This document shows, one piece after another, positions 1 to 64,000 of a DNA stretch of 64,000 nt. The notes under the pieces were generated by a model. It did not search any database, had not been told where the DNA came from, and worked only from the letters and a program-made list of their open reading frames with translations. The stretch's first letter is position 1; each line of letters begins with the position of its first letter. The position numbers and the translations under genes are program-made. The DNA is taken from NCBI GenBank assembly GCA_938084715.1, contig CALKES010000001.1, positions 1 through 64,000 of the forward strand, written 5' to 3'. The stretch comes from Candidatus Bipolaricaulota bacterium (lineage in GTDB: Bacteria > Bipolaricaulota > Bipolaricaulia > Bipolaricaulales > Bipolaricaulaceae).

Positions 1-167
1 CGGATCGCGTCGGCCTCGGCCCCGAGGACGAGGACCCGCCCGTCCACGGGGAGCCGGTCCACGAGGTCGAGGACGTGGGCAAGGAGGGGCTTTCCGTCGA
101 GGGGGAGGAGGAGCTTGGGACTCCCCATCCGCGTCCCGGCCCCGGCGGCGAGGACGACCGCGGTCAC
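1..167 (-). CDS. MobA/MocA-like nucleotidyltransferase, N-terminal part (runs off the left edge)
   Basis: Only the first 55 residues are inside the window. They begin VTAVVLAAGAGTRMGSPKLL, the G-x-G-x-R-M-G-x-K nucleotide-binding signature of the MobA/MocA/IspD superfamily. In molybdenum-hydroxylase clusters this family (MocA, YgfJ) transfers CMP to molybdopterin to make the cytosine-dinucleotide cofactor used by xanthine dehydrogenase-type enzymes in the cytoplasm. The start is GTG at 167. It overlaps the TGA of the upstream Fe-S subunit as GTGA, so the two are translationally coupled. The neighbours (Fe-S subunit, YgfK, SsnA) support a role in maturing a molybdenum hydroxylase. Specificity for CTP rather than GTP cannot be judged from this fragment. 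Confidence 0.85.
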   Translation of the reverse strand, partial: MTAVVLAAGAGTRMGSPKLLLPLDGKPLLAHVLDLVDRLPVDGRVLVLGAEADAI

Positions 168-625
168 CGGAGCCTCCGGGCGGCCAACTCCACCGCCTCC
201 ACGACCTGGGCGTACCCCGTGCACCGGCAGAGGTTCCCCGACAGGTACTCCCGGATCTCGTCCCGGGTGGGGTTCGGGTTCTCCTGGAGGAGGGCGTAGG
301 CCGCAAGGAGCAGCCCCGGGGTGCAGAACCCGCACTGGACGCCGGCGGTCTGGATGAACGCCTCCTGGAGGGGGTGGAGCTTCCCCTCCCGGGCGAGGCC
401 CTCCACGGTGAGGACGTCCTTCCCCTCGACCTGGATCGCCGCGGTGAGGCAGGAGAGGCGGGGCCTCCCGTCCACGAGGACCGTGCACGCCCCACACTCC
501 CCCTCTCCGCAGCCCTCCTTCGTCCCGGTGAGGCCGAGGTCCTCCCGGAGGAGATCCAGGAGCCTTCGCCCGGGGTGGACGTCCACCACCACCTCGCGGC
601 CGTTCAGCCGAAACCTGAGCTTCAC
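164..625 (-). CDS. [2Fe-2S] subunit of a xanthine dehydrogenase-family molybdenum hydroxylase
   Basis: This 153-residue protein has the normal length for the small iron-sulfur subunit (XdhC/CoxS/HcrC type). It binds two [2Fe-2S] clusters and relays electrons between the molybdenum and FAD subunits. The N-terminal plant-ferredoxin domain carries CGEGECGAC plus a later Cys near residue 59. The C-terminal four-helix domain carries CGFC (about 98-101) and CRC (about 133-135). Its ATG overlaps the TGA of the upstream PLP enzyme (ATGA), and its own stop overlaps the next gene. No molybdenum or FAD subunit lies beside it here. They may be beyond the left edge, or it may serve the complete enzyme at 13110-16752, which has its own Fe-S subunit. 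Confidence 0.93.
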   Translation of the reverse strand: MKLRFRLNGREVVVDVHPGRRLLDLLREDLGLTGTKEGCGEGECGACTVLVDGRPRLSCLTAAIQVEGKDVLTVEGLAREGKLHPLQEAFIQTAGVQCGFCTPGLLLAAYALLQENPNPTRDEIREYLSGNLCRCTGYAQVVEAVELAARRLR

Positions 626-1860
626 CCTAGCGCCTCCTCCACCGCCCGGAGGTCGGGGGGGATCACCGGGGGCTCCTGGAGGCCGGCCAGGCCCCCCTGG
701 GGGTCCTTGAGCCCCGAGCCGGTGATGAAGAGGACGACCCGGGCCCCCCGGGGAATCGTCCCCTCGGCGAGAAGACGCCGCAAGCCCGCAAGCGGGGCCG
801 CCCCGGAGGGCTCGGCGAACACCCCGGCCCGCCGGGCGAGCTCCTGAACCGCCCCCACGATCTCCCGGTCGCCCACCGCGGTGAACCCGCCCCCGGTGGC
901 CGCCACCTCCCGCACCGCCCGTAGGGCGTCCCGCGGCTCCCCGACCCGGATCGAGTCCGCGATCGTCCGGGCCTCACCCCGGGCCGGGAGGACGGGCTCC
1001 CCCCGCCGGAGGCGGGCGTGGGCCTCCGCAACGGCCGCCGCCCCCTCCGCCTGGACCCCGTACACCGCCGGGACCCCGTCGGTGAGGCCCACCATCCGCA
1101 GCTCCCGGAACCCCTTGGCGATCCCGGCGACCACGGACCCGTCCCCCACCGACACGAGGGCGAAGTCGGGGACCTCCCACCCGAGCTCCTCGGCGACCTC
1201 GAACGCGGCGGTCTTGTTCCCCTCGACGACCATCGGGTTCTGCCCATCGGAGCGGTTGTACCAGCCGAACTTCTCGCAAGCCGCGAGGGCGAGGGTGTAG
1301 GCCTCGTCGTAGGTCCCGTCCACCCGGAACACGGTGGCCCCGTAGGCCACGAGCTGGGCAACCTTGGCCGAGGGAGCCCCTTTCGGGACGAAGATGTAGC
1401 AGGGGACCCCCGCCGCGGCGGCGAACCCGGCGAGGGACGAGGCGGCGTTCCCGGTGGAGGCGCAGGCGAGGGCCGGCCGGCCGAGCCTCCGCGCCGCGGC
1501 CACCGTCACCGCCGTCCCCCGGTCCTTGCACGACCCCGTGGGGTGAAGGGTGTCATCCTTCAGCCACAGCCCTCCCAGGCCGAGCTCCTGGGCGAGGTGG
1601 GGGAGGGCATAGAGGGGCGTCCCCCCGCTCCGGAGGGGGACCGCGAACTCCTCCCCCACGGGGAGGAGGGGGTCGTAGCGCCAGAGGGAGCTCTTCCCCA
1701 CCCGGGGGAACTCGATCCCTCCGCGGGCGAAGGCGGGGTAGTCGTAGACGACGTCCAGGGCCCCAGCGACCGGACCGCAGTCCGGGCAGAGGTAGTCGTG
1801 CCCCCACGGCCGGTACGTCCGGCCGCAGCCCACGCAGCGGAACCCGAGCGGCTCACCCAT
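622..1860 (-). CDS. Zinc-ribbon PLP enzyme of the threonine synthase family
   Basis: A 412-residue fold-type II PLP enzyme. An N-terminal zinc ribbon (CVGC at 9-12, CPDC at 25-28) precedes the catalytic domain. The Schiff-base lysine lies in TGSCKDRGT (about residue 112), followed by the ASTGNAASSLAGFAA phosphate loop and a C-terminal TGSGLKDP. This is the architecture of zinc-ribbon threonine synthases, which convert O-phosphohomoserine to threonine. ATG 1860 is chosen because it overlaps the ygfK stop as ATGGGTGA. An upstream in-frame start exists at 1944 but lies deep inside ygfK. The context is odd for threonine synthesis, because in purine-degradation clusters this slot holds diaminopropionate ammonia-lyase (YgeX), also fold type II. 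The sequence itself looks like ThrC, so either role is possible. Confidence 0.85.
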   Translation of the reverse strand: MGEPLGFRCVGCGRTYRPWGHDYLCPDCGPVAGALDVVYDYPAFARGGIEFPRVGKSSLWRYDPLLPVGEEFAVPLRSGGTPLYALPHLAQELGLGGLWLKDDTLHPTGSCKDRGTAVTVAAARRLGRPALACASTGNAASSLAGFAAAAGVPCYIFVPKGAPSAKVAQLVAYGATVFRVDGTYDEAYTLALAACEKFGWYNRSDGQNPMVVEGNKTAAFEVAEELGWEVPDFALVSVGDGSVVAGIAKGFRELRMVGLTDGVPAVYGVQAEGAAAVAEAHARLRRGEPVLPARGEARTIADSIRVGEPRDALRAVREVAATGGGFTAVGDREIVGAVQELARRAGVFAEPSGAAPLAGLRRLLAEGTIPRGARVVLFITGSGLKDPQGGLAGLQEPPVIPPDLRAVEEALG

Positions 1861-4800
1861 CGCGACCTCCCAGGAGGGGATCTCCCCGCAGGGGGGCGAG
1901 GACGGCCATCTCCGCCGCCCCCCGCAGGGACCGCTCGCCCTCAAACGGGCGCTTCAGGCGAACTTCGACGAGCCGGAAGTCGCGGTCCAACACAGCGAAG
2001 ATCTCTTCGTCCTCGTAGGTCCAGGGTCCGTCCCCGGAAAGGCGAGCCTCCCCACCCCCCTCCCGGCGGAAGACCGCCCCGCTCGCGACGTGGAACGCCG
2101 TCCCCCCGTCCCGCCGGAACGCCTCGGGGTCGAGGAAGAACCGGGGCTTGTCCCGGAACGGCTCCCCCTGGTGGACGCAGAACGTCCCGCAGTTCCCGCA
2201 CTCGTTGCACAGGTCCACGACGTGGGCGATCTGCCGAGCTTGAGCCACCGCGAACGGCTCTGTCCCCACCTCGACGAGGGCCCCGTCCCGGACGGCCAGG
2301 ACCGGGACGCTCCACCGGACAGGCGCGGCCGTCCAGGGAACGTGGGCCCGGTTCGGGCACACCTCGACGCATTTATCACACAGGGACGAGCACTGGAGGC
2401 AGCGGAGGGCCTCGGCCCGGGCCTCCTCCGGAGGAAGCGGGCCCTCGACGGGGTCGAAGCCCCCTCGGCGCTCGGCGGGGAGGGAGGGCGGCTCCCGCCG
2501 GACCTCCCTCCGGGTCCGGGCAAGCTTGGCCGCCCGGACGTCGGCCGGGGAGAGGGAGGGGAGGGGCACGGGGGAAGCCCAGAATGGGACCCCGAGGTCG
2601 CGGCAGATCCCCTCGGCGGCCCGTCGGCCGTCAGCGCAGGCCTCGACGATCGTCGCCGCTCCCCGGACGAGGTCGCCCCCGGCGTAGACGCCCTCGAGGC
2701 CGGCCCGGCCCGTGGGCTCGGCCCGGACCCGGCCGTCCCCCGTCCGGGAGATCCGGCTCCCGGCGAGGAACGGGGCCTCCGCCCGCTGGCCCACGGCGAC
2801 GATCACCGTGTCCGCGGGGAGGTCGAACTCCGAGCCGGGGACCGGCTCGAACCCCCTCCGGCCGTCGGGCCCTGGGGCCCCGAGACGCGTCCGGACGAGG
2901 CGCAGGGCGACGACCCGCCCGTCCCGGCGGACGACGGCCACGGGGGCCACGAGTTCCAGGACCTCGTTCCCCTCCCGGAGGAGCTCGTCGACCTCCTCCC
3001 GGTCGGCGGGCATCTCCGCCCGGGTCCGGCGGTAGGCGACCGTCACCGGCCGGCCGGCGAGGCGGGAGGCGGTCCGCGCCGCGTCCATCGCCACGTTTCC
3101 CCCTCCGACGACGACGACCCGGGGGCCCACGGGGAGGGGCTCCCCCCTCCGGACCCCACGGAGGAAGTCCACCGCCCCGTACACGCCCTCCCCCTCCTCG
3201 CCGGGGATCCCGAGCGGGGCGTCGGCCGGGAGGCCGACGGCGACGAAGACGGCGTCGAAGCCCTCACCCAGGAGCTCCTCGGGGGGCCTAGCGAGCGGGG
3301 TCCGGAGCCGGAACTCGACCCCAAGCCCCCGGATCCGCGAGAGGTCCCGGTCGATCACCCCCTGGGGGATCCGGAACGCGGGGGCGAGGGCGGGCATCCC
3401 CCCGGGCGCGTCCCCGGCCTCGAACACGGTCACCCCGATCCCCGAGAGGGCGAGGAAGTAGGCCGCCGAGAGCCCAGCCGGCCCTCCCCCGACCACCGCG
3501 GCCCGCCGACCCGAGGGGGCAAGGGGCCGGAGCTCCGGCTCCCGGCCCCGGTCGAACGCGGCCCGCTTCAGGAGGCGGATCCCCACCGACTCGTCGTAGT
3601 TGTTCCGGGTGCAGCGGCTCTCGCAGACGTGGGTGCAGATGTACCCGAGGATCCCCGGAAGAGGGTTCCGGCGGAGGACGACCGCCAGGGCCCGGTCCCA
3701 GTCCCCGTGGGCGATCGCCCACGCGTACTCCGGGACGTCCTGCCCGATCGGGCACCGCTCGACGCACGGGGCGGCCACGCAGTCGAACCGATCCAGGGGC
3801 CGCTCGGTCTTGGGAAGCCCGTGGGGGAAGAACTCCTTTCGATAACGGGGATTTGCCAGGGCCTCCTCCGCCGCCCGGGCGAGGCTCCCCTCCGGGTCCC
3901 GGGCGAGCTCGTCCAGGGACCGCGCCCCCCGCCGCCCCATCTCCGCCGAGAGCTTGTCCAGCCAGTCCCGGAGCCGGCCGTAGCCCCCGGGCTTGAGGAG
4001 GTCCGTCGCCGCCGTGACCGGCCGGGCCCCGCAAGAAAGAACCGTCGCCACGTTCAGGCTGTCGGCCCCCGCGGAGTAGGAGACGGGGAGGTCCGCCCCG
4101 AGCGCCTCCCGGAGCCTCCGGAAAAGGCTCATCGTGATCGGGTACAGGGCCCGGCCCGACATGTACACCTCGTCCCCAGGGAGGACCCGCCGGGGGTTCG
4201 CCATGGCCAGGGTGTTCGAGAGCTTGACCCCAAACGGGATCCCCGCTTCCCTGGCCACGGCCCGGAGCCGGCGGAGCATGGGGACGGCGTCCTCCCACTG
4301 GAGGTCGTGGTCGAACACGCGATCCGGGATCTCGACCTCCCGGAACCCCAAGCGGTCGCGGAGGATCCCGAGGACCCCGTCTTTTCCAAGCAGGGTCGGG
4401 TTCAGCTTCACGAACGTGGGGAGCCGCCGGTCGAGGAGGAGGTGGCGGGCGATGGCCTCGATCTCCCCCGGGGGGCAGCCGTGCATCGTGGACAGGGTAA
4501 CGCTCGTCGCAATCCGGGGCGGGACCTCGACCTCCCCGAGCTCGGGCCGGACCGCTCGGGCCTCCCGGAGGAGGGAGGCGACCTCGTCCCGGGCGCCGGC
4601 GAGCCGGTCCATGAACGCCTGAAGAGGGGCGCTCGTGATCCCCTTCAGGTCGTAGCCCACGCTCATGTTGAAGAGCGTCCCCACGGGCCCCCGGAACCCC
4701 AAGAGCCGGTGGAGGAGGTGGACGAGGACCCACGCCTTGACGTACTCCCCGGCGGACTCACCTAGCCTAAGCTCCTGGGACCACTCCACGTTGTACCCCT

Positions 4801-5101
4801 CGTCGGCGGCGTCGATGCACGGCCGGGGGATCTCGAGCTCGTCCAGGATCTGAACGGTCTTGAGCTCGATGAACCGGCCGCCACAGAGCCAGGAGGAGAC
4901 GATGTTCTGGGCGAGCTGGGTGTGGGGCCCGGCTGCCGGCCCGATCGGGGTGAGGAGGGCTCTCCCGAACATCTCCGACGCGAAGGGCACCCCCGGGTCG
5001 GGGACCCAGAACGCCTCCCGGGGGACCCCGTAGATCGCCCCTCGGGAGTCGAGCTCCCCGAGGGCCCAGGCGAGGAGCCGCTCGAATGGAAGGGGCCGCA
5101 T
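1853..5101 (-). CDS. ygfK: YgfK-type multidomain Fe-S flavoprotein oxidoreductase
   Basis: This 1082-residue protein matches the length and layout of YgfK, once called a putative selenate reductase subunit and now tied to anaerobic purine/uric-acid catabolism. In order it has a dihydroorotate dehydrogenase-like barrel (about 1-420), a GltD-type ferredoxin segment (CVAAPCVERCPIGQ, about 440-455), an FAD site (VVGGGPAGLSAA, about 530), an NAD(P) site (VVVGGGNVAMDAA, about 660) and two C-terminal cysteine clusters (CLQCSSLCDKCVEVCP about 900, CNECGNCGTFC about 965). It is probably a cytoplasmic electron-transferring reductase. ATG 5101 is preferred over ATG 5116: it sits about five bases after GGAGGAGG and shares TGATG with the ssnA stop. 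Confidence 0.9.
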   Translation of the reverse strand: MRPLPFERLLAWALGELDSRGAIYGVPREAFWVPDPGVPFASEMFGRALLTPIGPAAGPHTQLAQNIVSSWLCGGRFIELKTVQILDELEIPRPCIDAADEGYNVEWSQELRLGESAGEYVKAWVLVHLLHRLLGFRGPVGTLFNMSVGYDLKGITSAPLQAFMDRLAGARDEVASLLREARAVRPELGEVEVPPRIATSVTLSTMHGCPPGEIEAIARHLLLDRRLPTFVKLNPTLLGKDGVLGILRDRLGFREVEIPDRVFDHDLQWEDAVPMLRRLRAVAREAGIPFGVKLSNTLAMANPRRVLPGDEVYMSGRALYPITMSLFRRLREALGADLPVSYSAGADSLNVATVLSCGARPVTAATDLLKPGGYGRLRDWLDKLSAEMGRRGARSLDELARDPEGSLARAAEEALANPRYRKEFFPHGLPKTERPLDRFDCVAAPCVERCPIGQDVPEYAWAIAHGDWDRALAVVLRRNPLPGILGYICTHVCESRCTRNNYDESVGIRLLKRAAFDRGREPELRPLAPSGRRAAVVGGGPAGLSAAYFLALSGIGVTVFEAGDAPGGMPALAPAFRIPQGVIDRDLSRIRGLGVEFRLRTPLARPPEELLGEGFDAVFVAVGLPADAPLGIPGEEGEGVYGAVDFLRGVRRGEPLPVGPRVVVVGGGNVAMDAARTASRLAGRPVTVAYRRTRAEMPADREEVDELLREGNEVLELVAPVAVVRRDGRVVALRLVRTRLGAPGPDGRRGFEPVPGSEFDLPADTVIVAVGQRAEAPFLAGSRISRTGDGRVRAEPTGRAGLEGVYAGGDLVRGAATIVEACADGRRAAEGICRDLGVPFWASPVPLPSLSPADVRAAKLARTRREVRREPPSLPAERRGGFDPVEGPLPPEEARAEALRCLQCSSLCDKCVEVCPNRAHVPWTAAPVRWSVPVLAVRDGALVEVGTEPFAVAQARQIAHVVDLCNECGNCGTFCVHQGEPFRDKPRFFLDPEAFRRDGGTAFHVASGAVFRREGGGEARLSGDGPWTYEDEEIFAVLDRDFRLVEVRLKRPFEGERSLRGAAEMAVLAPLRGDPLLGGRDG

Positions 5102-6426
5102 CACATCCTCCTCCACAGCCGAAGCGCCGCCTCCCGGGCCGCGGCGAGGGCCGCCCCCTCATCCAGGCCCGTCACGGTCCCATCCCGAAGTCGGGGGACC
5201 CCGGCCACGAGGACCGTCCGCGGCCGGATCCCCTCGGAGATCGCGCCAAACAGGAGGTGGGAGAGGAGGTTCCCCGCCTCAAGGGGCGTCGGCGGAACGT
5301 AGTCCCACAGGACGAGGTCCGCGGCGTACCCCGGGGCGACCCGGCCCAGGGGGACCCCGAACGCCCCCTCGGCCAGGCGGTAGTTCTCCCGGAGGAGGGA
5401 GAGAAGCTGGGGGTCGGGGAGGGTAGTGGGGTCCCCCGAGGCGTGGTGGGCGAGGAGCCGGGCCGCCAGGGCCTCGGTGAGGAGGTCCGAGCCGAACCCG
5501 TCCGTTCCCAGGGCAACGCGAATCCCCCGGGCGAGCATCGCCCCCACCGGGGCCGCCCCCACGGCGTTGTTCATGTTCGAGCGGGGGTTGTGGACCACCG
5601 TCCCCCCGCGGGAGAGGAGGAGCTCGAGCTCCGCCCCCGAGAGCTGGATCCCGTGGATGAGAAGCGACCCCTCCCCGAGGATCCCGAACCGATCGAGCCG
5701 CTCCGCCGTCCGAACCCCGTACCGTGCGAGGGCGTCCACAGGGTCCTCCTTCCCCTCGGCAAGGTGGACGTGGTAGCCCAGGCCGAGGGCTTCCGCCTCC
5801 GCTCGGGCCCGCGCGAGGGTCGCGTCGGAGAGGGTGAACGAGGCGTGGAGCCCGATGTGGGCGGCGAAGAACCCGGGGACCCGCTCCTCGCGGGCGTAGC
5901 GGACGTTCTCCCGGATCCCAGCGTCCCGCTCCGCCTCCCCCCCCCGGTCCGTGACCTCGTAGCAGAGGTCGGCCCGGAGCCCGACCGCTTCGATCGCCCG
6001 CTTGAGCGCGGCCAGGGAGCCCTCGATCGCCCCCGGGGAGGCGTGGTGGTCGAAGAGGGCCGTGACCCCGGACCGAAGGTGCCCGAGGGCCCCCACGACC
6101 CCGGAGTGGTAGACCCCGTCGAGGTCCAGGGCCCGGTCGAGCTTCCACCACAGCTGCTCGAGAATCTCCCGGAATGAAGTGGGATCGAACCGTTGCAGCG
6201 GGATCCCCCGGGCGAGGGCGGAGTAGAGGTGGGCGTGGGCGTTCACCAGCCCCGGCGTCACGAGCCTTCCCCCCGCGTCGAGGACGGCCGCCCCAGGGAG
6301 GGCGGGGGCCGGCCCCGGGCCGGCCCGGGCGATCCGGTCCCCCTCGACCACCACGTGCCCCTGCTCCCAGTAGGTCCCGAACAGATCCCCCACCCGCGCG
6401 TTCTCGATCACCAACGCCATGGCCAC
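5101..6426 (-). CDS. ssnA: SsnA-type amidohydrolase (putative aminohydrolase)
   Basis: A 441-residue metal-dependent amidohydrolase of the SsnA/guanine deaminase branch. The metal site is seen as VNAHAHLYSALARG (about 62-75), a mid-protein His (GLHASF region) and ALGTDGFGSD near residue 305. SsnA is a constant partner of YgfK in purine-degradation clusters, where it probably hydrolyses a ring or ureide intermediate. The substrate cannot be read from sequence. GTG 6426 is favoured over ATG 6420 because AGGAGG lies six bases upstream of the GTG. It follows ade by 10 bp and overlaps ygfK, so the genes form one operon. Confidence 0.88.
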   Translation of the reverse strand: MAMALVIENARVGDLFGTYWEQGHVVVEGDRIARAGPGPAPALPGAAVLDAGGRLVTPGLVNAHAHLYSALARGIPLQRFDPTSFREILEQLWWKLDRALDLDGVYHSGVVGALGHLRSGVTALFDHHASPGAIEGSLAALKRAIEAVGLRADLCYEVTDRGGEAERDAGIRENVRYAREERVPGFFAAHIGLHASFTLSDATLARARAEAEALGLGYHVHLAEGKEDPVDALARYGVRTAERLDRFGILGEGSLLIHGIQLSGAELELLLSRGGTVVHNPRSNMNNAVGAAPVGAMLARGIRVALGTDGFGSDLLTEALAARLLAHHASGDPTTLPDPQLLSLLRENYRLAEGAFGVPLGRVAPGYAADLVLWDYVPPTPLEAGNLLSHLLFGAISEGIRPRTVLVAGVPRLRDGTVTGLDEGAALAAAREAALRLWRRM

Positions 6427-6436
6427 AGTCTACCTC

Positions 6437-8212
6437 CTACACGAACGGGGAGACGATCTTCCCCCGCTCCACGTCCACCAGCCCCTGGTCCGTGACCCGC
6501 AGGGCGGGGATCACGGGAAGCGCAAGAAGCGAGAGCGTCATCAGGGCGTTGGGGAGGACCACCCCGCACCCCCGGAGGGCCCGCTGGACCTCGTCGAGGC
6601 CTGCGGCCACCTCCTCCGCCGGGCGGTCGGAGAGGATCCCCGCCACCGGAAGGGGAAGGAGGACGAGGACCTCCTCGCCCCGGACCACGGCGATCCCGCC
6701 CCCCGCCCGGGCCACCGCGTTCCCCGCCCGGGCCATCGCCCAGGGGTCCGTCCCCACAACGAGGAGGTGGTGGCTGTCGTGGGCCACCGTGCTCGCCAGG
6801 GCGCACCCGGGAGAGAGGCCGAGCCCAACGAGGACGGCCTTCCCAATCCGGCCGCTCCGGTGGTGGCGCTCCACCACCGCCGCCAGCGCCTTCCCCGCCG
6901 CGAGCTCCACCCGCCCGTTCCGAACCGGGAGGCGGACCCGCGCCTCCCTCGTCGGGGCCTGGTGTTCCACGAGCTCGATCGCCCGGACCTCGACCTCCCC
7001 CTCGGCGATCGGTCCCGAGAGGACGAAGTCCTCAGGGGACAGGGGGCGGGCGAGGCGGACCGTCCCCCGGGCCCAGCCCGGGTAGGAGAACGCGGGGAGA
7101 TCCCCCCGGAGCTCACCCGCCTCGGCGGCGATCCGGCCCGAGGCGAGGACGAGATCAACGAGGAAACGCTCCAGGTCGGCTACCACGAGGATGTCCGCGA
7201 TCCGCCCCGGGGCGATGGCCCCGATATCCCGAGCCACGCGGAAGTGCTCGGCCGTGTTGAGGGTCGCCATCTGGACCGCCGTGACGGGGGGAACGCCGGC
7301 GGCGATCGCCGACCGGACGACGTCGTCCATGTGCCCCTCCCGGAGGAGGGTTCGGGCGTCCCGGTCGTCGGTGGCAAGGAGGATGTAGCGGGGGTCAAGG
7401 CCCAACTCCGTCACCGCCCGCAGGCCCTGGGCGAGGTCCCGCCACGCCGACCCCTGGCGGAGGATCGCCCGCATCCCCTGCCGGACCCGGGCGAGGGCGT
7501 CCTCGGCCCGGGTCCCCTCGTGGCAGTCCGCCGGGCCCCCGGCGGCGTAGGCGTGAAACGGCCGCCCGAGGTCGGGGGACGCGTAGTGGCCGCCGACGAC
7601 CTTCCCCAGGCGAAGCGCGGCGGCGATCTTCCCGTGGACCTCCGGGTCCCCGGCGATCACCCCCGGGTAGTCCATCACCTCCCCCAGGCCCACGATCCCT
7701 GGCCAGGCCAGGGCTTCCTCCACCTCGGCCACCCCGAGCTCCGCCCCCGGCGTGTCCAGACCCCGGGCCGCCGGGACGCACGACGGGACCTGAAGAAAGA
7801 CCTTGAGGGGGAGGGCCCGGGCCTCGTCGAGGAACAGCTTCACCCCCCGGAGGCCGAGGACGTTGGCGATCTCGTGGGGGTCGGCGAACACCCCGGTCGT
7901 CCCCCGGGGGAGGACAGCCCGGGCAAACTCGGTTGGGGTGAGCATCGAGCTTTCGATGTGGACGTGGGCGTCGAGGAGCCCGGGGACGAGGTACCGGCCC
8001 GAAGCGTCGATCACCCGGGTGTCGGGGCCGATCATGGGGCGGGCGTCGGGCCCGCAGTAGGCGATCCGGTCCCCGAGGACGGCGACGTCCGTTTCTGGAA
8101 GGATCTCCCCGGAGAAGACGTTGACGAGGCGGCCGCTCCGGAGGACGAGGTCCGCCGGGCGGTCGCCCCGCGCCACGGCCGCGAGGTCCTGGGTTCGCTC
8201 AGATCCAGTCAC
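6437..8212 (-). CDS. ade: Adenine deaminase
   Basis: A 591-residue protein of normal length for the bacterial Ade family, which hydrolyses adenine to hypoxanthine and ammonia. It shows the metal-binding DAHVHIESS motif (about 74-82) and the family-specific FADPHEIANVLG (about 105-116). The C-terminal Ade domain follows, with AHDSHHLLVVG. It feeds hypoxanthine to the xanthine dehydrogenase encoded divergently at 13110. The GTG start at 8212 has no obvious Shine-Dalgarno sequence, and the true start could be slightly downstream. It lies just after a strong hairpin that separates it from the transporter genes, so it may have a separate or reduced transcription level. Confidence 0.93.
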   Translation of the reverse strand: MTGSERTQDLAAVARGDRPADLVLRSGRLVNVFSGEILPETDVAVLGDRIAYCGPDARPMIGPDTRVIDASGRYLVPGLLDAHVHIESSMLTPTEFARAVLPRGTTGVFADPHEIANVLGLRGVKLFLDEARALPLKVFLQVPSCVPAARGLDTPGAELGVAEVEEALAWPGIVGLGEVMDYPGVIAGDPEVHGKIAAALRLGKVVGGHYASPDLGRPFHAYAAGGPADCHEGTRAEDALARVRQGMRAILRQGSAWRDLAQGLRAVTELGLDPRYILLATDDRDARTLLREGHMDDVVRSAIAAGVPPVTAVQMATLNTAEHFRVARDIGAIAPGRIADILVVADLERFLVDLVLASGRIAAEAGELRGDLPAFSYPGWARGTVRLARPLSPEDFVLSGPIAEGEVEVRAIELVEHQAPTREARVRLPVRNGRVELAAGKALAAVVERHHRSGRIGKAVLVGLGLSPGCALASTVAHDSHHLLVVGTDPWAMARAGNAVARAGGGIAVVRGEEVLVLLPLPVAGILSDRPAEEVAAGLDEVQRALRGCGVVLPNALMTLSLLALPVIPALRVTDQGLVDVERGKIVSPFV

Positions 8213-8224
8213 AGAGAAGAGAAC

Positions 8225-8253
8225 GGGGCGGCTGCCCCAGGGGCAGCCGCCCC
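8225..8253 (-). terminator. Strong hairpin between the nucleoside transporter and the catabolic genes
   Basis: GGGGCGGCTGCCCC (8225-8238) is followed by one base and its exact complement (8240-8253), a near-perfect GC stem with a minimal loop. On the leftward transcript it lies just past the binding-protein stop and is followed by the pyrimidine-rich GTTCTCTTCTCTG, so it can act as an intrinsic or partial terminator or as a 3'-end stabiliser. Confidence 0.6.
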
Positions 8254-8260
8254 AACCCGC

Positions 8261-9406
8261 TTACGGCTCTCCGGGCCACGGCCCGACAATCCCGGCCGCC
8301 GCCCACTCCATGGTGATGAGGCTCTCGTAGCTCATCCACATCCCCGCAGGAACCCGCAGGACCCCCTTCCGATCGTAGATCGGGCCCTCGAACGGATCGA
8401 AGGTGATCCCCGGGTCGGCGAACTGGTTGTAGCGGAGGAACACGAGGTCGTAGACCGAGATCCGGCCGAACTGGGGGTGGTTCACCACGTAGCCCTTGAG
8501 GGGAGCCACGTACTTGGGGTTGATCGGCATCCCCATCTCCGCCCCCAGCTCCGCCGCCCCTTGGGCGAGGAGCCACCAGTAGTCCACGTGGGCCAGGTTC
8601 TTCGTCGTGTAGACGCCCTGGTGGATCTTGAGGAGGAAGTCGTCGTAGATCTCTTCCCAGTGGACAAGCTGGCCCGAGACCACGTAGTCGGGGGCGAACG
8701 CGTACATCGGGGAGTAGTGGGCAAAGGAGGGGAACTTCCGCTCCGCGGCCACTTGGACCACCGTCGGGGAGTCCTCGGTGAACGCGAACACGTCACACCC
8801 CTCGGCGATGAGGGCCTCGGTCGCCTCCTTTGCCGCCGCCGGGTTGTACCACTCGTAGATCCACCGGACGTGGACCGTGGCCGTGGGGTTCACTTCCCGG
8901 ACTCCGATCGTGAACGCGCTGATGTGCCGCTTGAGTTCCGGGATGGGGAAGGCACCGACGTACCCGATCTTCCCTGTCTTGGTCAGCGCCCCGGCCATGA
9001 GGCCGTTGAGGTAGTACACCTGGTAGAAGTCGGCCATGTAGGTGGCCATGTTCGGGGCCCGCTTGAACCCGGACGCGTGGGCAAAGATGACGTTGGGATA
9101 CCGCTCCGCCGCCGCGAGGGTCCCGTCCATGAACCCGAAGCTCGTGGTGAAGATCACGTTGCAGCCCTGGCGCACGAGCTGATCGATGTAGGTCTCCACC
9201 TCCCCCTCGGGCACGCTCTCGATGTACACCGTCTCCAGCCAATCGTACTTCCCGTCCACGATCCGCCGCGCCACGTCGTGGGCATGGGTCCACCCGTAGT
9301 CCCCGATCGGGCCCACGTAGATGAACCCGGCCTTGATCCGCTGCGCCCCCAAACCCAAGACTCCCACCAACGCCAACGCCATCACGAAAATCGCTAGCTT
9401 CCGCAT
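8261..9406 (-). CDS. BMP-family nucleoside/purine ABC transporter substrate-binding protein
   Basis: A 381-residue exported binding protein of the basic-membrane-protein (BMP/PnrA) family, which captures nucleosides or nucleobases. The signal peptide is MRKLAIFVMALALVGVLG. There is no lipobox cysteine, so the protein should be soluble in a periplasm. Family features include KAGFIYVGPIGDYGWTHAHD at the mature N-terminus and KTGKIGYVGAFPIPE in the middle. ATG 9406 is chosen because GGAGGTGA precedes it at proper spacing. A longer in-frame extension upstream has no signal peptide. It is the last gene of the four-gene transporter unit and is followed by a hairpin, which may keep its mRNA abundant. 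Confidence 0.92.
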   Translation of the reverse strand: MRKLAIFVMALALVGVLGLGAQRIKAGFIYVGPIGDYGWTHAHDVARRIVDGKYDWLETVYIESVPEGEVETYIDQLVRQGCNVIFTTSFGFMDGTLAAAERYPNVIFAHASGFKRAPNMATYMADFYQVYYLNGLMAGALTKTGKIGYVGAFPIPELKRHISAFTIGVREVNPTATVHVRWIYEWYNPAAAKEATEALIAEGCDVFAFTEDSPTVVQVAAERKFPSFAHYSPMYAFAPDYVVSGQLVHWEEIYDDFLLKIHQGVYTTKNLAHVDYWWLLAQGAAELGAEMGMPINPKYVAPLKGYVVNHPQFGRISVYDLVFLRYNQFADPGITFDPFEGPIYDRKGVLRVPAGMWMSYESLITMEWAAAGIVGPWPGEP

Positions 9407-9485
9407 CTCCGTCACCTCCAAAGGTACCGTCCCCGAGTGTTCTACGGGCCTACCTGTTGGTTCTTTCCCGGTCTCACCTCCCTTG

Positions 9486-10415
9486 TCACCGCTCGCCGCG
9501 GACGTAGGGGACCCCGAGGGCTCCCGGGGCCCGGGCCCGCCACCGCGCCCTCCCGAAACCGCTCGCGGCCAGAACAAGGATCGCAAACGCGTAGGGCATC
9601 ATCTTGAGGAGCTCGGGGGAAACGTAGGCCTGGAGCCGGAACGAGAGGTGGTAGAGGGCCCCAAAGAAGAACGCGCCCCAGATCGCCTGGAGCGGGTCCC
9701 AGGCCGAGAAGATCGTCAGCGCGATCACGATCCACCCCATCCCTGCGGTCATCCCCTCCGTCCACGCCGGGCGGTAGGCCACCGAGAGGTACCCGCCTCC
9801 GACGCCGGCGAGCACGCCTCCCAAGGCCACGCACAGGTAGCGGACCCGCGCCACGCTGATCCCCAACGAGTCGGCCGTGGCCGGCGACTCCCCCACCGAG
9901 CGGATGGCGATCCCCCACCGGGTCCGGAACAGGACCACCCACAGGACAACTGCGAGGAGGAGACCGAGGTAGGTGAGGATCGTCTGGTCCCGGAACAGCA
10001 TCGGGCCTAGGACAGGGACATCGGACAGCACCGGAACGGCCACCGCGCCCAAGGGGGCCCGCAGCGGCCGCCCCTCCCAGCCCCGGCCGAGGAGGCCCGC
10101 GAGCCCGAGCCCAAACAGAGTGAGGGCGAGCCCGGACACGTACTGGTTGGCCCGCAGCGTCACGGTGAGGAAGGCGTGCCAGAGGGCCGCCAGGGCCCCC
10201 ACCCCCGCCGCGGCGAGGAGCCCCCACCCGGGGTGGCCAAGGGTCTGGGCGACAGCAAACCCGGCGTAGGCCCCGAGGATCATCATCCCCTCCACCCCGA
10301 GGTTCACCACCCCCGACCGCTCCGCGTAGATCTCGCCCAGGGTTCCCCACAGCAGGGGAACCCCGAACGCCAGCGCTCGGCTCACCGTCCCTACAAGCCA
10401 GCTTGTCCAGTCCAC
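9486..10415 (-). CDS. Nucleoside ABC transporter permease, second subunit
   Basis: A 309-residue integral membrane protein of the branched-chain/BMP-type permease family (NupQ/YufQ-like) with about eight hydrophobic segments. The diagnostic sequence is GEIYAERSGVVNLGVEGMM (about 27-45), with the conserved glutamate and the NLGVEG core, and later RTRWGIAIRSVGE. The GTG start at 10415 lies a few bases after AAGGAG and inside the end of the first permease gene (25-bp overlap). An apparent longer frame running through the upstream gene is a composition artefact. It pairs with the permease encoded just upstream to form the membrane channel. Confidence 0.9.
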   Translation of the reverse strand: MDWTSWLVGTVSRALAFGVPLLWGTLGEIYAERSGVVNLGVEGMMILGAYAGFAVAQTLGHPGWGLLAAAGVGALAALWHAFLTVTLRANQYVSGLALTLFGLGLAGLLGRGWEGRPLRAPLGAVAVPVLSDVPVLGPMLFRDQTILTYLGLLLAVVLWVVLFRTRWGIAIRSVGESPATADSLGISVARVRYLCVALGGVLAGVGGGYLSVAYRPAWTEGMTAGMGWIVIALTIFSAWDPLQAIWGAFFFGALYHLSFRLQAYVSPELLKMMPYAFAILVLAASGFGRARWRARAPGALGVPYVRGER

Positions 10416-11497
10416 GCCTTCTCCTTGGGGGCCCACCGCACCCGCCAGTACATGAGGAGGTCGGAGCTGATGAGGGAGAAGAGGATGAGCCCGTTGAACA
10501 CACCCGTGATCTGGAACGGAAGGCCGAGGGTCGTCTTCATGAGGTCGCCCGCGGCAAAGATGAGGCCAAACAGGAGCGCGGTGAAGACCGCGGCAATGGG
10601 GCTTCCCCGGGCGAGCCAGGCGACGATGATCGCCGTGTACCCGTAGCCCATCGAGACGTGCCCCGGGCTCCGCAGCCGCCAGTGGACCCCCGCCACCTCC
10701 CCCACTCCCGCCAGGGCCGCCAAGCCCCCGGAGAGGACCATCGCCAGGGCCAGGACGCTCGCAAAGCTGATTCCCGCGTACCGGGCGGCATCGGGGTTCT
10801 GCCCCACGACCCGGATCTCGTACCCCAGCCGCGTCCGGGAAAGGAGGAGGGCCACCACGACCGCCGCAAGCACCCCCACGGCGAGCGTCGGCCAGTGGAT
10901 CCGCGTCCCCGCGATCAGGGGAAGCCGGGCCGAGACGGGGAACATGTCCGTGTAGGCAAACCCCCGCATCGTGGGTCCCTTCCACGGGCCGTGGACGAGC
11001 CACTCCACGATGTAGGCCATGATGTAGTTCATCATCAGGGTCGAGATGACCTCGTTCACCCGGAGTTTGACCCGCAGGAGGGCCGGGACCACCGCCCACA
11101 CCGCCCCGGCCCCGAACCCGGCGAGGAACATGAGGGGAAGCCGGAACCCGTCGGGGACCCGAACGAACAGGGCCACCCCCGTGGCGGCCACCGCCCCCGC
11201 GAGAAGCTGCCCTTCCGCCCCGATGTTCCAAAACTGGGCCCGGAAGGCCAGCGTCAGCCCCACCCCACACAGGATGAGGGGGATCGCCCGGCGAACGATG
11301 TCGGAGAGCCCCCCGACGGTCCCCAAGGTCCCCCGGCCGATCTCGGAGTACGCCCGGACCGGGCTCACTCCGTAGGCCCAGAACACAAGCGCCGCAAGGA
11401 GAAGGGCCACCAGGACCGCCAGGAACGACACCCCGAACACCACGGACCGCGGGGGGGCCAGGCGCCGCTCGAGAAAGAGGGGCCCGAGGCGCTTCAC
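10391..11497 (-). CDS. Nucleoside ABC transporter permease, first subunit
   Basis: A 368-residue permease (NupP/YufP-like) with a hydrophobic N-terminal helix (about 20-43) and eight to nine further membrane segments. Family marks are the FWNIGAEGQLLAGA box (about 89-102, the counterpart of NLGVEG in its partner) and RVNEVISTLMMNYI (about 151-164). The GTG start overlaps the ATPase stop as GTGA. It forms the heterodimeric channel with the next gene and imports nucleosides or free bases for adenine deaminase and xanthine dehydrogenase. Confidence 0.92.
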   Translation of the reverse strand: MKRLGPLFLERRLAPPRSVVFGVSFLAVLVALLLAALVFWAYGVSPVRAYSEIGRGTLGTVGGLSDIVRRAIPLILCGVGLTLAFRAQFWNIGAEGQLLAGAVAATGVALFVRVPDGFRLPLMFLAGFGAGAVWAVVPALLRVKLRVNEVISTLMMNYIMAYIVEWLVHGPWKGPTMRGFAYTDMFPVSARLPLIAGTRIHWPTLAVGVLAAVVVALLLSRTRLGYEIRVVGQNPDAARYAGISFASVLALAMVLSGGLAALAGVGEVAGVHWRLRSPGHVSMGYGYTAIIVAWLARGSPIAAVFTALLFGLIFAAGDLMKTTLGLPFQITGVFNGLILFSLISSDLLMYWRVRWAPKEKAWTGQAGL

Positions 11498-13035
11498 CGC
11501 TCCTCCCCTACGGCCACCGTTCGCCGCTCCCCGGCCATCATCAGCCCGATCTCCTCCAGCGTCGCCTCCCCTGCCAGCACCGTCCCCATGATCTCCCCGC
11601 GGAACAGGACCGCGATTCGGTCCGCAAGCTCCATGATCTCCTCCAGGTCCTCGGAGACGAGGAGGATCCCCGCCCCCGCCTCCCGCTGGCGGAGGAGGAT
11701 CTCCCGGATCTGCTCGGTGGCCCCCACATCGAGGCCGTAGGTGGGGTGGGCCGCGATGACCAGGGCCGGGTTCCCCGAGAGCTCCCGGGCGAGAATGAGC
11801 TTCTGGATGTTCCCCCCCGAGAGGAGTTTGGCCGGGGTTCGGGGCCCCGGGGTCATGATCCGGTACTCCTCAATCGCCCGTCCCGCGAACTGGCGCACGG
11901 CGGCCAGGCGGAGGCCCCCCGCCCGGCAGAACGGTGGCCGATGGTGCTTCTTGAGGATGAGGTTCTCCTCCACCGAGAGCCCGGGCACGATCCCCAGGCG
12001 GATCCGCTCCTCGGGGACGTGGGCCACCCCCGCGTCGGCGATCCGCCGGGCCGAGGCCCGGGTCAGGTCTTGCCCGAGGATCGCCACCCGACCTCGCTCC
12101 GGCCGGCGGAGGCCCGTCAGGACCTCCACGAGCTCCCGCTGCCCGTTCCCCGCCACCCCGGCCAACCCTAGGATCTCCCCCCGGCAGACGGCGAGGGAGA
12201 TCCCCCGCAGGGCGGGGGTCCCACGGTCGGTCCGGGCGTGGAGGTCCTCGACCACGAGGGCCGCCTCCCCAGGCTGGCAGGCCTTCTTCGTGAGGCGGAA
12301 CACGACCTCCCGGCCGACCATCATCCGGGCCAGGGCCGCCTTGTCCGTCTCCTCCGCCCGCACCGTCCCCACCACCCTTCCCCGGCGCATGACCGTGATC
12401 CGGTCGGCCACGGAGAGGACCTCATCGAGCTTGTGGGAGATGAAGATGACCCCGTGGCCCTCGGCCTTCATCCGGCCCAGGACCTTGAAGAGTTCCCCCG
12501 CCTCCTGAGGGGTGAGGACGCTCGTGGGCTCGTCGAGGATGAGGACCTGGGCCCCGCGGATGAGGGCCTTGAGGATCTCCACCCGCTGCTGCTCCCCCGC
12601 GGAGAGCTCCCACACCCGGCGGTCGGGGTCCACGGGGAGGCCGTACCGCTCGGACAGCTCCTTGAGCTGCCGCCCCACGGTCCGCGCTGGGGCCCAAAAC
12701 GGGGTTCCGGAAAGGCCCAGGGCCACGTTCTCCGCCACCCCGTGGGGGGCGACGAGCTTGAAGTGCTGGTGGACCATCCCGATCCCGAGGTCGATGGCGT
12801 CCCGGGGAGAGCGGAGGTGAACCCGGCGCCCCCGGACCCAGATCTCCCCCTCGTCCGGCCGGTAGAGGCCGTAGAGGACGTTCATGAGGGTCGTCTTCCC
12901 GGCCCCGTTTTCCCCCAGCAGGGCGTGGACTTCCCCCGGTTGGAGGTCGAACGTGACCCGGTCGTTGGCCACCACACCCGGGAAGGACTTCGTGATGTTC
13001 CTCAGCAGGACGGCCTCCCGAGCTCCCTCCGCCAT
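11494..13035 (-). CDS. Nucleoside ABC transporter ATP-binding protein (tandem ATPase)
   Basis: A 513-residue protein with two fused ABC domains, as usual for the nucleoside/sugar (NupO/RbsA-like) group. The N-terminal domain has Walker A LLGENGAGKTTLMN (about 45), signature LSAGEQQR and Walker B VLILDEPTSVLT. The C-terminal domain has degenerate Walker A GVAGNGQRELVE and signature LSGGNIQK. It powers the two-permease channel encoded downstream. ATG 13035 is chosen because it is the first base after a consensus-like promoter with only six bases in between, implying a leaderless mRNA. An alternative in-frame start at 13071 would lie inside the -35 box. It is the first gene of the leftward operon. 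Confidence 0.93.
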   Translation of the reverse strand: MAEGAREAVLLRNITKSFPGVVANDRVTFDLQPGEVHALLGENGAGKTTLMNVLYGLYRPDEGEIWVRGRRVHLRSPRDAIDLGIGMVHQHFKLVAPHGVAENVALGLSGTPFWAPARTVGRQLKELSERYGLPVDPDRRVWELSAGEQQRVEILKALIRGAQVLILDEPTSVLTPQEAGELFKVLGRMKAEGHGVIFISHKLDEVLSVADRITVMRRGRVVGTVRAEETDKAALARMMVGREVVFRLTKKACQPGEAALVVEDLHARTDRGTPALRGISLAVCRGEILGLAGVAGNGQRELVEVLTGLRRPERGRVAILGQDLTRASARRIADAGVAHVPEERIRLGIVPGLSVEENLILKKHHRPPFCRAGGLRLAAVRQFAGRAIEEYRIMTPGPRTPAKLLSGGNIQKLILARELSGNPALVIAAHPTYGLDVGATEQIREILLRQREAGAGILLVSEDLEEIMELADRIAVLFRGEIMGTVLAGEATLEEIGLMMAGERRTVAVGEER

Positions 13036-13041
13036 GGGACC

Positions 13042-13071
13042 AGTATAGCGGGGGGCGGCCCGGAAGGTCAA
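13042..13071 (-). promoter_or_regulatory. Leftward sigma-70-type promoter of the nucleoside transporter operon
   Basis: On the minus strand TTGACC (13071-13066) and TATACT (13047-13042) are separated by 18 bp. The ATG of the ATPase begins after the next six bases, at the expected transcription start, so the message should be leaderless. This is close to consensus in an otherwise about 70 percent GC region. Confidence 0.7.
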
Positions 13072-13072
13072 G

Positions 13073-13102
13073 TTGCCTGACAGGTTGGCCGGGGGCTATA
13101 CT
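13073..13102 (+). promoter_or_regulatory. Rightward sigma-70-type promoter of the molybdenum hydroxylase operon
   Basis: TTGCCT (13073-13078), an 18-bp spacer and TATACT (13097-13102) are followed seven bases later by GTG 13110, again predicting a leaderless mRNA. Its -35 box lies one base from the -35 box of the opposite promoter. The palindrome CCTGACAGG (13076-13084) covers this -35 and is a possible operator. Confidence 0.65.
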
Positions 13103-13109
13103 CCCCCCG

Positions 13110-13967
13110 GTGAGCGGGATGCGCCTCCAGGGGGTTCGCCGGTTCCACCTCGCGCGGGACGTGGAGGAAGCCCTGTCCCTCCTCTCCGCCTACGACGGGC
13201 GGGGGGCGCTCCTCGCCGGGGGGGTCGACCTCCTCCGGGTGCCCGGCCGGGAGGTCGAGGGGCTGATCGACATCACGAGGATGGGCCTCGCGTTTGTGGA
13301 CGGGGCCGGCGGGAGGCTGCGGGTGGGGGCGACGACCACGCTGACCGAGGTCCTGGAGAGCCCGGACACCGCCCACTACGCGGGGGGAGTCCTCGCCGAG
13401 GTCCTGCGCGCGGTGGCCGTCCCCCCGCTGCGGAACATGGCTACCCTTGGGGGGGCGGTCGTCTCCGCCCACCCCTGGGCCGACCTCCCCACCGCCCTCG
13501 TCGCCCTCGGGGCCGAGGCCCGCTGGGTGGGAGACACGGAAGGTCGCGGCTCGGTCGAGGAGCTCTACCAGGGGGAGTTCCGGGGCCTGTTCCGGAAGGC
13601 CGTCCTCACCGAAATCCGGTTTCCCCCATGGGAGGGGGCGTTCGCCTACGAGAAGGTGGGCCGAAGCGCAACCGACATCGCCCTCCTCAACGCCTGCTGC
13701 GGGCTTGGAATGGACGATGGTACGATCGCCTGGGCCCGGGTGGCCGTGGGGGCCCGGCCCGAGCGAGGGGAGCGGCTCCCGTGGGCCGAGGAGGCCCTCG
13801 TGGGTCAGAAGGCAGGACCGGCCCTGTGGGCCGAGGTGGGAAGGCTCGTGGAGTCCAAGGTCGAGGTCGGGGACGACCGGCGGGCGGGCGGGACGTGGCG
13901 AAGGCACACCGCCGGGGTCCTCGTCGCCCGGGCGCTGGCCCGGGCCGCGGAGAAGGCGGCGGGATGA
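13110..13967 (+). CDS. FAD-binding subunit of a xanthine dehydrogenase-family enzyme
   Basis: A 285-residue protein of the CoxM/XdhB type, the FAD subunit that passes electrons from the Fe-S clusters to NAD+ or another acceptor. It shows the N-terminal flavin-binding segment around LLAGGVDLLRV (about 38-48) and the RNMATLGGAVVSAHPWAD loop (about 109-126), with a C-terminal CO-dehydrogenase flavoprotein domain. GTG 13110 is taken as the start because it falls at the predicted transcription start. ATG 13119, three codons later, also has no Shine-Dalgarno sequence. The stop overlaps the next gene as ATGA. Order FAD, Fe-S, Mo matches coxMSL-like operons. Confidence 0.9.
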   Translation: MSGMRLQGVRRFHLARDVEEALSLLSAYDGRGALLAGGVDLLRVPGREVEGLIDITRMGLAFVDGAGGRLRVGATTTLTEVLESPDTAHYAGGVLAEVLRAVAVPPLRNMATLGGAVVSAHPWADLPTALVALGAEARWVGDTEGRGSVEELYQGEFRGLFRKAVLTEIRFPPWEGAFAYEKVGRSATDIALLNACCGLGMDDGTIAWARVAVGARPERGERLPWAEEALVGQKAGPALWAEVGRLVESKVEVGDDRRAGGTWRRHTAGVLVARALARAAEKAAG

Positions 13968-14437
13968 GGGTCGCCTTTGAGCTCAACGGAACGCCCCAGT
14001 ACCTGGACGTGGATCCGGGGGAGCCCCTCGTCGCCCTCCTCCGCCGGCTGGGGATGAAGTCGGTCAAAGAGGGGTGCGACACGGGGGACTGCGGGGCGTG
14101 CACGGTCCTCCTCGACGGCCGCGCGGTCCGCTCCTGCCTCATGGTCGCCCCCCAGGTCCAGGGGCGGAAGGTCACCACCGTGGAGGCGCTGGGCACCGTG
14201 GACGATCCCCACCCCCTCCAGCGGGCGTTCCTCGACGCCGGGGCCGTCCAGTGCGGGTTCTGCACCCCGGGGATGGTCCTCGTGGCCTACGAGCTCCTCG
14301 GCCGAAACGACGACCCCACCCCGGACGAGGTGCGGGAGGCGATCGCTGGGAACCTCTGCCGGTGCACGGGGTACGTCAAGATCGTGGACGCGGTCCTCCT
14401 CGCCGCCCGGTGGAAGCGGGAGGGGAGATGGCGGTAG
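13964..14437 (+). CDS. [2Fe-2S] subunit of the molybdenum hydroxylase
   Basis: A 157-residue protein. It is a second, complete copy of the family seen at 164-625. The ferredoxin-domain motif is CDTGDCGAC (about 43-51) with a further Cys near 63. The C-terminal domain has CGFC (about 102-105) and CRC (about 137-139). It carries two [2Fe-2S] clusters linking the Mo site to FAD. The ATG overlaps the preceding TGA, and its end overlaps the Mo subunit by 10 bp, so the three subunits are coupled and probably made in equal amounts. Confidence 0.95.
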   Translation: MRVAFELNGTPQYLDVDPGEPLVALLRRLGMKSVKEGCDTGDCGACTVLLDGRAVRSCLMVAPQVQGRKVTTVEALGTVDDPHPLQRAFLDAGAVQCGFCTPGMVLVAYELLGRNDDPTPDEVREAIAGNLCRCTGYVKIVDAVLLAARWKREGRWR

Positions 14438-16752
14438 AGACCCGGAAGCGGGGCGCGGTCGGGCAAAACGTGACGAAGGTCGACGGGCCGTCCCTCGTGG
14501 CCGGGAAGCCCGTGTTCACCCTCGACCTCGACCTCCCCGGAACGCTCATCGGGAAGATCCTCCCCTCCCCCCACGCCCACGCCGAGATCGTCCGAATCGA
14601 CACCTCGGAGGCCGAGGCCGTCCCCGGGGTCCGGGCGATCCTCCACTTCGGGAACGTCCCCCGGGTCCCCTACACGACCGCCGGCCAGGGGTGGCCCGAG
14701 CCCTCCCCCTACGACACCGTCCTCTTCGACCGCAAGGTCCGGTTCGTGGGGGACCGGGTGGCGGCGGTGGCCGCGGAGACGGAAGAAGCGGCCCGGGAGG
14801 CCCTCGGGAAAATCCGGGTTGAGTACAACGTCCTCCCCGCCGTCCTCTCCCCCGAGGAGGCCCTTGCCGACGGGGCCCCAGTAGTCCACGACGAGCCCGA
14901 CGCCGAGGGGATCTACGACGCGCGGAAGAACATCGCCGCCGCGGTGGACATCCCGGTGGGGGACGTCGAGCGGGCCCTCGCCGAGGCCCCGGTCACCGTC
15001 GAGGCCGCGTGCGAGATCCCCTACTCCCAGCACTGTGCGATCGAGCCCCACTGCGTCCTTGCCTACTTCGACGAGGTGGGACGCCTCGTCCTGCGGACCT
15101 CAACCCAAGTCCCCTTCCACGTCCGGCGGATTGTGGCCCGGGTCGTGGGCCTCGACCCAGCCCGGATCCGGGTTGTGAAACCCCGGATCGGCGGGGGGTT
15201 CGGCTCCAAGCAGGAGATCCTCCTTGAGCCTGTGGCCGCCCTCCTCGCCCTGCGGACCGGCCGGCCCGTCCGGATGGCCTACACCCGGGAGGAGGTGTTC
15301 GTCTCCTCCCGGACCCGGCACCCGATGCGGGTTGCGGTCCGGCTCGGGGCGGGCAACGACGGCGTCCTCCAGGCGGTGGACATGGAGGTCCTCTCGAACA
15401 CCGGGGCCTACGGGACCCACGCCCTAACGGTCCTCTCCAACGTGGGCTCCAAAACCCTCCCCCTCTACAACAAGGCCCGCCACCTCCGATTCCACGGCAA
15501 GGCGGTGTACACGAACCTCCCCGTGGCCGGGGCGTACCGGGGGTACGGGGCGACCCAGGGGTTCTTCGCCCTCGAAGTGGCGATGGACAAGCTTGCGGAA
15601 CGGCTGCGGATGGACCCCGTGGAGCTCCGGCGGCGGAACCACATCCGGGCTGGGGAGACCTCGCCCATCTTCGAGAAGATCGGCGAGGGCCGGGAAGGGA
15701 CGGCCCAGATCGTCCGCTCCTGTGCCCTGGAGGAGTGCCTGCGGGTGGGAGCCGAGCGGATCGGGTGGAAGGAGAAGCGGGCCAGGCGCCGGGAGGAGGG
15801 GCCGTGGGCCTACGGGGTCGGGATGTCCTGCGCGATGCAGGGGTCGGGGATCACCGGGGTGGACATGGCCGCGGCGACCCTCGTCATGCAGGACGACGGG
15901 AGCTTCCGGCTCCTGGTGGGGGCGACCGACCTGGGGACGGGCTCGGACACGATCCTCGCCCAGATCGCCGCCGAGGAGCTCGGGGTCCCTGTGGACCGGG
16001 TCCTCGTCTACTCCTCGGACACGGACTTCACCCCGTTCGACACCGGCGCCTACGCCTCGAGCACGACCTACGTGTCGGGAAACGCCGTCCTCCGGGCGGC
16101 CCAGGAGGTGCGGTGGCAGATCCTCGAGGTGGCTGGGGCCGCCCTGGGGGAACCGCCGGAGGTCCTGGAGCTTTCCGGCGGGGCGGTGGAGAGCCGGCGG
16201 AGCGGGAGGCGGCTGACGTTGGCCGAGGTCGGGCACCGGGCGACCTACGTGACGGAGCAGCGGCAGATCGCGGCCACGGCGTCCTTCGCCTGCCCGGAGT
16301 CCCCGCCCCCGTTCGCCGCCTTCTTCTGCGAGGTCGCGGTGGACCGGGAGACGGGCGTGGTACGAGTAGAGCGGTTCGTCGCCGCCGCCGACTGCGGGAC
16401 GGCGATCCACCCCAAAGGCGCCGAGGGGCAGCTTGAAGGGGCGGTCCTCCAGGGGATCGGCCACGCTCTCTACGAGGAGATGCTGTTTGCCAAAAGCGGC
16501 CGGTGCGTGAACGCAAGCTTCTTCGACTACAAGGTCCCCTCCGCCCTCGACGCCCCACGGATCGAGGCGATCCTCGTCCCCAGTGAAGAGCCCACCGGCC
16601 CGTGGGGGGCGAAGTCGATCTCCGAGATCGGGATCAACGGGCCGCTGCCGGCGATCTCCAACGCGATCTACCACGCGGTGGGGGTGCGGATGGTCCGGGC
16701 CCCGTTCACCCCAGAGCGGGTCGCCGCCGCCCTCCGGCTCCAAGGGAGGTGA
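14428..16752 (+). CDS. Molybdopterin-binding catalytic subunit, xanthine dehydrogenase family
   Basis: A 774-residue large subunit (XdhA/CoxL/HcrA type) that hydroxylates a purine or related heterocycle at the Mo-cytosine-dinucleotide centre. Visible marks are the a/b-hammerhead N-terminal domain, PRIGGGFGSKQE (about 253-264), AGAYRGYGATQGFFALE (about 369-385), the QGSGITG loop (about 471), and near the C-terminus GAKSISEIGINGPLPAISNA, which carries the active-site glutamate. No in-frame TGA is present, so it does not encode selenocysteine. Xanthine is the most likely substrate given adenine deaminase and the nucleobase transporter opposite, but related substrates cannot be excluded. ATG 14428 follows GGGAGGGGAG. 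Confidence 0.92.
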   Translation: MAVETRKRGAVGQNVTKVDGPSLVAGKPVFTLDLDLPGTLIGKILPSPHAHAEIVRIDTSEAEAVPGVRAILHFGNVPRVPYTTAGQGWPEPSPYDTVLFDRKVRFVGDRVAAVAAETEEAAREALGKIRVEYNVLPAVLSPEEALADGAPVVHDEPDAEGIYDARKNIAAAVDIPVGDVERALAEAPVTVEAACEIPYSQHCAIEPHCVLAYFDEVGRLVLRTSTQVPFHVRRIVARVVGLDPARIRVVKPRIGGGFGSKQEILLEPVAALLALRTGRPVRMAYTREEVFVSSRTRHPMRVAVRLGAGNDGVLQAVDMEVLSNTGAYGTHALTVLSNVGSKTLPLYNKARHLRFHGKAVYTNLPVAGAYRGYGATQGFFALEVAMDKLAERLRMDPVELRRRNHIRAGETSPIFEKIGEGREGTAQIVRSCALEECLRVGAERIGWKEKRARRREEGPWAYGVGMSCAMQGSGITGVDMAAATLVMQDDGSFRLLVGATDLGTGSDTILAQIAAEELGVPVDRVLVYSSDTDFTPFDTGAYASSTTYVSGNAVLRAAQEVRWQILEVAGAALGEPPEVLELSGGAVESRRSGRRLTLAEVGHRATYVTEQRQIAATASFACPESPPPFAAFFCEVAVDRETGVVRVERFVAAADCGTAIHPKGAEGQLEGAVLQGIGHALYEEMLFAKSGRCVNASFFDYKVPSALDAPRIEAILVPSEEPTGPWGAKSISEIGINGPLPAISNAIYHAVGVRMVRAPFTPERVAAALRLQGR

Positions 16753-16818
16753 GCGCCCGAACAAAAGAGACGCCCTTCGTCCCAGGTCCCAAGCGAGGCA
16801 GGGAAAAGGAGGTCCACG

Positions 16819-17829
16819 ATGAAGCGCAGCGTGACGTGTGCGATGCTGGTGCTGGCCTTGGCCAGCGCGGGACTGGCCCAGACGAACCTCAAGTTCACCC
16901 TCGACTGGGCCTATCAAGGTCCTCAAGCCCCGTTCCTCGTCGCCCTCGCCAAGGGCTACTTCGCCCAGGAAGGCCTGAACGTGATCATCGACCGCGGGTA
17001 CGGGTCGGCGGACGCGGTGAGCAAGATCGCCGGCGGCGCCTACGACCTCGGGTACGCCGACATCAACTCGATGATCGAGTTCAACGTTACGAACCCCGAT
17101 GCGGCCCTCATCGCGATCGCCATCGTCCTCGATAAAGCCCCGTTCTCTCTCGTGACCCTCAAGGGGAAGGGGATTGCGACCCCGAAGGACGTCGAGGGGA
17201 AGAGGATCGGTGCCCCCGCGGGAGACGCCAGTCGGCGTCTGTTCCCGTTGTTTGCCATGGCAACAGGGATCGATCAGAGCAAGATCGGGGAGTGGACGAC
17301 CATGACGCCCGCGCTGCGGGAGCAGCTTCTCATCCAGGGTCAGGTGGACGTCATCAGCGCCCACTTCTTCACCGCCGTCCTCAACCTCAGGGCCGCCGGC
17401 GTCCCCGAGGACCAGATCCAGGTCTTCCTCTACGCCGACTACGGGCTCGATCTCTACGGAAACGCGGTGATGTGCTCGCCAAACCTCCTCCAGGAAAAGC
17501 CGGAGGCGGTGCGGGGGTTCCTGCGGGCCCTCACCAGGGCCTGGCATGATACGATTGCCAACCCCGACGAGGCGATCCGGATCCTCCAGGCCCGCGACCC
17601 CCTCATCGACCCGGCGGTGGAGAAGGCGCGGCTGCTTCTGGCGATCGAGCGGTGCATGCTCACCCCGGACGTTCTCGAGCGGGGGTTCGGCGACGCCAAA
17701 CTCGTCCGCCTGGCGGGGGCGATCGCCCTCGTGGCCCAGGCGTTCGGGCTTCCGACGGTGCCCACTCCCGATCAGGTGTTCACGGGCGCGTTCCTGCCGC
17801 CCCTCGAGGACCGGCTTCCCCGGAAGTGA
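16819..17829 (+). CDS. NMT1/THI5-type ABC transporter substrate-binding protein
   Basis: A 336-residue periplasmic binding protein (SsuA/ThiY/NMT1 superfamily). The signal peptide is MKRSVTCAMLVLALASAGLA and there is no lipobox. The mature protein starts with the family pattern FTLDW-x(7)-PFLVALAKGYFAQEGL, and GYGSADAVSKIAGGAYDLGYAD follows. The best-known ligands of this group are thiamin-pyrimidine precursors, sulfonates and nitrate. Beside a molybdenum hydroxylase a nucleobase, hydantoin or pyrimidine is plausible but unproven. AAGGAGG lies just upstream. It is 66 bp after the Mo subunit with no clear promoter between, so it is probably the fourth gene of the operon. Confidence 0.88.
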   Translation: MKRSVTCAMLVLALASAGLAQTNLKFTLDWAYQGPQAPFLVALAKGYFAQEGLNVIIDRGYGSADAVSKIAGGAYDLGYADINSMIEFNVTNPDAALIAIAIVLDKAPFSLVTLKGKGIATPKDVEGKRIGAPAGDASRRLFPLFAMATGIDQSKIGEWTTMTPALREQLLIQGQVDVISAHFFTAVLNLRAAGVPEDQIQVFLYADYGLDLYGNAVMCSPNLLQEKPEAVRGFLRALTRAWHDTIANPDEAIRILQARDPLIDPAVEKARLLLAIERCMLTPDVLERGFGDAKLVRLAGAIALVAQAFGLPTVPTPDQVFTGAFLPPLEDRLPRK

Positions 17830-17837
17830 GGTGAGAC

Positions 17838-17864
17838 GGGGCCGGAGGTGAACCCTCCGGCCCC
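17838..17864 (+). terminator. Hairpin plus pyrimidine tract between binding protein and ATPase genes
   Basis: GGGGCCGGAGG (17838-17848), loop TGAAC and CCTCCGGCCCC (17854-17864) form a perfect 11-bp stem followed by TTTCCCTT. It has the shape of an intrinsic terminator but lies inside the transporter operon, immediately before the ATPase start, so it probably gives partial termination and an excess of binding protein over membrane components. Confidence 0.6.
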
Positions 17865-17870
17865 TTTCCC

Positions 17871-18695
17871 TTGGCAGAACTGGCCCGAGGCAGCACCGAG
17901 AGAGCCGAGCTCGCGGTGGAGTTCCGGGGGGTGGGGCTCACCTACCGGGCCAAGGACGGCTCGACCCTCGCCCTGGAGGGGGTGGACCTCGCCGTCCGCC
18001 CCGGCGAGTTCGTGGCCGTCGTCGGCCCCAGCGGCTGCGGGAAGACCACGTTCCTCAAGCTCACCTCCGGCCTCCTCCTCCCCACGAAGGGGACGGTGCG
18101 GGTGGAGGGGGAACCGGTGCGGGGGCCGCTCAAGATCGTGGGGATGGCGTTCCAAAACCCGACCCTTCTTCCGTGGCGGACGACCCTGGACAACGTCCTC
18201 CTCCCCCTGGAGATCGTCCAGCCCCACCGACGGCTCTACCGCCGGAACCGGGCCGCGTACCGGGAGAAGGCCCTGGACCTCCTCCGGTCCGTGGGCCTGG
18301 AGGGGTTCGCCCGCCGTCACCCCTGGCAGCTTTCGGGGGGAATGCAGCAGCGGGCATCCCTGTGCCGGGCCCTCATCCACGAGCCGGACATCCTCCTCCT
18401 CGACGAGCCTTTTGGAGCCCTGGACGCCTTCACCCGGGAGGAACTGTGGCTGGTCCTGCAGAAGCTCTGTATGGAGCGGAAGTGCACGACGGTGCTGGTG
18501 ACCCATGACCTCCGGGAGGCGATCTTCCTCGCCGACACCGTGCACGTGATGAGCAAGCGCCCGGGGCGGCTCGTGGCCCGGCGGGAGGTGTCCTTCCCCC
18601 GCCCCCGGGGCCTGGAGGTCGCGTTCACCCCCCAGTTCCTCGACCTCTACCAGGGGATCCGGGGGCTCATCGGTGAGGTGCGGGAGGCCCCATGA
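17871..18695 (+). CDS. ABC transporter ATP-binding protein (SsuB/ThiZ/TauB-like)
   Basis: A 274-residue single-domain ATPase. Walker A is VGPSGCGKTTFLK (about 53-65), the signature LSGGMQQRASL (about 157), Walker B ILLLDEPFGALD and the His loop LVTHD. It drives import by the permease encoded next. The start is uncertain. TTG 17871 gives the full family N-terminus but has no Shine-Dalgarno sequence and sits six bases after the hairpin stem. GTG 17916 is the next in-frame choice and would still keep the conserved domain. Weak initiation here would reinforce the excess of binding protein. Confidence 0.9.
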   Translation: MAELARGSTERAELAVEFRGVGLTYRAKDGSTLALEGVDLAVRPGEFVAVVGPSGCGKTTFLKLTSGLLLPTKGTVRVEGEPVRGPLKIVGMAFQNPTLLPWRTTLDNVLLPLEIVQPHRRLYRRNRAAYREKALDLLRSVGLEGFARRHPWQLSGGMQQRASLCRALIHEPDILLLDEPFGALDAFTREELWLVLQKLCMERKCTTVLVTHDLREAIFLADTVHVMSKRPGRLVARREVSFPRPRGLEVAFTPQFLDLYQGIRGLIGEVREAP

Positions 18696-19453
18696 ACACG
18701 CGTGAACGCCTGATCAACTACGGACTTCCGGCGCTCGCCCTCCTGGGGCTGTTCCTCCTCTGGGAATGGGCGTCCTTCCAGTTCAAGATCCCTCGGTTCA
18801 TCCTCCCCGCCCCCTCCGTCGTCGCCCGGTCCCTGTGGCAGTGGAGATCAGCGATCCTGGGCCACGCCGCCCAGACCCTCTACACCACCCTCGTGGGGTT
18901 TGGGATCGCGGTGGGGTTCGGCCTCCTCCTGGGCTGGCTCGTGGGGTTCTCCGCCCTCCTCTACAAGGCCGTCTACCCGATCCTCATCGGGTTCAACAGC
19001 ATCCCCAAGGTGGCCATCGTCCCCGTCCTCGTGATCTGGTTCGGGATCGGGACCGTTCCCGCGGTGCTCACCGCGTTCCTCATCTCGTTCTTCCCCATCG
19101 TGGTCAACGTGGCCACCGGCCTGGCGACCCTCGAGCCGGAGCTTCAGGACGTCCTGCGCTCCCTGGGAGCGGGGAAGCTCCAGATCTTCCGCAAGGTGGG
19201 GCTCCCCCGGACGCTTCCCTACTTCTTCGCCTCGATGAAGGTCGCCGTGACCCTGGCGTTTGTGGGGTCGGTGATCAGCGAGACCGTGGCCTCCAACCGC
19301 GGGGTGGGGTACCTCATGATCGCCGCGAGCTCCCGGTTCGATGTGCCGCTCGTGTTCGCCGGGCTCCTCGTCATCGCCGCGCTGGGGGTCGTCCTTTACG
19401 CCGTGTTTGCGATCCTGGAAGGGAGGCTCACGAGCTGGGCCTACCGGAGGTGA
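18692..19453 (+). CDS. ABC transporter permease (SsuC/ThiX/TauC-like)
   Basis: A 253-residue inner-membrane permease with about six hydrophobic helices. The cytoplasmic loop that contacts the ATPase is present: EPELQDVLRSLGAGKLQIF (about 149-167), the EAA motif with its conserved glycine, followed by KVGLPRTLPYFFASMKVA. ATG overlaps the ATPase stop as ATGA. As a homodimer with the upstream ATPase and binding protein it forms a complete importer. Confidence 0.92.
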   Translation: MNTRERLINYGLPALALLGLFLLWEWASFQFKIPRFILPAPSVVARSLWQWRSAILGHAAQTLYTTLVGFGIAVGFGLLLGWLVGFSALLYKAVYPILIGFNSIPKVAIVPVLVIWFGIGTVPAVLTAFLISFFPIVVNVATGLATLEPELQDVLRSLGAGKLQIFRKVGLPRTLPYFFASMKVAVTLAFVGSVISETVASNRGVGYLMIAASSRFDVPLVFAGLLVIAALGVVLYAVFAILEGRLTSWAYRR

Positions 19454-19455
19454 GG

Positions 19456-20094
19456 GTGCGGACCCTGGCCCTGCTGGTCCCTGGGTTGGTGGCCCTGCTC
19501 GCCGGGCCGGGCTTCGGGGCAGGATGGACGTTCGCCGAGGCCCTCCCCACCTGGGGGCTCCACCGGCCCACCGCCTACACCCTCGCCCGGGGAGAGACCC
19601 AGCTTCAGCTCCTCGCCTTCGCCGCCCCCACAAATCCCCTGGCCTTCTTCGAGGTGGAGTACGGGCTCTCCGACGCCTTCCAGTTTGGGTTCCGGCCCGT
19701 GGCGGCGTTCTTCGGGGACCTCCGGGGGTGGGGCAAGGTCCACGTGGGGACGACTGGGGCGGTGGCCCTCGCGATCCCGTTCGGGGTCGAGGTCTTCGTT
19801 TCGTCCTGGGCCTGGGCCGTCCACGGGGGGTGGGTCCTCTCCTGGCGGGTTCTGCCGTTTCTCACCCTCCACCCGGGGATCGACCTCCGCTTCTCCCCCG
19901 GGATGAGCCTTCAGCCCTACGGAAGCGCCGACTTCGACCTCGGGCGCTACCTGAAGGTCATCGTGGAACTTGACGCGGAGCCCCCTCACGTCCACGTGGG
20001 GCTCCTCGCCTGGGTCTGGGGGGCGGTCCGGTTCCAGGTGGACACCCCGCTCCCCACGGTGAGCCTCCGGGTGAGCGTGGCCGGCCGGTTCTAG
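19456..20094 (+). CDS. Exported beta-rich protein, candidate outer-membrane barrel
   Basis: A 212-residue protein of no recognised family. GTG 19456 (after GGAGGTGAG) gives a signal peptide VRTLALLVPGLVALLAGPGFGA. The mature part is a succession of short alternating polar/hydrophobic strands separated by turns. The C-terminus VSLRVSVAGRF ends in phenylalanine with aromatic/hydrophobic residues at alternating positions, the usual recognition signal of BAM-assembled outer-membrane proteins. It lies 2 bp after the permease stop and ends the operon, so it may be a substrate-specific outer-membrane pore for the imported compound. This role is inferred from position and composition only. Confidence 0.6.
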   Translation: MRTLALLVPGLVALLAGPGFGAGWTFAEALPTWGLHRPTAYTLARGETQLQLLAFAAPTNPLAFFEVEYGLSDAFQFGFRPVAAFFGDLRGWGKVHVGTTGAVALAIPFGVEVFVSSWAWAVHGGWVLSWRVLPFLTLHPGIDLRFSPGMSLQPYGSADFDLGRYLKVIVELDAEPPHVHVGLLAWVWGAVRFQVDTPLPTVSLRVSVAGRF

Positions 20095-20098
20095 GTCG

Positions 20099-21391
20099 CT
20101 ACTCCCCCAGCCGGAACGGGGGGTAGCGGTCCGTCATCAGGGCGGCGTAGGCCGCCACCCGGTACGCCCAGCGGTTCATGTCCATCACGAACCCGAACAT
20201 CCCCTTGGGGTACCGGCCCCGGAAGAGGAGGGCCACGCCGGCGAAGAGGCAGAGGAGCGGGACCAGGCCCCCGCCCGACCGGCCTCCCCCGCCCTGGAAC
20301 AGGCTCACCACCGCGTAGTGGGGAAGGGCCAGCAGCCACCACTTCACGAGGGCAAGCCCCCGGGAGAGGCGCTCGGGGTAGGCAACCTCGAGGTCCGCGG
20401 GGTAGCCCCCGGCCCGGAGGGAGAAGGGCGGGTAGCGGTCTGTCCCCAGGGCCTGATAGCCGTAGAACCCCACCCGCCACGTCCAGCGGAGGACCCCCAC
20501 GTTGTAGCGGAAGAGGGCCCGCGGGTAGCGCCCGGTGAAGAGGATTGCAACGAGGGAAAGGAGCCACGACCCGAGGAATCCCAGCCAGAGGAAGGCGAGG
20601 ACGAGGTAGTGGGGGACGAGGAGGAGCCACTTGACGAGCCACAGGGCAGGGGAGAGGGGCTCGGAGAGCTCGCCCGCCAAGGTGAGGGGGTAGCCCACCG
20701 GGGCGCTCGCCTCCTCTCGTTTGTCAAGCAAGGGTCTTCCCGTTGCGCCAACGTAGATCAGCGCCACGGCCAGGACGACGAGCGCCAGGCCCCCGAGGAG
20801 GAGCCCCACGGCCAAGGGGACGAGCCCGGGGAACCGCACCCCCACCGACGCCCACGCCTCGACCCCTGAAGAACCGTCGGCGTTCATCAGGACGACGGTC
20901 CAATCCCCAGGCTTCAACTCCCAGGTGAGGGTTTGCGTCCCGGGGCCCTCGACCCGGGCAGCCCAGATGGGCCGTCGGCCCGGAAGCTCAGGCGGCGGGC
21001 CCCCGGGGACGCTTCGGTAGCCCACCCGGGCCGGCCGGAGGACGAAGTCCACCACCTCGTCCCGGGCCACGCCCGCGAGGTAGGCCAGGGCATCCCGCCG
21101 GTCGGCGATCCCCACGAACAGGGCCCGGCCGGGATCGGCGGCCCGGGCCTCCAGCCGAACCGTGGCCCTCCCTCCCCGCCACCATGCCCCCCCTCCGCCC
21201 CACCCCCCGGCCTGGGAGACGACCGCGTAGGCGCCCGAGGTAAGCCTCAGCTCCCCCGAGGAGAGGAACCCGTCCCCCCGGACGAACGCCAGGCGGAAGA
21301 CGAGGCCCGCCGTCCCCCCGATGACGAGGGCGACCCCGACGATCCCCACCAGGACCCCGAAGACAACGACCAGGACTCTCCCGAGCTTCAT
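20099..21391 (-). CDS. Membrane protein with tandem DUF4389 domains
   Basis: A 430-residue membrane protein. An N-terminal helix (about 8-32) leads into an extracytoplasmic region of about 150 residues rich in glycine and beta strands, then a helix near 195-220. Two copies of the DUF4389 module follow, each with the pattern LVKWLLLxPHY, a hydrophobic helix, FTGRYPRALFRYNVGVLRW and TDRYPPF. The second repeat is FRGRYPKGMFGFVMDMNRW. Function is unknown in this family. It stands alone, ends 4 bp from the convergent upstream gene and has its own promoter. Confidence 0.8.
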   Translation of the reverse strand: MKLGRVLVVVFGVLVGIVGVALVIGGTAGLVFRLAFVRGDGFLSSGELRLTSGAYAVVSQAGGWGGGGAWWRGGRATVRLEARAADPGRALFVGIADRRDALAYLAGVARDEVVDFVLRPARVGYRSVPGGPPPELPGRRPIWAARVEGPGTQTLTWELKPGDWTVVLMNADGSSGVEAWASVGVRFPGLVPLAVGLLLGGLALVVLAVALIYVGATGRPLLDKREEASAPVGYPLTLAGELSEPLSPALWLVKWLLLVPHYLVLAFLWLGFLGSWLLSLVAILFTGRYPRALFRYNVGVLRWTWRVGFYGYQALGTDRYPPFSLRAGGYPADLEVAYPERLSRGLALVKWWLLALPHYAVVSLFQGGGGRSGGGLVPLLCLFAGVALLFRGRYPKGMFGFVMDMNRWAYRVAAYAALMTDRYPPFRLGE

Positions 21392-21446
21392 CCTCCCCTC
21401 CCTTTCCAGCTTCCCCTTCGCAACCTACCCCAGGTTCCGCAGCCCT

Positions 21447-21475
21447 ATCGTAGTCGGTCTTTCTCCCCTTGCCAA
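21447..21475 (-). promoter_or_regulatory. Promoter for the DUF4389 gene
   Basis: TTGGCA (21475-21470), 17 bp, TACGAT (21452-21447) on the minus strand. It lies about 55 bp upstream of ATG 21391, which is preceded by GGGAGGGGAGG. Confidence 0.6.
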
Positions 21476-21479
21476 AACT

Positions 21480-21670
21480 CGGCCCCCGGCTGCCGACGGT
21501 GAGGGGATGGAACCCCGGGCCAAGACCGACGGCCCCCGGGTGGCCCATGCCTCCCAACCAACGCCGCACCCGGCGGCGGGGTTGTGACCGAGCAAGGCCG
21601 CTTCGGTAAGATCGGGCCCGATGCCAGGCTTCCCGCGTGACGTCGGCCCCGCCCCCTCTGGAGGGCGAAC
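21480..21670 (+). other. Structured leader region upstream of the flavoprotein operon
   Basis: No gene is seen here. The region holds GC hairpins, including CGCCGC(ACCCG)GCGGCG flanked by AACC/GGTT (about 21555-21583), and a possible rightward promoter TTGTGA (21582-21587), 19 bp, TAAGAT (21607-21612). That would give a leader of about 50 bases before GTG 21671, which has TGGAGGG as ribosome-binding site. I could not match it to a known riboswitch. Confidence 0.35.
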
Positions 21671-23752
21671 GTGAGGCTCGACCGCCACCCCATCCTCCCC
21701 GTCGGGCGGGGGGAGCCGTTCCCCTTCGCCTTCGCCGGCCGGGAGCTCCTCGCCTACCCCGGGGAGACGATCGCCGCGGCCCTGTTCGCCCACGGGATCC
21801 GCGTCTTCGGCCACCACCCCAAAGACGGGGCCCCCCAGGGGATCTTCTGCGCCAACGGCCAGTGTGCCCAGTGCCTGGTGCTCGCCGACGGCCTCCCCGT
21901 CAAGGCGTGCATGACCCCCGCCTGCCCTGGGATGCGGGTCGAGCCGGTGGACGGCCTCCCCGAGCTCCCGCGCGTCCCTGCCCCGCCTCGGATGCAAGAA
22001 TTGGAGCGGCTTGAGGTCCCGGTCCTCGTGATCGGCGGCGGGCCGGCCGGGCTTTCGGCAGCCATCGAACTCGGGGGTCGCGGGATCAACACCCTCCTCG
22101 TCGACGACAAGGGCCGCCTGGGGGGGAAGCTCGTCCTCCAGACCCACCGCTTCTTTGGGTCCACCGAGGCCGTCTACGCCGGGACTCGGGGGATTGACAT
22201 CGCGGCGCGCCTGGAGGAGGAGGTGCGGGCCCTCCCCTCCGTCGAGGTCTGGCTTAACACCGTGGCCCTCGCCGTCTACAGCGACGGCTGGGTGGGCATC
22301 CTCCGGGAGGGAAGGAGCTACGTCCTCGCCCGGCCCGAGGTCCTCCTCGTCGCCTCCGGGGCCCGGGAGAGGTCCCTCGTGTTCCGGGGGAACACCCTCC
22401 CTGGAGTCTACGGGGCCGGGGCGTTCCAGACCCTGGTGAACCGGGACCTCGTCCGGGCCGCGGAGCGGCTGTTCATCGTCGGGGGCGGGAACGTCGGGCT
22501 CATCGCCGGCTACCACGCGATCCAGGCCGGGATCGAGGTCGTGGGCCTGGCCGAGGTCCTCCCCGAGTGCGGGGGGTACAAGGTCCACAGGGACAAGCTC
22601 GCTCGGCTAGGGGTCCCCATCTTCACCTCCCATACGATCCTCTCCGCCAACGGCCGGGACGGCGTGGAGTCGGTCACGATCGCGAGGGTGGACGACCGGT
22701 TCCAGCCCGTCCCGGGGACGGAGAAGACGTTCAAGTGCGACACGGTCCTCGTGGCGGTTGGGCTCGATCCCGTGGATGAGTTCTACCGGAAGGCGAGGGA
22801 GTTTGGGATGAAGGCGTTTGCCGCCGGGGACGCCCAGGAGATCGCCGAGGCCTCAGCGGCGATCTTCTCCGGGAAGATCGCGGGGCGGCGGATCGCTCAC
22901 GCCCTCGGGATCCCGGGGGTCGTCGTCCCCCCGGAGTGGGAGAAGACGCTCCAGATTCTGAAGTCCCGCCCCGGGGCCCGGCGGGAACCCCCGGCCGAGC
23001 TCCCGGCCCAGGGGGTCGTCCCCGTCCTCCACTGCCACGAGGAGATCCCGTGCAACCCCTGCGCCTCGGTCTGCCCTCAGGGCCTCCTCGAGGTCGATCC
23101 CCAGGACATCCGCAAGGTCCCGGAGTTCCACGCCGACCGGGACCAGGCGTGCCTGGGTTGCGAGCGGTGCGTCGTCGTCTGCCCGGGGCTTGCGATCACC
23201 CTCGTCGACTACCGGCGGGACCCGGATTACCCCACGGTCACCCTCCCCCACGAGCTCGGTCCGGAGGCGGTCCCCGTGGGGGCCAGGGTGGCCGTGGTGA
23301 GCGCCTCCGGCGAGGTCCTCGGCGAGGCGGAGGTCCGGGAGGTCCGGGCGATCCCCCGCAACAACCGGACGGTCCTCGTCAAGCTCGTCCTCCCCAAGGA
23401 GATTGCCCCCCGAGCCGCGGGGATCCGCCTCGGAGCGAAGTGGGCCGAGGAGCCCATCCCCCAGGCGGTGGAGCGGCTGGAGGACGACGCGATCGTCTGC
23501 CGGTGCGAGCGGGTGACAGCTGGGGAGATCCGGGCCCTCATCCGAGCCGGGTTCCGGGACATGAACGCCCTCAAAGCGGTGACAAGGGTTGGGATGGGGG
23601 CGTGCGGGGGGAAGACCTGCGGCCCCCTCCTCAAGAGGCTGTTCCGCGAGGAGGGGGTGCCGCTGGACGAGGTCACGGACTACGTGGGCCGACCCCTGTT
23701 CATCGAGGTGCCCTTGGGGATCTTCGCTGGCGCGGAGCCGGGCGATGGCTAG
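21671..23752 (+). CDS. Fused Fe-S/FAD subunit of an amine or imino-acid dehydrogenase (HcnAB/sarcosine oxidase-alpha-like)
   Basis: A 693-residue multi-cofactor protein. In order it has an N-terminal [2Fe-2S] ferredoxin domain (CANGQCAQC about 60-68), a pyridine-nucleotide-disulfide type FAD domain (VLVIGGGPAGLSAA about 118; NAD site LFIVGGGNVGLIAG about 267), two [4Fe-4S] motifs (CHEEIPCNPCASVCP about 455, CLGCERCVVVCP about 493), a linker domain, and a C-terminal BFD-like [2Fe-2S] domain (CRCERVTAGEI about 611 to CGGKTC about 644). In hydrogen cyanide synthase, hydroxyproline dehydrogenase and related enzymes the ferredoxin and FAD parts are separate subunits. Here they are one chain with a ferredoxin insert. 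It probably passes electrons from the partner flavoprotein to NAD or ferredoxin. The substrate is unknown. Confidence 0.85.
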   Translation: MRLDRHPILPVGRGEPFPFAFAGRELLAYPGETIAAALFAHGIRVFGHHPKDGAPQGIFCANGQCAQCLVLADGLPVKACMTPACPGMRVEPVDGLPELPRVPAPPRMQELERLEVPVLVIGGGPAGLSAAIELGGRGINTLLVDDKGRLGGKLVLQTHRFFGSTEAVYAGTRGIDIAARLEEEVRALPSVEVWLNTVALAVYSDGWVGILREGRSYVLARPEVLLVASGARERSLVFRGNTLPGVYGAGAFQTLVNRDLVRAAERLFIVGGGNVGLIAGYHAIQAGIEVVGLAEVLPECGGYKVHRDKLARLGVPIFTSHTILSANGRDGVESVTIARVDDRFQPVPGTEKTFKCDTVLVAVGLDPVDEFYRKAREFGMKAFAAGDAQEIAEASAAIFSGKIAGRRIAHALGIPGVVVPPEWEKTLQILKSRPGARREPPAELPAQGVVPVLHCHEEIPCNPCASVCPQGLLEVDPQDIRKVPEFHADRDQACLGCERCVVVCPGLAITLVDYRRDPDYPTVTLPHELGPEAVPVGARVAVVSASGEVLGEAEVREVRAIPRNNRTVLVKLVLPKEIAPRAAGIRLGAKWAEEPIPQAVERLEDDAIVCRCERVTAGEIRALIRAGFRDMNALKAVTRVGMGACGGKTCGPLLKRLFREEGVPLDEVTDYVGRPLFIEVPLGIFAGAEPGDG

Positions 23753-24896
23753 CTACGACGTCGTGGTCGTTGGGGCGGGGAGCGTGGGGACCCCTGCCGC
23801 CCTGGCCCTCGCTGAGGCTGGGCTCCGGGTCCTCGTCCTCGACGCCCGGCCGAGCGCCGGCCAGGGTTCGAACAAGGCCGCGATCGGCGGCGTCCGGGCC
23901 ACCCACTCCGACCCGGCCAAGATCCGCCTCGGCCGCCGGTCGATCGAGATCGTCTCCACGTGGAAGGAGACCCGGGGAGGGGAGATCGAGTGGCGGAGCG
24001 GGGGGTACGTGTTCGTCGCCTACACCCCGCGGGAGGAAAAACTCCTCAAGGACCTCCTCCTCGTCCAGCACCGCTACGGCTTGGGGATCGACTGGCTCGA
24101 GGCCCGGGACCTCCTCCGGATCGTCCCCGACCTCAACCCCGACGGGCTTCTCGGCGGGACCTACAGCCCGGGGGACGGCCACCTCTCCCCCCTCCTCCTC
24201 GTCCACGCCTACTACCGAGAGGCGAGGCGGGCGGGGGCGGAGTTCCACTTCCGGGAGAAGGTGACGGGGATCGAGGTCCGGAACGGGCGGGTCCGGGCCG
24301 TGGTGACGGATCAGGGCCGGTATGGGACAGCCGTGGTCGTCAACGCCGCCGGGGCGTGGGCCCGGGAAATCGGGCGGATGGTCGGGGAGGACCACCCCGT
24401 GGTCCCGGACTCCCACGAGGCCGGGGTGACCGAGCCCGTGGCCCACTTCCTCGACCCGATGATCGTGGACATCCGCCCCGCCCCAGGGTCCTCCAACTAC
24501 TACTTCCACCAGCTCGCCTCGGGCCAGCTCACGTTCTGCATTTCCCCAAGTCCCCCCATCGTCGGGGAGGACTGCCGGGAGACGAGCGCGTTCCTCCCCA
24601 TGGTCGCCCGGCGGATGGTGGAGCTCATGCCCCGGCTCGCCAACGTCCGGGTCCGGCGGACGTGGCGGGGCCTGTACCCCATGACCCCCGACGGCTCCCC
24701 CCTGGTGGGGTGGTCGTCGGAGGTGGAGGGGTACGCGGTGGCGATCGGGATGTGCGGCCAGGGGGTCATGCTCGGGCCGGCGGTGGGGGAGCTCCTGGGG
24801 CGGCTCGTGACGGACCAGCTCCTCCCCGAGGACCACGAGGTCCTGACCCTCCTCTCCCCCAGCCGCCCGTTCGCCGCCCAGGAGGCCCTAAAGTAG
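23745..24896 (+). CDS. FAD-dependent amino/imino-acid oxidoreductase (DAO family, catalytic subunit)
   Basis: A 383-residue D-amino-acid oxidase-fold flavoprotein, the beta-type subunit of sarcosine/proline/glycine-oxidising complexes. The N-terminal dinucleotide motif VVVVGAGSVGTPAALALAEAG (about 5-25) is clear. GVRATHSDPAKIRLGRRS and the C-terminal GLYPMTPDGSPLVG and GMCGQGVMLGPAVG flavin-contact segments match the family. It overlaps the upstream Fe-S subunit by 8 bp, so both subunits form one complex. It oxidises a C-N bond of an amino or imino acid. Sarcosine, proline, hydroxyproline or glycine are all possible. Confidence 0.88.
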   Translation: MASYDVVVVGAGSVGTPAALALAEAGLRVLVLDARPSAGQGSNKAAIGGVRATHSDPAKIRLGRRSIEIVSTWKETRGGEIEWRSGGYVFVAYTPREEKLLKDLLLVQHRYGLGIDWLEARDLLRIVPDLNPDGLLGGTYSPGDGHLSPLLLVHAYYREARRAGAEFHFREKVTGIEVRNGRVRAVVTDQGRYGTAVVVNAAGAWAREIGRMVGEDHPVVPDSHEAGVTEPVAHFLDPMIVDIRPAPGSSNYYFHQLASGQLTFCISPSPPIVGEDCRETSAFLPMVARRMVELMPRLANVRVRRTWRGLYPMTPDGSPLVGWSSEVEGYAVAIGMCGQGVMLGPAVGELLGRLVTDQLLPEDHEVLTLLSPSRPFAAQEALK

Positions 24897-24952
24897 GGCC
24901 TTCGGCCCAGGCCTGGCACGGCCCCCGGGGGAAGAACCCTTGGGTTCCCTCC

Positions 24953-24992
24953 CTCGATGGGGGAGGGAGGGGGAGAGGGTGCCCCCATCGAG
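24953..24992 (+). repeat. Hairpin with a G-quadruplex-type loop
   Basis: CTCGATGGGGG (24953-24963) and its exact complement CCCCCATCGAG (24982-24992) enclose an 18-base all-purine loop except one T. The G-runs from 24959 to 24979 (five, three, five and three guanines separated by one to three bases) satisfy the G-quadruplex pattern. It follows the flavoprotein stop at 24896 and precedes bcp, so it may terminate one transcript or regulate the next. Confidence 0.55.
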
Positions 24993-25036
24993 TGCAAGGG
25001 GGGGGTCCTGACTAGCTCCCCAACCGCGGGAAGCCG

Positions 25037-25042
25037 TACCAT
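25037..25042 (+). promoter_or_regulatory. Possible -10 box for leaderless bcp mRNA
   Basis: TACCAT (25037-25042) is followed by six bases and ATG 25049. No Shine-Dalgarno sequence precedes this ATG, and no convincing -35 box is visible. The layout copies that of the promoter at 13042. Confidence 0.35.
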
Positions 25043-25048
25043 CGGGGC

Positions 25049-25519
25049 ATGACGGAACCGAAGCTCAAGCCAGGTGACCCAGCGCCGGACTTCGTCCTCA
25101 CCTCGGACGAGGGGAAGCCGGTTCGGCTGTCCGACTTCCGGGGGAAGAAGGTCCTCCTCTACTTCTACCCCAAGGCCGGGACCCCCGGCTGCACCCAGCA
25201 GGCGTGCGCCCTCCGCGACCTCCACCCCGACGTCTCGGAGAAGGGCGTGGTCGTGATCGGGATCAGCCCGGACTCCCCCGAGGCCCTGAGGAAGTTCCGG
25301 GCCAAGTACAACCTCCCCTTCCTCCTCCTCTCCGACCCCGATCGGACGGTGGCCCGCCTGTACGGGGCGTGGGGGGAGCGGTCCCTCTACGGGCGCCTCT
25401 TCGAGGGGATCCTCCGCTCCCACGTCGCCATCGACCCCCAGGGGCGGATCGTGGACTACGAGCTCAAGGTGAAGCCCCTGGAGACGGCCGAGGCCGCCCG
25501 GAGGCTCGCCGCGGCCTGA
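25049..25519 (+). CDS. bcp: Peroxiredoxin, Bcp/PrxQ type
   Basis: A 156-residue thiol peroxidase that reduces hydroperoxides using thioredoxin or a similar donor. The peroxidatic site YPKAGTPGCTQQAC (about 41-54) has both the peroxidatic Cys and, five residues later, the resolving Cys typical of the PrxQ subgroup. Length is normal. The ATG has no Shine-Dalgarno sequence. It begins a short set with a NifU-like protein, consistent with protecting Fe-S enzymes such as the neighbouring multi-cluster dehydrogenase. Confidence 0.93.
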   Translation: MTEPKLKPGDPAPDFVLTSDEGKPVRLSDFRGKKVLLYFYPKAGTPGCTQQACALRDLHPDVSEKGVVVIGISPDSPEALRKFRAKYNLPFLLLSDPDRTVARLYGAWGERSLYGRLFEGILRSHVAIDPQGRIVDYELKVKPLETAEAARRLAAA

Positions 25520-25544
25520 CGGGGGCCCCCGGACCCGCTAAGCT
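25516..25544 (+). promoter_or_regulatory. Promoter upstream of the NifU-like gene
   Basis: CTGACG (25516-25521), 17 bp, TAAGCT (25539-25544), followed by AAGGAGG and ATG 25567. It overlaps the end of bcp, so the downstream genes may be transcribed independently. Confidence 0.45.
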
Positions 25545-25566
25545 TGGTCCGGACAAGGAGGGACTT

Positions 25567-25788
25567 ATGGAAGAGAAGGTCCGGGAAGCGCTGGAGGGGA
25601 TCCGGATGTACCTCCAGGCCGACGGAGGGGATGTCGAGCTCCTCGAGGTGACCGAGGACGGGGTCGTGCGGGTGAGGCTCGTGGGAGCCTGCCACGGGTG
25701 CCCGATGGCGGCGATGACCCTCGCCCACACGATCGAGCGGATGCTCAAGGAAGAGGTCCCCGAGGTCACCGCGGTCGAGGCAGCGTAG
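25567..25788 (+). CDS. NifU-like (Nfu) Fe-S scaffold/carrier protein
   Basis: A 73-residue protein made only of the C-terminal NifU domain. YLQADGGDVELLEV (about 15-28) and GACHGCPMA (about 43-51), with the CxxC that binds an Fe-S cluster between two subunits, are diagnostic. It delivers or repairs Fe-S clusters, for which this genome has heavy demand. Ribosome-binding site AAGGAGGG lies before ATG 25567. The next gene starts 12 bp downstream. Confidence 0.93.
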   Translation: MEEKVREALEGIRMYLQADGGDVELLEVTEDGVVRVRLVGACHGCPMAAMTLAHTIERMLKEEVPEVTAVEAA

Positions 25789-25800
25789 AGGGAGGCGACG

Positions 25801-27246
25801 ATGGAGGAACTGGTCCATGCGGGGCTCAACGCCCTGAAAGACCTAGGGGTGGACTACGGGGAGGTACGGGCTGAGGTCCGCACCGAGGAGAACGTGGGGG
25901 TGAAGAACCGGGAGGTGGAGGCGGTCTCCCGGAGGGAGTCCCGCGGCGTGGGGATCCGCGTCCTCCACGACGGGGCGTGGGGCTTCGCCGCCACGGGCGA
26001 CACGGGGAAACGAGCGATCGCCAAAGCGGCCCGGGCGGCCCTCGCGATCGCCCGGGCCACGGCCTCGGTCCGGGGGGAGAGGGTGGAGCTCGCCCCCGAG
26101 CCCGCCCACAAGGCAAAGTTCGTGGGCCCCTGCAAGCGGGATCCCCTCGCCGTCTCCCTCGAGGAGAAGCTCGACCTCCTCTTCTCGTGCACGGACCGGA
26201 TCCTCGCCGTCCGGGGGGTGGCGATGGCCAAGGGCGGGATCGCCGCCTGGCGGGTGGAGAAGATCTTTGGAAACACCGAAGGGTCCCTCATCCGCCAGAC
26301 CCTCACCCAGTGCGGGGCGGGGATCGAGGCCTACGCCGCCGGGGCGGGCGAGTTCCAGCGCCGCTCCTACCCCTGCTCGTTCGGCGGCGACTACGCGAGC
26401 GCCGGCTACGAGTTCATCGAGGGCCTCCGGCTCCTGGATCACGCGACCGAGATCGCCGAGGAGGCGGTGGCCCTCCTCTCGGCCCCGGTCTGCCCCACGG
26501 GCACGTTCGACATCATCCTGGAGGGCTCCCAGCTCGCCCTCCAGGTCCACGAGTCCGTCGGACACCCGACCGAGCTCGACCGGGTCCTGGGGACGGAGCT
26601 CTCCTACGCTGGGGGGAGCTTCCTCACCCTGGACAAGCTCGGGACCTTCCGCTACGGGTCGGAGATCGTGAACCTCGTGGCCGACGCCACGGTCCCGGGG
26701 GGCCTGGGGACGTTCGGCTACGACGACGAGGGCGTCCCCGCCCAGCGGGTCGACCTCGTCCGAAACGGGATCTTTGTGGGCTACCTCTCCTCCCGGGACA
26801 CCGCCCCCAAGATTGGGGCCCGCCGGAGTGGCGGGGCGGCCCGGGCCTCGAGCTGGGCCCGGATCCCCATCGTCCGGATGACGAACATCAACCTCCTACC
26901 CGGGGAGGGGACCCTCGAGGACCTCATCCGGGACACGAAGCACGGGATCCTCTTCGCCACGAACAAGTCCTGGTCCATCGACGACCGGCGGGTGAACTTC
27001 CAGTTCGGAACCGAGATCGCCTGGGAGATCGTGGACGGCCGGAAGGCCCGGATCCTCAAGAACCCCCTCTACACTGGGATCACCCCCCAGTTCTGGGCAT
27101 CTTGTGTCGCCATCGCCGGGCCGAAGGACTGGCACCTGTGGGGGGTCCCCAACTGCGGAAAGGGCGAGCCGAGCCAGACGATGCAGGTCGGCCACGGCGT
27201 CGCCCCGGCGAAGTTCGCCAAGGTCCAGGTGCGAGGTGCGGGATGA
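25801..27246 (+). CDS. tldD: TldD-type metallopeptidase (TldD/PmbA family)
   Basis: A 481-residue member of the modulator-of-gyrase family, a zinc peptidase acting on unfolded peptides or small modified peptides. The HEXXXH metal site is visible as HESVGHPTELDR (about 244-255), which identifies it as the catalytic TldD rather than TldE. The C-terminal MQVGHG segment with a Cys-rich neighbourhood is also typical. TldD usually works with TldE, but no tldE is adjacent. It follows the NifU-like gene by 12 bp and overlaps the next gene as ATGA. Confidence 0.9.
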   Translation: MEELVHAGLNALKDLGVDYGEVRAEVRTEENVGVKNREVEAVSRRESRGVGIRVLHDGAWGFAATGDTGKRAIAKAARAALAIARATASVRGERVELAPEPAHKAKFVGPCKRDPLAVSLEEKLDLLFSCTDRILAVRGVAMAKGGIAAWRVEKIFGNTEGSLIRQTLTQCGAGIEAYAAGAGEFQRRSYPCSFGGDYASAGYEFIEGLRLLDHATEIAEEAVALLSAPVCPTGTFDIILEGSQLALQVHESVGHPTELDRVLGTELSYAGGSFLTLDKLGTFRYGSEIVNLVADATVPGGLGTFGYDDEGVPAQRVDLVRNGIFVGYLSSRDTAPKIGARRSGGAARASSWARIPIVRMTNINLLPGEGTLEDLIRDTKHGILFATNKSWSIDDRRVNFQFGTEIAWEIVDGRKARILKNPLYTGITPQFWASCVAIAGPKDWHLWGVPNCGKGEPSQTMQVGHGVAPAKFAKVQVRGAG

Positions 27247-27539
27247 TCGTCTGCGAGTTCTCCGTCACCCCGATCGGCGTGGGGGAGTCCCTGTCCCCCT
27301 ACGTCGCCCGGTGCGAGAAGATCGTCCGGGAGAGCGGCCTTCCGAACATGCTCACCCCGATGGGGACGGTGATCGAGGGGGAGTGGGACGAGGTGATGGC
27401 CGTCATCCGGGCCTGCCACATGGCGGTGCGGGCCGACTGCCGGCGGGTCTCGACCCTTATCCGGATCGACGACCGGGAGGGCCCGCGGGGGCGGATGGTC
27501 CAGAAGGTCCGCTCGGTGGAGGAGAAGCTCGGGGGCTAG
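27243..27539 (+). CDS. MTH1187/YkoF-type thiamine-binding protein
   Basis: A 98-residue protein with the family start CEFSVTPIGVGESLSPYVA and the core MGTVIEGEWDEVMAVIRACH. This small alpha/beta fold (former DUF77) forms tetramers. Family members bind thiamine or thiamine-related pyrimidines, and some serve in uptake or as sensors. The ATG overlaps the tldD stop, so it is made with TldD. The functional link between them is not known. It may relate to the NMT1/THI5-type transporter at 16.8 kb. Confidence 0.85.
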   Translation: MIVCEFSVTPIGVGESLSPYVARCEKIVRESGLPNMLTPMGTVIEGEWDEVMAVIRACHMAVRADCRRVSTLIRIDDREGPRGRMVQKVRSVEEKLGG

Positions 27540-27570
27540 GCCTCTCTGGAGAGGCTCGCCCCCCCGCCGT

Positions 27571-27593
27571 CCCAGGCCCCGGGGGGTCCTGGG
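27571..27593. terminator. Hairpin between convergent genes
   Basis: CCCAGG (27571-27576) pairs with CCTGGG (27588-27593), with CCCC/GGGG extending the stem inward. It lies in the 75-bp gap between the rightward thiamine-binding gene and the leftward cdsA, so it can serve both. A T-tract is lacking on either side. Confidence 0.4.
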
Positions 27594-27614
27594 CACCCTT
27601 GAAGGGTCGGGGGG

Positions 27615-28436
27615 TCAGATCAGCCTGAGGACGTACCGCAGGAAGAAGAAGTAGACCGGCACTGCAGCAAGGAGCCCATCGATCCGGTCCAGCATCCCCC
27701 CGTGGCCGGGGAAGAGCCGCCCCGTGTCCTTTACCCCCGCCGCCCGCTTGAGGAGGGACTCAAACAGGTCCCCGAGCTGACAGAACGCCCCCACGGCCAG
27801 GCCCAGGGCGAGGATGCAGGGGATCCAGCGGAAGAAGTCCCCCCAGAACGCGGGGAGGAGGGCGGCCGCAGCGGTGGCCAGGATCAGCCCACCCACCACC
27901 CCCTCCCAGGTCTTGGCGAGCGACACCCGCGGGAGGAGCTGGTGCCGGCCCAACAAGCTCCCCACAAAGTACGCCCCCGAGTCGTACCCCCACACCATGA
28001 GGAGGAAGTGGGCGATGTAGGGAAACCCCGCATCCCGGTGGAGGAGGTACACGAGCCCGATCGTCACCGGGAGGTACAGGAACCCGAACGTCCCGGCGAG
28101 CGAGGCGAAGAACCCCTCCCGCGCCCCCCGGCGCGAGAAGCTGTAGAACACGATCAGGTACACCACCCCCGCCGCGAGGACCACCGCGTACTCCCCCCGC
28201 CAGGGGACGAGGAGCATGAGGTAGGCCGGGATCGCGAACATGAATAGCTCCTTGGGGAGCGGAATCCCAAGCTTCCCCACGAGGTGGAGGTACTCCCAAC
28301 CCGCAACCATCGTGACGGCTGAAAGGAACAGGCACACCCCCCAATCGAGGCGGTACCGGTCGCAGACCCAGAGCACCGCCAAGACCGTGGGGATGGCCAC
28401 AAAGGCGGTGAGGAGCCGCTTGGCGAGCGAGCTCAC
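27615..28436 (-). CDS. cdsA: Phosphatidate cytidylyltransferase (CDP-diglyceride synthase)
   Basis: A 273-residue membrane enzyme that makes CDP-diacylglycerol from phosphatidic acid and CTP, the branch point of phospholipid synthesis. Seven to eight hydrophobic segments precede the family signature near the C-terminus: SLLKRAAGVKDTGRLFPGHG followed by GMLDRIDGLL. The acidic GYDSGAYFVG segment (about 154) is also conserved. GTG 28436 overlaps the uppS stop as GTGA. A longer frame upstream is merely a shadow inside uppS. It is the last gene of the ndk-valS-uppS-cdsA operon. Confidence 0.93.
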   Translation of the reverse strand: MSSLAKRLLTAFVAIPTVLAVLWVCDRYRLDWGVCLFLSAVTMVAGWEYLHLVGKLGIPLPKELFMFAIPAYLMLLVPWRGEYAVVLAAGVVYLIVFYSFSRRGAREGFFASLAGTFGFLYLPVTIGLVYLLHRDAGFPYIAHFLLMVWGYDSGAYFVGSLLGRHQLLPRVSLAKTWEGVVGGLILATAAAALLPAFWGDFFRWIPCILALGLAVGAFCQLGDLFESLLKRAAGVKDTGRLFPGHGGMLDRIDGLLAAVPVYFFFLRYVLRLI

Positions 28437-29209
28437 GGGCTCACCCGCCCAAACCGCCGGACGCGGCCCTGGAAGTCCTCGATCGCCCCGAGGAAGGCCT
28501 CCTCGTCGAAGTCGGGCCACAGGGTGGGGGTGAAGTGGAGCTCGGCGTAGGCCGCCTCCCAGAGGAAGAAGTTGGAGATCCGCTTCTCATCCCCGGTGCG
28601 GACGACGAGGTCGGGGTCGGGAAGCCCCGCGGTGGGAAGAAGCGTCGAAAACCGAGCCTCGTCGAGTTCGGCGGGGGAAAGCTGGCCCTCCGCCCCCAGG
28701 GCCAGGGCCCGCCGCACCCCTTCCACGATGCTCCACCGCCCCCCGAAGTTGATCCCCACCGCGAGTTGAAGCACAGTCCCGTTCCGGGTCCGCTCCTCCA
28801 CCCGGGCGATCGCCTCCTGAAGGGAAGGGGGGAGCCGCTCCCGCCCCCCAAGGACGTGGAGCCGGACCCCGCGGTCCACGTACTCCTCCGCCCGCTCCCG
28901 GAGGAAGGTCTCCAGGAGCTGGAAGAGCGACTCCACCTCCTCCTGGGGGCGGTTCCAGTTTTCGGTGGAAAAGGCGAAGAAGCTCAGGCAGGGGACGAGG
29001 CGCTCCTCGGCCACGAACCGGACGAGCCGCTCGGCGGCCCGAACGCCGGCCCGGTGGCCCTCCATCCGCGGGAGGCCCCGCCGCGCGGCCCAGCGGCCGT
29101 TCCCGTCCATGATGAGGGCCACGTGGCGGGGGAGGGGTTTCGCCCGGACCCGGGCCAGGCGCTCGGCAAGGCCCGCGGCGCTTGGGGTGCCCACCGATTT
29201 CCCCCTCAC
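28433..29209 (-). CDS. uppS: Isoprenyl (undecaprenyl) diphosphate synthase
   Basis: A 258-residue cis-prenyltransferase that builds the C55 carrier lipid for cell-wall synthesis. The catalytic HVALIMDGNGRWA (about 29-41) contains the essential Asp. FAFSTENWNRP (about 77) and the C-terminal DLVVRTGDEKRISNFFLWEAAYAEL are family marks. The start is either GTG 29209, overlapping the valS stop as GTGA, or GTG 29194, which has GAGGGGG five bases upstream and gives a protein five residues shorter. The pairing with cdsA is common across bacteria. Confidence 0.95.
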   Translation of the reverse strand: MRGKSVGTPSAAGLAERLARVRAKPLPRHVALIMDGNGRWAARRGLPRMEGHRAGVRAAERLVRFVAEERLVPCLSFFAFSTENWNRPQEEVESLFQLLETFLRERAEEYVDRGVRLHVLGGRERLPPSLQEAIARVEERTRNGTVLQLAVGINFGGRWSIVEGVRRALALGAEGQLSPAELDEARFSTLLPTAGLPDPDLVVRTGDEKRISNFFLWEAAYAELHFTPTLWPDFDEEAFLGAIEDFQGRVRRFGRVSP

Positions 29210-31833
29210 GGGGCGAGCTGGCGCTCGAGCCGCGCCCGCCTCTCCCGAAGCACCGCGGCCTCGGCCTCGGCCTTGGCCACTACGTCCGGGGCCGCCTTCT
29301 CCCGGAACTCCCGGTTCCCCAGCCGGGCCTCGATCTTCCCAAGCTCAGCTCCCGTCTTCTCTAGGTCCTTCCGGATCTTCTCCCGAACCGCCTCCCAGTC
29401 CACGAGGTCCCCCACGGGGAGGAAGAACGCGATCTCACCCGCCACGCCCCGGGCCGAGCCGGCTGGCGGACGCTCCCCGGGGCTCACCCGGATGGACCGA
29501 AGGCGGGCCAGCCGCCTCAGGGCCGAGGCGAAGTGGGCCACGAGGTCCTCGGCCCCCTCGCCTGAGGTCAAGATGAGGTCGAGCTCGGCGGCGGCGGGGA
29601 CGCCCACCTCGGCCCGCACCGCCCGCACCTCGCGGACGAGGTCCATGAACCGCGCAAGCTCCGCCTCAGCCTCCGGATCCCGCCGCTCCGGCCGAACCCG
29701 CGGGTAGGGAGCGTGGGCCAGGAGCCCCTCTTTCCCAAGGTGCCCCCAGATCTCTTCGGTGAGGAACGGCATGAAGGGGTGGAGGAGCCGGACCACGGTC
29801 TCCAGCGCCTCCCGGAGGACGAGCTGGCACGTCCGCCGGGCCTCGGGGTCGTCCCCCTGGAGCCGGAGCTTGGCGAGCTCCAGGTACCAGTCGCAGAGCT
29901 CGTGCCAGGTGAACCCGTACAGGGCCTCGGTGGCGAGGTGGAAGTTGTACCGATCGAGCTCCGCCCGGACCTTCTCCACCACGCGATCCAGCCTCGACAG
30001 GATCCACCGGTCCTCGGGGGCAAGGGGAGTTCCGTCAAGGGCTGCCGGCTCGGGGAGGTCCTCGGTGTTCGTCAGGACGAACCGGGCCATGTTCCAGAGC
30101 TTATTCTGGAAGTTGCGGGCTTCGTCGACCTGCCGGAGGGAGAACCCCAGCTCCCGGCCCTTGGTCGAGCTCCCGGCCATGGCGAACCGGAGGGCGTCCA
30201 TCCCGTGGGTTTCTTTCACCTCGAGGGCGTCGATCATGTTCCCCCGGGAACGGCTCATCTTCTGCCCCCGCTCGTCGACAATGAACGGGGTGATGAGGAC
30301 CTCCCGGAACGGGACCTCGCCCATGAAGTGGAGGCCCATCATCACCATCCGCGCGACCCAGAAGAAGAGGATGTCGAACGCGGTGACGAGGACCGAGGTG
30401 GGGTAGAACGTCCGAAGCTCCTCGGTCTCCTCGGGCCAGCCCATGACCGAGAACGGCCACAGGGCGGAGGAGAACCAGGTGTCGAGGACGTCCTCGTCCT
30501 GCCGGAGGGGGACCTCCCGGCCGTAGTGCCGCTGGGCCAGGGCGCGGGCTTCCCCCTGGTCCATGGCGATGAACGCCTGCCCATCGGGCCCGTACCAGGC
30601 GGGGATCCGGTGGCCCCACCACAGCTGGCGGGAGATGCACCAGTCCCGGATCCCCTCCAGCCACTCGAAGTACACCTTCGCCCACCGCTCGGGGACGAAC
30701 CGGATCCGCCCCTCCCGCACCGCCTCAATCGCCGGCTCCGCCAGGGGCTTCATCCGGACGAACCACTGGGTGGAGACCTTGGGCTCGACCCGGGTCTCGC
30801 AGCGCTGGCAGTGCCCCACCGCGTGGCGGTAGGGGACGACCTTCTCCAGAAGGCCCTCCTCCTTCAGCCGTCGGACGACCTCCTCCCGGGCCGTGAACCG
30901 GTCCAGGCCCGCGAACGGACCGCCCTCCCCGCTGATCGTCCCGTCGGGGTTGAGGACGTCGATGGTGGGGAGGCCGTGGCGTTTTCCGATCTCCCGGTCC
31001 ACGGGGTCGTGGCCGGGGGTGATCTTGAGGACCCCGGTCCCGAACTCGGGGTCCACCTCCTCCGCCCCGACGATGGGGAGTCTCCGCCCAAGGAGGGGGA
31101 GGATTGCCGTTTTCCCGATGAGGCCCCGGTACCGCTCGTCCCGGGGGTTCACGGCCAAGCCCGTGTCCCCGAGCATGGTCTCCGGCCGGGTCGTGGCCAC
31201 GGTGACGAACCCGCCCCCCTCGAGGGGGTAGCGGACGTAGTAGAGGTGGCCGTCGACCTCCCGGTGCTCGACTTCGATGTCCGAGAGGGCCGTCCCACAG
31301 CGGGGGCACCAGTGGATCATGTAGTCCCCACGGTAGATCAGGCCCTCCCCGTGCAGGCGAACAAAGGCCGTCCGCACCGCCCGAGACAGCCCCGGGTCGA
31401 GGGTGAACCGCTGCCGCGACCAGTCGCACGAGCATCCGAGGACCTTGAGCTGCTCAACGATCTCACCCCCGTAGCGCTCCTTCCAGGCCCACACCCGTCG
31501 CTCGAATTCCTCCCTCCCAAGGGCGGCCCGGGTGAGGCCCTCCTTAGCCAGGGCCCTCTCGACCACGTTCTGGGTGGCGATCCCGGCGTGGTCCGTCCCC
31601 GGAAACCAGCACGCCTCGTAGCCATCCATCCGCTTGTAGCGGATGAGGACGTCCTGGAACGTGTTCACCAGGTTGTGCCCGAGGTGGAGCCGCCCCGTGA
31701 TGTTCGGAGGCGGGATGACGATGGAGTAGGGGGTCCTGCCGCTTCGGGGGTTGCAGCGCCAGGGCCCCTCCCGCTCCCAGCGGGCGAGGATCCGGGGCTC
31801 GACTTCGCGGGGGTCGTAGCGGGGGGGGAGCAT
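29206..31833 (-). CDS. valS: Valine--tRNA ligase
   Basis: An 875-residue class I aminoacyl-tRNA synthetase. It has the HIGH-type motif LHLGH (about 48-52), the editing domain (GDTGLAVNPRDERY region), the KMSKS-type motif as KMSRS (about 518), an anticodon domain, and the C-terminal coiled-coil arm (residues about 810-875, rich in Glu, Lys and Arg) that distinguishes ValRS. The start is one base after the ndk stop. It is transcribed with ndk, uppS and cdsA. Confidence 0.97.
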   Translation of the reverse strand: MLPPRYDPREVEPRILARWEREGPWRCNPRSGRTPYSIVIPPPNITGRLHLGHNLVNTFQDVLIRYKRMDGYEACWFPGTDHAGIATQNVVERALAKEGLTRAALGREEFERRVWAWKERYGGEIVEQLKVLGCSCDWSRQRFTLDPGLSRAVRTAFVRLHGEGLIYRGDYMIHWCPRCGTALSDIEVEHREVDGHLYYVRYPLEGGGFVTVATTRPETMLGDTGLAVNPRDERYRGLIGKTAILPLLGRRLPIVGAEEVDPEFGTGVLKITPGHDPVDREIGKRHGLPTIDVLNPDGTISGEGGPFAGLDRFTAREEVVRRLKEEGLLEKVVPYRHAVGHCQRCETRVEPKVSTQWFVRMKPLAEPAIEAVREGRIRFVPERWAKVYFEWLEGIRDWCISRQLWWGHRIPAWYGPDGQAFIAMDQGEARALAQRHYGREVPLRQDEDVLDTWFSSALWPFSVMGWPEETEELRTFYPTSVLVTAFDILFFWVARMVMMGLHFMGEVPFREVLITPFIVDERGQKMSRSRGNMIDALEVKETHGMDALRFAMAGSSTKGRELGFSLRQVDEARNFQNKLWNMARFVLTNTEDLPEPAALDGTPLAPEDRWILSRLDRVVEKVRAELDRYNFHLATEALYGFTWHELCDWYLELAKLRLQGDDPEARRTCQLVLREALETVVRLLHPFMPFLTEEIWGHLGKEGLLAHAPYPRVRPERRDPEAEAELARFMDLVREVRAVRAEVGVPAAAELDLILTSGEGAEDLVAHFASALRRLARLRSIRVSPGERPPAGSARGVAGEIAFFLPVGDLVDWEAVREKIRKDLEKTGAELGKIEARLGNREFREKAAPDVVAKAEAEAAVLRERRARLERQLAP

Positions 31834-31834
31834 C

Positions 31835-32284
31835 CTAGCCTCCGAGCCAGGCCCCGTCAGCGAGCGCGTAGTCGTGGAGCTCGTCGGGGGAGAAGAAGAG
31901 GGCGATCTCCCGGGCAGCGGACGCCGGGGAGTCCGAGCCGTGGACGAGGTTCATCCCCACGGAGAGGCCGTAGTCGCCCCGGATCGTCCCCGGCTCGGCC
32001 TCCAGGGCGTTCGTCTTCCCCATGAGCCGGCGGACGACCTCCACCGCCCGGGGGCCCTCCACGACGAGGGCGACCACCGGGGCGGAGGTGATGAACAAGA
32101 CGAGCTCGTTGTAAAAGGGCTTTCCCACGTGCTCGGCGTAGTGGCGGGCGGCGAGCTCCGGGCTCACCCGGAGGAGCTTCATCCCCACGATCTTCAAGCC
32201 CTTGGCCTCGAGGCGAGCCAGGATCTGGCCCACCAGCCGCCGCTGGAGCGCGTCCGGTTTCAAGAGCACGAGCGTCCGTTCCAT
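31835..32284 (-). CDS. ndk: Nucleoside diphosphate kinase
   Basis: A 149-residue enzyme that equilibrates nucleoside di- and triphosphates. [18 protein letters not shown] opens the protein, and the active-site His lies in [12 protein letters not shown] (about 113-124). It is slightly longer than the usual 140 residues, with a C-terminal tail LADGAWLGG. It is the first gene of the leftward operon leading to valS, with a separate promoter in the 123-bp gap shared with metK. Confidence 0.95.
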
Positions 32285-32322
32285 CGTCCCTCCAGGATCC
32301 CACCGCGCCGTTTCCGGGCCCA

Positions 32323-32352
32323 AGTGTACTCCACCCCCAAACGGGGTGCCCA
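32323..32352 (-). promoter_or_regulatory. Promoter of the ndk-valS-uppS-cdsA operon
   Basis: Minus strand TGGGCA (32352-32347), 18 bp, TACACT (32328-32323). The leader of about 30 bases ends with GGAGGG before ATG 32284. Confidence 0.5.
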
Positions 32353-32406
32353 CCGCCCTTCCCCGTTTCCCCCTGAAGGGGTACCCTTCCCCTCCGAAGG
32401 GGGTGC
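32339..32406 (+). other. Inverted repeats in the metK leader
   Basis: AAACGGGG (32339-32346) pairs with CCCCGTTT (32361-32368), and the following CCCC-TGAA-GGGG and CCTTCCCCTCCGAAGGGG can also fold. The conserved core of SAM-I riboswitches is not present. It may terminate the opposite transcript or shape the metK 5' end. Confidence 0.3.
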
Positions 32407-32407
32407 G

Positions 32408-33562
32408 ATGAGGAGACTGGTGACCGCGGAATCGGTGGCCGAGGGGCACCCGGACAAGCTCGCCGACCGGATTTCCGACGCTGTCCTCGACGCCGTGCTC
32501 GCCCAGGACCCCGAGGGCCGGGTGGCCTGCGAGACGTTCGTGACCGAGGGGCTCATCCTCGTGGGAGGGGAGATCGCGACAACCGCCCGGATCTCCCCCG
32601 GGGAGATCGCCCGGCGGGTCCTCCACGACGTGGGGTACGTGAAACCCGAGTACGGGATCTCCTTTGACGCCTGCGCGGTGGGGACGTTCATCCGCCAGCA
32701 GTCCCCCGACATCGCCCAGGCCGTCCGCCGGGCGGCCGACGACCCCGGGGACCGGATCGGGGCCGGGGACCAGGGGATCGTGTTCGGCTACGCCACGACC
32801 GAGACCCCGGAGCGGATGCCCCTCCCGATCACCCTCGCCCACAAGCTCGCCCGGAGGCTTGGCGAGGTCCGCAAGGACGGGTCCCTGCTCCTCCTCCGCC
32901 CCGACGGGAAGACCCAGGTGACGGTGGAGTACGAGGGGGAGCGGCCGACCCGCGTCCACACCGTGCTCCTTGCGGCCCAGCACGCCCCGGAGGCGGGCCT
33001 GGAGGAGCTGCGGGAGGAGCTTCGGCGGCTCGTGGTCGAGCCCGTCCTCGACGGGTGGCTCGACGCGGGGACGGAGGTCCTCGTCAACACCTCAGGCCGG
33101 TTCGTCATTGGGGGCCCCGCCTCGGACACGGGGATGACGGGGCGGAAGATCATCGCCGACACCTACGGGGGCTACGGGTCCCACGGGGGCGGGGCGTTCT
33201 CGGGGAAGGACCCGACGAAGGTGGACCGGTCCGGGGCGTACATGGCCCGGTATGCAGCGGCGAACGTCGTGGCGGCGGGGCTCGCCGAGGCGTGCGAGGT
33301 CCAGGTGGCCTACGCCATCGGCCGGCCGCGGCCCCTGGCCCTGAACGTCCGCGCCCTCCGGGGAGGGAAGGCCTCCGACGAGGCCCTCACCCGAGCCGTG
33401 GGGAAGGTCTTCGACTTCCGCCCGGCGGCGATCATCGACGCCCTCGACCTCCGGCGGCCGATCTACGAGCCCCTCGCCTGCTACGGCCATTTCGGGCGGC
33501 TCGATCTCTCCCCGACCTGGGAGCGGACAGACCGCGTCCAGGCCTTGACCAAGGCCCTTTAG
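32408..33562 (+). CDS. metK: S-adenosylmethionine synthase
   Basis: A 384-residue enzyme that forms S-adenosylmethionine from methionine and ATP. Signatures are [20 protein letters not shown] (N-terminal), [12 protein letters not shown] (about 118-129) and [16 protein letters not shown] (about 260-275). ATG 32408 follows a purine-rich GAAGGGGG. Longer frames upstream only cover the intergenic region and the opposite gene. The next gene starts one base after the stop. Confidence 0.97.
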
Positions 33563-33563
33563 G

Positions 33564-34787
33564 ATGCGCCTCGTCGCCGACCTCCACCTCCACTCCCCCT
33601 TCTCCCGGGCCACGAGCGCCGAGATGGACCTCCCCGGCCTCGCCCGCTGGGCCCGGCTCAAGGGGCTGGATCTCCTCGGGACCGGGGACTTCACCCACCC
33701 CCAGTGGTTTTCCAAGCTTGGAGCCGAGCTTCTCCCCGCGGGGGAGGGGGTGTACGCCTACAGGGGGGTCCGGTTCCTCTACACCGCCGAGGTCGCCGCG
33801 ATCTGGTCCAGCGACGGACGGGTCCGGCGGGTCCACTTCCTCCTCCTCGCCCCGGGGGCGGAGGGGGCGGCCCGGATCAACCGGGAGCTTGAGAAGCTCG
33901 GGAACCTCGGGGCCGACGGCCGGCCCACGCTCGGGATCAGCGGGGAGCGGCTCCTCGAAGTGGTCCTGGGGGCCTCCCCCCAGGCGGTGGTGATCCCCGC
34001 CCACGCCTGGACCCCCTGGTACTCCATCTTCGGTTCCCAGTCGGGGTTCGACTCCGTGGAGGAAGCCCTCGGAAACACCGCCGGCCACGTGTTCGCCCTC
34101 GAGACCGGCCTCTCCTCCGACCCCCCCATGAACTGGCGGGTCTCGGCCCTCGACCGGTACGCCCTCGTGTCCTTCTCCGACGCCCACTCCCCGACGCGGC
34201 TGGGGCGGGAGGCGACGGTCTTCGACCTCCCCGAGGTCTCCTACTCCGCCCTCGTCGCCGCCCTGCGGGACCGGGACCCCGCGCGGCTCCTCGGGACGAT
34301 CGAGTTCTTCCCCGAGGAGGGGAAGTACCACTACGACGGGCACCGCGCCTGCGGGGTCTCCCTCTCCCCCCAGGAGACCGCGGCCCACGGGGGGACGTGC
34401 CCCAAGTGCGGCCGGCCGGTCACAGTCGGGGTCCTCCACCGGGTGGAGGAGCTCGCCGACCGACCCCCGGGGTATCGCCCACCCGAGGCCATCCCGTTTC
34501 GGTCCCTCGTCCCCCTCCTCGAGGTCTTGGGCCAGGCCCTCGGCCAGGGGCCGGAGACGAAGGGGGTCCTCTCCGAGTACACCCGGCTCGTGGAGCGGTT
34601 CGGGAGCGAGCTCCGGATCCTCCTCGACGTACCGACCGAGGACCTCGCCCGCGGCGCCCCAGCCCGGGTCGTCGAGGCCGTCCGGAAGGTCCGGGCGGGG
34701 GAGCTCGTCATCCGGCCTGGCTACGACGGCCAGTACGGGGAGGTGCGGATCCCCTTGGAGGAAGCCCATGAACCCACCCTCTTCTAA
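33564..34787 (+). CDS. Endonuclease Q family protein (PHP-domain DNA-repair nuclease)
   Basis: A 407-residue protein with an N-terminal PHP metal domain (ADLHLHSPFSRATS about 5-18, then GTGDFTHPQWF, the conserved AHAWTPWYSIFGSQSGF about 149-165, and SFSDAHSP about 206-213). A zinc-finger region follows (HRACGVSLSPQET to CPKCGRPVTVGVLHRVEELA). This whole layout matches EndoQ, which nicks DNA 5' of deaminated bases such as uracil, hypoxanthine and xanthine. The tail ends EPTLF, a hydrophobic end that could contact the sliding clamp, as the EndoQ PIP box does in Pyrococcus. It starts one base after metK and overlaps the CoA transferase gene by 20 bp. Confidence 0.85.
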   Translation: MRLVADLHLHSPFSRATSAEMDLPGLARWARLKGLDLLGTGDFTHPQWFSKLGAELLPAGEGVYAYRGVRFLYTAEVAAIWSSDGRVRRVHFLLLAPGAEGAARINRELEKLGNLGADGRPTLGISGERLLEVVLGASPQAVVIPAHAWTPWYSIFGSQSGFDSVEEALGNTAGHVFALETGLSSDPPMNWRVSALDRYALVSFSDAHSPTRLGREATVFDLPEVSYSALVAALRDRDPARLLGTIEFFPEEGKYHYDGHRACGVSLSPQETAAHGGTCPKCGRPVTVGVLHRVEELADRPPGYRPPEAIPFRSLVPLLEVLGQALGQGPETKGVLSEYTRLVERFGSELRILLDVPTEDLARGAPARVVEAVRKVRAGELVIRPGYDGQYGEVRIPLEEAHEPTLF

Positions 34788-35919
34788 GCCCCTCGCGGGC
34801 CTGCGAGTTTTGGACCTCTCCCGGATCCTCGCCGGCCCCTTGGCGGCGATGTGGATGGCCGATCTCGGGGCCGAGGTGATCAAGGTCGAGCGGCCGGGGA
34901 ACGGGGACGAGACCCGGCGGTGGGGCCCCCCGTTCGTGGGGGGGGAGTCCGCCTACTTCCTCGCCGTGAACCGGGGGAAGCTCGGGATCGCCCTCGACTT
35001 CGCCGAGGCCCGGGACCGGGCGGCCCTCCGGGAGCTGGTCCGCCGGTCCGACGTCCTCGTCCACAACTTCCTCCCCACGACCGTCGCCAAGCTCGGGCTC
35101 TCCCACGAGGAGGCCCGGAAGCTCAACGGGAGGCTCGTCTACACCGCCGTGGCCGGGTTTCCCCCAGGCCCCTACCGGGACGAGCCGGGGTTCGATGCCC
35201 TGATCCAGGCCCTGGGCGGGCTCATGGCGATCACCGGGGATGGAGAAAGCCCGGTGAAGGTCGGGGTCGCCATCGTGGACGTCCTCACCGCCTGGGCCGC
35301 CCTCGCCGGGACCCTCTCGGCCCTCCTCGTCCGGGAGCGGACCGGAGAGGGGGGGTACGTGGAGGCGACCCTCGTCGAATGCTCGGCGGCGGCCCTGGTG
35401 AACCAGGCCCAGGCGTTCCTCCTCACGGGAAAGGAGCCGAGGCGCCTGGCCACCGCCCACCCCCACATCGTCCCCTACCAGGCGTTCCCCGCCTCCGACG
35501 GCCTCCTCATGGTCGCGGTGGGGACCGACGCCCAGTACCGGGCCCTCTGCGCGGCCCTCGGCCAGCCCGAGCTCGGAACCGACCCCCGCTTCGCCGCCAA
35601 CCCCGACCGGGTCCGGAACCGGGACGAGCTCGTCGCGATCCTGAGCGGGATCTTTTCCACCCGACCCCGGGCGGAGTGGGTGCGGATCCTCAAGGAGGCG
35701 GGGGTCCCGGCCGGCCCGGTGAACACCCTGGGCGAGCTCTTCGGGGACGAGGGGCTCGTGGGCCGGGTCCTCGTCGAGGTGGACCATCCGACCGTCGGGC
35801 GGTACCGGACCGTGGCCTGCCCCCTCCCCCAGGCCTGGCCCCCCTCCCCCCTTCCCCCGCCGCGCCTCGGGGAGCATACCGAGGCCGTGCTCGAGCGCCT
35901 CGGGATCCGCCGTGGCTGA
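34768..35919 (+). CDS. CaiB/BaiF-type (class III) CoA transferase
   Basis: A 383-residue enzyme that moves CoA between carboxylic acids through a mixed anhydride. The start LAGLRVLDLSRILAGPLAAM and AEVIKVERPG are typical. The catalytic aspartate is in GFDALIQALGGLM (about 148-160). The substrate acid cannot be told from sequence. It overlaps both neighbours (20 bp with the EndoQ gene, 8 bp with the aminotransferase), so it is translationally coupled to the class V aminotransferase that follows, suggesting a joint role in amino-acid or keto-acid conversion. Confidence 0.9.
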   Translation: MNPPSSKPLAGLRVLDLSRILAGPLAAMWMADLGAEVIKVERPGNGDETRRWGPPFVGGESAYFLAVNRGKLGIALDFAEARDRAALRELVRRSDVLVHNFLPTTVAKLGLSHEEARKLNGRLVYTAVAGFPPGPYRDEPGFDALIQALGGLMAITGDGESPVKVGVAIVDVLTAWAALAGTLSALLVRERTGEGGYVEATLVECSAAALVNQAQAFLLTGKEPRRLATAHPHIVPYQAFPASDGLLMVAVGTDAQYRALCAALGQPELGTDPRFAANPDRVRNRDELVAILSGIFSTRPRAEWVRILKEAGVPAGPVNTLGELFGDEGLVGRVLVEVDHPTVGRYRTVACPLPQAWPPSPLPPPRLGEHTEAVLERLGIRRG

Positions 35920-37078
35920 GCTCCGGGAGCTGTTCCTCCTCCGAAAGGACGTGGTCTTCCTCAACCACGGCTCGTTTGGGGCCTGCCCCCGGCCCGTGTT
36001 GGCCGAGTACGGGCGCTGGCAGCGGGAGCTCGAGGAGGAGCCGGTGGAGTTCCTCGACCGGCGGTTCGACGGGCTCCTCGCCGAAGCCCGGAGGGCCCTC
36101 GCCGCCTCCCTCGGCTGCGATCCCCTCGACCTTGTCTACGTCCCCAACGCCACGACGGCGATGAACCTCGTGGCCCGGTCCCTCCCCCTGGGGTCGGGGG
36201 ACGAGGTCCTCTCTACAGACCACGAGTACGGGGCCGTGGACCGGATGTGGCGCTACGTGTGCGCCGAGCGGGGGGCCCACTACGTCCGGGCGGAGGTCCC
36301 CGTCCCGGTGCGGTCCTCCGAGGAAGTCGTCGAGGCCGTCTGGTCCCGCCGGAGTTCGCGGACGCGGGTCCTCTCCCTCTCCCACATCACCTCCCCCACC
36401 GCCCTCCTCTTCCCCGTGGAGGAGCTCGTCCGGAGGGCGAGGGAAGCGGGGATTCTCACCGTGATCGACGGGGCCCACGCCCCGGGCCAGATTCCCCTGA
36501 ACTTGGAAACCCTCGGGGCCGACTTCTACGCTGGGAACTGCCACAAGTGGCTCCTGAGCCCCAAGGGCGCGGGGTTCCTCCACGCCCGGCGGGAGGCCCA
36601 AGGGCTTCTGCGGCCCCTCGTGATCTCCTGGGGCGGGGAGCGGCCCCGGGGGCCGGGGCCGTCGGCTTTCCTGGACGAGCTCGAGTGGGCGGGGACGCGG
36701 GACATCGCCCCCTACCTCGCCGTCCCGGCCGCGATCCGTTTCCTCAAGGAGCACGACTGGGATCGCGTCCGCGCCCGGTGCCGGGAGCTCCTTGCGGAGT
36801 TCAGCCGGGCGGCCTTGAGGCTTGGGCTTCAGCCGGTGGGCGAAGGGCCGGAGCCGTGGCCCCTCCAGATGCGCTCGTTCCTCCTGCCCCACCTCGACGG
36901 CCGGGCCCTGCAGCGGGAGCTCTTCAAGCGGTGGAGGATCGAGGTCCCCGTGATCCCCTGGAATGGCTGGTCCCTCCTCCGGGTCTCCGTCCAGGGGTAC
37001 ACCACCGCCCGCGACCTCGACGTCCTCCGCGCAGCCCTAGAAGACGAAGTCCTCCCCTGGTTCGCGCAGACTGCCTAG
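35912..37078 (+). CDS. Class V aminotransferase (isopenicillin N epimerase/cysteine desulfurase fold)
   Basis: A 388-residue PLP enzyme of fold type I. FLNHGSFGACP (about 16-26) and PNATTAMNLVAR (about 78-89) are hallmarks of the CefD/hercynylcysteine lyase-like group. The PLP lysine is in YAGNCHKWLLSPKGAGFL (about 206-223), and IDGAHAPGQIPLNL holds the cofactor-binding Asp/His. The family includes epimerases, desulfurases and C-S lyases, so the reaction is not assignable. GTG 35912 overlaps the CoA-transferase stop. It converges with the M28 peptidase gene with a 4-bp overlap of stops. Confidence 0.88.
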   Translation: MAELRELFLLRKDVVFLNHGSFGACPRPVLAEYGRWQRELEEEPVEFLDRRFDGLLAEARRALAASLGCDPLDLVYVPNATTAMNLVARSLPLGSGDEVLSTDHEYGAVDRMWRYVCAERGAHYVRAEVPVPVRSSEEVVEAVWSRRSSRTRVLSLSHITSPTALLFPVEELVRRAREAGILTVIDGAHAPGQIPLNLETLGADFYAGNCHKWLLSPKGAGFLHARREAQGLLRPLVISWGGERPRGPGPSAFLDELEWAGTRDIAPYLAVPAAIRFLKEHDWDRVRARCRELLAEFSRAALRLGLQPVGEGPEPWPLQMRSFLLPHLDGRALQRELFKRWRIEVPVIPWNGWSLLRVSVQGYTTARDLDVLRAALEDEVLPWFAQTA

Positions 37079-38244
37079 GCGTTCGGCTCCTTCCCGCCGG
37101 ACAAGTCTCGAACGAATTCCTCGACGATCCGAGCCAACTCGGCCAGGCTATCCAGCCTGATCTCGGTCGGCCTATCCCGCTTTGAGTGGACCCAGCCCAG
37201 ATCCAGCACCCAGAACCTGTTTGCTCGGATAAAGGAGACCGCCTTCCAACGGGAGCGCGGGGAACGGAACGAGAGGTGGTCTGAGGGGTAAAGCCACGTC
37301 CGGCGCGCTCCGAGGGCCTGGGCAGCAGCAGTCCTCAGGAGCCGCTCCCTCAGTTGCCGGGTGCCTGAGATGAACACCCGGCGGCCCCGTCCCACGCAGT
37401 CGAAGTTGATCGCATAGGCATGCTCTGGATCCACCTCTACACCCGGGATGCCCCCCCCTCCTCGTCCAAGGTGCCGCTTGACCCACGCCCGCGACCCCAG
37501 CAGCCCCTGCTCCTCGTAGTTGAAGAACACGGGAATGATATGGACGTCCGACGTGTGGCCGAACTGCCTCAGACACTCCAGCACTGCAAACACGCCTGAG
37601 GCGTTGTCGTCCGCGCCTGGCGAGCGGTTTGTCCCAAGAACGGCAAAGAACAGGAGTCCGAGAACCCCTGCCGCCCCCACAAGCCCCGCCGTGGGGTGCA
37701 CAGTTGCGAGGAGGAGAGGAACCACCCCCATCACCGCAGCCCCCCGGAGCCCAGCGCCCACCGGGGATCCTGAAAGCGGAAACGGCACCCCCGTCGAGTC
37801 GTAGTGCGCGCACAGGATCACGGTTGGCTGGGGACCGCGGTCAGAAGGCCCCCCGCCCGTACCCGCGGGGCTCCCGGAAGCGCGGGGTGACTCCGGAGTT
37901 CTGCGCACTCCGTAGACAGCGGCCGGCGTTCGCGAGCGCGCGCCTTGCCAGACCCTGTACAGGACCCCGCCAAGCGGCAGGACGAGAACCCCGAGGAAGG
38001 GATCCCTCAAGAAGACGGAAAGGGCAACCCAGCAGGCAGCGAACACGGTGAGCCGCCACCAGGAGAACGCGAACACCGGACCTTCGATCGCCGTGAACCC
38101 GGCTCGCTCCAGGTGCTCCTTCAGCAGAGCTCCAGCGTCGCGGTTGGTCTTCGTCCCCGCCAGCCGCCCATGACGACAGAAGCGCTCGAACTCCTCGCGA
38201 CTCAGCTGCGGCCCCGTCACGAGCTCCACCCTCCTGCCGGACAC
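37075..38244 (-). CDS. Membrane-anchored M28-family zinc peptidase
   Basis: A 389-residue aminopeptidase-like protein. Zinc-site motifs are all present: CAHYDS (about 144-149), GADDNASGV (about 210-218), NYEEQGLLGS (about 243-252), NFDCVG and a late His in LGWVHSKRD. Unusually, two hydrophobic segments (about 61-95) lie before the catalytic domain and another stretch (about 155-205) lies between the first two metal motifs, so the enzyme should be membrane-bound. The codon mix is visibly less G-rich than in its neighbours (more AAT, GAA, ATA-type codons), hinting at transfer. GTG 38244 has no clear Shine-Dalgarno sequence. TAAGCT, a possible -10, lies three bases upstream. Confidence 0.85.
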   Translation of the reverse strand: MSGRRVELVTGPQLSREEFERFCRHGRLAGTKTNRDAGALLKEHLERAGFTAIEGPVFAFSWWRLTVFAACWVALSVFLRDPFLGVLVLPLGGVLYRVWQGARSRTPAAVYGVRRTPESPRASGSPAGTGGGPSDRGPQPTVILCAHYDSTGVPFPLSGSPVGAGLRGAAVMGVVPLLLATVHPTAGLVGAAGVLGLLFFAVLGTNRSPGADDNASGVFAVLECLRQFGHTSDVHIIPVFFNYEEQGLLGSRAWVKRHLGRGGGGIPGVEVDPEHAYAINFDCVGRGRRVFISGTRQLRERLLRTAAAQALGARRTWLYPSDHLSFRSPRSRWKAVSFIRANRFWVLDLGWVHSKRDRPTEIRLDSLAELARIVEEFVRDLSGGKEPNA

Positions 38245-38421
38245 CCCAGCTTATCCCGCAAGGAGCATGGAGGACGAAGGGCGATCTTGAGAAGGCCTAC
38301 GGGAACCCATGAAGAGCGTTAAGTTCGAGGTTCAAGCAGGGTCAATTGAGGTGTCCAGCCCCCACGGGACCCCCCCACCATGCCTCAAGGGGTGTTCTCT
38401 GGCCCGTTCAGGCACGCTGCA
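38245..38421. other. Non-coding gap between the peptidase and the tRNA cluster
   Basis: No gene is seen in these 177 bp, which are less GC-rich than the surroundings. On the minus strand TTGACC, 17 bp, TTAACG (about 38346-38318) could be a promoter for the peptidase gene. No tRNA 3'-end repeat that would mark an attachment site was found. Confidence 0.3.
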
Positions 38422-38497
38422 TGGTGGAGATGAGCGGAGTCGAACCGCCGGCCTCCGCGTTGCGAACGCGGCGCTCTCCCAACTGAGCTACATCCCC
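38422..38497 (-). tRNA. tRNA-Ala (anticodon CGC), CCA encoded
   Basis: A 76-base cloverleaf. The acceptor stem GGGGATG/CATCTCC has the G3-U70 pair that identifies tRNA-Ala. The anticodon loop is TTCGCAA on a CCGCG/CGCGG stem. The 3' ACCA is encoded. It reads GCG codons. It is the last tRNA in the leftward cluster. Confidence 0.95.
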
Positions 38498-38500
38498 AAG

Positions 38501-38574
38501 TGGCGGCGCAGGGAATCGAACCCTGAACCTCGCGGTTATGGGCCGCGCGCTCTTGCCGGTTGAGCTACACCGCC
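38501..38574 (-). tRNA. tRNA-Met, elongator (anticodon CAT), with C at position 33
   Basis: A 74-base cloverleaf beginning GGCGGTGTAGCTCA, the same start as elongator tRNA-Met of Bacillus, with stem CGCGG/CCGCG. The anticodon loop reads CCCATAA, so position 33, almost universally T, is C. No CCA is encoded. The 1-72 pair is G-C, so it is not the initiator. tRNA-Ile2 (lysidine) is a less likely alternative. Confidence 0.85.
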
Positions 38575-38576
38575 GC

Positions 38577-38653
38577 TGGTTGCGGGGGCTGGACTTGAAC
38601 CAGCAACCTCCGGGTTATGAGCCCGGCGAGCTGCCTAATTGCTCCACCCCGCT
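38577..38653 (-). tRNA. Initiator tRNA-fMet (anticodon CAT), CCA encoded
   Basis: A 77-base tRNA with the initiator hallmarks: unpaired 1-72 (A1, A72 here), three G-C pairs in the anticodon stem (CGGGC/... CCCGG with loop TCATAA) and the GGTTCAAGTCC T-arm. The 3' ACCA is encoded. It is separated from the upstream tRNA-Leu by only two bases, so processing must follow co-transcription. Confidence 0.95.
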
Positions 38654-38655
38654 CA

Positions 38656-38740
38656 TGCCGAGGGCGGGAGTTGAACCCGCACGAGCCCAAGGCCCCAGGG
38701 ATTTTAAGTCCCCTGCGTCTTCCAGTTTCGCCACCTCGGC
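38656..38740 (-). tRNA. tRNA-Leu (anticodon TAA)
   Basis: An 85-base class II tRNA with a long variable arm. Acceptor stem GCCGAGG/CCTCGGC, anticodon loop CTTAAAA, discriminator A. No CCA is encoded. It reads UUA/UUG codons, rare in this GC-rich genome. Confidence 0.94.
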
Positions 38741-38744
38741 GGCC

Positions 38745-38820
38745 TGGAGCGGGAAACGGGGATCGAACCCGCGCCCTCCACCTTGGCAAGGTGGCGCTCT
38801 ACCAGCTGAGCTATTCCCGC
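38745..38820 (-). tRNA. tRNA-Gly (anticodon GCC), CCA encoded
   Basis: A 76-base cloverleaf, acceptor GCGGGAA/TTCCCGC, anticodon loop TTGCCAA on CCACC/GGTGG, discriminator T, 3' CCA encoded. It has its own consensus TATAAT box upstream. Confidence 0.96.
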
Positions 38821-38831
38821 TTGGCCCTTCG

Positions 38832-38837
38832 ATTATA
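38832..38837 (-). promoter_or_regulatory. Perfect -10 box inside the tRNA cluster
   Basis: TATAAT on the minus strand (38837-38832) lies 11 bases before tRNA-Gly. The -35 region is GC-rich and poor. It may give extra transcription of the five downstream tRNAs. Confidence 0.5.
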
Positions 38838-38863
38838 CGGGCGGCCGCCCCTCCGGCCAGGGG

Positions 38864-38945
38864 TGCGAAGGGCGGGACTCGAACCCGCACGCCTTACGGC
38901 ACTGGCTCCTAAGGCCAGCGCGTCTGCCAGTTCCGCCACCTTCGC
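38864..38945 (-). tRNA. tRNA-Leu (anticodon TAG)
   Basis: An 82-base class II tRNA with a long variable arm. Acceptor GCGAAGG/CCTTCGC, anticodon stem CTGGC/GCCAG with loop CTTAGGA, discriminator A, no CCA encoded. It is first in the six-tRNA transcript. Confidence 0.95.
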
Positions 38946-38953
38946 CTGCCCCG

Positions 38954-38982
38954 GTTGTAGCGCCCCCCTGAGACAAGGTCAA
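38954..38982 (-). promoter_or_regulatory. Promoter of the tRNA cluster
   Basis: Minus strand TTGACC (38982-38977), 17 bp, TACAAC (38959-38954), eight bases before tRNA-Leu(TAG). The -35 box overlaps the stop codon of the PPC-domain gene. Confidence 0.6.
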
Positions 38983-39398
38983 GCCTCGCGCACTTCGGGG
39001 TAGAGGCCGAGGAGACCGCTGGGGTCCCGCCGCCGGACGAGGCGGACGCCCGGGAGGCGGAGGAACACGATCTCCGCCGTGTTGTGGACCGTGGCGGAGA
39101 GGAGATGGCCCCCGATCGCCGCACCCCCCTCCCTTGCGGCCACGACGTGGGCGTGGAGAACGGGCTTCCCCCCCTCCTCCCCCAGGTTCCCCTGGAGGGA
39201 GAGGAGCTCCACGGGCTCCCCTACCCGCTCCTCCACGTACTTTTTCCCGTCCCAGTACCCAAGAACGAGGTCGCGGACCATCCCGATCCCGGCCACGAGC
39301 CCGAGCGACCCCCACTCCGGGCGGAGGAGGACCTCGGGAAGCCGTTCGCCATCTTGGCACCGGACCACCACCACGGAACCCGTCTCGACCTTGAGCAC
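38979..39398 (-). CDS. PPC/DUF296-domain protein
   Basis: A 139-residue protein made of a single PPC (plants and prokaryotes conserved, DUF296) domain: GSVVVVRCQDGERLPEVLL at the start, SLGLVAGIGMVRDLVLGYWD in the middle and HAHVVAAREGGAAIGGHLL with the conserved GG-H-L. Prokaryotic members are trimers of unknown role. In plants the domain is fused to AT-hook DNA-binding motifs, but no AT-hook is seen here. AGGAGG precedes the GTG start at 39398. It is transcribed away from the endonuclease III gene. Confidence 0.88.
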   Translation of the reverse strand: MLKVETGSVVVVRCQDGERLPEVLLRPEWGSLGLVAGIGMVRDLVLGYWDGKKYVEERVGEPVELLSLQGNLGEEGGKPVLHAHVVAAREGGAAIGGHLLSATVHNTAEIVFLRLPGVRLVRRRDPSGLLGLYPEVREA

Positions 39399-39410
39399 CG
39401 TATCCTCCTC

Positions 39411-39438
39411 TTGCGGGGGAGGCCCGGCCCCCTATCCT
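39411..39438 (+). promoter_or_regulatory. Promoter of the endonuclease III gene, possibly leaderless
   Basis: TTGCGG (39411-39416), 16 bp, TATCCT (39433-39438), then eight bases to GTG 39447, which has no Shine-Dalgarno sequence. Confidence 0.45.
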
Positions 39439-39446
39439 TCCCGGCC

Positions 39447-40127
39447 GTGAACCCCCGGGAGCGGATGGCGGCCGTGGCGCGGCTCCTCCAGGACCGCTAC
39501 GGTTCGCTCCGGGCCCGGAGCGCCGAGCCCCCCCTGGATCTCCTCATCCGGACCATTCTTTCCCAGCACACCTCGGACCGCAACCGGGACCTCGCCTACG
39601 CCCGGCTCCGGGAGGCCTTCCCCTCCTGGGAAGCCGCCCTCGCCGCGCCACGGGACAGGCTTGCGGAGGCGATCCGAGGGGCGGGGCTCCACCGCCAGCG
39701 GGCCGCCCGGATCCAGGAGGTCCTGTGCCGGATTCGGGACGAGCGGGGGGAGCTGTCCCTCGACTTCCTCGGGAAACTCCCCGACGGGAAGGCCGCGGAG
39801 TGGCTCCTCTCCCTCCCCGGGGTGGGGAAGAAGACGGCCTACGTGGTCCTCCTCTTCGGGTTCGGTCGGCCCTTCTTCCCGGTGGACACCCACATCGCCC
39901 GGGTGGCCCAGCGGCTGGGCCTGTGGGACGGGAGGGGGGATCCCCACGACGCCCTCGGCCCCCTCGTCCCCCGGGGGGCGGAGCTTTCGCTCCACCTCCA
40001 GCTCATCCGGCTGGGGCGGGGGGTCTGCCGGCCCCGGGGGCCCCGGTGCTCCGACTGCCCCCTCCTCCCCCTCTGCCCGACTGGCTCCCGCCGCGTAGAA
40101 TCCCGACCTCGCAAGGAGGAACGATGA
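39447..40127 (+). CDS. Endonuclease III-family DNA glycosylase/AP lyase
   Basis: A 226-residue base-excision repair enzyme that removes oxidised pyrimidines and nicks at abasic sites. The helix-hairpin-helix with catalytic Lys is SLPGVGKKTAYVVLLFG (about 112-128), the catalytic Asp is in PVDTHIARVAQRLG (about 136-149), and the C-terminal [4Fe-4S] loop CRPRGPRCSDCPLLPLC has the C-x6-C-x2-C-x5-C spacing. GTG 39447 is chosen from the domain boundary and promoter. The frame stays open far upstream, but that part matches nothing. It overlaps the HD gene as ATGA. With EndoQ at 33.6 kb it is the second repair enzyme for damaged bases in the window. Confidence 0.92.
   Translation: MNPRERMAAVARLLQDRYGSLRARSAEPPLDLLIRTILSQHTSDRNRDLAYARLREAFPSWEAALAAPRDRLAEAIRGAGLHRQRAARIQEVLCRIRDERGELSLDFLGKLPDGKAAEWLLSLPGVGKKTAYVVLLFGFGRPFFPVDTHIARVAQRLGLWDGRGDPHDALGPLVPRGAELSLHLQLIRLGRGVCRPRGPRCSDCPLLPLCPTGSRRVESRPRKEER
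40096..40101 (+). promoter_or_regulatory. Possible -10 box for the HD-domain gene
   Basis: TAGAAT lies inside the end of the endonuclease gene, 22 bases before ATG 40124, with AAGGAGG between. The -35 region is weak (CTGCCC). Confidence 0.3.
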
Positions 40128-40666
40128 CCCGAGCCGAAGCCCTGGCCCTCGTCCAGGAGCGGGTGAAGACGAAGAACCTCGTGAAGCACATGCTCGCCGT
40201 GGAGGCGGGGATGCGGGCCCTCGCCCCCCGGTTCGGGGGCGACCCCGAGCGGTGGGCCCTCGCCGGGCTCGTCCACGACCTCGACTACGAGGAGACGAAG
40301 GACCGCCCCGACCTCCACGGCCATCGGACGGTGGAGCTCCTCCGCGCCCGGGGGGTGGAGGAGGAGATCCTGGAGGCGATCCTCGCCCACGCCGGGCACA
40401 AGGAGCCCGCGACCCCGATGGAGATCGCCCTCACCGCGGTGGACCCCTTGACCGGGCTCATCGTCGCCACCGCCCTCGTCCTCCCCGAGCGGCTCGCCGG
40501 CCTCACCCCCCACAACGTCCTCAACCGCTACCGGGAGAAGGGGTTCGCCCGCTCGGCCTCCCGGGAGGGGATCGCCCTGGGGACGCGGCTTGGCCTCACC
40601 CTCGAGGAGTTCGTGGGGGTCGTCCTTTCCGCCATGCAGGGGATCCGCACCGACCTCGGGCTGTGA
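40124..40666 (+). CDS. HD-domain phosphohydrolase
   Basis: A 180-residue protein with the H...HD...H...D metal pattern: LVKHMLAVEAGMRAL (about 19), LVHDLDYEE (about 49-57), HGHRTVELL (about 64) and AHAGHK, TAVDPLTGL. HD proteins hydrolyse phosphate esters of nucleotides, but the substrate is not evident. The size and the KNLVKHMLAVE start match a widespread family found beside tRNA or nucleotide genes. It overlaps the endonuclease stop. Confidence 0.87.
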   Translation: MTRAEALALVQERVKTKNLVKHMLAVEAGMRALAPRFGGDPERWALAGLVHDLDYEETKDRPDLHGHRTVELLRARGVEEEILEAILAHAGHKEPATPMEIALTAVDPLTGLIVATALVLPERLAGLTPHNVLNRYREKGFARSASREGIALGTRLGLTLEEFVGVVLSAMQGIRTDLGL

Positions 40667-40681
40667 GGGCCGGCCTCAGCG

Positions 40682-41060
40682 TCAGCTGACCTCGGACACC
40701 CCTGGAAGGGAGAGGAGCCCTTCGGCAAGCTGGGTGGCCTTCACCTCGCCCGTGCTCCGCACGTGGAACGTGAGATAGGCGCGGTCCTCTTCCCGGTCGA
40801 GCCGGACATCGACCGCAAGGACCCGCTGCCCTGCCTGGGAGAACAGCCCCCGGCACGCCTCCTCGGCGGGCCGCGCCTCGGTACCCTGGACGCAGACGGC
40901 CACGGTGTGGTAGGAGTGAGCAGGGATGCGGCGCTCGAGCCGGTTCAGGCCCAACAGGACGAGCAGCGCCCCGACCGCGCAGCTCCCGCTCCAACCCAAT
41001 GGCCCCGCCCACCGCTGCTGCGAGCAGGACCCGAGCCAGAAGCTCTAGCGTCTCCCCGAC
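40682..41060 (-). pseudogene. mgtC/sapB-family remnant with internal deletion and frameshift
   Basis: Read leftward, the first stretch encodes the MgtC N-terminus LELLARVLLAAAVGGAIGLE followed by RELRGR. The sequence then jumps into another frame at about 40995-40985 and continues as AVGALLVLLGLNRLERRI plus the C-terminal soluble domain ending at the TGA at 40682. The central 75-90 residues that normally hold most transmembrane helices are missing. The gene sits right after kbl with GGGGAGA upstream, so it was probably once co-transcribed. It might still make a soluble C-terminal fragment, but the transporter-like part cannot form. Confidence 0.8.
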
Positions 41061-41068
41061 CGCCGGCC

Positions 41069-42244
<1,176 letters not shown>

Positions 42245-42261
42245 CTCTCCTCCTCAAGGCC

Positions 42262-42290
42262 AGCTTACCGATCTACCCTCGCCCGTTCAA
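42262..42290 (-). promoter_or_regulatory. kbl promoter with overlapping palindrome
   Basis: Minus strand TTGAAC (42290-42285), 17 bp, TAAGCT (42267-42262). The palindrome CCCGTTCAAACGGG (42282-42295) covers the -35 box and could be a repressor site shared with tdh. Confidence 0.6.
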
Positions 42291-42301
42291 ACGGGGACGG
42301 G

Positions 42302-42307
42302 TAGAAT
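42302..42307 (+). promoter_or_regulatory. Probable -10 box of the tdh promoter
   Basis: TAGAAT, 27 bases before ATG 42335, with GGGAGGAG as ribosome-binding site. The -35 region (TCGCCC) is poor, suggesting a need for an activator. Confidence 0.4.
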
Positions 42308-42334
42308 GCGGGCTAGATCCGTTAGGGAGGAGCG

Positions 42335-43309
42335 ATGCGCATTCTCATCACGGGAGCCACAGGGCAGATCGGATCGGAGCTCACGCTGGAGCTACGGAAG
42401 CGCTACGGGGGGGACCAGGTGATCGCCGCTGGACACCGGAAGCCCGCCTCGGAGGAGCTCCTCGCCTCCGGGCCGTTTGTCGCCCTCGACGTGGCGGATC
42501 GGAACGCCTTCGGCCAGGTTCTCCGGGAGCACCGGATCGAGGTCGTCTACCACCTCGCCGCGGTCCTCTCCGCCTCAGGGGAGCAGAACCCCCAGCGGGC
42601 GTGGGAGGTGAACGTTCTCGGCCTCTACCACCTCCTGGAACTCGCTCGGGAACTGGGAATCCGCCAGATCTTCCATCCCAGTTCCATTGCCGTCTTTGGC
42701 CCCAAGACCCCCCGGGATCGGACGCCCCAGGACACCGTCCTCTCCCCGACCACGATGTACGGGGTGACCAAGGTCACGGGGGAGCTCCTCGGGGAGTACT
42801 ACGCCCGCCGATACGGGGTCGACATCCGCGGACTCCGGTACCCGGGAATCATCAGCAGTGTCACCCCGCCGGGTGGGGGGACCACGGACTACGCGGTGGA
42901 GATGTTCTACTACGCGGTGGAGGGGAAGCCCTACACGTGCTTTGTGGGTCCGGAGACGGCGCTTCCGATGATGTACATGCCGGACTGCCTCCGGTCAGCT
43001 CTGGAGCTCATGGCCGCCCCGGCGGAGCGGCTGCGGGCGCGGACCTACAACATCACCGCGATGAGCTTCACCGCCGGCGAGCTCGCCGCCGAGATCCGCA
43101 GGCACGTCCCGGATTTCCGGGTCGAGTACAAGCCGGACTTCCGCCAGACAATTGCCGACTCCTGGCCCCGGTCGATCGATGACTCCCCGGCGCGGGAGGA
43201 CTGGGGCTGGAAGCCCCGCTACGGCCTTGCGGAGATGGTGGAGGAGATGCTCCGGGCCCTCCGGGCCCGCCACGCCGCCGGGAAGCTCTACGCCGCCGAG
43301 GCGAGGTAG
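42335..43309 (+). CDS. L-threonine 3-dehydrogenase, SDR (NAD-dependent epimerase-like) type
   Basis: A 324-residue extended short-chain dehydrogenase. MRILITGATGQIGSELTLEL gives the NAD-binding Gly motif, and YGVTKVTGELLGEYYARRYG the catalytic Tyr-x3-Lys (about 141-145). RGLRYPGIIS and YNITAMSFTAGEL are typical of bacterial/animal SDR-type threonine dehydrogenases rather than sugar epimerases. It oxidises threonine to 2-amino-3-ketobutyrate, the substrate of the divergently encoded Kbl. Its 3' end overlaps the convergent ridA by 22 bp. Confidence 0.9.
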   Translation: MRILITGATGQIGSELTLELRKRYGGDQVIAAGHRKPASEELLASGPFVALDVADRNAFGQVLREHRIEVVYHLAAVLSASGEQNPQRAWEVNVLGLYHLLELARELGIRQIFHPSSIAVFGPKTPRDRTPQDTVLSPTTMYGVTKVTGELLGEYYARRYGVDIRGLRYPGIISSVTPPGGGTTDYAVEMFYYAVEGKPYTCFVGPETALPMMYMPDCLRSALELMAAPAERLRARTYNITAMSFTAGELAAEIRRHVPDFRVEYKPDFRQTIADSWPRSIDDSPAREDWGWKPRYGLAEMVEEMLRALRARHAAGKLYAAEAR

Positions 43310-43674
43310 GCCACGGCCTCGATCTCGATCCGGGCTTCCTTGGGAAGCCGCCGGACCTCGATGCAGGACCGGGCGGGGGGGTCGTGGGGGAAGAACTTCC
43401 CGTAGGCCGCGTTTATCGCCGGAAAGTCGGCCATGTCCGTGAGGAAGATCGTGACCTTGACGAGATCGGCCAGCGTCCCCCCCGCGGCCGCGAGGATCCG
43501 GGCGATGTTCTCCAGGCACAGCCGGGTCTGGTCCTCGATCGGCCCCTGAAGGAGCTCCCCGGAGGGGAGGGCCGGGAGCTGGCCGGAGACGAACAGAAGC
43601 GGGCCCGCCTGAACGGCGGGCGAGTAGGGGCCGAAGACCGCGGTCCCCGGGGGAACGACGGACCGGCGGGTCAT
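43288..43674 (-). CDS. ridA: RidA-family enamine/imine deaminase
   Basis: A 128-residue YjgF/YER057c/UK114 protein that hydrolyses reactive 2-aminoacrylate-type enamines. GPYSPAVQAGPLLFVSGQLP (start), the Arg-binding PARSCIEVRRLPKEARIEIE (end) and VKVTIFLTDMADF are diagnostic. ATG overlaps the rplQ stop as ATGA, so it is the last gene of the long ribosomal run. Its position back-to-back with threonine dehydrogenase suggests a link to threonine/serine breakdown by PLP enzymes. Confidence 0.94.
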   Translation of the reverse strand: MTRRSVVPPGTAVFGPYSPAVQAGPLLFVSGQLPALPSGELLQGPIEDQTRLCLENIARILAAAGGTLADLVKVTIFLTDMADFPAINAAYGKFFPHDPPARSCIEVRRLPKEARIEIEAVAYLASAA

Positions 43675-44024
43675 CGGACCCAGGTCAGGCGGGCGGTCTC
43701 CGCCCCGTCCCCCTTCCGGGGGCCGAGCTTGAGGACCCGGGTGTAGCCCCCCTCCCGGTCCTTGTACTGGGGGCCGATCTCGGAGAAGAGCTTCGCCGTG
43801 GCCTCCTTGCTCCGGAGGACGGAGTACGCCCGGCGCTGGGCGGCCTGGTCGCCCGCCCGGGCCCAGGTCACGAGCCGCTCCACCAGCGCCTGGGCCGCCT
43901 TCGCCCGGGCGGGGGTGGTGTCCACCTTCCCGTACAGGATGAGGTCCCGGGCCTGGCCCGCCAGGACCGCCCGGCGGCGGTCGCCCGTCATGCTCAGCTT
44001 GGGAACTTTGCGGCGATGACGCAT
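43671..44024 (-). CDS. rplQ: 50S ribosomal protein L17
   Basis: 117 residues, beginning MRHRRKVPKLSMTGDRRRAVL and containing the conserved KVDTTPARAKAAQALVERLV. ATG 44024 shares TGATG with the rpoA stop and has AAGGAGG five bases upstream. GTG 44027 is one codon earlier. It closes the alpha operon before ridA. Confidence 0.96.
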   Translation of the reverse strand: MRHRRKVPKLSMTGDRRRAVLAGQARDLILYGKVDTTPARAKAAQALVERLVTWARAGDQAAQRRAYSVLRSKEATAKLFSEIGPQYKDREGGYTRVLKLGPRKGDGAETARLTWVR

Positions 44025-44959
44025 CACGCCTCCTTCTCCGAACGCAGGGCGTAGCCCAGCTCCCGGAGCCGCTCCTCGAGCCGGGCCAGGGTCTTCTCTC
44101 CAAACCCGTGGATGTCGGAGATCTCCTCCCGGGTCTTGCCGAGGAGGTCCCCGAGGGTCACGACCCCCTCTTCCCGAAGGAGGTTGCAGGCCCGGACCTC
44201 GAACCCCAGTTCACTCAGCGGCTGAAGGAGCTCCTCGGACACCTCGGCCGCCGGGGCCTCGGCCTTCCCTCCCCCCGCCACACCCCCAAGGAGCTCCAGG
44301 TGCGTCCGGAGGACCTCCACGGCCTGCCCCACCGCCTCCACCGGGGAGATCGCCCCGTTCGTCCAGACGTCGAGGAGGAGCCGCTCGTAGCCGGAGCGTC
44401 CCCCGACCCGCGTCGGCTCCACCGTGAAATTGACCCGCTCGATCGGGGAAAAGTCCGCGTCCACCGGGATGAGGGAGACCGGGGCGTCTTCCCGCTTGTT
44501 CTCCTCCGCCGGCCGGAACCCCCGCCCCACCTCGACCTCCATCTCCATCTCGAGTTTCCCCTTCTTCTCCAGGGTGGCGATGAGGTGGTCGGGGTTGGCG
44601 ATCTCGACCCCGGCGGGGGTCTCGATGTCCCCGGCCCGCACCTCGCCGGGGCCGGTGGCGTTGAGGTACAGCCGGTGGAGGGCCTCGTCCCGGCACCGGA
44701 TGGCCAAGCCCTTCAGGTTGAGGATGATGTGGAGGACGTCCTCCCGAACCCCAGGGATCGTGTCGTACTCGTGAAAGCGGCCCGGGAAGAGGACCCGGAC
44801 CACCGCCGCCCCGGGGATGGCCGAGAGGAGCACCCGCCGAAGGGCGTTGCCAAGCGTCGTCGCGTACCCCCGCTCCAGGGGGGCCACCACGAGCCGCCCG
44901 TACTGGGGCTCGACGGGCTCCACCCACGTTGCCGTCTCCGGATAGACGAAGGGTATCAT
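44024..44959 (-). CDS. rpoA: RNA polymerase alpha subunit
   Basis: 311 residues. The N-terminal assembly domain contains ERGYATTLGNALRRVLLSAIPGAA, and the C-terminal domain LLQPLSELGFEVRACNLL to GFGEKTLARLEERLRELG binds UP-element DNA and activators. ATG 44959 lies one base after the rpsD stop and gives the usual N-terminus. An upstream in-frame GTG-like extension lies inside rpsD. Confidence 0.97.
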   Translation of the reverse strand: MIPFVYPETATWVEPVEPQYGRLVVAPLERGYATTLGNALRRVLLSAIPGAAVVRVLFPGRFHEYDTIPGVREDVLHIILNLKGLAIRCRDEALHRLYLNATGPGEVRAGDIETPAGVEIANPDHLIATLEKKGKLEMEMEVEVGRGFRPAEENKREDAPVSLIPVDADFSPIERVNFTVEPTRVGGRSGYERLLLDVWTNGAISPVEAVGQAVEVLRTHLELLGGVAGGGKAEAPAAEVSEELLQPLSELGFEVRACNLLREEGVVTLGDLLGKTREEISDIHGFGEKTLARLEERLRELGYALRSEKEA

Positions 44960-44960
44960 G

Positions 44961-45584
44961 CTACCTCGAGTAGAACTCCACAATCAGGTCGGTCTTGATC
45001 GACTGCTCGATCTCGTCCACTGCCGGCTCGGCCGCCACCTGGATCCGCAAGCCCTCGAGATCCCGGGTGATCCAGCTCGGCACGGGGCGGCGCTCGGCGG
45101 CCTCCTTGATCAGGGGCCGGAGGCGGTCCCGGGACTGGGGCTTGACCTCGACGATATCCCCTTCGTCCAAGAGGTGGGACGGGATCGTGGCCCGCCGACC
45201 GTTCACGAGGAGGTGCCCGTGGCTCACGAGCTGCCGGGCCTGGGCCCGGGAATGGGCGAACCCCGCCCGGTAGACCACGTTGTCGAGCCGCCGCTCGAGC
45301 GTCTTGAGGATCGCCTCCCCGGTGACCCCCTTCCACTTCTTCCCCGCCTCCACGTACCGGCGGAACTGGGCCTCCCGGACCCCGTAGATCCGCTTGAGCT
45401 TTTGCTTCTCCCGGATGCGGAGGGCATAGGGGGTGGCCCGGCGGCGGAACCTCCCGTGCTGGCCCGGGGCCTGGGGCCGCCTGGCGATCGGACACTGGGG
45501 GGAGTAGCACCGGTCCCCCCGCAGGAAGAGCTTCACCCCTTCCCGCCGACACAGTCTGCACTTCGGACCCACGTACCTGCCCAT
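44961..45584 (-). CDS. rpsD: 30S ribosomal protein S4 (zinc-binding form)
   Basis: 207 residues. The N-terminus MGRYVGPKCRLCRREGVKL with the later CYSPQC gives the four cysteines of the C+ zinc form. RRLDNVVYRAGFAHSRAQARQLV starts the S4 RNA-binding domain. It usually acts as translational regulator of the alpha operon. Confidence 0.97.
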   Translation of the reverse strand: MGRYVGPKCRLCRREGVKLFLRGDRCYSPQCPIARRPQAPGQHGRFRRRATPYALRIREKQKLKRIYGVREAQFRRYVEAGKKWKGVTGEAILKTLERRLDNVVYRAGFAHSRAQARQLVSHGHLLVNGRRATIPSHLLDEGDIVEVKPQSRDRLRPLIKEAAERRPVPSWITRDLEGLRIQVAAEPAVDEIEQSIKTDLIVEFYSR

Positions 45585-45592
45585 CCTGCCTC

Positions 45593-45940
45593 CTAGCTGT
45601 GGCTCACCGGGGTCACGTTCCGCACCTCTTCGACCTGGATCCCCTGGGAGCGGAGGGTCTGGACCACCGCCTGCCGTCCCGGCCCGGTCCCGTCCACGGT
45701 CACGATGACGGAGCGGACGCCGAAGTCCTTGAGGTCGCGGACCACGGCCTGGGTGGCGAGCTGGGCGGCGTAGGGAGTCCCTTTCCTCGACCCGGTGAAC
45801 CCCGCCGTCCCTCCCGACTGCCAGCCCAAGGCGTTCCCATTGAGGTCGGTGACGGTGATGATCGTGTTGTTGAACGTGGAGTGGACGTGGACCCGCGCCC
45901 GCTCCAGCCGGACCAGCTTCTTCTTCCGCGCCTGGGCCAT
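45593..45940 (-). CDS. rpsK: 30S ribosomal protein S11
   Basis: 115 residues with HVHSTFNNTIITVTDLNGN and the C-terminal DGTGPGRQAVVQTLRSQG. Its ATG shares a base with the rpsM TAA stop (45940). Confidence 0.97.
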   Translation of the reverse strand: MAQARKKKLVRLERARVHVHSTFNNTIITVTDLNGNALGWQSGGTAGFTGSRKGTPYAAQLATQAVVRDLKDFGVRSVIVTVDGTGPGRQAVVQTLRSQGIQVEEVRNVTPVSHS

Positions 45941-46305
45941 TACTTCCTCTTTCCGGCCTTGGCCGGCCGCGGCCCCTTCCAGGTCCGGGCGTTCGTGCGC
46001 GTCTTCTGGCCGCGCACCGGAAGGCCCACCTTGTGCCGGAGACCCCGGTAGCAGCCGATGTCGATCATCCGCTGGATGTTGGCGCGGACCTGGCGCCGAA
46101 GGTCCCCCTCCACGGGAAGAGCCTCCACCTCGCGCCGGAGCGCCGTGACCTCCTGCTCGGTGAGGTCCATCACCTTCGTGTCGGGGTTGACCCCGGTGCG
46201 GCGGAGGATCTCCCGCGCCCGGGAGGGCCCGATCCCGTAGATGTACGTCAGGGCCACCTCGATCCGCTTCTTCGCCGGCAGGTTAATCCCTGCAATCCGT
46301 GCCAT
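45940..46305 (-). CDS. rpsM: 30S ribosomal protein S13
   Basis: 121 residues. [32 protein letters not shown] and the basic tail [20 protein letters not shown] are all standard. It begins 3 bp after rpmJ. Confidence 0.97.
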
Positions 46306-46308
46306 GTC

Positions 46309-46422
46309 CTACCCCTGCCGCTGCTTGTGCTTGGGGTTGCGGCACACCACCCACAACCGTCCCGTGCGGCGGATGACCCGGCACTTCTCGCAGATCTTCT
46401 TCACCGAACTCCGGACCTTCAT
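46309..46422 (-). CDS. rpmJ: 50S ribosomal protein L36 (zinc-binding form)
   Basis: A 37-residue gene. It reads [20 protein letters not shown], then [17 protein letters not shown], with the CxxC-x12-C-x4-H zinc ligands of the C+ form. AGGAGGCG precedes the ATG. It lies between infA and rpsM as in most bacteria. Confidence 0.96.
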
Positions 46423-46431
46423 CCTCGCCTC

Positions 46432-46650
46432 CTAGCTCTCCCGATACACGATTCGCCCCCGGGTGAGGTCGTAGGGGGAGAACTCCACGACCACCCGGTC
46501 CCCAACCACGACCCGGATGAAGTTCTTCCGCATCCGGCCCGAGGCCACGCACAACGCCAGCTGCTCGTTGTCCAGCTTCACCCGGTACATCGAGTCGGGG
46601 AGCACCTCCGTTACCTCTCCCCGCAGACGAATCACGTCTTTCTTCGACAA
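46432..46650 (-). CDS. infA: Translation initiation factor IF-1
   Basis: 72 residues with the OB-fold pattern [34 protein letters not shown] and [13 protein letters not shown]. The only start giving the normal N-terminus is TTG 46650, placed five bases after GGAGG and inside the end of map (19-bp overlap). A rare start codon on this essential gene may limit its expression, as seen with non-AUG initiation-factor genes elsewhere. Confidence 0.94.
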
Positions 46651-47408
46651 ACCGCCTCCCCAATCCAACCCGTCACCACCCACGGCCCCTCCGCGGTCAC
46701 CACGACCATCTCCTCGTAGTGGGCGGCGAGGGACCCGCTCCCGGTGACCGCGGTCCACCCATCGGACCGGATCCTCACGGGAAGATCATCGCCCTTCACC
46801 ATCGGCTCGGGGCAGAGGACCATCCCCTCGCGGAGGACGATCCCTTGCCCCGGCTCCCCGAAGTTGGGGATCTGCGGGTCCTCGTGGAGCTCCCGGCCGA
46901 TTCCGTGGCCGACGAACTCCCGGACCACGAAGAACCCGTGCCGCTCCACGTAGGTTCCAATGGCGTGGGAGAGATCCGAAGAATACCCTCCAACTTTAGC
47001 CGCGCGGATCGCCTCCCTCAAGGCCCCCCGCGCTACCGCGAGCAGCCGCTCGGCCTCGGGCGCGATCCGCCCCACGCCCACGGTGAGCGCGGCATCGGCG
47101 TAGTAGCCCCCCCGCTTGAGCCCCAGGTCCAGGGACACGATGTCCCCTTCCCGGAGCCGGCGGTCCGAGGGGATCCCGTGGACGATCTCGTCGTTAACGG
47201 AGGCACAGAGGGCGGCCGGGTAGCCGTGGTAGCCCTTGAACGCGGGCTCGGCACCCGCGGCGCGGATCCGCTCCTCGGCCCGCCGGTCGAGCTCCGCCGT
47301 CGTCACCCCCGGCCGGACCGCCGCGGCGAGCTCCCCCAGGATCCGGGCAAGGAGCTGGGCGTTTTCGGCCACAACCTCCAGCTCGGCCTCCGTCTTGAGG
47401 GCGATCAC
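46632..47408 (-). CDS. map: Methionine aminopeptidase, type I
   Basis: 258 residues. It removes the initiator methionine. Metal ligands are in [17 protein letters not shown] (Asp pair), [18 protein letters not shown] (His) and late acidic residues around [14 protein letters not shown] 47408 overlaps the adk stop as GTGA. The frame is open farther upstream but only through adk. Its end overlaps infA. Confidence 0.96.
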
Positions 47409-48028
47409 GACCCCAGCACCTTGAGGACGTCGGCAGCCACGGCCTCCGGGTCCCGCGCCGCGTCCACCGTCCGCAGAAGCCCAAGCCTCCGGTAGTGATC
47501 GACGAGGGGCCGGGAGTCCCGCTCGTAGACCTCGTACCGCCGGGCCACGACCTCCGGGGCGTCGTCGGGGCGCTGGACGAGGGCCCCCCCGCACCGGTCG
47601 CAGCGCCCGGACTCCTTGGGGGGCTGGGTCAGGAGGTTGTACACCGCCCCGCAGGAGGAGCACACCCGCCGGCTTCCCAGCCGCCGCACCACCTCGTCCT
47701 TGCCCACCGCGAGGTAGACCACGGCGTCCAAGGGGAGGAACTGGGCCAGCCCCTCGGCCTGGGCCAGGGTCCGCGGGAAACCGTCGAGAAGGACCCCCCG
47801 CCGGCCGTCGGCTCGCTCCCGGACGAGGGCCAGCACGAGCTCGTCGGGGACAAGCTCCCCCCGGGCCATGATCCCCTGAACCCGTTTCCCCAGCTCCGTC
47901 CCCCGGGCGACCTCGTCCCGGAGGAGGTCCCCGGTGGAGAGGTGGAGGAGGCCGGCCTTCTGGGCCACCCGCGCCGCGATCGTCCCCTTCCCCGCCCCGG
48001 GCGGCCCAAGCAAGACCACGTTCTTCAC
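47405..48028 (-). CDS. adk: Adenylate kinase (zinc-lid form)
   Basis: 207 residues. P-loop LLGPPGAGKGT (about 6-16), LLDGFPRTLAQAEGL, and a long LID with CSSCGAVYN and CDRCGG, a four-cysteine zinc site often linked to thermal stability. It converts AMP plus ATP to two ADP. It overlaps secY by 4 bp. Confidence 0.97.
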   Translation of the reverse strand: MKNVVLLGPPGAGKGTIAARVAQKAGLLHLSTGDLLRDEVARGTELGKRVQGIMARGELVPDELVLALVRERADGRRGVLLDGFPRTLAQAEGLAQFLPLDAVVYLAVGKDEVVRRLGSRRVCSSCGAVYNLLTQPPKESGRCDRCGGALVQRPDDAPEVVARRYEVYERDSRPLVDHYRRLGLLRTVDAARDPEAVAADVLKVLGS

Positions 48029-49317
48029 AGGCCCTTCCTCCCCAGGAACGCCGAACCCTTGATCAAGGACTCGTACTGCCGCATCACGAGGTGGGCCTCG
48101 ATCTGCATGATCGTGTCGATCCCCACCCCCACGAGGATCAGGATCGAGGTCCCGCCGATCGAGAACCCCCGCAGGCCCGACACCGCGGTGAACACGAACG
48201 GAAGGATGGCGATCCCGGCCAGGAACACCCCGCCCACGAGGAGGAGCCGGTTCGTCACCGAGGCTAGGTGCTCCGCGGTGGGCTGCCCCGGCCGAACCCC
48301 GGGAACGAACCCCCCCGCCTCCCGGAGGTTCTTGGCGATGTCGTTGGGATCAAACACAAGCGAGGAGTAGAAGTAGGTGAAGAAGAAGATGAGGAGGACG
48401 TAGGCCACGAGGTAGATCGTGCTCCCGGGGGCAACGTAGCTCTGGAGGAAGTTGAGCTGGGGAACCCAGGTCGCGATTGAACTGGGGAGGGTGAGGATCG
48501 CCGAGGCGAAGATGATCGGGATCACGCCCCCCTGGTTCACCCGCAACGGGAGGTGGGTCGTGTGCCCCCCGTACACCCGGCGGCCCGAGGTGCGCTTGGC
48601 GTACTGAATCACGATCTTCCGCTGCCCCTGCTGGATGATCACGGTGAGGGCCACGACGGCCACGAAGAGGAAAATGAGCCCGATCCCCCACACAGGGTGG
48701 ACCGTCCCCGCCGAGATCTCGAGCGCCGCCTGCTGGATCTCCGCGGGGAGGCGGGCCACGATCCCGGCCATGATCAGCATCGAGATCCCGTTCCCCACCC
48801 CGTTCTCCGTCATCCTCTCCCCGATCCACATGAGGAAGATCGAGCCCGCGGTGAGGGAGATGATCGTGCTCAAGTAGAACCCGACCGAGGGCTGGGCCAG
48901 TCCGTAGGAGACGACCAGGGTCCCCATGGCGTAGGACTGAACGAGGGCCAGGGCCACCGTCCCCCAGCGCGTGTACTGGGTGAGCTTCTTGCGCCCCTCC
49001 CGGCCCTCCTCTTGGAGCTTCTTGAGCTTGGGGAACGCCGGGATGAGGAGGGAGAGGATGATCGAGGCGTTGATGTAGGGGATGACCCCCAGGGAGAAGA
49101 GGGAGAACTGCTGGAGGGCGCCCCCGGTGAACAGGTTGATGAACTGGAAGAGGCCAGCCCCGAACGCCCCCGACAGGACCTCGGCGAGCTGCCGGGTGTC
49201 CACCCCCGGGACGGGGATGTGGGCCCCGATCCGGAACACCAGGAGCATCCCCAGGGTGTAGAGGATCCGCTTTCGGAGCTCCTCCACCGCGAAGAGCTGA
49301 TGAATGCGCCCGAGCAC
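48025..49317 (-). CDS. secY: Protein translocase subunit SecY
   Basis: 430 residues with ten membrane segments, the channel of the Sec export system. RIGAHIPVPGVDTRQLA near the first helix, GGALQQFSLFSLGVIPYINA (plug region) and the cytoplasmic loop FDPNDIAKNLREAGGFVPGV before the last helices are diagnostic. The GTG start follows the rplO TAG directly. Confidence 0.97.
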   Translation of the reverse strand: MLGRIHQLFAVEELRKRILYTLGMLLVFRIGAHIPVPGVDTRQLAEVLSGAFGAGLFQFINLFTGGALQQFSLFSLGVIPYINASIILSLLIPAFPKLKKLQEEGREGRKKLTQYTRWGTVALALVQSYAMGTLVVSYGLAQPSVGFYLSTIISLTAGSIFLMWIGERMTENGVGNGISMLIMAGIVARLPAEIQQAALEISAGTVHPVWGIGLIFLFVAVVALTVIIQQGQRKIVIQYAKRTSGRRVYGGHTTHLPLRVNQGGVIPIIFASAILTLPSSIATWVPQLNFLQSYVAPGSTIYLVAYVLLIFFFTYFYSSLVFDPNDIAKNLREAGGFVPGVRPGQPTAEHLASVTNRLLLVGGVFLAGIAILPFVFTAVSGLRGFSIGGTSILILVGVGIDTIMQIEAHLVMRQYESLIKGSAFLGRKGL

Positions 49318-49788
49318 CTACGCCTCCTCCCCCGCGGGCCCTCCTCCCTCGGCCCGGCCGCCGGCGGCCTCGACCTTCTGCCGCGCCGACTTGCTGAACC
49401 GATCCGCCTTGACCACAAGGGGCTTTCGGAGCTCACCCCGGCCGAGGACCTTCAGCCCCGCCTTGGGATCCTTCACAAGCCCCCTCCGGAGGAGCTCGTC
49501 CAACGTCACCTCGTCCCCGGGCCCGAAGTGGGCCTCGAGGAGGTCGAGGTTCACGACGGCGTACTCCGTGCGCCCCACGTTGTGAAAACCTCGCTTGGGG
49601 AACCGCATCCAGAACGGGGTCTGGCCGCCCTCGAACCCCGGGCGGACCGTGACCCCGGACCGGGAGTTCTGGCCCTTGGTCCCCCGACCGGACTCGTGGC
49701 CGCCGTGGCCGGAGCTGTAGCCCCGGCCAACCCGCTTGGACCGCCGCTTGCTCCCCGGCGCCGGCCGGAGGTCACTGAGGCTCGGCAT
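49318..49788 (-). CDS. rplO: 50S ribosomal protein L15
   Basis: 156 residues. MPSLSDLRPAPGSKRRSKRV, then GRGYSSGHGGHESGRGTKGQ and GFEGGQTPFWMRFPKRGF are typical. ATG 49788 lies inside the end of rpsE (17-bp overlap). rpmD (L30), which normally separates rpsE and rplO, is absent. Confidence 0.97.
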   Translation of the reverse strand: MPSLSDLRPAPGSKRRSKRVGRGYSSGHGGHESGRGTKGQNSRSGVTVRPGFEGGQTPFWMRFPKRGFHNVGRTEYAVVNLDLLEAHFGPGDEVTLDELLRRGLVKDPKAGLKVLGRGELRKPLVVKADRFSKSARQKVEAAGGRAEGGGPAGEEA

Positions 49789-50284
49789 TGCCCACCTCCA
49801 GGATCTCTTCCACCGTCTTCCCCCGCCGGGCAGCCACCATCTCCGGGCCCTCCAGCTGGGCGAACCCGTCGAGGGTCGCCCGGGCCAGGTTGAGGGGGTT
49901 CGTGGAGCGGAGGGCCTTGGTGAGGATGTTGCGGATCCCGGCGATCCGACACACCGCCCCCACCGTCCGGCCGGCGATGACCCCGGTCCCCGGGTACGCC
50001 GGCCGGAGGAGGACCCGCGCCGCTCCGAAGTGGCCGTGGACCTCGTGGGGGATCGTCCCATCCACGATCGGAACCGTCACCAGGTGCTTCATCGCGTCGC
50101 GGATCGCCTGCTGGACGGCCTGGGGGATCTCCACGGACTTGCCGACGCCCACCCCGACCCGGCCCGCCCCGTCCCCGGCCACGACCACAACCCGGAACCG
50201 GAGGCGTTTGCCGCCCTTGGTGACCTTTCCCACGCGGCGGATATCGATGACCTCGTGCGCTGGTTGTTCCCCGTACCGTGCCAT
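49772..50284 (-). CDS. rpsE: 30S ribosomal protein S5
   Basis: 170 residues. RVGKVTKGGKRLRFRVVVVA and GHFGAARVLLRPAYPGTGVIAG show the double-stranded RNA-binding and C-terminal domains. ATGA overlap with rplR. The GTGVIAG loop and neighbouring residues linked to decoding fidelity look standard. Confidence 0.97.
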   Translation of the reverse strand: MARYGEQPAHEVIDIRRVGKVTKGGKRLRFRVVVVAGDGAGRVGVGVGKSVEIPQAVQQAIRDAMKHLVTVPIVDGTIPHEVHGHFGAARVLLRPAYPGTGVIAGRTVGAVCRIAGIRNILTKALRSTNPLNLARATLDGFAQLEGPEMVAARRGKTVEEILEVGNAEPQ

Positions 50285-50646
50285 CAGAACTCTAGCCCTC
50301 CCTCGCGGGCCGCCTCGGCCAGCGCCCGGACCTGGCCGTGGTAGGGGTAGCCCCCGCGATCGAACACCACCCGGCGGATCCCGCGTTCCCTTGCCCGCTG
50401 GGCCACAAGGGCCCCCACCGCCCGCGCCCCCTCCACCGTCGCCTTCACCCCTCGTGCCCGGAGCTCCGGGGTCAGGGTGGACGCCGCGGCGAGGGTGTGG
50501 CCCCGCGCGTCGTCCACCACCTGGGCGTAGATGTGGTGGAGGCTCTTGTACACGCAGAGCCGGGGCCGGTCCGCCGTCCCGTGGACCCGCCGCCGGATGC
50601 GCGCCTTCCGCTTCAGCCGCTGCTCACTCCGCGTCAGTCGTCCCAT
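50284..50646 (-). CDS. rplR: 50S ribosomal protein L18
   Basis: 120 residues: [20 protein letters not shown] and [23 protein letters not shown] 50646 is 4 bp after rplF. It binds 5S rRNA. Confidence 0.96.
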
Positions 50647-50650
50647 ACCG

Positions 50651-51196
50651 CTACGCCTTCGCCCCCGTCTTGCCCGCCTTGCGGACGATCTCCTCGCCGC
50701 GGTACCGGATCCCCGTCCCCCGGTACGGCTCGGGGGGCCGCAGGGCCCGGATGTCCGCCGCCACCTGGCCCACGAGCCGGTTGTCGATCCCCCGAACCAC
50801 AATCCGGTTGGGTTCAGGGACGGAGAACTCGATCCCCTCGGGGACCTCGTACCGCACGGGATGGGAGAACCCCAGCTCCAGGACGAGGGCCCGCCCCTCG
50901 GCCCGGGCCCGGTACCCCAACCCCTGGATCTCGAGCTCCTTCTGCCACTTCTCCGTCACCCCGCGAACCATGTTCGCGATGAGGGCCCGGTACAGCCCGT
51001 GGCGGGCCCGGTGGGCCGCCCGCTCGGCCTTCCGCTCCACCCGGACCGCCCCGTCCTCGACATGGATCGAGACGTACTCCGGCTCGTAGGGGCACTCGAG
51101 CGTCCCGTGGGGTCCCCGGACCGTGACGCAGTCGGGGCCCACCGTGACCTCTACCCCGGCCGGAATGGGTATGGGCTTCTTTCCGATTTTGGACAT
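50651..51196 (-). CDS. rplF: 50S ribosomal protein L6
   Basis: 181 residues: [20 protein letters not shown] and the second domain [20 protein letters not shown]. The C-terminal [20 protein letters not shown] is the conserved rRNA-binding end. One base separates it from rpsH. Confidence 0.97.
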
Positions 51197-51197
51197 C

Positions 51198-51602
51198 TCA
51201 CCACACCTCGTAGAGGAGCTCGCCGCCGATCCCCCGCCGCCGGGCCTCGCGACCGGTCATGACCCCTTGCGGGGTCGACAGGACAGGTGTTCCCAACCCG
51301 CCGCGGGTGTGGGGGATCTCCGAGACCCCGACGTAGACCCGCCGGGAGGGGGTGCTCACCCGCTTGAGGCCCCGGATCGCCGGCTTCCGGCCCCGGGTCC
51401 CCTCGCGGAGGTACTTGAGCTTGAGCCGCAGCGTCGGGCAGGGCTCCCCCCCCTCGACCAGGTAGGACTCGATGTACCCCTCCTCGGCGAGGATCCGGGC
51501 GATCTCCACCTTCATCCGGGAGGAGGGGAGGACCACCTCGTCGGCCGAGCGGGCCAGGGCGTTGCGAATCCGCGTGAGCATGTCGGCAATCGGATCCATC
51601 AC
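51198..51602 (-). CDS. rpsH: 30S ribosomal protein S8
   Basis: 134 residues: PIADMLTRIRNALARSADEV and the C-terminal VLSTPQGVMTGREARRRGIG. It commonly autoregulates the spc operon. Confidence 0.97.
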   Translation of the reverse strand: MMDPIADMLTRIRNALARSADEVVLPSSRMKVEIARILAEEGYIESYLVEGGEPCPTLRLKLKYLREGTRGRKPAIRGLKRVSTPSRRVYVGVSEIPHTRGGLGTPVLSTPQGVMTGREARRRGIGGELLYEVW

Positions 51603-51609
51603 GCCCTCC

Positions 51610-51795
51610 TCACCACGCCGCCTTCTTCACCCCAGGAAGCTGCCCGTCCAGGGCGAGCTTCCGGAAGCAGAGCCGGCACAGGCCGAAGTCGCGGATGAAC
51701 GCCCGCGACCGCCCGCACAGCTGGCACCGGTTCCTCTTCCGCACCGCGAACTTCGGCCGCCGGCGCGCCTTCTCGATCATCGCCTTCCGCGCCAT
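51610..51795 (-). CDS. rpsN: 30S ribosomal protein S14, zinc-binding (type Z)
   Basis: 61 residues, the short S14 form with [20 protein letters not shown], a CxxC-x12-CxxC zinc site, and the C-terminal [17 protein letters not shown]. Seven-base gap to rpsH. Confidence 0.97.
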
Positions 51796-51805
51796 CCTTT
51801 GCCTC

Positions 51806-52339
51806 CTACCCCTGCCGGAACGCGCAGCCCAGGGCCTCCAGGAGCGCCCGACCCTCCCGGTCGGTCCGGGCCGTGGTCACCACGGTGACGTCCATCCCCT
51901 GGGGGCGAACCACGTCGTCGTAGGACACCTCGGGGAACACGAGCTGCTCGGTGAGCCCGATCGTGAAGTTCCCCCGGCCGTCGAAGGAATCCGGCGACAC
52001 CCCTTTGAAGTCCCGGATCCCAGGGAGGGCCACGTTGAAGAGCTTGTAGAGGAACTCGTAGGCCCGCGGCCCGCGCAGGGTCACCATGCACCCGATCGCG
52101 TCCCCCTCCCGGATCTTGAAGTCGGAGATCGCCCGCTTGGCTCGGGTCACCACCGGCTTCTGCCCCGCGATCTGGGCCAGGTTCTTCACCGCCCCCTCGA
52201 GGACTTTGGGGTCGTCGTGCTTGCCGACCCCCATGTTGATCACGACCTTCTCCACCCGGGGGACCTCCATTACGTTCCGGTACCCCAGTTCCTTCATGAG
52301 CTTGGGGACGATTTCCTTGCGGTAGCGTGCGTAGAGCAT
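51806..52339 (-). CDS. rplE: 50S ribosomal protein L5
   Basis: 177 residues. [40 protein letters not shown] and the C-terminal [20 protein letters not shown] are conserved. ATG 52339 is used. A longer frame runs into rplX. It binds 5S rRNA with L18. Confidence 0.96.
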
Positions 52340-52344
52340 GGCGT

Positions 52345-52653
52345 CTAGAACGTGGCCCCGCACTGCTTGCACCGGCGGAGCTTCTGGCCCTCCACCGCGG
52401 CAAATCCGATCCGGGTGGGGGCGCTGCACTCTGGGCAGACGACCTTGACCTTGGACAGGTGGATCGGGGCCTCCCGCTTGATGATCCCCGGCTCCCGCAC
52501 CGCCTGGGTGGGGCGCTGGTGCTTCGTCACGAGGTTGACCCCCTCCACGAGCACCCGGCCCTTCTCCGGGAAGACCTGGAGGACCTTGCCCACCTTCCCG
52601 CGGTCGTCGCCGGAGATGACCTTCACCCGGTCCCCTTTGCGCACCTTCCGCAT
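52345..52653 (-). CDS. rplX: 50S ribosomal protein L24
   Basis: 102 residues with the KOW motif [20 protein letters not shown] and a C-terminal extension [12 protein letters not shown] to RRCKQCG, a four-cysteine zinc-ribbon-like end. Confidence 0.96.
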
Positions 52654-52661
52654 CGCGCCTC

Positions 52662-53024
52662 CTACACCACCTCGGGAGCGACGGAGAGGATCCGCATCAT
52701 CCCCCGCTCCCGGAGCTCCCGCGCCACGGGCCCAAACACCCGGGTCCCCAGGGGCTGCAGCGCCTTGTCCACGAGGACCACCGCGTTGTCGTCAAACCGG
52801 ATCGTGCTCCCGTCCTCCCGGCGGTAGGGGACCCGCGTCCGGACCACGACGCCTCGGACGATGGCCCCTTTGGTGAACTCGGAGGTGGGGATCCGCTTCT
52901 TCACCGAGGCGACCACGATGTCGCCGATCTGGGCGCTCTTCTTCTTCCCCAGGACGTTGATGCACTCCACCTCTTTGACCCCGGTGTTGTCGGCCACGAT
53001 GAGCCGCGTCGTTGGGTAGATCAT
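52662..53024 (-). CDS. rplN: 50S ribosomal protein L14
   Basis: 120 residues: [40 protein letters not shown] and the C-terminal [16 protein letters not shown]. Four bases separate it from rpsQ. Confidence 0.97.
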
Positions 53025-53028
53025 CCTC

Positions 53029-53274
53029 TCACCCCTCGGCGCGGCGGACGACCTCCACCAGCCGCCACCGCTTGAGCTTCGAGAGGGGGCGCGTCTCCTC
53101 GATCCGAACCACGTCCCCCACCCGCGCCTGTTCCTTCTCGTCGTGGACGTAGTACTTCGTCCGGAGGCGTCGCCGCTTCCCGTAGAGGGGATCGGCTACG
53201 AGCCGGTCCTCGACCACAACCACGGTCTTCTGCATCGCGTCGCTGACCACGCGGCCGACCCGCTGCCTACGCAT
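53029..53274 (-). CDS. rpsQ: 30S ribosomal protein S17
   Basis: 81 residues: [40 protein letters not shown] and [20 protein letters not shown]. It overlaps rpmC by 8 bp. Confidence 0.97.
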
Positions 53275-53458
53275 GGTCCTTCTCCTTGAGCACCGTGAGC
53301 GCCCGGGCGATGTCCCGCTTCGTCTTCTCCAGCTCCGCGGTGTTCGTGAGCCGCCCCGAGGCGAGCTGGAACCGCAGAGTGAAGAGCTTCTTCTTCCACT
53401 CCCGGACCCGAGCCTGAAGCTCGTCCGGGGAAAGCTCCCGCAGCTCCCGGGCGTTCAT
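53267..53458 (-). CDS. rpmC: 50S ribosomal protein L29
   Basis: 63 residues: [40 protein letters not shown] and a C-terminal helix. ATG 53458 overlaps the rplP stop as ATGA. The frame stays open upstream but only through rplP. Confidence 0.95.
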
Positions 53459-53883
53459 CGCTCTCCTCCCAACTGGAACCGGGCCTTGAGGCGGGTGGGG
53501 ATGGGGAGCTTGCAGGAGACCTTGTGGTGGATCTCCTTGGCCTCCTCTTCGCTCACCCCGGAGAACTCGAACATCACCCGCCCCGGGCGGACCACGGCCA
53601 CCCAGTTCTCCACCTCGCCCTTGCCCTTCCCCATCCGGGACTCGGCGGCGATCTTCGTATAGGGCTTGTCGGGGAAGATGCGGACCCAGACCCGGCCGCG
53701 GTGGGTGGCCCGGGCGAGGGCGGTCCGCACCGCCTCGATCTGCTGGCTCGTGATCCACGCCGGGGCGAGGGCCTGGATCCCGTACTCTCCAAACGACACC
53801 TCGGCCCCCCGGGAGGCCATCCCCTTCATCCGCCCCCGCTGCTGCTTGCGGTACTTGGTCCGCTTCGGAAAGAGGGCCGCCAT
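53455..53883 (-). CDS. rplP: 50S ribosomal protein L16
   Basis: 142 residues: [40 protein letters not shown] and [20 protein letters not shown]. One base after the rpsC stop. Confidence 0.97.
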
Positions 53884-53884
53884 C

Positions 53885-54547
53885 CTACTTCACCTCCACC
53901 CCGCCTCGGTCGGAAAGGGACCAGACCTCGCCCCGGAACACCCACGCCTTGACCCCGATCACCCCGTACTTTGTCCACGCCTCGGCCAGGCCGTAGTCCA
54001 CGTCCGCGCGGAGGGTGTGGAGGGGCACCCGCCCCTCCTTCATCTCCACCGACCGGGCGATCTCCGCTCCCCCAAGCCGCCCCGAGATCCGGATCTTGGC
54101 CCCTTGGGCCCCGGCGGCGATGATCCGCCGCAGGGTTTCCTTCATCGCCCGGTACGGGTTGATCCGGTTTTCGATCTGGAACGCCACGTCCTGGGCCACC
54201 AGCGGGGCCTCGAGCTCGGGCCGCTCGACTTCCATCACGCCGATCCGCACCTCGCGGCCGACGAGCTTGGACAGGCGCTCCTGCAGCGCCCCGATCTCCG
54301 CCCCGCCCCGGCCGATGATGATCCCCGGCCGGGCGGCCCGGATCGTGACCGTCACCCGGCCCTCGGTCGTCCGCTCGATCAGGGTCTCGGCGATCCCGGC
54401 GCCCTTGTACGCCTTGTGGATCTCCGCCCGGAGGCGGTGGTCCTCGGCCACGTACTCGGGGACCTTGGGGTCGGGGGCGAACCAGTTCGAACGCCACTTC
54501 CGCAGGACCCCGATCCGGAACCCGACCGGATGCGTCTTGTGACCCAC
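53885..54547 (-). CDS. rpsC: 30S ribosomal protein S3
   Basis: 220 residues: [20 protein letters not shown], the KH-domain [20 protein letters not shown] and the C-terminal [20 protein letters not shown]. Its ATG shares one base with the rplV TAG stop. Confidence 0.97.
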
Positions 54548-54891
54548 TACTCCTCCTTCTTCTCCGCCACGGCCACGGTGACGTGGGCCGTGGCCCGCCG
54601 GATGATGTCCGCCCGCCCGAACGCCCGGGGGTTGAGGCGCTTGATCCGCGGCCCCTCGTCCACCACCGCCCGGACCACCTGGAGCTTGTCCACGTCCATC
54701 TCGAAGTTGTGCTGGGCGTTGGCCACCGCCGAGTCGAGCACCTTCCGGATCACCCGCGCCGCCTTCTGGGGGGAGAGGGCCAGGATCCGCCGGGCCTCGG
54801 CCACGGGCTTCCCCCGGATCTCGTCGATAACGAGCCGCGCCTTGAGGGGGCTCATCCGCACAAACCGCGCTCGCGCCACTGCCTCCCGCAT
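54547..54891 (-). CDS. rplV: 50S ribosomal protein L22
   Basis: 114 residues: RFVRMSPLKARLVIDEIRGK, LDSAVANAQHNFEMDVDKL and the beta-hairpin KRLNPRAFGRADIIRRATAH that lines the exit tunnel. Confidence 0.97.
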   Translation of the reverse strand: MREAVARARFVRMSPLKARLVIDEIRGKPVAEARRILALSPQKAARVIRKVLDSAVANAQHNFEMDVDKLQVVRAVVDEGPRIKRLNPRAFGRADIIRRATAHVTVAVAEKKEE

Positions 54892-54901
54892 CCCGCCACC
54901 C

Positions 54902-55183
54902 CTACTTCGGCACCGCGGTCTTCTTCTTCACGCCGCCGTGGCCCCGGAAGACCCGCGTCGGGGCGAACTCCCCCAGCCGGTGCCCGATCATCGCCTCGGT
55001 GATCCGCACCGGGACGTGGGTGCGGCCGTTGTGGACCTTGATCGTCATCCCCACCATCTCGGGGATGATCATCGAACTTCGGGACCAGGTCACGATCTCC
55101 TGAAGCTCGCCGCGCCTGGCGCGGGCGACCTTCTCCAGGAGCTTGGGTGCCACAAACGGTCCCTTCTTCTTCGACCGCGCCAT
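54902..55183 (-). CDS. rpsS: 30S ribosomal protein S19
   Basis: 93 residues: [40 protein letters not shown] and [19 protein letters not shown]. Confidence 0.97.
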
Positions 55184-55184
55184 C

Positions 55185-56006
55185 CTAGTCCCTCCTCTTG
55201 AGGATCTTGCTGTCGCTGGACTTCTTCTTCCGGGTCGGGACGCCCCGGGCGAGCTTGCCCCACGGGGTCTTGGCCGGCCGGCCCTCTCCCGTGCGGCCCT
55301 CGCCCCCGCCGTGGGGGTGGTCGTCGGCGCCCATGGCCACCCCGCGGACGGTGGGCCGCCGGCCGAGGTGCCGCACCCGCCCCGCCTTCCCGTACCGGAC
55401 GTTCTTGTGGTCGGGGTTGCTCACCCTCCCCACGGTGGCCATGCACCCCAGGGCGAACACCCGGATCTCCCCCGAGGGGAGGCGGAGGATGGCCCGGTCC
55501 TCCTCCCGCCCGAGAAGCTGGGCCGCTGTGCCCGCGGCCCGGGCCACCTTCCCCCGGGAACCGGGGTAGAGCTCCACGTTGTGGACAAACGTCCCGGCGG
55601 GGATCTTCTCCAAGGGGAGGGCGTTGCCCACCTTGGGCTCGGCCTGGGGGCCGGCCTCCACCGTGTCCCCCACCTGGAGCTCCAGGGGGGCGAGGATGTA
55701 CCGCTTCTCCCCATCGGCGTAGTGGAGGAGGGTGATCCACGCCGAGCGGTTGGGGTCGTACTCCACGGAGACGACCCGGGCTGGGATCCCCACCTTCTCC
55801 CGGGCGAAATCGATGAGCCGGTAGCGCCGCTTGTTCCCCCCGCCCTTGTGCCGGCAGGTGATCCGGCCCTGGCTGTTACGGCCCACGGCCCGGTGGAGGG
55901 GGACCACGAGGCCCTTCTCGGGCTCATCCCGGGTCAGCTCGGCGTAATCGAGGAGCACCGCGTGGCGCTGCCCCGGCGTGACGGGTTTGAGTTTCTTGAG
56001 GCCCAT
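55185..56006 (-). CDS. rplB: 50S ribosomal protein L2
   Basis: 273 residues: [40 protein letters not shown] and the peptidyl-transferase-proximal [20 protein letters not shown], containing the conserved functional histidine. Confidence 0.97.
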
Positions 56007-56010
56007 CCGA

Positions 56011-56304
56011 TCACCCCACGATCTCGATCTTGTGGCCCGGGGCGAGCTGGACGATCGCCCGCCGCTTGGCCCGGGTCCGGCCGTGCCGCCGGTCCAGCCG
56101 CGTCCGCCGGGGCTTCCCGGAGCGGTTCATCACCCGCACCCGGAGGACCTTCACCCCAAAGAGCTCCTCCACCGCGGCGCGGATCTCCGCCTTCCCCGCC
56201 CCGGGGGCAACCTCGAACGTGTACTTCCCCTCCTCCATCCCCCGCCAGGTCTTCTCGGAGAGGACCGGGCGCAGGACCACGTCTTCCGGGGTTTTGTCAG
56301 CCAT
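56011..56304 (-). CDS. rplW: 50S ribosomal protein L23
   Basis: 97 residues: [40 protein letters not shown] and the basic loop [20 protein letters not shown]. It overlaps rplD by 8 bp. It forms the tunnel-exit docking site. Confidence 0.96.
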
Positions 56305-56935
56305 GGCTCAGCCGCTCCTCGAGGACGCGCACCGCCGCCGCGGTGAGGACCAGCCCCTCGTGGGCCAGGACGTCGTAGACGGTCACGAAGTCGGCCCGGG
56401 CGCAGGAGACGCCGGGGATGTTGGAGAACGACTTAAACACGGGAACGCGGTACTCCTCAGGGGCCACGAGGACGAGGGTCTTGGGCGGGCAGGAGAGACG
56501 GGCCAGGAACGCCAGCCCATCCTTGGTCCGCGGCCGGGTGAACGGGAGGGCGTCCACCACCTGGACCTTGCCCTCCTGACAGCGGGAGGAGAGGGCGGCG
56601 GACAGGGCCTGAGCCCGCATCCGCGCCGGAAGGTCGAGGTCCCACTTCCGGGGCTGGGGCCCGAACGTCACGCCTCCGTGCCGCCAGATCGGGGACCGGG
56701 TGGAGCCGTGACGGGCCCGGCCGGTGTGCTTCTGGGGCCAGGGCTTCCGGCCTCCCCCGGACACCTCGCCCCGGGTCTTCGTCGCCGCCGTCCCCTGCCG
56801 TCCCCGGAGGAGCTCCACCCGCACCGCCCGGTGGAGGAGGTCCCCCGAGACGGGACGGCCGAACACCCCCTCGGGCAGGTCCACGGTGCCCACGGAACCT
56901 GGATCGCTGAACCGATGGAGAGGAACGCTAGGCAT
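56297..56935 (-). CDS. rplD: 50S ribosomal protein L4
   Basis: 212 residues. The extended loop is seen as GQGTAATKTRGEVSGGGRKP followed by WPQKHTGRARHGSTRSPIWR. It overlaps rplC by 8 bp. L4 often regulates the S10 operon. Confidence 0.96.
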   Translation of the reverse strand: MPSVPLHRFSDPGSVGTVDLPEGVFGRPVSGDLLHRAVRVELLRGRQGTAATKTRGEVSGGGRKPWPQKHTGRARHGSTRSPIWRHGGVTFGPQPRKWDLDLPARMRAQALSAALSSRCQEGKVQVVDALPFTRPRTKDGLAFLARLSCPPKTLVLVAPEEYRVPVFKSFSNIPGVSCARADFVTVYDVLAHEGLVLTAAAVRVLEERLSHG

Positions 56936-57548
56936 CGTGCTTCCTTATCCAGAGGAGACCCGACCGGGGCCCGGGGACGGAGCCCTGCACCACAAGGAGG
57001 TTCTTGTCGGGCTCCACCGCGAGCACGGCCAGGTTCCGGACGGTGACCCAGGCCGCGCCGTCGTGGCCGGGGTACTTCCGCCCCTTGACGACCTTGCCCA
57101 GGCCCCGCCCGGCCGCCCCAGGCCGGCGAAACCACTTGTGCCCGTGGGACCGGGGCCGGGAGCGGAAGTTCCACCGCTTGATCGTCCCCTGGAACCCTTT
57201 CCCCTTCGTGATCCCGGTCACGTCCACCTTCTCCCCCACCGCGAGCTTCTCCACCCCCAAAGTGGCCCCCACCTCAAACGCCGCCGGGTCCTCAACCCGC
57301 GCCTCGTAGAGGTGCTTCCGCGGGGGGATCCCCAGCTTCCGGAACCGGCCCAGGACGGGTTTCGGAACCTTCCGCTCCGGGACCTCGCCGGCCCCGAGCT
57401 GGAGGGCGGCGTAGCCGTGCTTCTCCGGGGTCTTCACTTCGACCACCACGGCCGGCTCGACCCGGATCACGGTGACCGGGACCGCCCGTCCCTCCCCGTC
57501 GAACCACTGGGTCATACCCACTTTGCGCCCCACAAGCTCCAGTGCCAT
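56928..57548 (-). CDS. rplC: 50S ribosomal protein L3
   Basis: 206 residues: LVGRKVGMTQWFDGEGRAVP, VTGITKGKGFQGTIKRWNFR and SHGHKWFRRPGAAGRGLGKV. ATG 57548 gives the normal start. The open frame upstream lies in rpsJ. Confidence 0.97.
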   Translation of the reverse strand: MALELVGRKVGMTQWFDGEGRAVPVTVIRVEPAVVVEVKTPEKHGYAALQLGAGEVPERKVPKPVLGRFRKLGIPPRKHLYEARVEDPAAFEVGATLGVEKLAVGEKVDVTGITKGKGFQGTIKRWNFRSRPRSHGHKWFRRPGAAGRGLGKVVKGRKYPGHDGAAWVTVRNLAVLAVEPDKNLLVVQGSVPGPRSGLLWIRKHDA

Positions 57549-57556
57549 CTTTCCCC

Positions 57557-57865
57557 TCACAGTTTGATCTCGATGTCGATCCCGGTGGGGAGCTCCACTT
57601 CCATGAGCGCGTTGATCGTGGCCGCGGTCGGCTCCCGGATGTCGATGAGCCGCCGGTGGACCTTCCGCTCGAAGTGCTCCATGGACCGCTTGTCCACGTG
57701 GGGGGAGCGGAGGACAGTGTACAGGCGCCGCTCGGTGGGGAGGGGAACCGGGCCGCACACCTTGGCCCGGCTCGCCAGCGCCGTGTCCACGATCTTGCGC
57801 ACGGCGGCATCCACGAGCTCGTGGTCGTAGCTCTGGACCTTGATCCGTATCTTTTCCCTAGCCAT
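57557..57865 (-). CDS. rpsJ: 30S ribosomal protein S10
   Basis: 102 residues: KIRIKVQSYDHELVDAAVRK, VPLPTERRLYTVLRSPHVDK and SMEHFERKVHRRLIDIREPT. It overlaps fusA by 8 bp with no tuf gene between. Confidence 0.97.
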   Translation of the reverse strand: MAREKIRIKVQSYDHELVDAAVRKIVDTALASRAKVCGPVPLPTERRLYTVLRSPHVDKRSMEHFERKVHRRLIDIREPTAATINALMEVELPTGIDIEIKL

Positions 57866-59939
57866 CGTAGCCTCGACTCCTCAACACCGCGCGGGCAATG
57901 TCCTCCGGCACCACGTCGTACCGGGTGACCCGGAGGGTGTGCACTGCCCGTCCCTGGGTTAGGGACCTCAGTTGGGTGGTGTACCCAAAGGTCTCCCCGA
58001 GGGGGATCGCACAGCGGATGACCTCCACCACCCCTCGGTTGTGGACCGACTGGATCTGGCCTCGGCGACGACCGAGGTCCGATACCACCTCACCGAGATA
58101 CTCGGTGGGCGTGATTATATCGCCCTCGGCAATCGGTTCCAGGAGGAAGACCCCCCCCTCGAGGAGCGCCCGGCGCAGGGCGTGGGTTCCACAGGCCTCA
58201 AACGCCACTTCGGAGGAGGCAGCCGGGTCGTAGCGGCCTCCGTGGAGGATCGCCCGGAGGTCGGTCACGGGGAACCCCCCCACCGGGCTCGCCCCAAGCC
58301 CCCCCTCCACCCCCTGGCGGACCGCCTCGACGAACGGCGAGGGGAGGACGTCCGGGGGGACCGCCGCCTGGAACTCGAACCCCGCCCCCCGGGGCAGGGG
58401 TTCAAACCGGAGGACGACCCGGGCGTACTGGCCCCGCCCGCCCACGGGCTGGTCCCACTCCTCCTCGACTTCGATCGGCCGGCGAAGGGTCTCCCGGTAG
58501 GCGACGATCGGCTGGCCCACCCGGTGGGGGACCCCGAACTCCTCCCGCACCCGCCGGAGCTGGACCTCGAGCTGGAGCTCCCCCATCCCCCCCACGAGGA
58601 GCTGCCCCGTCGCCTCGTCGTCCCGGACCTGGAACGTGGGGTCCTCCTGGGCGATCCGAGCAAGGGCCTCCCGAAGGGGACCCTCGTCCCGCTCGGAGCG
58701 GGGCTCCACCGCCAGGAACACCACGGGCTCCGGGAAGGCGATCCGCTCCAGGACGAGGGGGTGACTAGGATAGGTGAGGGTCTCCCCCGTGAGGACGGGG
58801 CCGGAGGCGATCGCCCCCACGATGTCCCCCGCCTCCGCCCCCTCCAGCCGCTCCCGGTGGTTGGCGTGGAGGCGAAACAGGCGCACCAGGCGCACCTTGC
58901 GGCCCGTCGTGGCGTTGAGGACGACCTCCCCCTCCGCCACCCTGCCCGCGTAGATCCTCGTGTAGAGGAGGCGCTCGGCGTACGGGTCGCTCGCCACCTT
59001 GAACACGAGGGCGAGGAACGGGTCGTCGGGGGTGGGACGACGGGTGACCTCTTGGCCGTCGAGGGTGTACCCGTGGACCGGGGGGGCCTCGTCGGGGGAG
59101 GGCAGGAAGTCCACCACGGCATCGAGGACGGGCTGAATGCCAATGTTCCCCAAGGCCGTTCCCCCGAGCACCGGGACCCACAGCCGCTCGATCGTCGCCC
59201 GGCGGATCGCCGCGAGGAGCTCGGGAAGGGAGGGGACCTCCCCCGCGAGGTACCGCTCCGCCACCGGGTCGGAGACCTCGGCCAGGGACTCCAGGAGCCG
59301 CTCCCGCCACACCTCCGCCTCGGAAAGGAGCGCCTCCGGGATCGGTAGGGCGTGGACGGTGCGGCCTTGGTCCTCCGGGTCCCACCGGAGGGCCCGCCAC
59401 CGGACGAGGTCGACCATTCCCAGAAGCCGGCCCTCCCCATCCCGCCACGGGATGACCAAGGGAAGGGCGGTGGCGCCCAACTTCTCCACCATATCGTCCA
59501 CCGCCCGGGCGAAGTCGGAGCCCACCCGGTCGAGCTTGTTCACAAACGCCAGCCGGGGAACCCGGTACCGGTCGGCTTGCCGCCACACCGCCTCGGACTG
59601 GGACTCCACCCCCTCGATCCCCGAAAAGAGGACGATCGCCCCGTCGAGGACCCTCAGGCTCCGCTCCACCTCGGCGGTGAAGTCGACGTGGCCCGGGGTG
59701 TCGATGATGTTGATCGCGTGATCGCGCCAGGCCACGGTGGTCGCGGCGGCGGTGATCGTGATCCCCCGCTCCCGCTCCTGGTCCATCCAGTCCATCTCCG
59801 TCGTCCCCTCGTGGACCTCCCCCATCCGGTGGATCTTCCCGGTATAGAAGAGGATCCGCTCAGTGAGCGTGGTCTTCCCGGCGTCGATGTGGGCGATCAC
59901 GCCGATGTTGCGGATCCTACGGATGGGGTCCTCCGCCAT
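57858..59939 (-). CDS. fusA: Elongation factor G
   Basis: 693 residues, all five domains of the translocation GTPase. G1 is AHIDAGKTT (about 16-24), the switch region MDWMDQERERGITITAAATT, G3 DTPGHVDF, G4 NKLDR. Domain V carries QLRSLTQGRAVHTL. It occupies the str-operon slot between rpsG and rpsJ, so it is presumably the main EF-G. Domain IV is divergent at its tip: HGGRYDPAASSEVAF stands where most EF-Gs have a Y-H-D-V-D-S-S-E type sequence, so the histidine equivalent to E. coli His583 is replaced by Asp. A paralogue elsewhere in the genome cannot be excluded. Confidence 0.93.
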   Translation of the reverse strand: MAEDPIRRIRNIGVIAHIDAGKTTLTERILFYTGKIHRMGEVHEGTTEMDWMDQERERGITITAAATTVAWRDHAINIIDTPGHVDFTAEVERSLRVLDGAIVLFSGIEGVESQSEAVWRQADRYRVPRLAFVNKLDRVGSDFARAVDDMVEKLGATALPLVIPWRDGEGRLLGMVDLVRWRALRWDPEDQGRTVHALPIPEALLSEAEVWRERLLESLAEVSDPVAERYLAGEVPSLPELLAAIRRATIERLWVPVLGGTALGNIGIQPVLDAVVDFLPSPDEAPPVHGYTLDGQEVTRRPTPDDPFLALVFKVASDPYAERLLYTRIYAGRVAEGEVVLNATTGRKVRLVRLFRLHANHRERLEGAEAGDIVGAIASGPVLTGETLTYPSHPLVLERIAFPEPVVFLAVEPRSERDEGPLREALARIAQEDPTFQVRDDEATGQLLVGGMGELQLEVQLRRVREEFGVPHRVGQPIVAYRETLRRPIEVEEEWDQPVGGRGQYARVVLRFEPLPRGAGFEFQAAVPPDVLPSPFVEAVRQGVEGGLGASPVGGFPVTDLRAILHGGRYDPAASSEVAFEACGTHALRRALLEGGVFLLEPIAEGDIITPTEYLGEVVSDLGRRRGQIQSVHNRGVVEVIRCAIPLGETFGYTTQLRSLTQGRAVHTLRVTRYDVVPEDIARAVLRSRGYDG

Positions 59940-59957
59940 CGGCGTGGGCGGGCGGGA

Positions 59958-60431
59958 TTACCAGCGGTAGTGGGCGAACGCCCGGTTGGCCTCGGCCATG
60001 CGGTGGGCTTCCTGCTTTTTCTGGAAGGCCCCGCCGTCCCCGCGGGCCGCCGCCGCGAGCTCCCCGGCCAGGCGCTCGGCCATCGTCCGCTCGGAGCGGG
60101 CCCGGGCCGCCCCGACGATCCACCGCAGGGCGAGCATCGTCTGCCGATGAGGCGGGACCTCAAACGGGACCTGGTAGGCCGCTCCCCCCACCCGCCGGGA
60201 GCGGACCTCGATCTTGGGCATGCAGTTTTGAACCGCCTTCAAGAACGTGTCCAGGGCCGGCCCCTCCCCCCGCCGCTCGAGGAGATCGAACGCTTCGTAC
60301 ACCGTGCGCCGGGCCAGGGACTTCTTCCCATCCCACATCACGTAGTGGATGAACTTCTCCACGAGCTTGGAGCCGTGGCGGACGTCCGGAGCCACGTCCC
60401 GACCGGGGATGACGACGTCGAAGGTCGGCAC
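59958..60431 (-). CDS. rpsG: 30S ribosomal protein S7
   Basis: 157 residues: KFIHYVMWDGKKSLARRTVY, VRSRRVGGAAYQVPFEVPPH and the C-terminal KKQEAHRMAEANRAFAHYRW. The N-terminus MPTFDVVIPGRDVAPDVRHG is less conserved than usual. The start follows the rpsL TAG directly. Confidence 0.96.
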   Translation of the reverse strand: MPTFDVVIPGRDVAPDVRHGSKLVEKFIHYVMWDGKKSLARRTVYEAFDLLERRGEGPALDTFLKAVQNCMPKIEVRSRRVGGAAYQVPFEVPPHRQTMLALRWIVGAARARSERTMAERLAGELAAAARGDGGAFQKKQEAHRMAEANRAFAHYRW

Positions 60432-60809
60432 CTAGCCCTCCTTGGGCCGGCGCATCCCGTACCGGGACCGGCCCTGGCGGCGGCCCTCCACCCCGGCGGC
60501 GTCGAGGGCCCCGCGGATGATGTGGTACTTCACCCCCGGGAGGTCCTTGACCCGTCCACCCCGGACGAGGACGAGGGAGTGCTCCTGGAGGTTGTGCCCC
60601 TCGCCGGGGATGTAGGCGGTGACCTCGCGGCCGTTGGAGAGGCGCACCCGGGCCACTTTCCGGAGCGCGGAGTTGGGCTTCTTCGGGGTCCGGGTGAACA
60701 CCCGCAGGCACACCCCCCGCCGCTGGGGACACCCCGCGAGGGCCACGGACTTGCTTTTCTTCAGCTGCGGCTTGCGACCGCGCCGGACGAGTTGGTTGAA
60801 CGTCGGCAT
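60432..60809 (-). CDS. rpsL: 30S ribosomal protein S12
   Basis: 125 residues: [40 protein letters not shown] and [20 protein letters not shown]. The lysine in TPKKPNS is wild type, predicting streptomycin sensitivity at this site, and the Asp that can be methylthiolated is present in KDLPGV. AAGGAGC precedes ATG 60809. Farther upstream the frame is open only in the rpoC-rpsL gap and the rpoC end. Confidence 0.97.
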
Positions 60810-60850
60810 ATGGGCTCCTTTTCGAATGTTAGGCACCCCGGGGGGAGGTT

Positions 60851-63800
60851 TCAACTGGGGGAAGTCCCCTCCCGCCCCGGGAAGCCGGTCCCCACCGGGA
60901 TCCTCTTCCCCACCATGAGGCACGGCTTGAGTCCGTCCAGGTAATCGTCCTCGCCCCGCAGGGCGGCATCGGCGAGGACCTTCGTCGTCCGCTCAAACGA
61001 CGCCGCGGCAAGCCACGACTTCCGGAGGAGGGCCGCCCGGGAGATCCGCAGAAGCTCCCGCTCCCCCTGGGGAATCCGGTACTCCAGGAGCCGCACCGTC
61101 CTCGGCTCCCCGTGGACCTCGACCCGCGCCTGGCGGATCCCCAGGGCCACCGCCCGCTCGAGGGCCTCCCGGGTGAGGACCTCCCCGGCGTCGGCCACCG
61201 TGGCCCCGCCCCGGGAAAGGGGCGCCAGGAGCTTCGCCCCCACGAGCTCCTCCCGCCCGCGGCGGATCGCCTCGTTCTCCTCGGCCAGCCGCCGCACCTC
61301 CCGCTGGAAGATCTCCAGCGGGACCACGTCGTTGAGGAGGAAGGACGACTCCCCGGGGTCCACGATCCGGACGTTGTTGAGGATCTGGCGGATCACGACC
61401 TCGAAGTGCTTGTCGTTGATGTCCACCCCTTGGGAGCGGTAGACCTTCTGGAGCTCGGTGAGGAGGTACTCCCTCGTCTTCTGGACCCCGGCGACCTCCA
61501 TGAGGTAGTGGGGCGGGATCACCCCCTTGGACACGGGCTCCCCTCGCTCCACCTTATCCCCCACCCGCACGGTCGCCGCCTCCTCGCACTCGACCTGGAC
61601 GCGGTACCGAACGCGGACCGTGGCCCGATCCCCATGGGCCTCGACCCGCTCCACGAACACCACCTCTCCCCCGGGCAGGTCGGCCTGGAGGACCTCCTGC
61701 CCCTCCCGCAGGGGGGCCCCATGGTCTACCGTCGGGACGAGCTCCCCGGGGATGGGGAGGATGACGGCCCGGCTGCCCTCGGCCAGGACCGCCACCGAGC
61801 GGGGCCCGACGAGCACCGTCCCCCCCACCTCGGCCCGGACGACCAGGGACCGGGACCGGGTGGCGAGCTTCGTCCCCTCTTTCACCTCGTCCCCGTCGTG
61901 GACGAGGACCTGAGCTCCGTAGGGAACCTCGGCCTCCCACGTCTCCCCGCTCCGGGAGCGGACGACCACCCGGCGGACCCCGCCCTCCTGGCGAAGCTCC
62001 ACCCGGCCGGAGAGCGGGGTCACCGGGGCCTCCACGTGGTACTCCCCGGTGAGGGCCTCCCCCTCGGCCACCGTCGCCCGGTGGTCCACCCGAAGCTCGA
62101 CCCCGGGGGGCAGGGTGTACATCCGGTCGAGACCTCCTTCATCGAGGATCGCCAGGTACCGCTCGCCGTCCTCGGTGAACAGGAACGCCCGCCCGTCCAG
62201 GGGGCTGCGGAGGGACCGGAGGACCGCTGCGTCCACCTCTTCCCCCTCGGCGAAGGAGACGAGGGCTCGGGGGAGGACCAACGTGTAGGGGTCGGAGGTG
62301 ATCTCCACCACCTCTTTCCCCGCCCGGGTCGTCTCGATCCGGGTGACCCGGCCCGTGAGGGGAGAGACGGTGGCGTGGGACGCCTTCGTTGTCTTGCGGG
62401 CCTCAAAGAGCTCCTCGGCCCGGGGAAGCCCCTGGGTGATGTCCACCCCGGCCACGCCGCCCGTGTGGAAGGTCCGCATCGTGAGCTGGGTCCCTGGCTC
62501 GCCGATCGACTGGGCGGCGATCACCCCGATCGCCGTCCCGAGCTCCACCAGGCGGTGGAACGCGAGGTCCAGCCCGTAGCACATCTGGCACACCCCACCC
62601 GGCGTCTGGCACAGGGCGGGGGAGCGGACCACGATCCGGGGCCGAACCCGCACCTCCCGGATCCCGGCTCCCCGCAGCTCCTCCACGAGCTCTGGGGTGA
62701 GGAGCTCCCCATCCCGGGCGAGGAGGGTTCCCTCCTCGGGGTGGTAGACCTCCCCCACCACCTTGCACAGGCCCAGCCGGTCGCCAAGCTTCTTGTCGGA
62801 CAACTTGAGGTCCACCTCGAGGGTCCCCACGCGGCGGGCCGTCGCCCGGTCGAGGAGGATCCCCGCCTCGACCAGGGTCTCCCCCGTGGCCGGGTCCCGG
62901 ATCGGCTCCGCCGTAACCCGGCCGTAGATCCGCTCCGGGATGTCCTCCATCACCTGCCCTTTGGGGGCGAAGTACAGGGGATCGATCTCCACCCCCTGCC
63001 GGGTCCCGCAGTCCCGCTCCTTGACCACCGCGTCCACGCAGGCGTCCACGAGGCGGCGGGTGAGGTAGCCCGCGCTCGCGGTTCGGAGCGCGGTGTCGGC
63101 GGTCCCCTTCCGGCCGCCGTGAGTGGAGATGAAGTACTCGAGGATCGACAGTCCCTCCCGGAAGTTGGAGATCACAGGCCACTCGATGACTCGACCCTGG
63201 GGGTCGGCCATCGGCCCCCGCATCCCCGCGAGCTGCTTCACCTGCCCCGCCGAGCCCCGGGCCCCCGAGGCGACGATGGAGTACACGGGGTTGAACGGCG
63301 TCCGGGCGAGGTTGGCCATCGTCGCCTTCTCCACCGCGTCCACCGTCTCCCGCCACACCCGGGTCACCGCCTGGTAGCGCTGTTCCTCCGTCGCCAGCCC
63401 CCGGCTGTACATCCGGTTGATCCGGTCCACCTTCGCCTGGGCGGCCCGGACGAGTTCCTCCTTCTCGGGGGGGATGACGCAGTCCGGAACCGCAATCGTA
63501 AGGCCAGAGAGGGTGGCGTAGCGGAATCCAATCGACTTGAGCTCGTCGAGGACCTGGGCCGTGCGCTCCCAGCCAAATCGGAGGTAGCACTCCTCGATCT
63601 TCCGCCGCACCTGGCGAACGTCGAAGGTCAGGGTGTAGTCCCGCAGCTCGGGGGGGAGGGCCCCGTTGAGGATCGCCCGCCCGAGGGTTGTCTCCACGAG
63701 CTCCCCATCGATCAGGATCCGGATCGGGGCGTGGAGGCTGAGCACCCCCCCCTCGTGGGCCTTGAGGGCCTCCTCCAGGGAGCGGAACGCCTTCCCTTTC

Positions 63801-64000
63801 CCCACCGCGTCCTTGTCGAGGAGGGTCAAGTAGTAGAACCCGTACACCTGGTCCTGGGTGGGGAGGGCGAGGGGCCGGCCGTGGGCCGGGGAGAGGGTGT
63901 TCCGGGAGGAGAGCATGAGGTCCCAGGCCTCCTGAACCGCCTCCTTCCCCAAGGGGAGGTGGACGGCCATCTGGTCCCCGTCGAAATCGGCGTTGTAGGA
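60851..64000 (-). CDS. rpoC: RNA polymerase beta' subunit, C-terminal part (continues beyond the right edge)
   Basis: About 1049 residues are visible, from the catalytic loop to the C-terminus. The window edge cuts just upstream of [20 protein letters not shown], whose three aspartates chelate the catalytic magnesium. The bridge-helix/trigger-loop area shows [20 protein letters not shown] and [20 protein letters not shown], and the second zinc site has DCGT with [14 protein letters not shown]. The C-terminal region [20 protein letters not shown] binds omega. It is followed after 41 bp by rpsL, so the rpo and str operons are joined. Confidence 0.97.

Follow-up and report, generated by a model that had tools for sequence, protein, structure and literature searches.

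Gene content of the locus

The window, a stretch of 64,000 nucleotides, comes from a Candidatus Bipolaricaulota genome of 1.38 Mb and 70% GC, and carries two divergent operons on either side of the intergenic region 13036-13118. The left operon, on the minus strand, is headed by the ATPase of a BMP-type ABC transporter (11494-13035, profile search), with a probable leaderless start at 13035, and continues with two ABC permeases (10391-11497 and 9486-10385, together 9486-11497; profile search), a BMP/PnrA-type substrate-binding protein (8261-9421; PF02608, E=2e-39), an adenine deaminase (6437-8176), an SsnA-type aminohydrolase (5101-6426) and a YgfK-type flavo/Fe-S reductase (1853-5116), the last three scoring over the cut-offs of TIGR01178, NF005540 and TIGR03315, respectively. 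The right operon, on the plus strand, encodes an enzyme of the xanthine dehydrogenase (XDH) type: a FAD subunit (13119-13967; PF00941 and PF03450), most likely from ATG 13119 as judged by start comparison, a [2Fe-2S] subunit (13964-14437), an open frame identified by subunit order and matching frames in relatives, and a molybdopterin subunit (14410-16752; NF043082, E=1e-210, below the curated cut-off). The reductive uric-acid pathway is characterised by SsnA, YgfK and an XDH-type enzyme (PMC12507026), and all three are present.

At the end of the left operon, 164-1860 (minus strand), lie genes for a second Fe-S subunit of the XDH type and for a PLP protein resembling threonine synthase. In a related genome (G001), the equivalent segment runs on to a second FAD subunit, which suggests that a second molybdenum hydroxylase takes part in the pathway. 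Just downstream of the XDH operon, an SsuA/B/C-like ABC importer (16843-19453, plus strand) could import another purine-related substrate.

Overlapping divergent promoters between the two operons

A preliminary description of the locus, made from the sequence, had placed two back-to-back promoters in the intergenic region, and we find them as claimed. On the minus strand, TTGACC (13071-13066) is separated by 18 bp from TATACT (13047-13042), itself six nucleotides from ATG 13035-13033; on the plus strand, TTGCCT (13073-13078) is separated by 18 bp from TATACT (13097-13102), seven nucleotides from GTG 13110. A single base, 13072, lies between the two -35 boxes. The palindrome CCTGACAGG, said in the same description to be common to both boxes, is not: it occupies 13076-13084, takes in just the three final bases of the right -35 and leaves the left -35 untouched, so that these positions rule it out as a dyad spanning both.

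A promoter scan of 17 kb returned three matches (0.3 expected from shuffles), two of which are the promoters described here. The left -35 is kept as TTGACC or TTGACA in 28/29 sites, and the right -35, which falls within the operator core described below, was likewise recovered from the sequence, the promoter scan and the orthologous sites. Both -10 boxes are kept in an alignment of ten congeneric genomes; the right one, kept in orthologous sites, gives a predicted 5' end at about 13109/13110. All together, these data support a pair of predicted sigma-70-type promoters that overlap divergently and are conserved in the Bipolaricaulaceae.

A conserved operator-like block shared by both promoters

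What both promoters have in common is a larger block, 13066-13084 (plus strand), reading GGTCAAGTTGCCTGACAGG in the window and KGTCAAGTTGYCTKACAG as a family consensus, which was delimited by conservation and motif search. Indeed, the conserved sequence between the two -10 boxes, GGTCAAGTTGYCTKACAG, is more than two -35 boxes: GGTCAAGTTGYCTGACAGG is invariant but for one C/T in 10/10 congeneric orthologues, with variable spacers around it, and the block is conserved in more than ten genera, orthologues from a dozen further genera having it in its consensus form. It contains a FadR-type core, TTGCCTGACAG, at 13073-13083 (centre 13078).

The block is kept while its neighbours change. It lies between ABC transporter and XDH genes, between adenine deaminase and XDH genes, or between SsnA and XDH genes (G030), and in G033 and G034 it lies between the ABC ATPase and a second ABC set that is followed by XDH. 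Two incomplete assemblies (G007 and G008) keep the site and show only distant relatives of the GntR protein discussed below. The G030 site (L206) is a variant, GTCAAAGTGTCTTACAG, and no GntR orthologue was found in that 85%-complete assembly.

In 100 Bipolaricaulota genomes, the exact pattern GTCAANYTGYCTKACAG has 29 matches and the reversed control pattern has none. All but two (27/29) are purine divergons or GntR promoters of Bipolaricaulaceae. The remaining two lie in a sister family, upstream of a PLP-lyase gene whose contig also carries a GntR gene of 37% identity; this PLP-lyase gene is the one that is divergent from GntR in the Bipolaricaulaceae. Related genomes are not independent observations in these counts, because the same neighbourhood is inherited. 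Within 757 kb of the source genome, the core YTGYCTGACAG occurs twice (0.75 expected under a first-order Markov model), at the purine divergon and at the GntR promoter. A close match to the operator within the window, CTCAAGTTGTCCGACAAG at 62792-62809 (minus strand), is inside rpoC without a promoter and was taken as chance.

A candidate regulator of the GntR/FCD family

When up to three mismatches were allowed, the family search returned the purine site and a second recurrent site just upstream of a GntR-family gene. In the source genome (G000), this gene is found away from the purine divergon, at 13435-14157 of contig C6, and its operator copy at 14163-14179. Across the family, YTGYCWGRCAG (with one-base variants) stands directly after the -10 in 27/27 readable GntR promoters. 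The encoded protein combines an N-terminal HTH (PF00392) and a C-terminal FCD domain (PF07729), both over cut-off, which is the domain pair of FadR-subfamily regulators. No other FCD protein is encoded in this genome; weak GntR-like matches on contigs C9 and C32 proved to be partial HTH domains without FCD. It scores below the cut-off of all NCBIfam equivalogs, the best being LldR (105 of 311 bits). Its FCD domain has a D, H, H, H set that is invariant in 27/27 sequences, the usual metal-site set of FCD proteins, and this conserved site suggests a carboxylate ligand. The gene adjoins those for a carbamate kinase and a carbamoyltransferase, and PLP lyase and XdhC genes are divergent from it. 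The earlier proposal that one factor bound between the promoters could switch uptake and oxidation together is thus supported, with this FCD-type GntR protein, which pairs with the operator, as the candidate.

At the GntR locus (L030, 14163-14190 of C6), ATGCTAGCAT comes after the operator; this perfect palindrome gives a TAGCAT -10 on both strands, and the GntR and PLP-lyase promoters may therefore overlap face to face.

Start codons of the two divergent genes

The preliminary description predicted that both mRNAs are leaderless and that neither start has a Shine-Dalgarno (SD) sequence. On the left, the sequence comparison supports both predictions. In nearly every orthologous site of the family, the -10 and the ATG are 5-10 nt apart (5-8 nt within the genus, even in G003, G007 and G008, where the left gene is an adenine deaminase); the start is conserved and has no SD. 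The ABC ATPase gene is thus very probably leaderless from ATG 13035. Extending its frame to TTG 13071 was rejected: the start would fall inside the -35 box and the conserved ATG would be ignored.

On the right, neither prediction is supported. GTG 13110 is not conserved as a start, and it is contained in an SD-like GGTGA (13109-13113, plus strand), at the predicted 5' end of the transcript and 5 nt before the in-frame ATG 13119. GGTGA would be able to pair with the 16S rRNA, since the 3' end of the latter reads ...GGATCACCTCCTTTCT and its UCACC is complementary. In G001 and G009, the sequence is GTG-AGY-TGA plus a one-base shift, so the first GTG, out of frame and with a stop at codon 3, cannot be their start, yet GGTGA is retained. 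GGTGA or AAGGAGG/AAGGTGA stands at the equivalent place in most orthologues, the predicted right 5' end reading AAGGAGG in the g6 genomes and AAGGTGA in g2 and g9. In G039 and G016 the SD is absent, and an ATG at the codon matching ATG 13119 lies 8-9 nt from the -10. In G005, GGTGA is lost, with ATG at the first position and GTG at the second. Hence GTG 13110 is not an in-frame conserved start without an SD-led alternative. Starts in relatives fall at the codon matching ATG 13119, so that the leader of the right gene would be about 10 nt.

It could still be argued that neither mRNA has a leader, the two starting at ATG 13035 and GTG 13110 as first described. The -10 lies 7 nt from this GTG, 12 family sites have an in-frame GTG or ATG at exactly this distance (ATG in G005), and the source genome commonly has leaderless genes, including some that start with GTG. 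A leaderless GTG in this genome is therefore possible but less likely, and we regard the doubly leaderless reading as unlikely, given the interrupted GTG frame beside an intact GGTGA in G001 and G009, and the other genera that have AAGGAGG/AAGGTGA at this place or a first start at the codon equivalent to ATG 13119. For the right gene, a leaderless start at GTG 13110 is probably not used, and translation most likely begins at ATG 13119. The most fitting description of its mRNA is one with a minimal leader made up of hardly anything but an SD; leaderless variants occur occasionally.

A regulatory model for purine uptake and oxidation

The predicted promoters, the candidate operator with its GntR pairing and the start-codon pattern are documented by sequence comparison. 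From these we infer direct binding, repression, a ligand and transcript ends in a model that we consider, with good confidence, the best explanation of the whole: a divergon with one operator, an autoregulated FCD-GntR repressor, a leaderless left mRNA and a right gene read from ATG 13119. The region 13036-13118 would be a regulated divergon, its operator lying between and over the -35 regions of two sigma-70-type promoters. A dimer of the GntR protein would bind there, centred on 13078, and block RNA polymerase both at the purine uptake/SsnA/YgfK operon on the left and at the XDH operon on the right; through the same operator, it would repress its own gene. A carboxylate intermediate of the pathway, held at the FCD D/H/H/H site, would release it. 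The left mRNA would be leaderless from ATG 13035, and the right mRNA would start near 13109/13110 and be translated from ATG 13119, with the GGTGA SD at its extreme 5' end.

The positions of the operator are consistent with this model. The core covers the right -35, its GTCAA flank is the left -35, and its centre precedes the predicted right start by 31 nt and the left one by 43 nt. At the GntR gene the operator is just downstream of the gene's own -10, and the protein is therefore probably a repressor that also represses itself. All three positions would suit steric repression with autoregulation, the sign being read purely from position; a lone site that lies across -35 boxes might also serve to activate one of the sides.

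Three other readings of the block were weighed against a GntR repressor. It might be only two abutting -35 boxes without a dedicated regulator, since GGTCAA and TTGYCT would pass as -35 boxes, each 18 bp from a good -10; however, the invariant part extends past them through KACAG, and the same 17-mer recurs at the GntR promoter, where the core is downstream of the -10, and upstream of the sister-family PLP lyase, which makes this very improbable. Slightly less credit still goes to another regulator (LysR, MarR or purine-specific) that binds the palindrome while the GntR link is coincidental: part of the block does fit loose dyads of other families, but the core resembles the published FadR-subfamily form (PMC4494728). 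The site is, moreover, common to 27/27 readable GntR promoters and to a GntR-linked pathway gene of the sister family. Finally, the GntR protein could activate one or both purine operons. FadR itself can activate, and an operator centred 43 nt upstream of the left start has a position used by activators. Against this, the core covers the -35 box of the right promoter, and its place directly after the -10 of the GntR gene makes activation implausible there. Most FCD regulators of catabolic genes repress. We thus consider an activator improbable, if less so than the two other readings, and retain the GntR repressor.

Relation to known systems

FadR-subfamily sites consist of TKGT/ACMA boxes, usually 3 nt apart and often in divergons (PMC4494728). 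Most sites of the present family, TTGT-CTT-ACAG, have one mismatch to TKGT-N3-ACMA, and the window site, TTGC-CTG-ACAG, has two. The likeness to the members LldR, PdhR, GlcC and HpxS extends to the GntR HTH plus FCD architecture, a short palindrome close to their form (GT/AC usually 3 nt apart) and the single sites between divergent operons; those members control organic-acid and amino-acid-like catabolism (PMC4494728). In contrast, the GntR protein described here is not an orthologue of any of them, its predicted targets serve reductive purine degradation, and the core is accompanied by a GTCAA flank of constant sequence and spacing. Bipolaricaulota are absent from the table of analysed taxa in that comparative study.

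The reductive uric-acid cluster of E. coli and gut anaerobes comprises XdhD-YgfK-SsnA-HyuA-YgeW-YgeY-YgeX-YqeA (PMC12507026). As there, XDH-type subunits, YgfK, SsnA, carbamate kinase, carbamoyltransferase and a PLP lyase are present here, under a common predicted operator. Unlike in that cluster, the genes are split over two loci and linked to a BMP-type ABC importer and an adenine deaminase; the carbamoyltransferase scores below the YgeW cut-off, and the PLP lyase is only CysK-like, without a match to a YgeX model. Bipolaricaulota are not among the phyla named for the pathway in the passages of PMC12507026 consulted, the word 'regulator' is absent from its main text, and our literature search found no paper that names Bipolaricaulota along with both xanthine and purine. 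Each element is of a known kind, be it the FadR-type divergon, the autoregulation, the pathway or the leaderless genes. The predicted pair of regulator and operator in Bipolaricaulota, with its regulon, appears to be undescribed in the literature searched. Genetic work on this phylum is scarce, and the pair provides a regulator, an operator and a regulon of anaerobic purine degradation that can be put to the test.

Leaderless genes across the genome

Genome-wide statistics cover 757 kb of the source genome. Since the gene finder relied on codon usage alone to choose starts, the fractions of leaderless and of SD-led genes are rough in absolute terms, and the informative figure is the comparison with control distances. 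A good -10 lies 5-9 nt from the start in 37/347 genes preceded by a gap of at least 40 nt, against 7-15 (about 10) in control windows (P about 1e-10), and none of the listed leaderless cases has an SD 5-mer. The earlier remark that most genes in the window have an SD was overstated: by a crude count, an SD 5-mer precedes 43/87 genes of the contig, and 11/32 of those whose upstream gap is 40 nt or longer.

Among 86 divergent pairs of the source genome, eight are leaderless-like on both sides, against 0-1 at control distances, the purine divergon being counted among the eight although its right side is doubtful; the double-leaderless layout itself is therefore not exceptional. Corresponding counts are 3/51 in G001 and 3/45 in G020 (0-1 in controls). 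This comparison shows genes predicted to be leaderless to be a real minority class in Bipolaricaulota, over-represented as back-to-back pairs, and both points bear on gene-start annotation in the phylum. The leaderless genes of Deinococcus-Thermus (PMC12340547) likewise have the -10 hexamer 6-9 nt before the start and no SD; in the present genome, by comparison, they are a minority class. Good -35 boxes and an operator set the purine pair apart from most other leaderless genes of the source genome, which lack them. Compact divergent promoters whose mRNAs are both leaderless or nearly so may thus be a recurrent layout in Bipolaricaulota, to which a single FadR-type operator would here have been added, coupling both directions and letting one dimer set purine uptake and oxidation essentially without untranslated RNA; we put this forward tentatively, as possible rather than probable.

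In seven further divergent pairs of the source genome, each start has a good -10 at a distance of 5-10 nt, in most cases without a recognisable -35: C5 65768-67586, C5 78214-81001, C6 33933-37980, C8 17805-19501, C9 82803-84184, C14 8051-9291 and C16 32401-34648.
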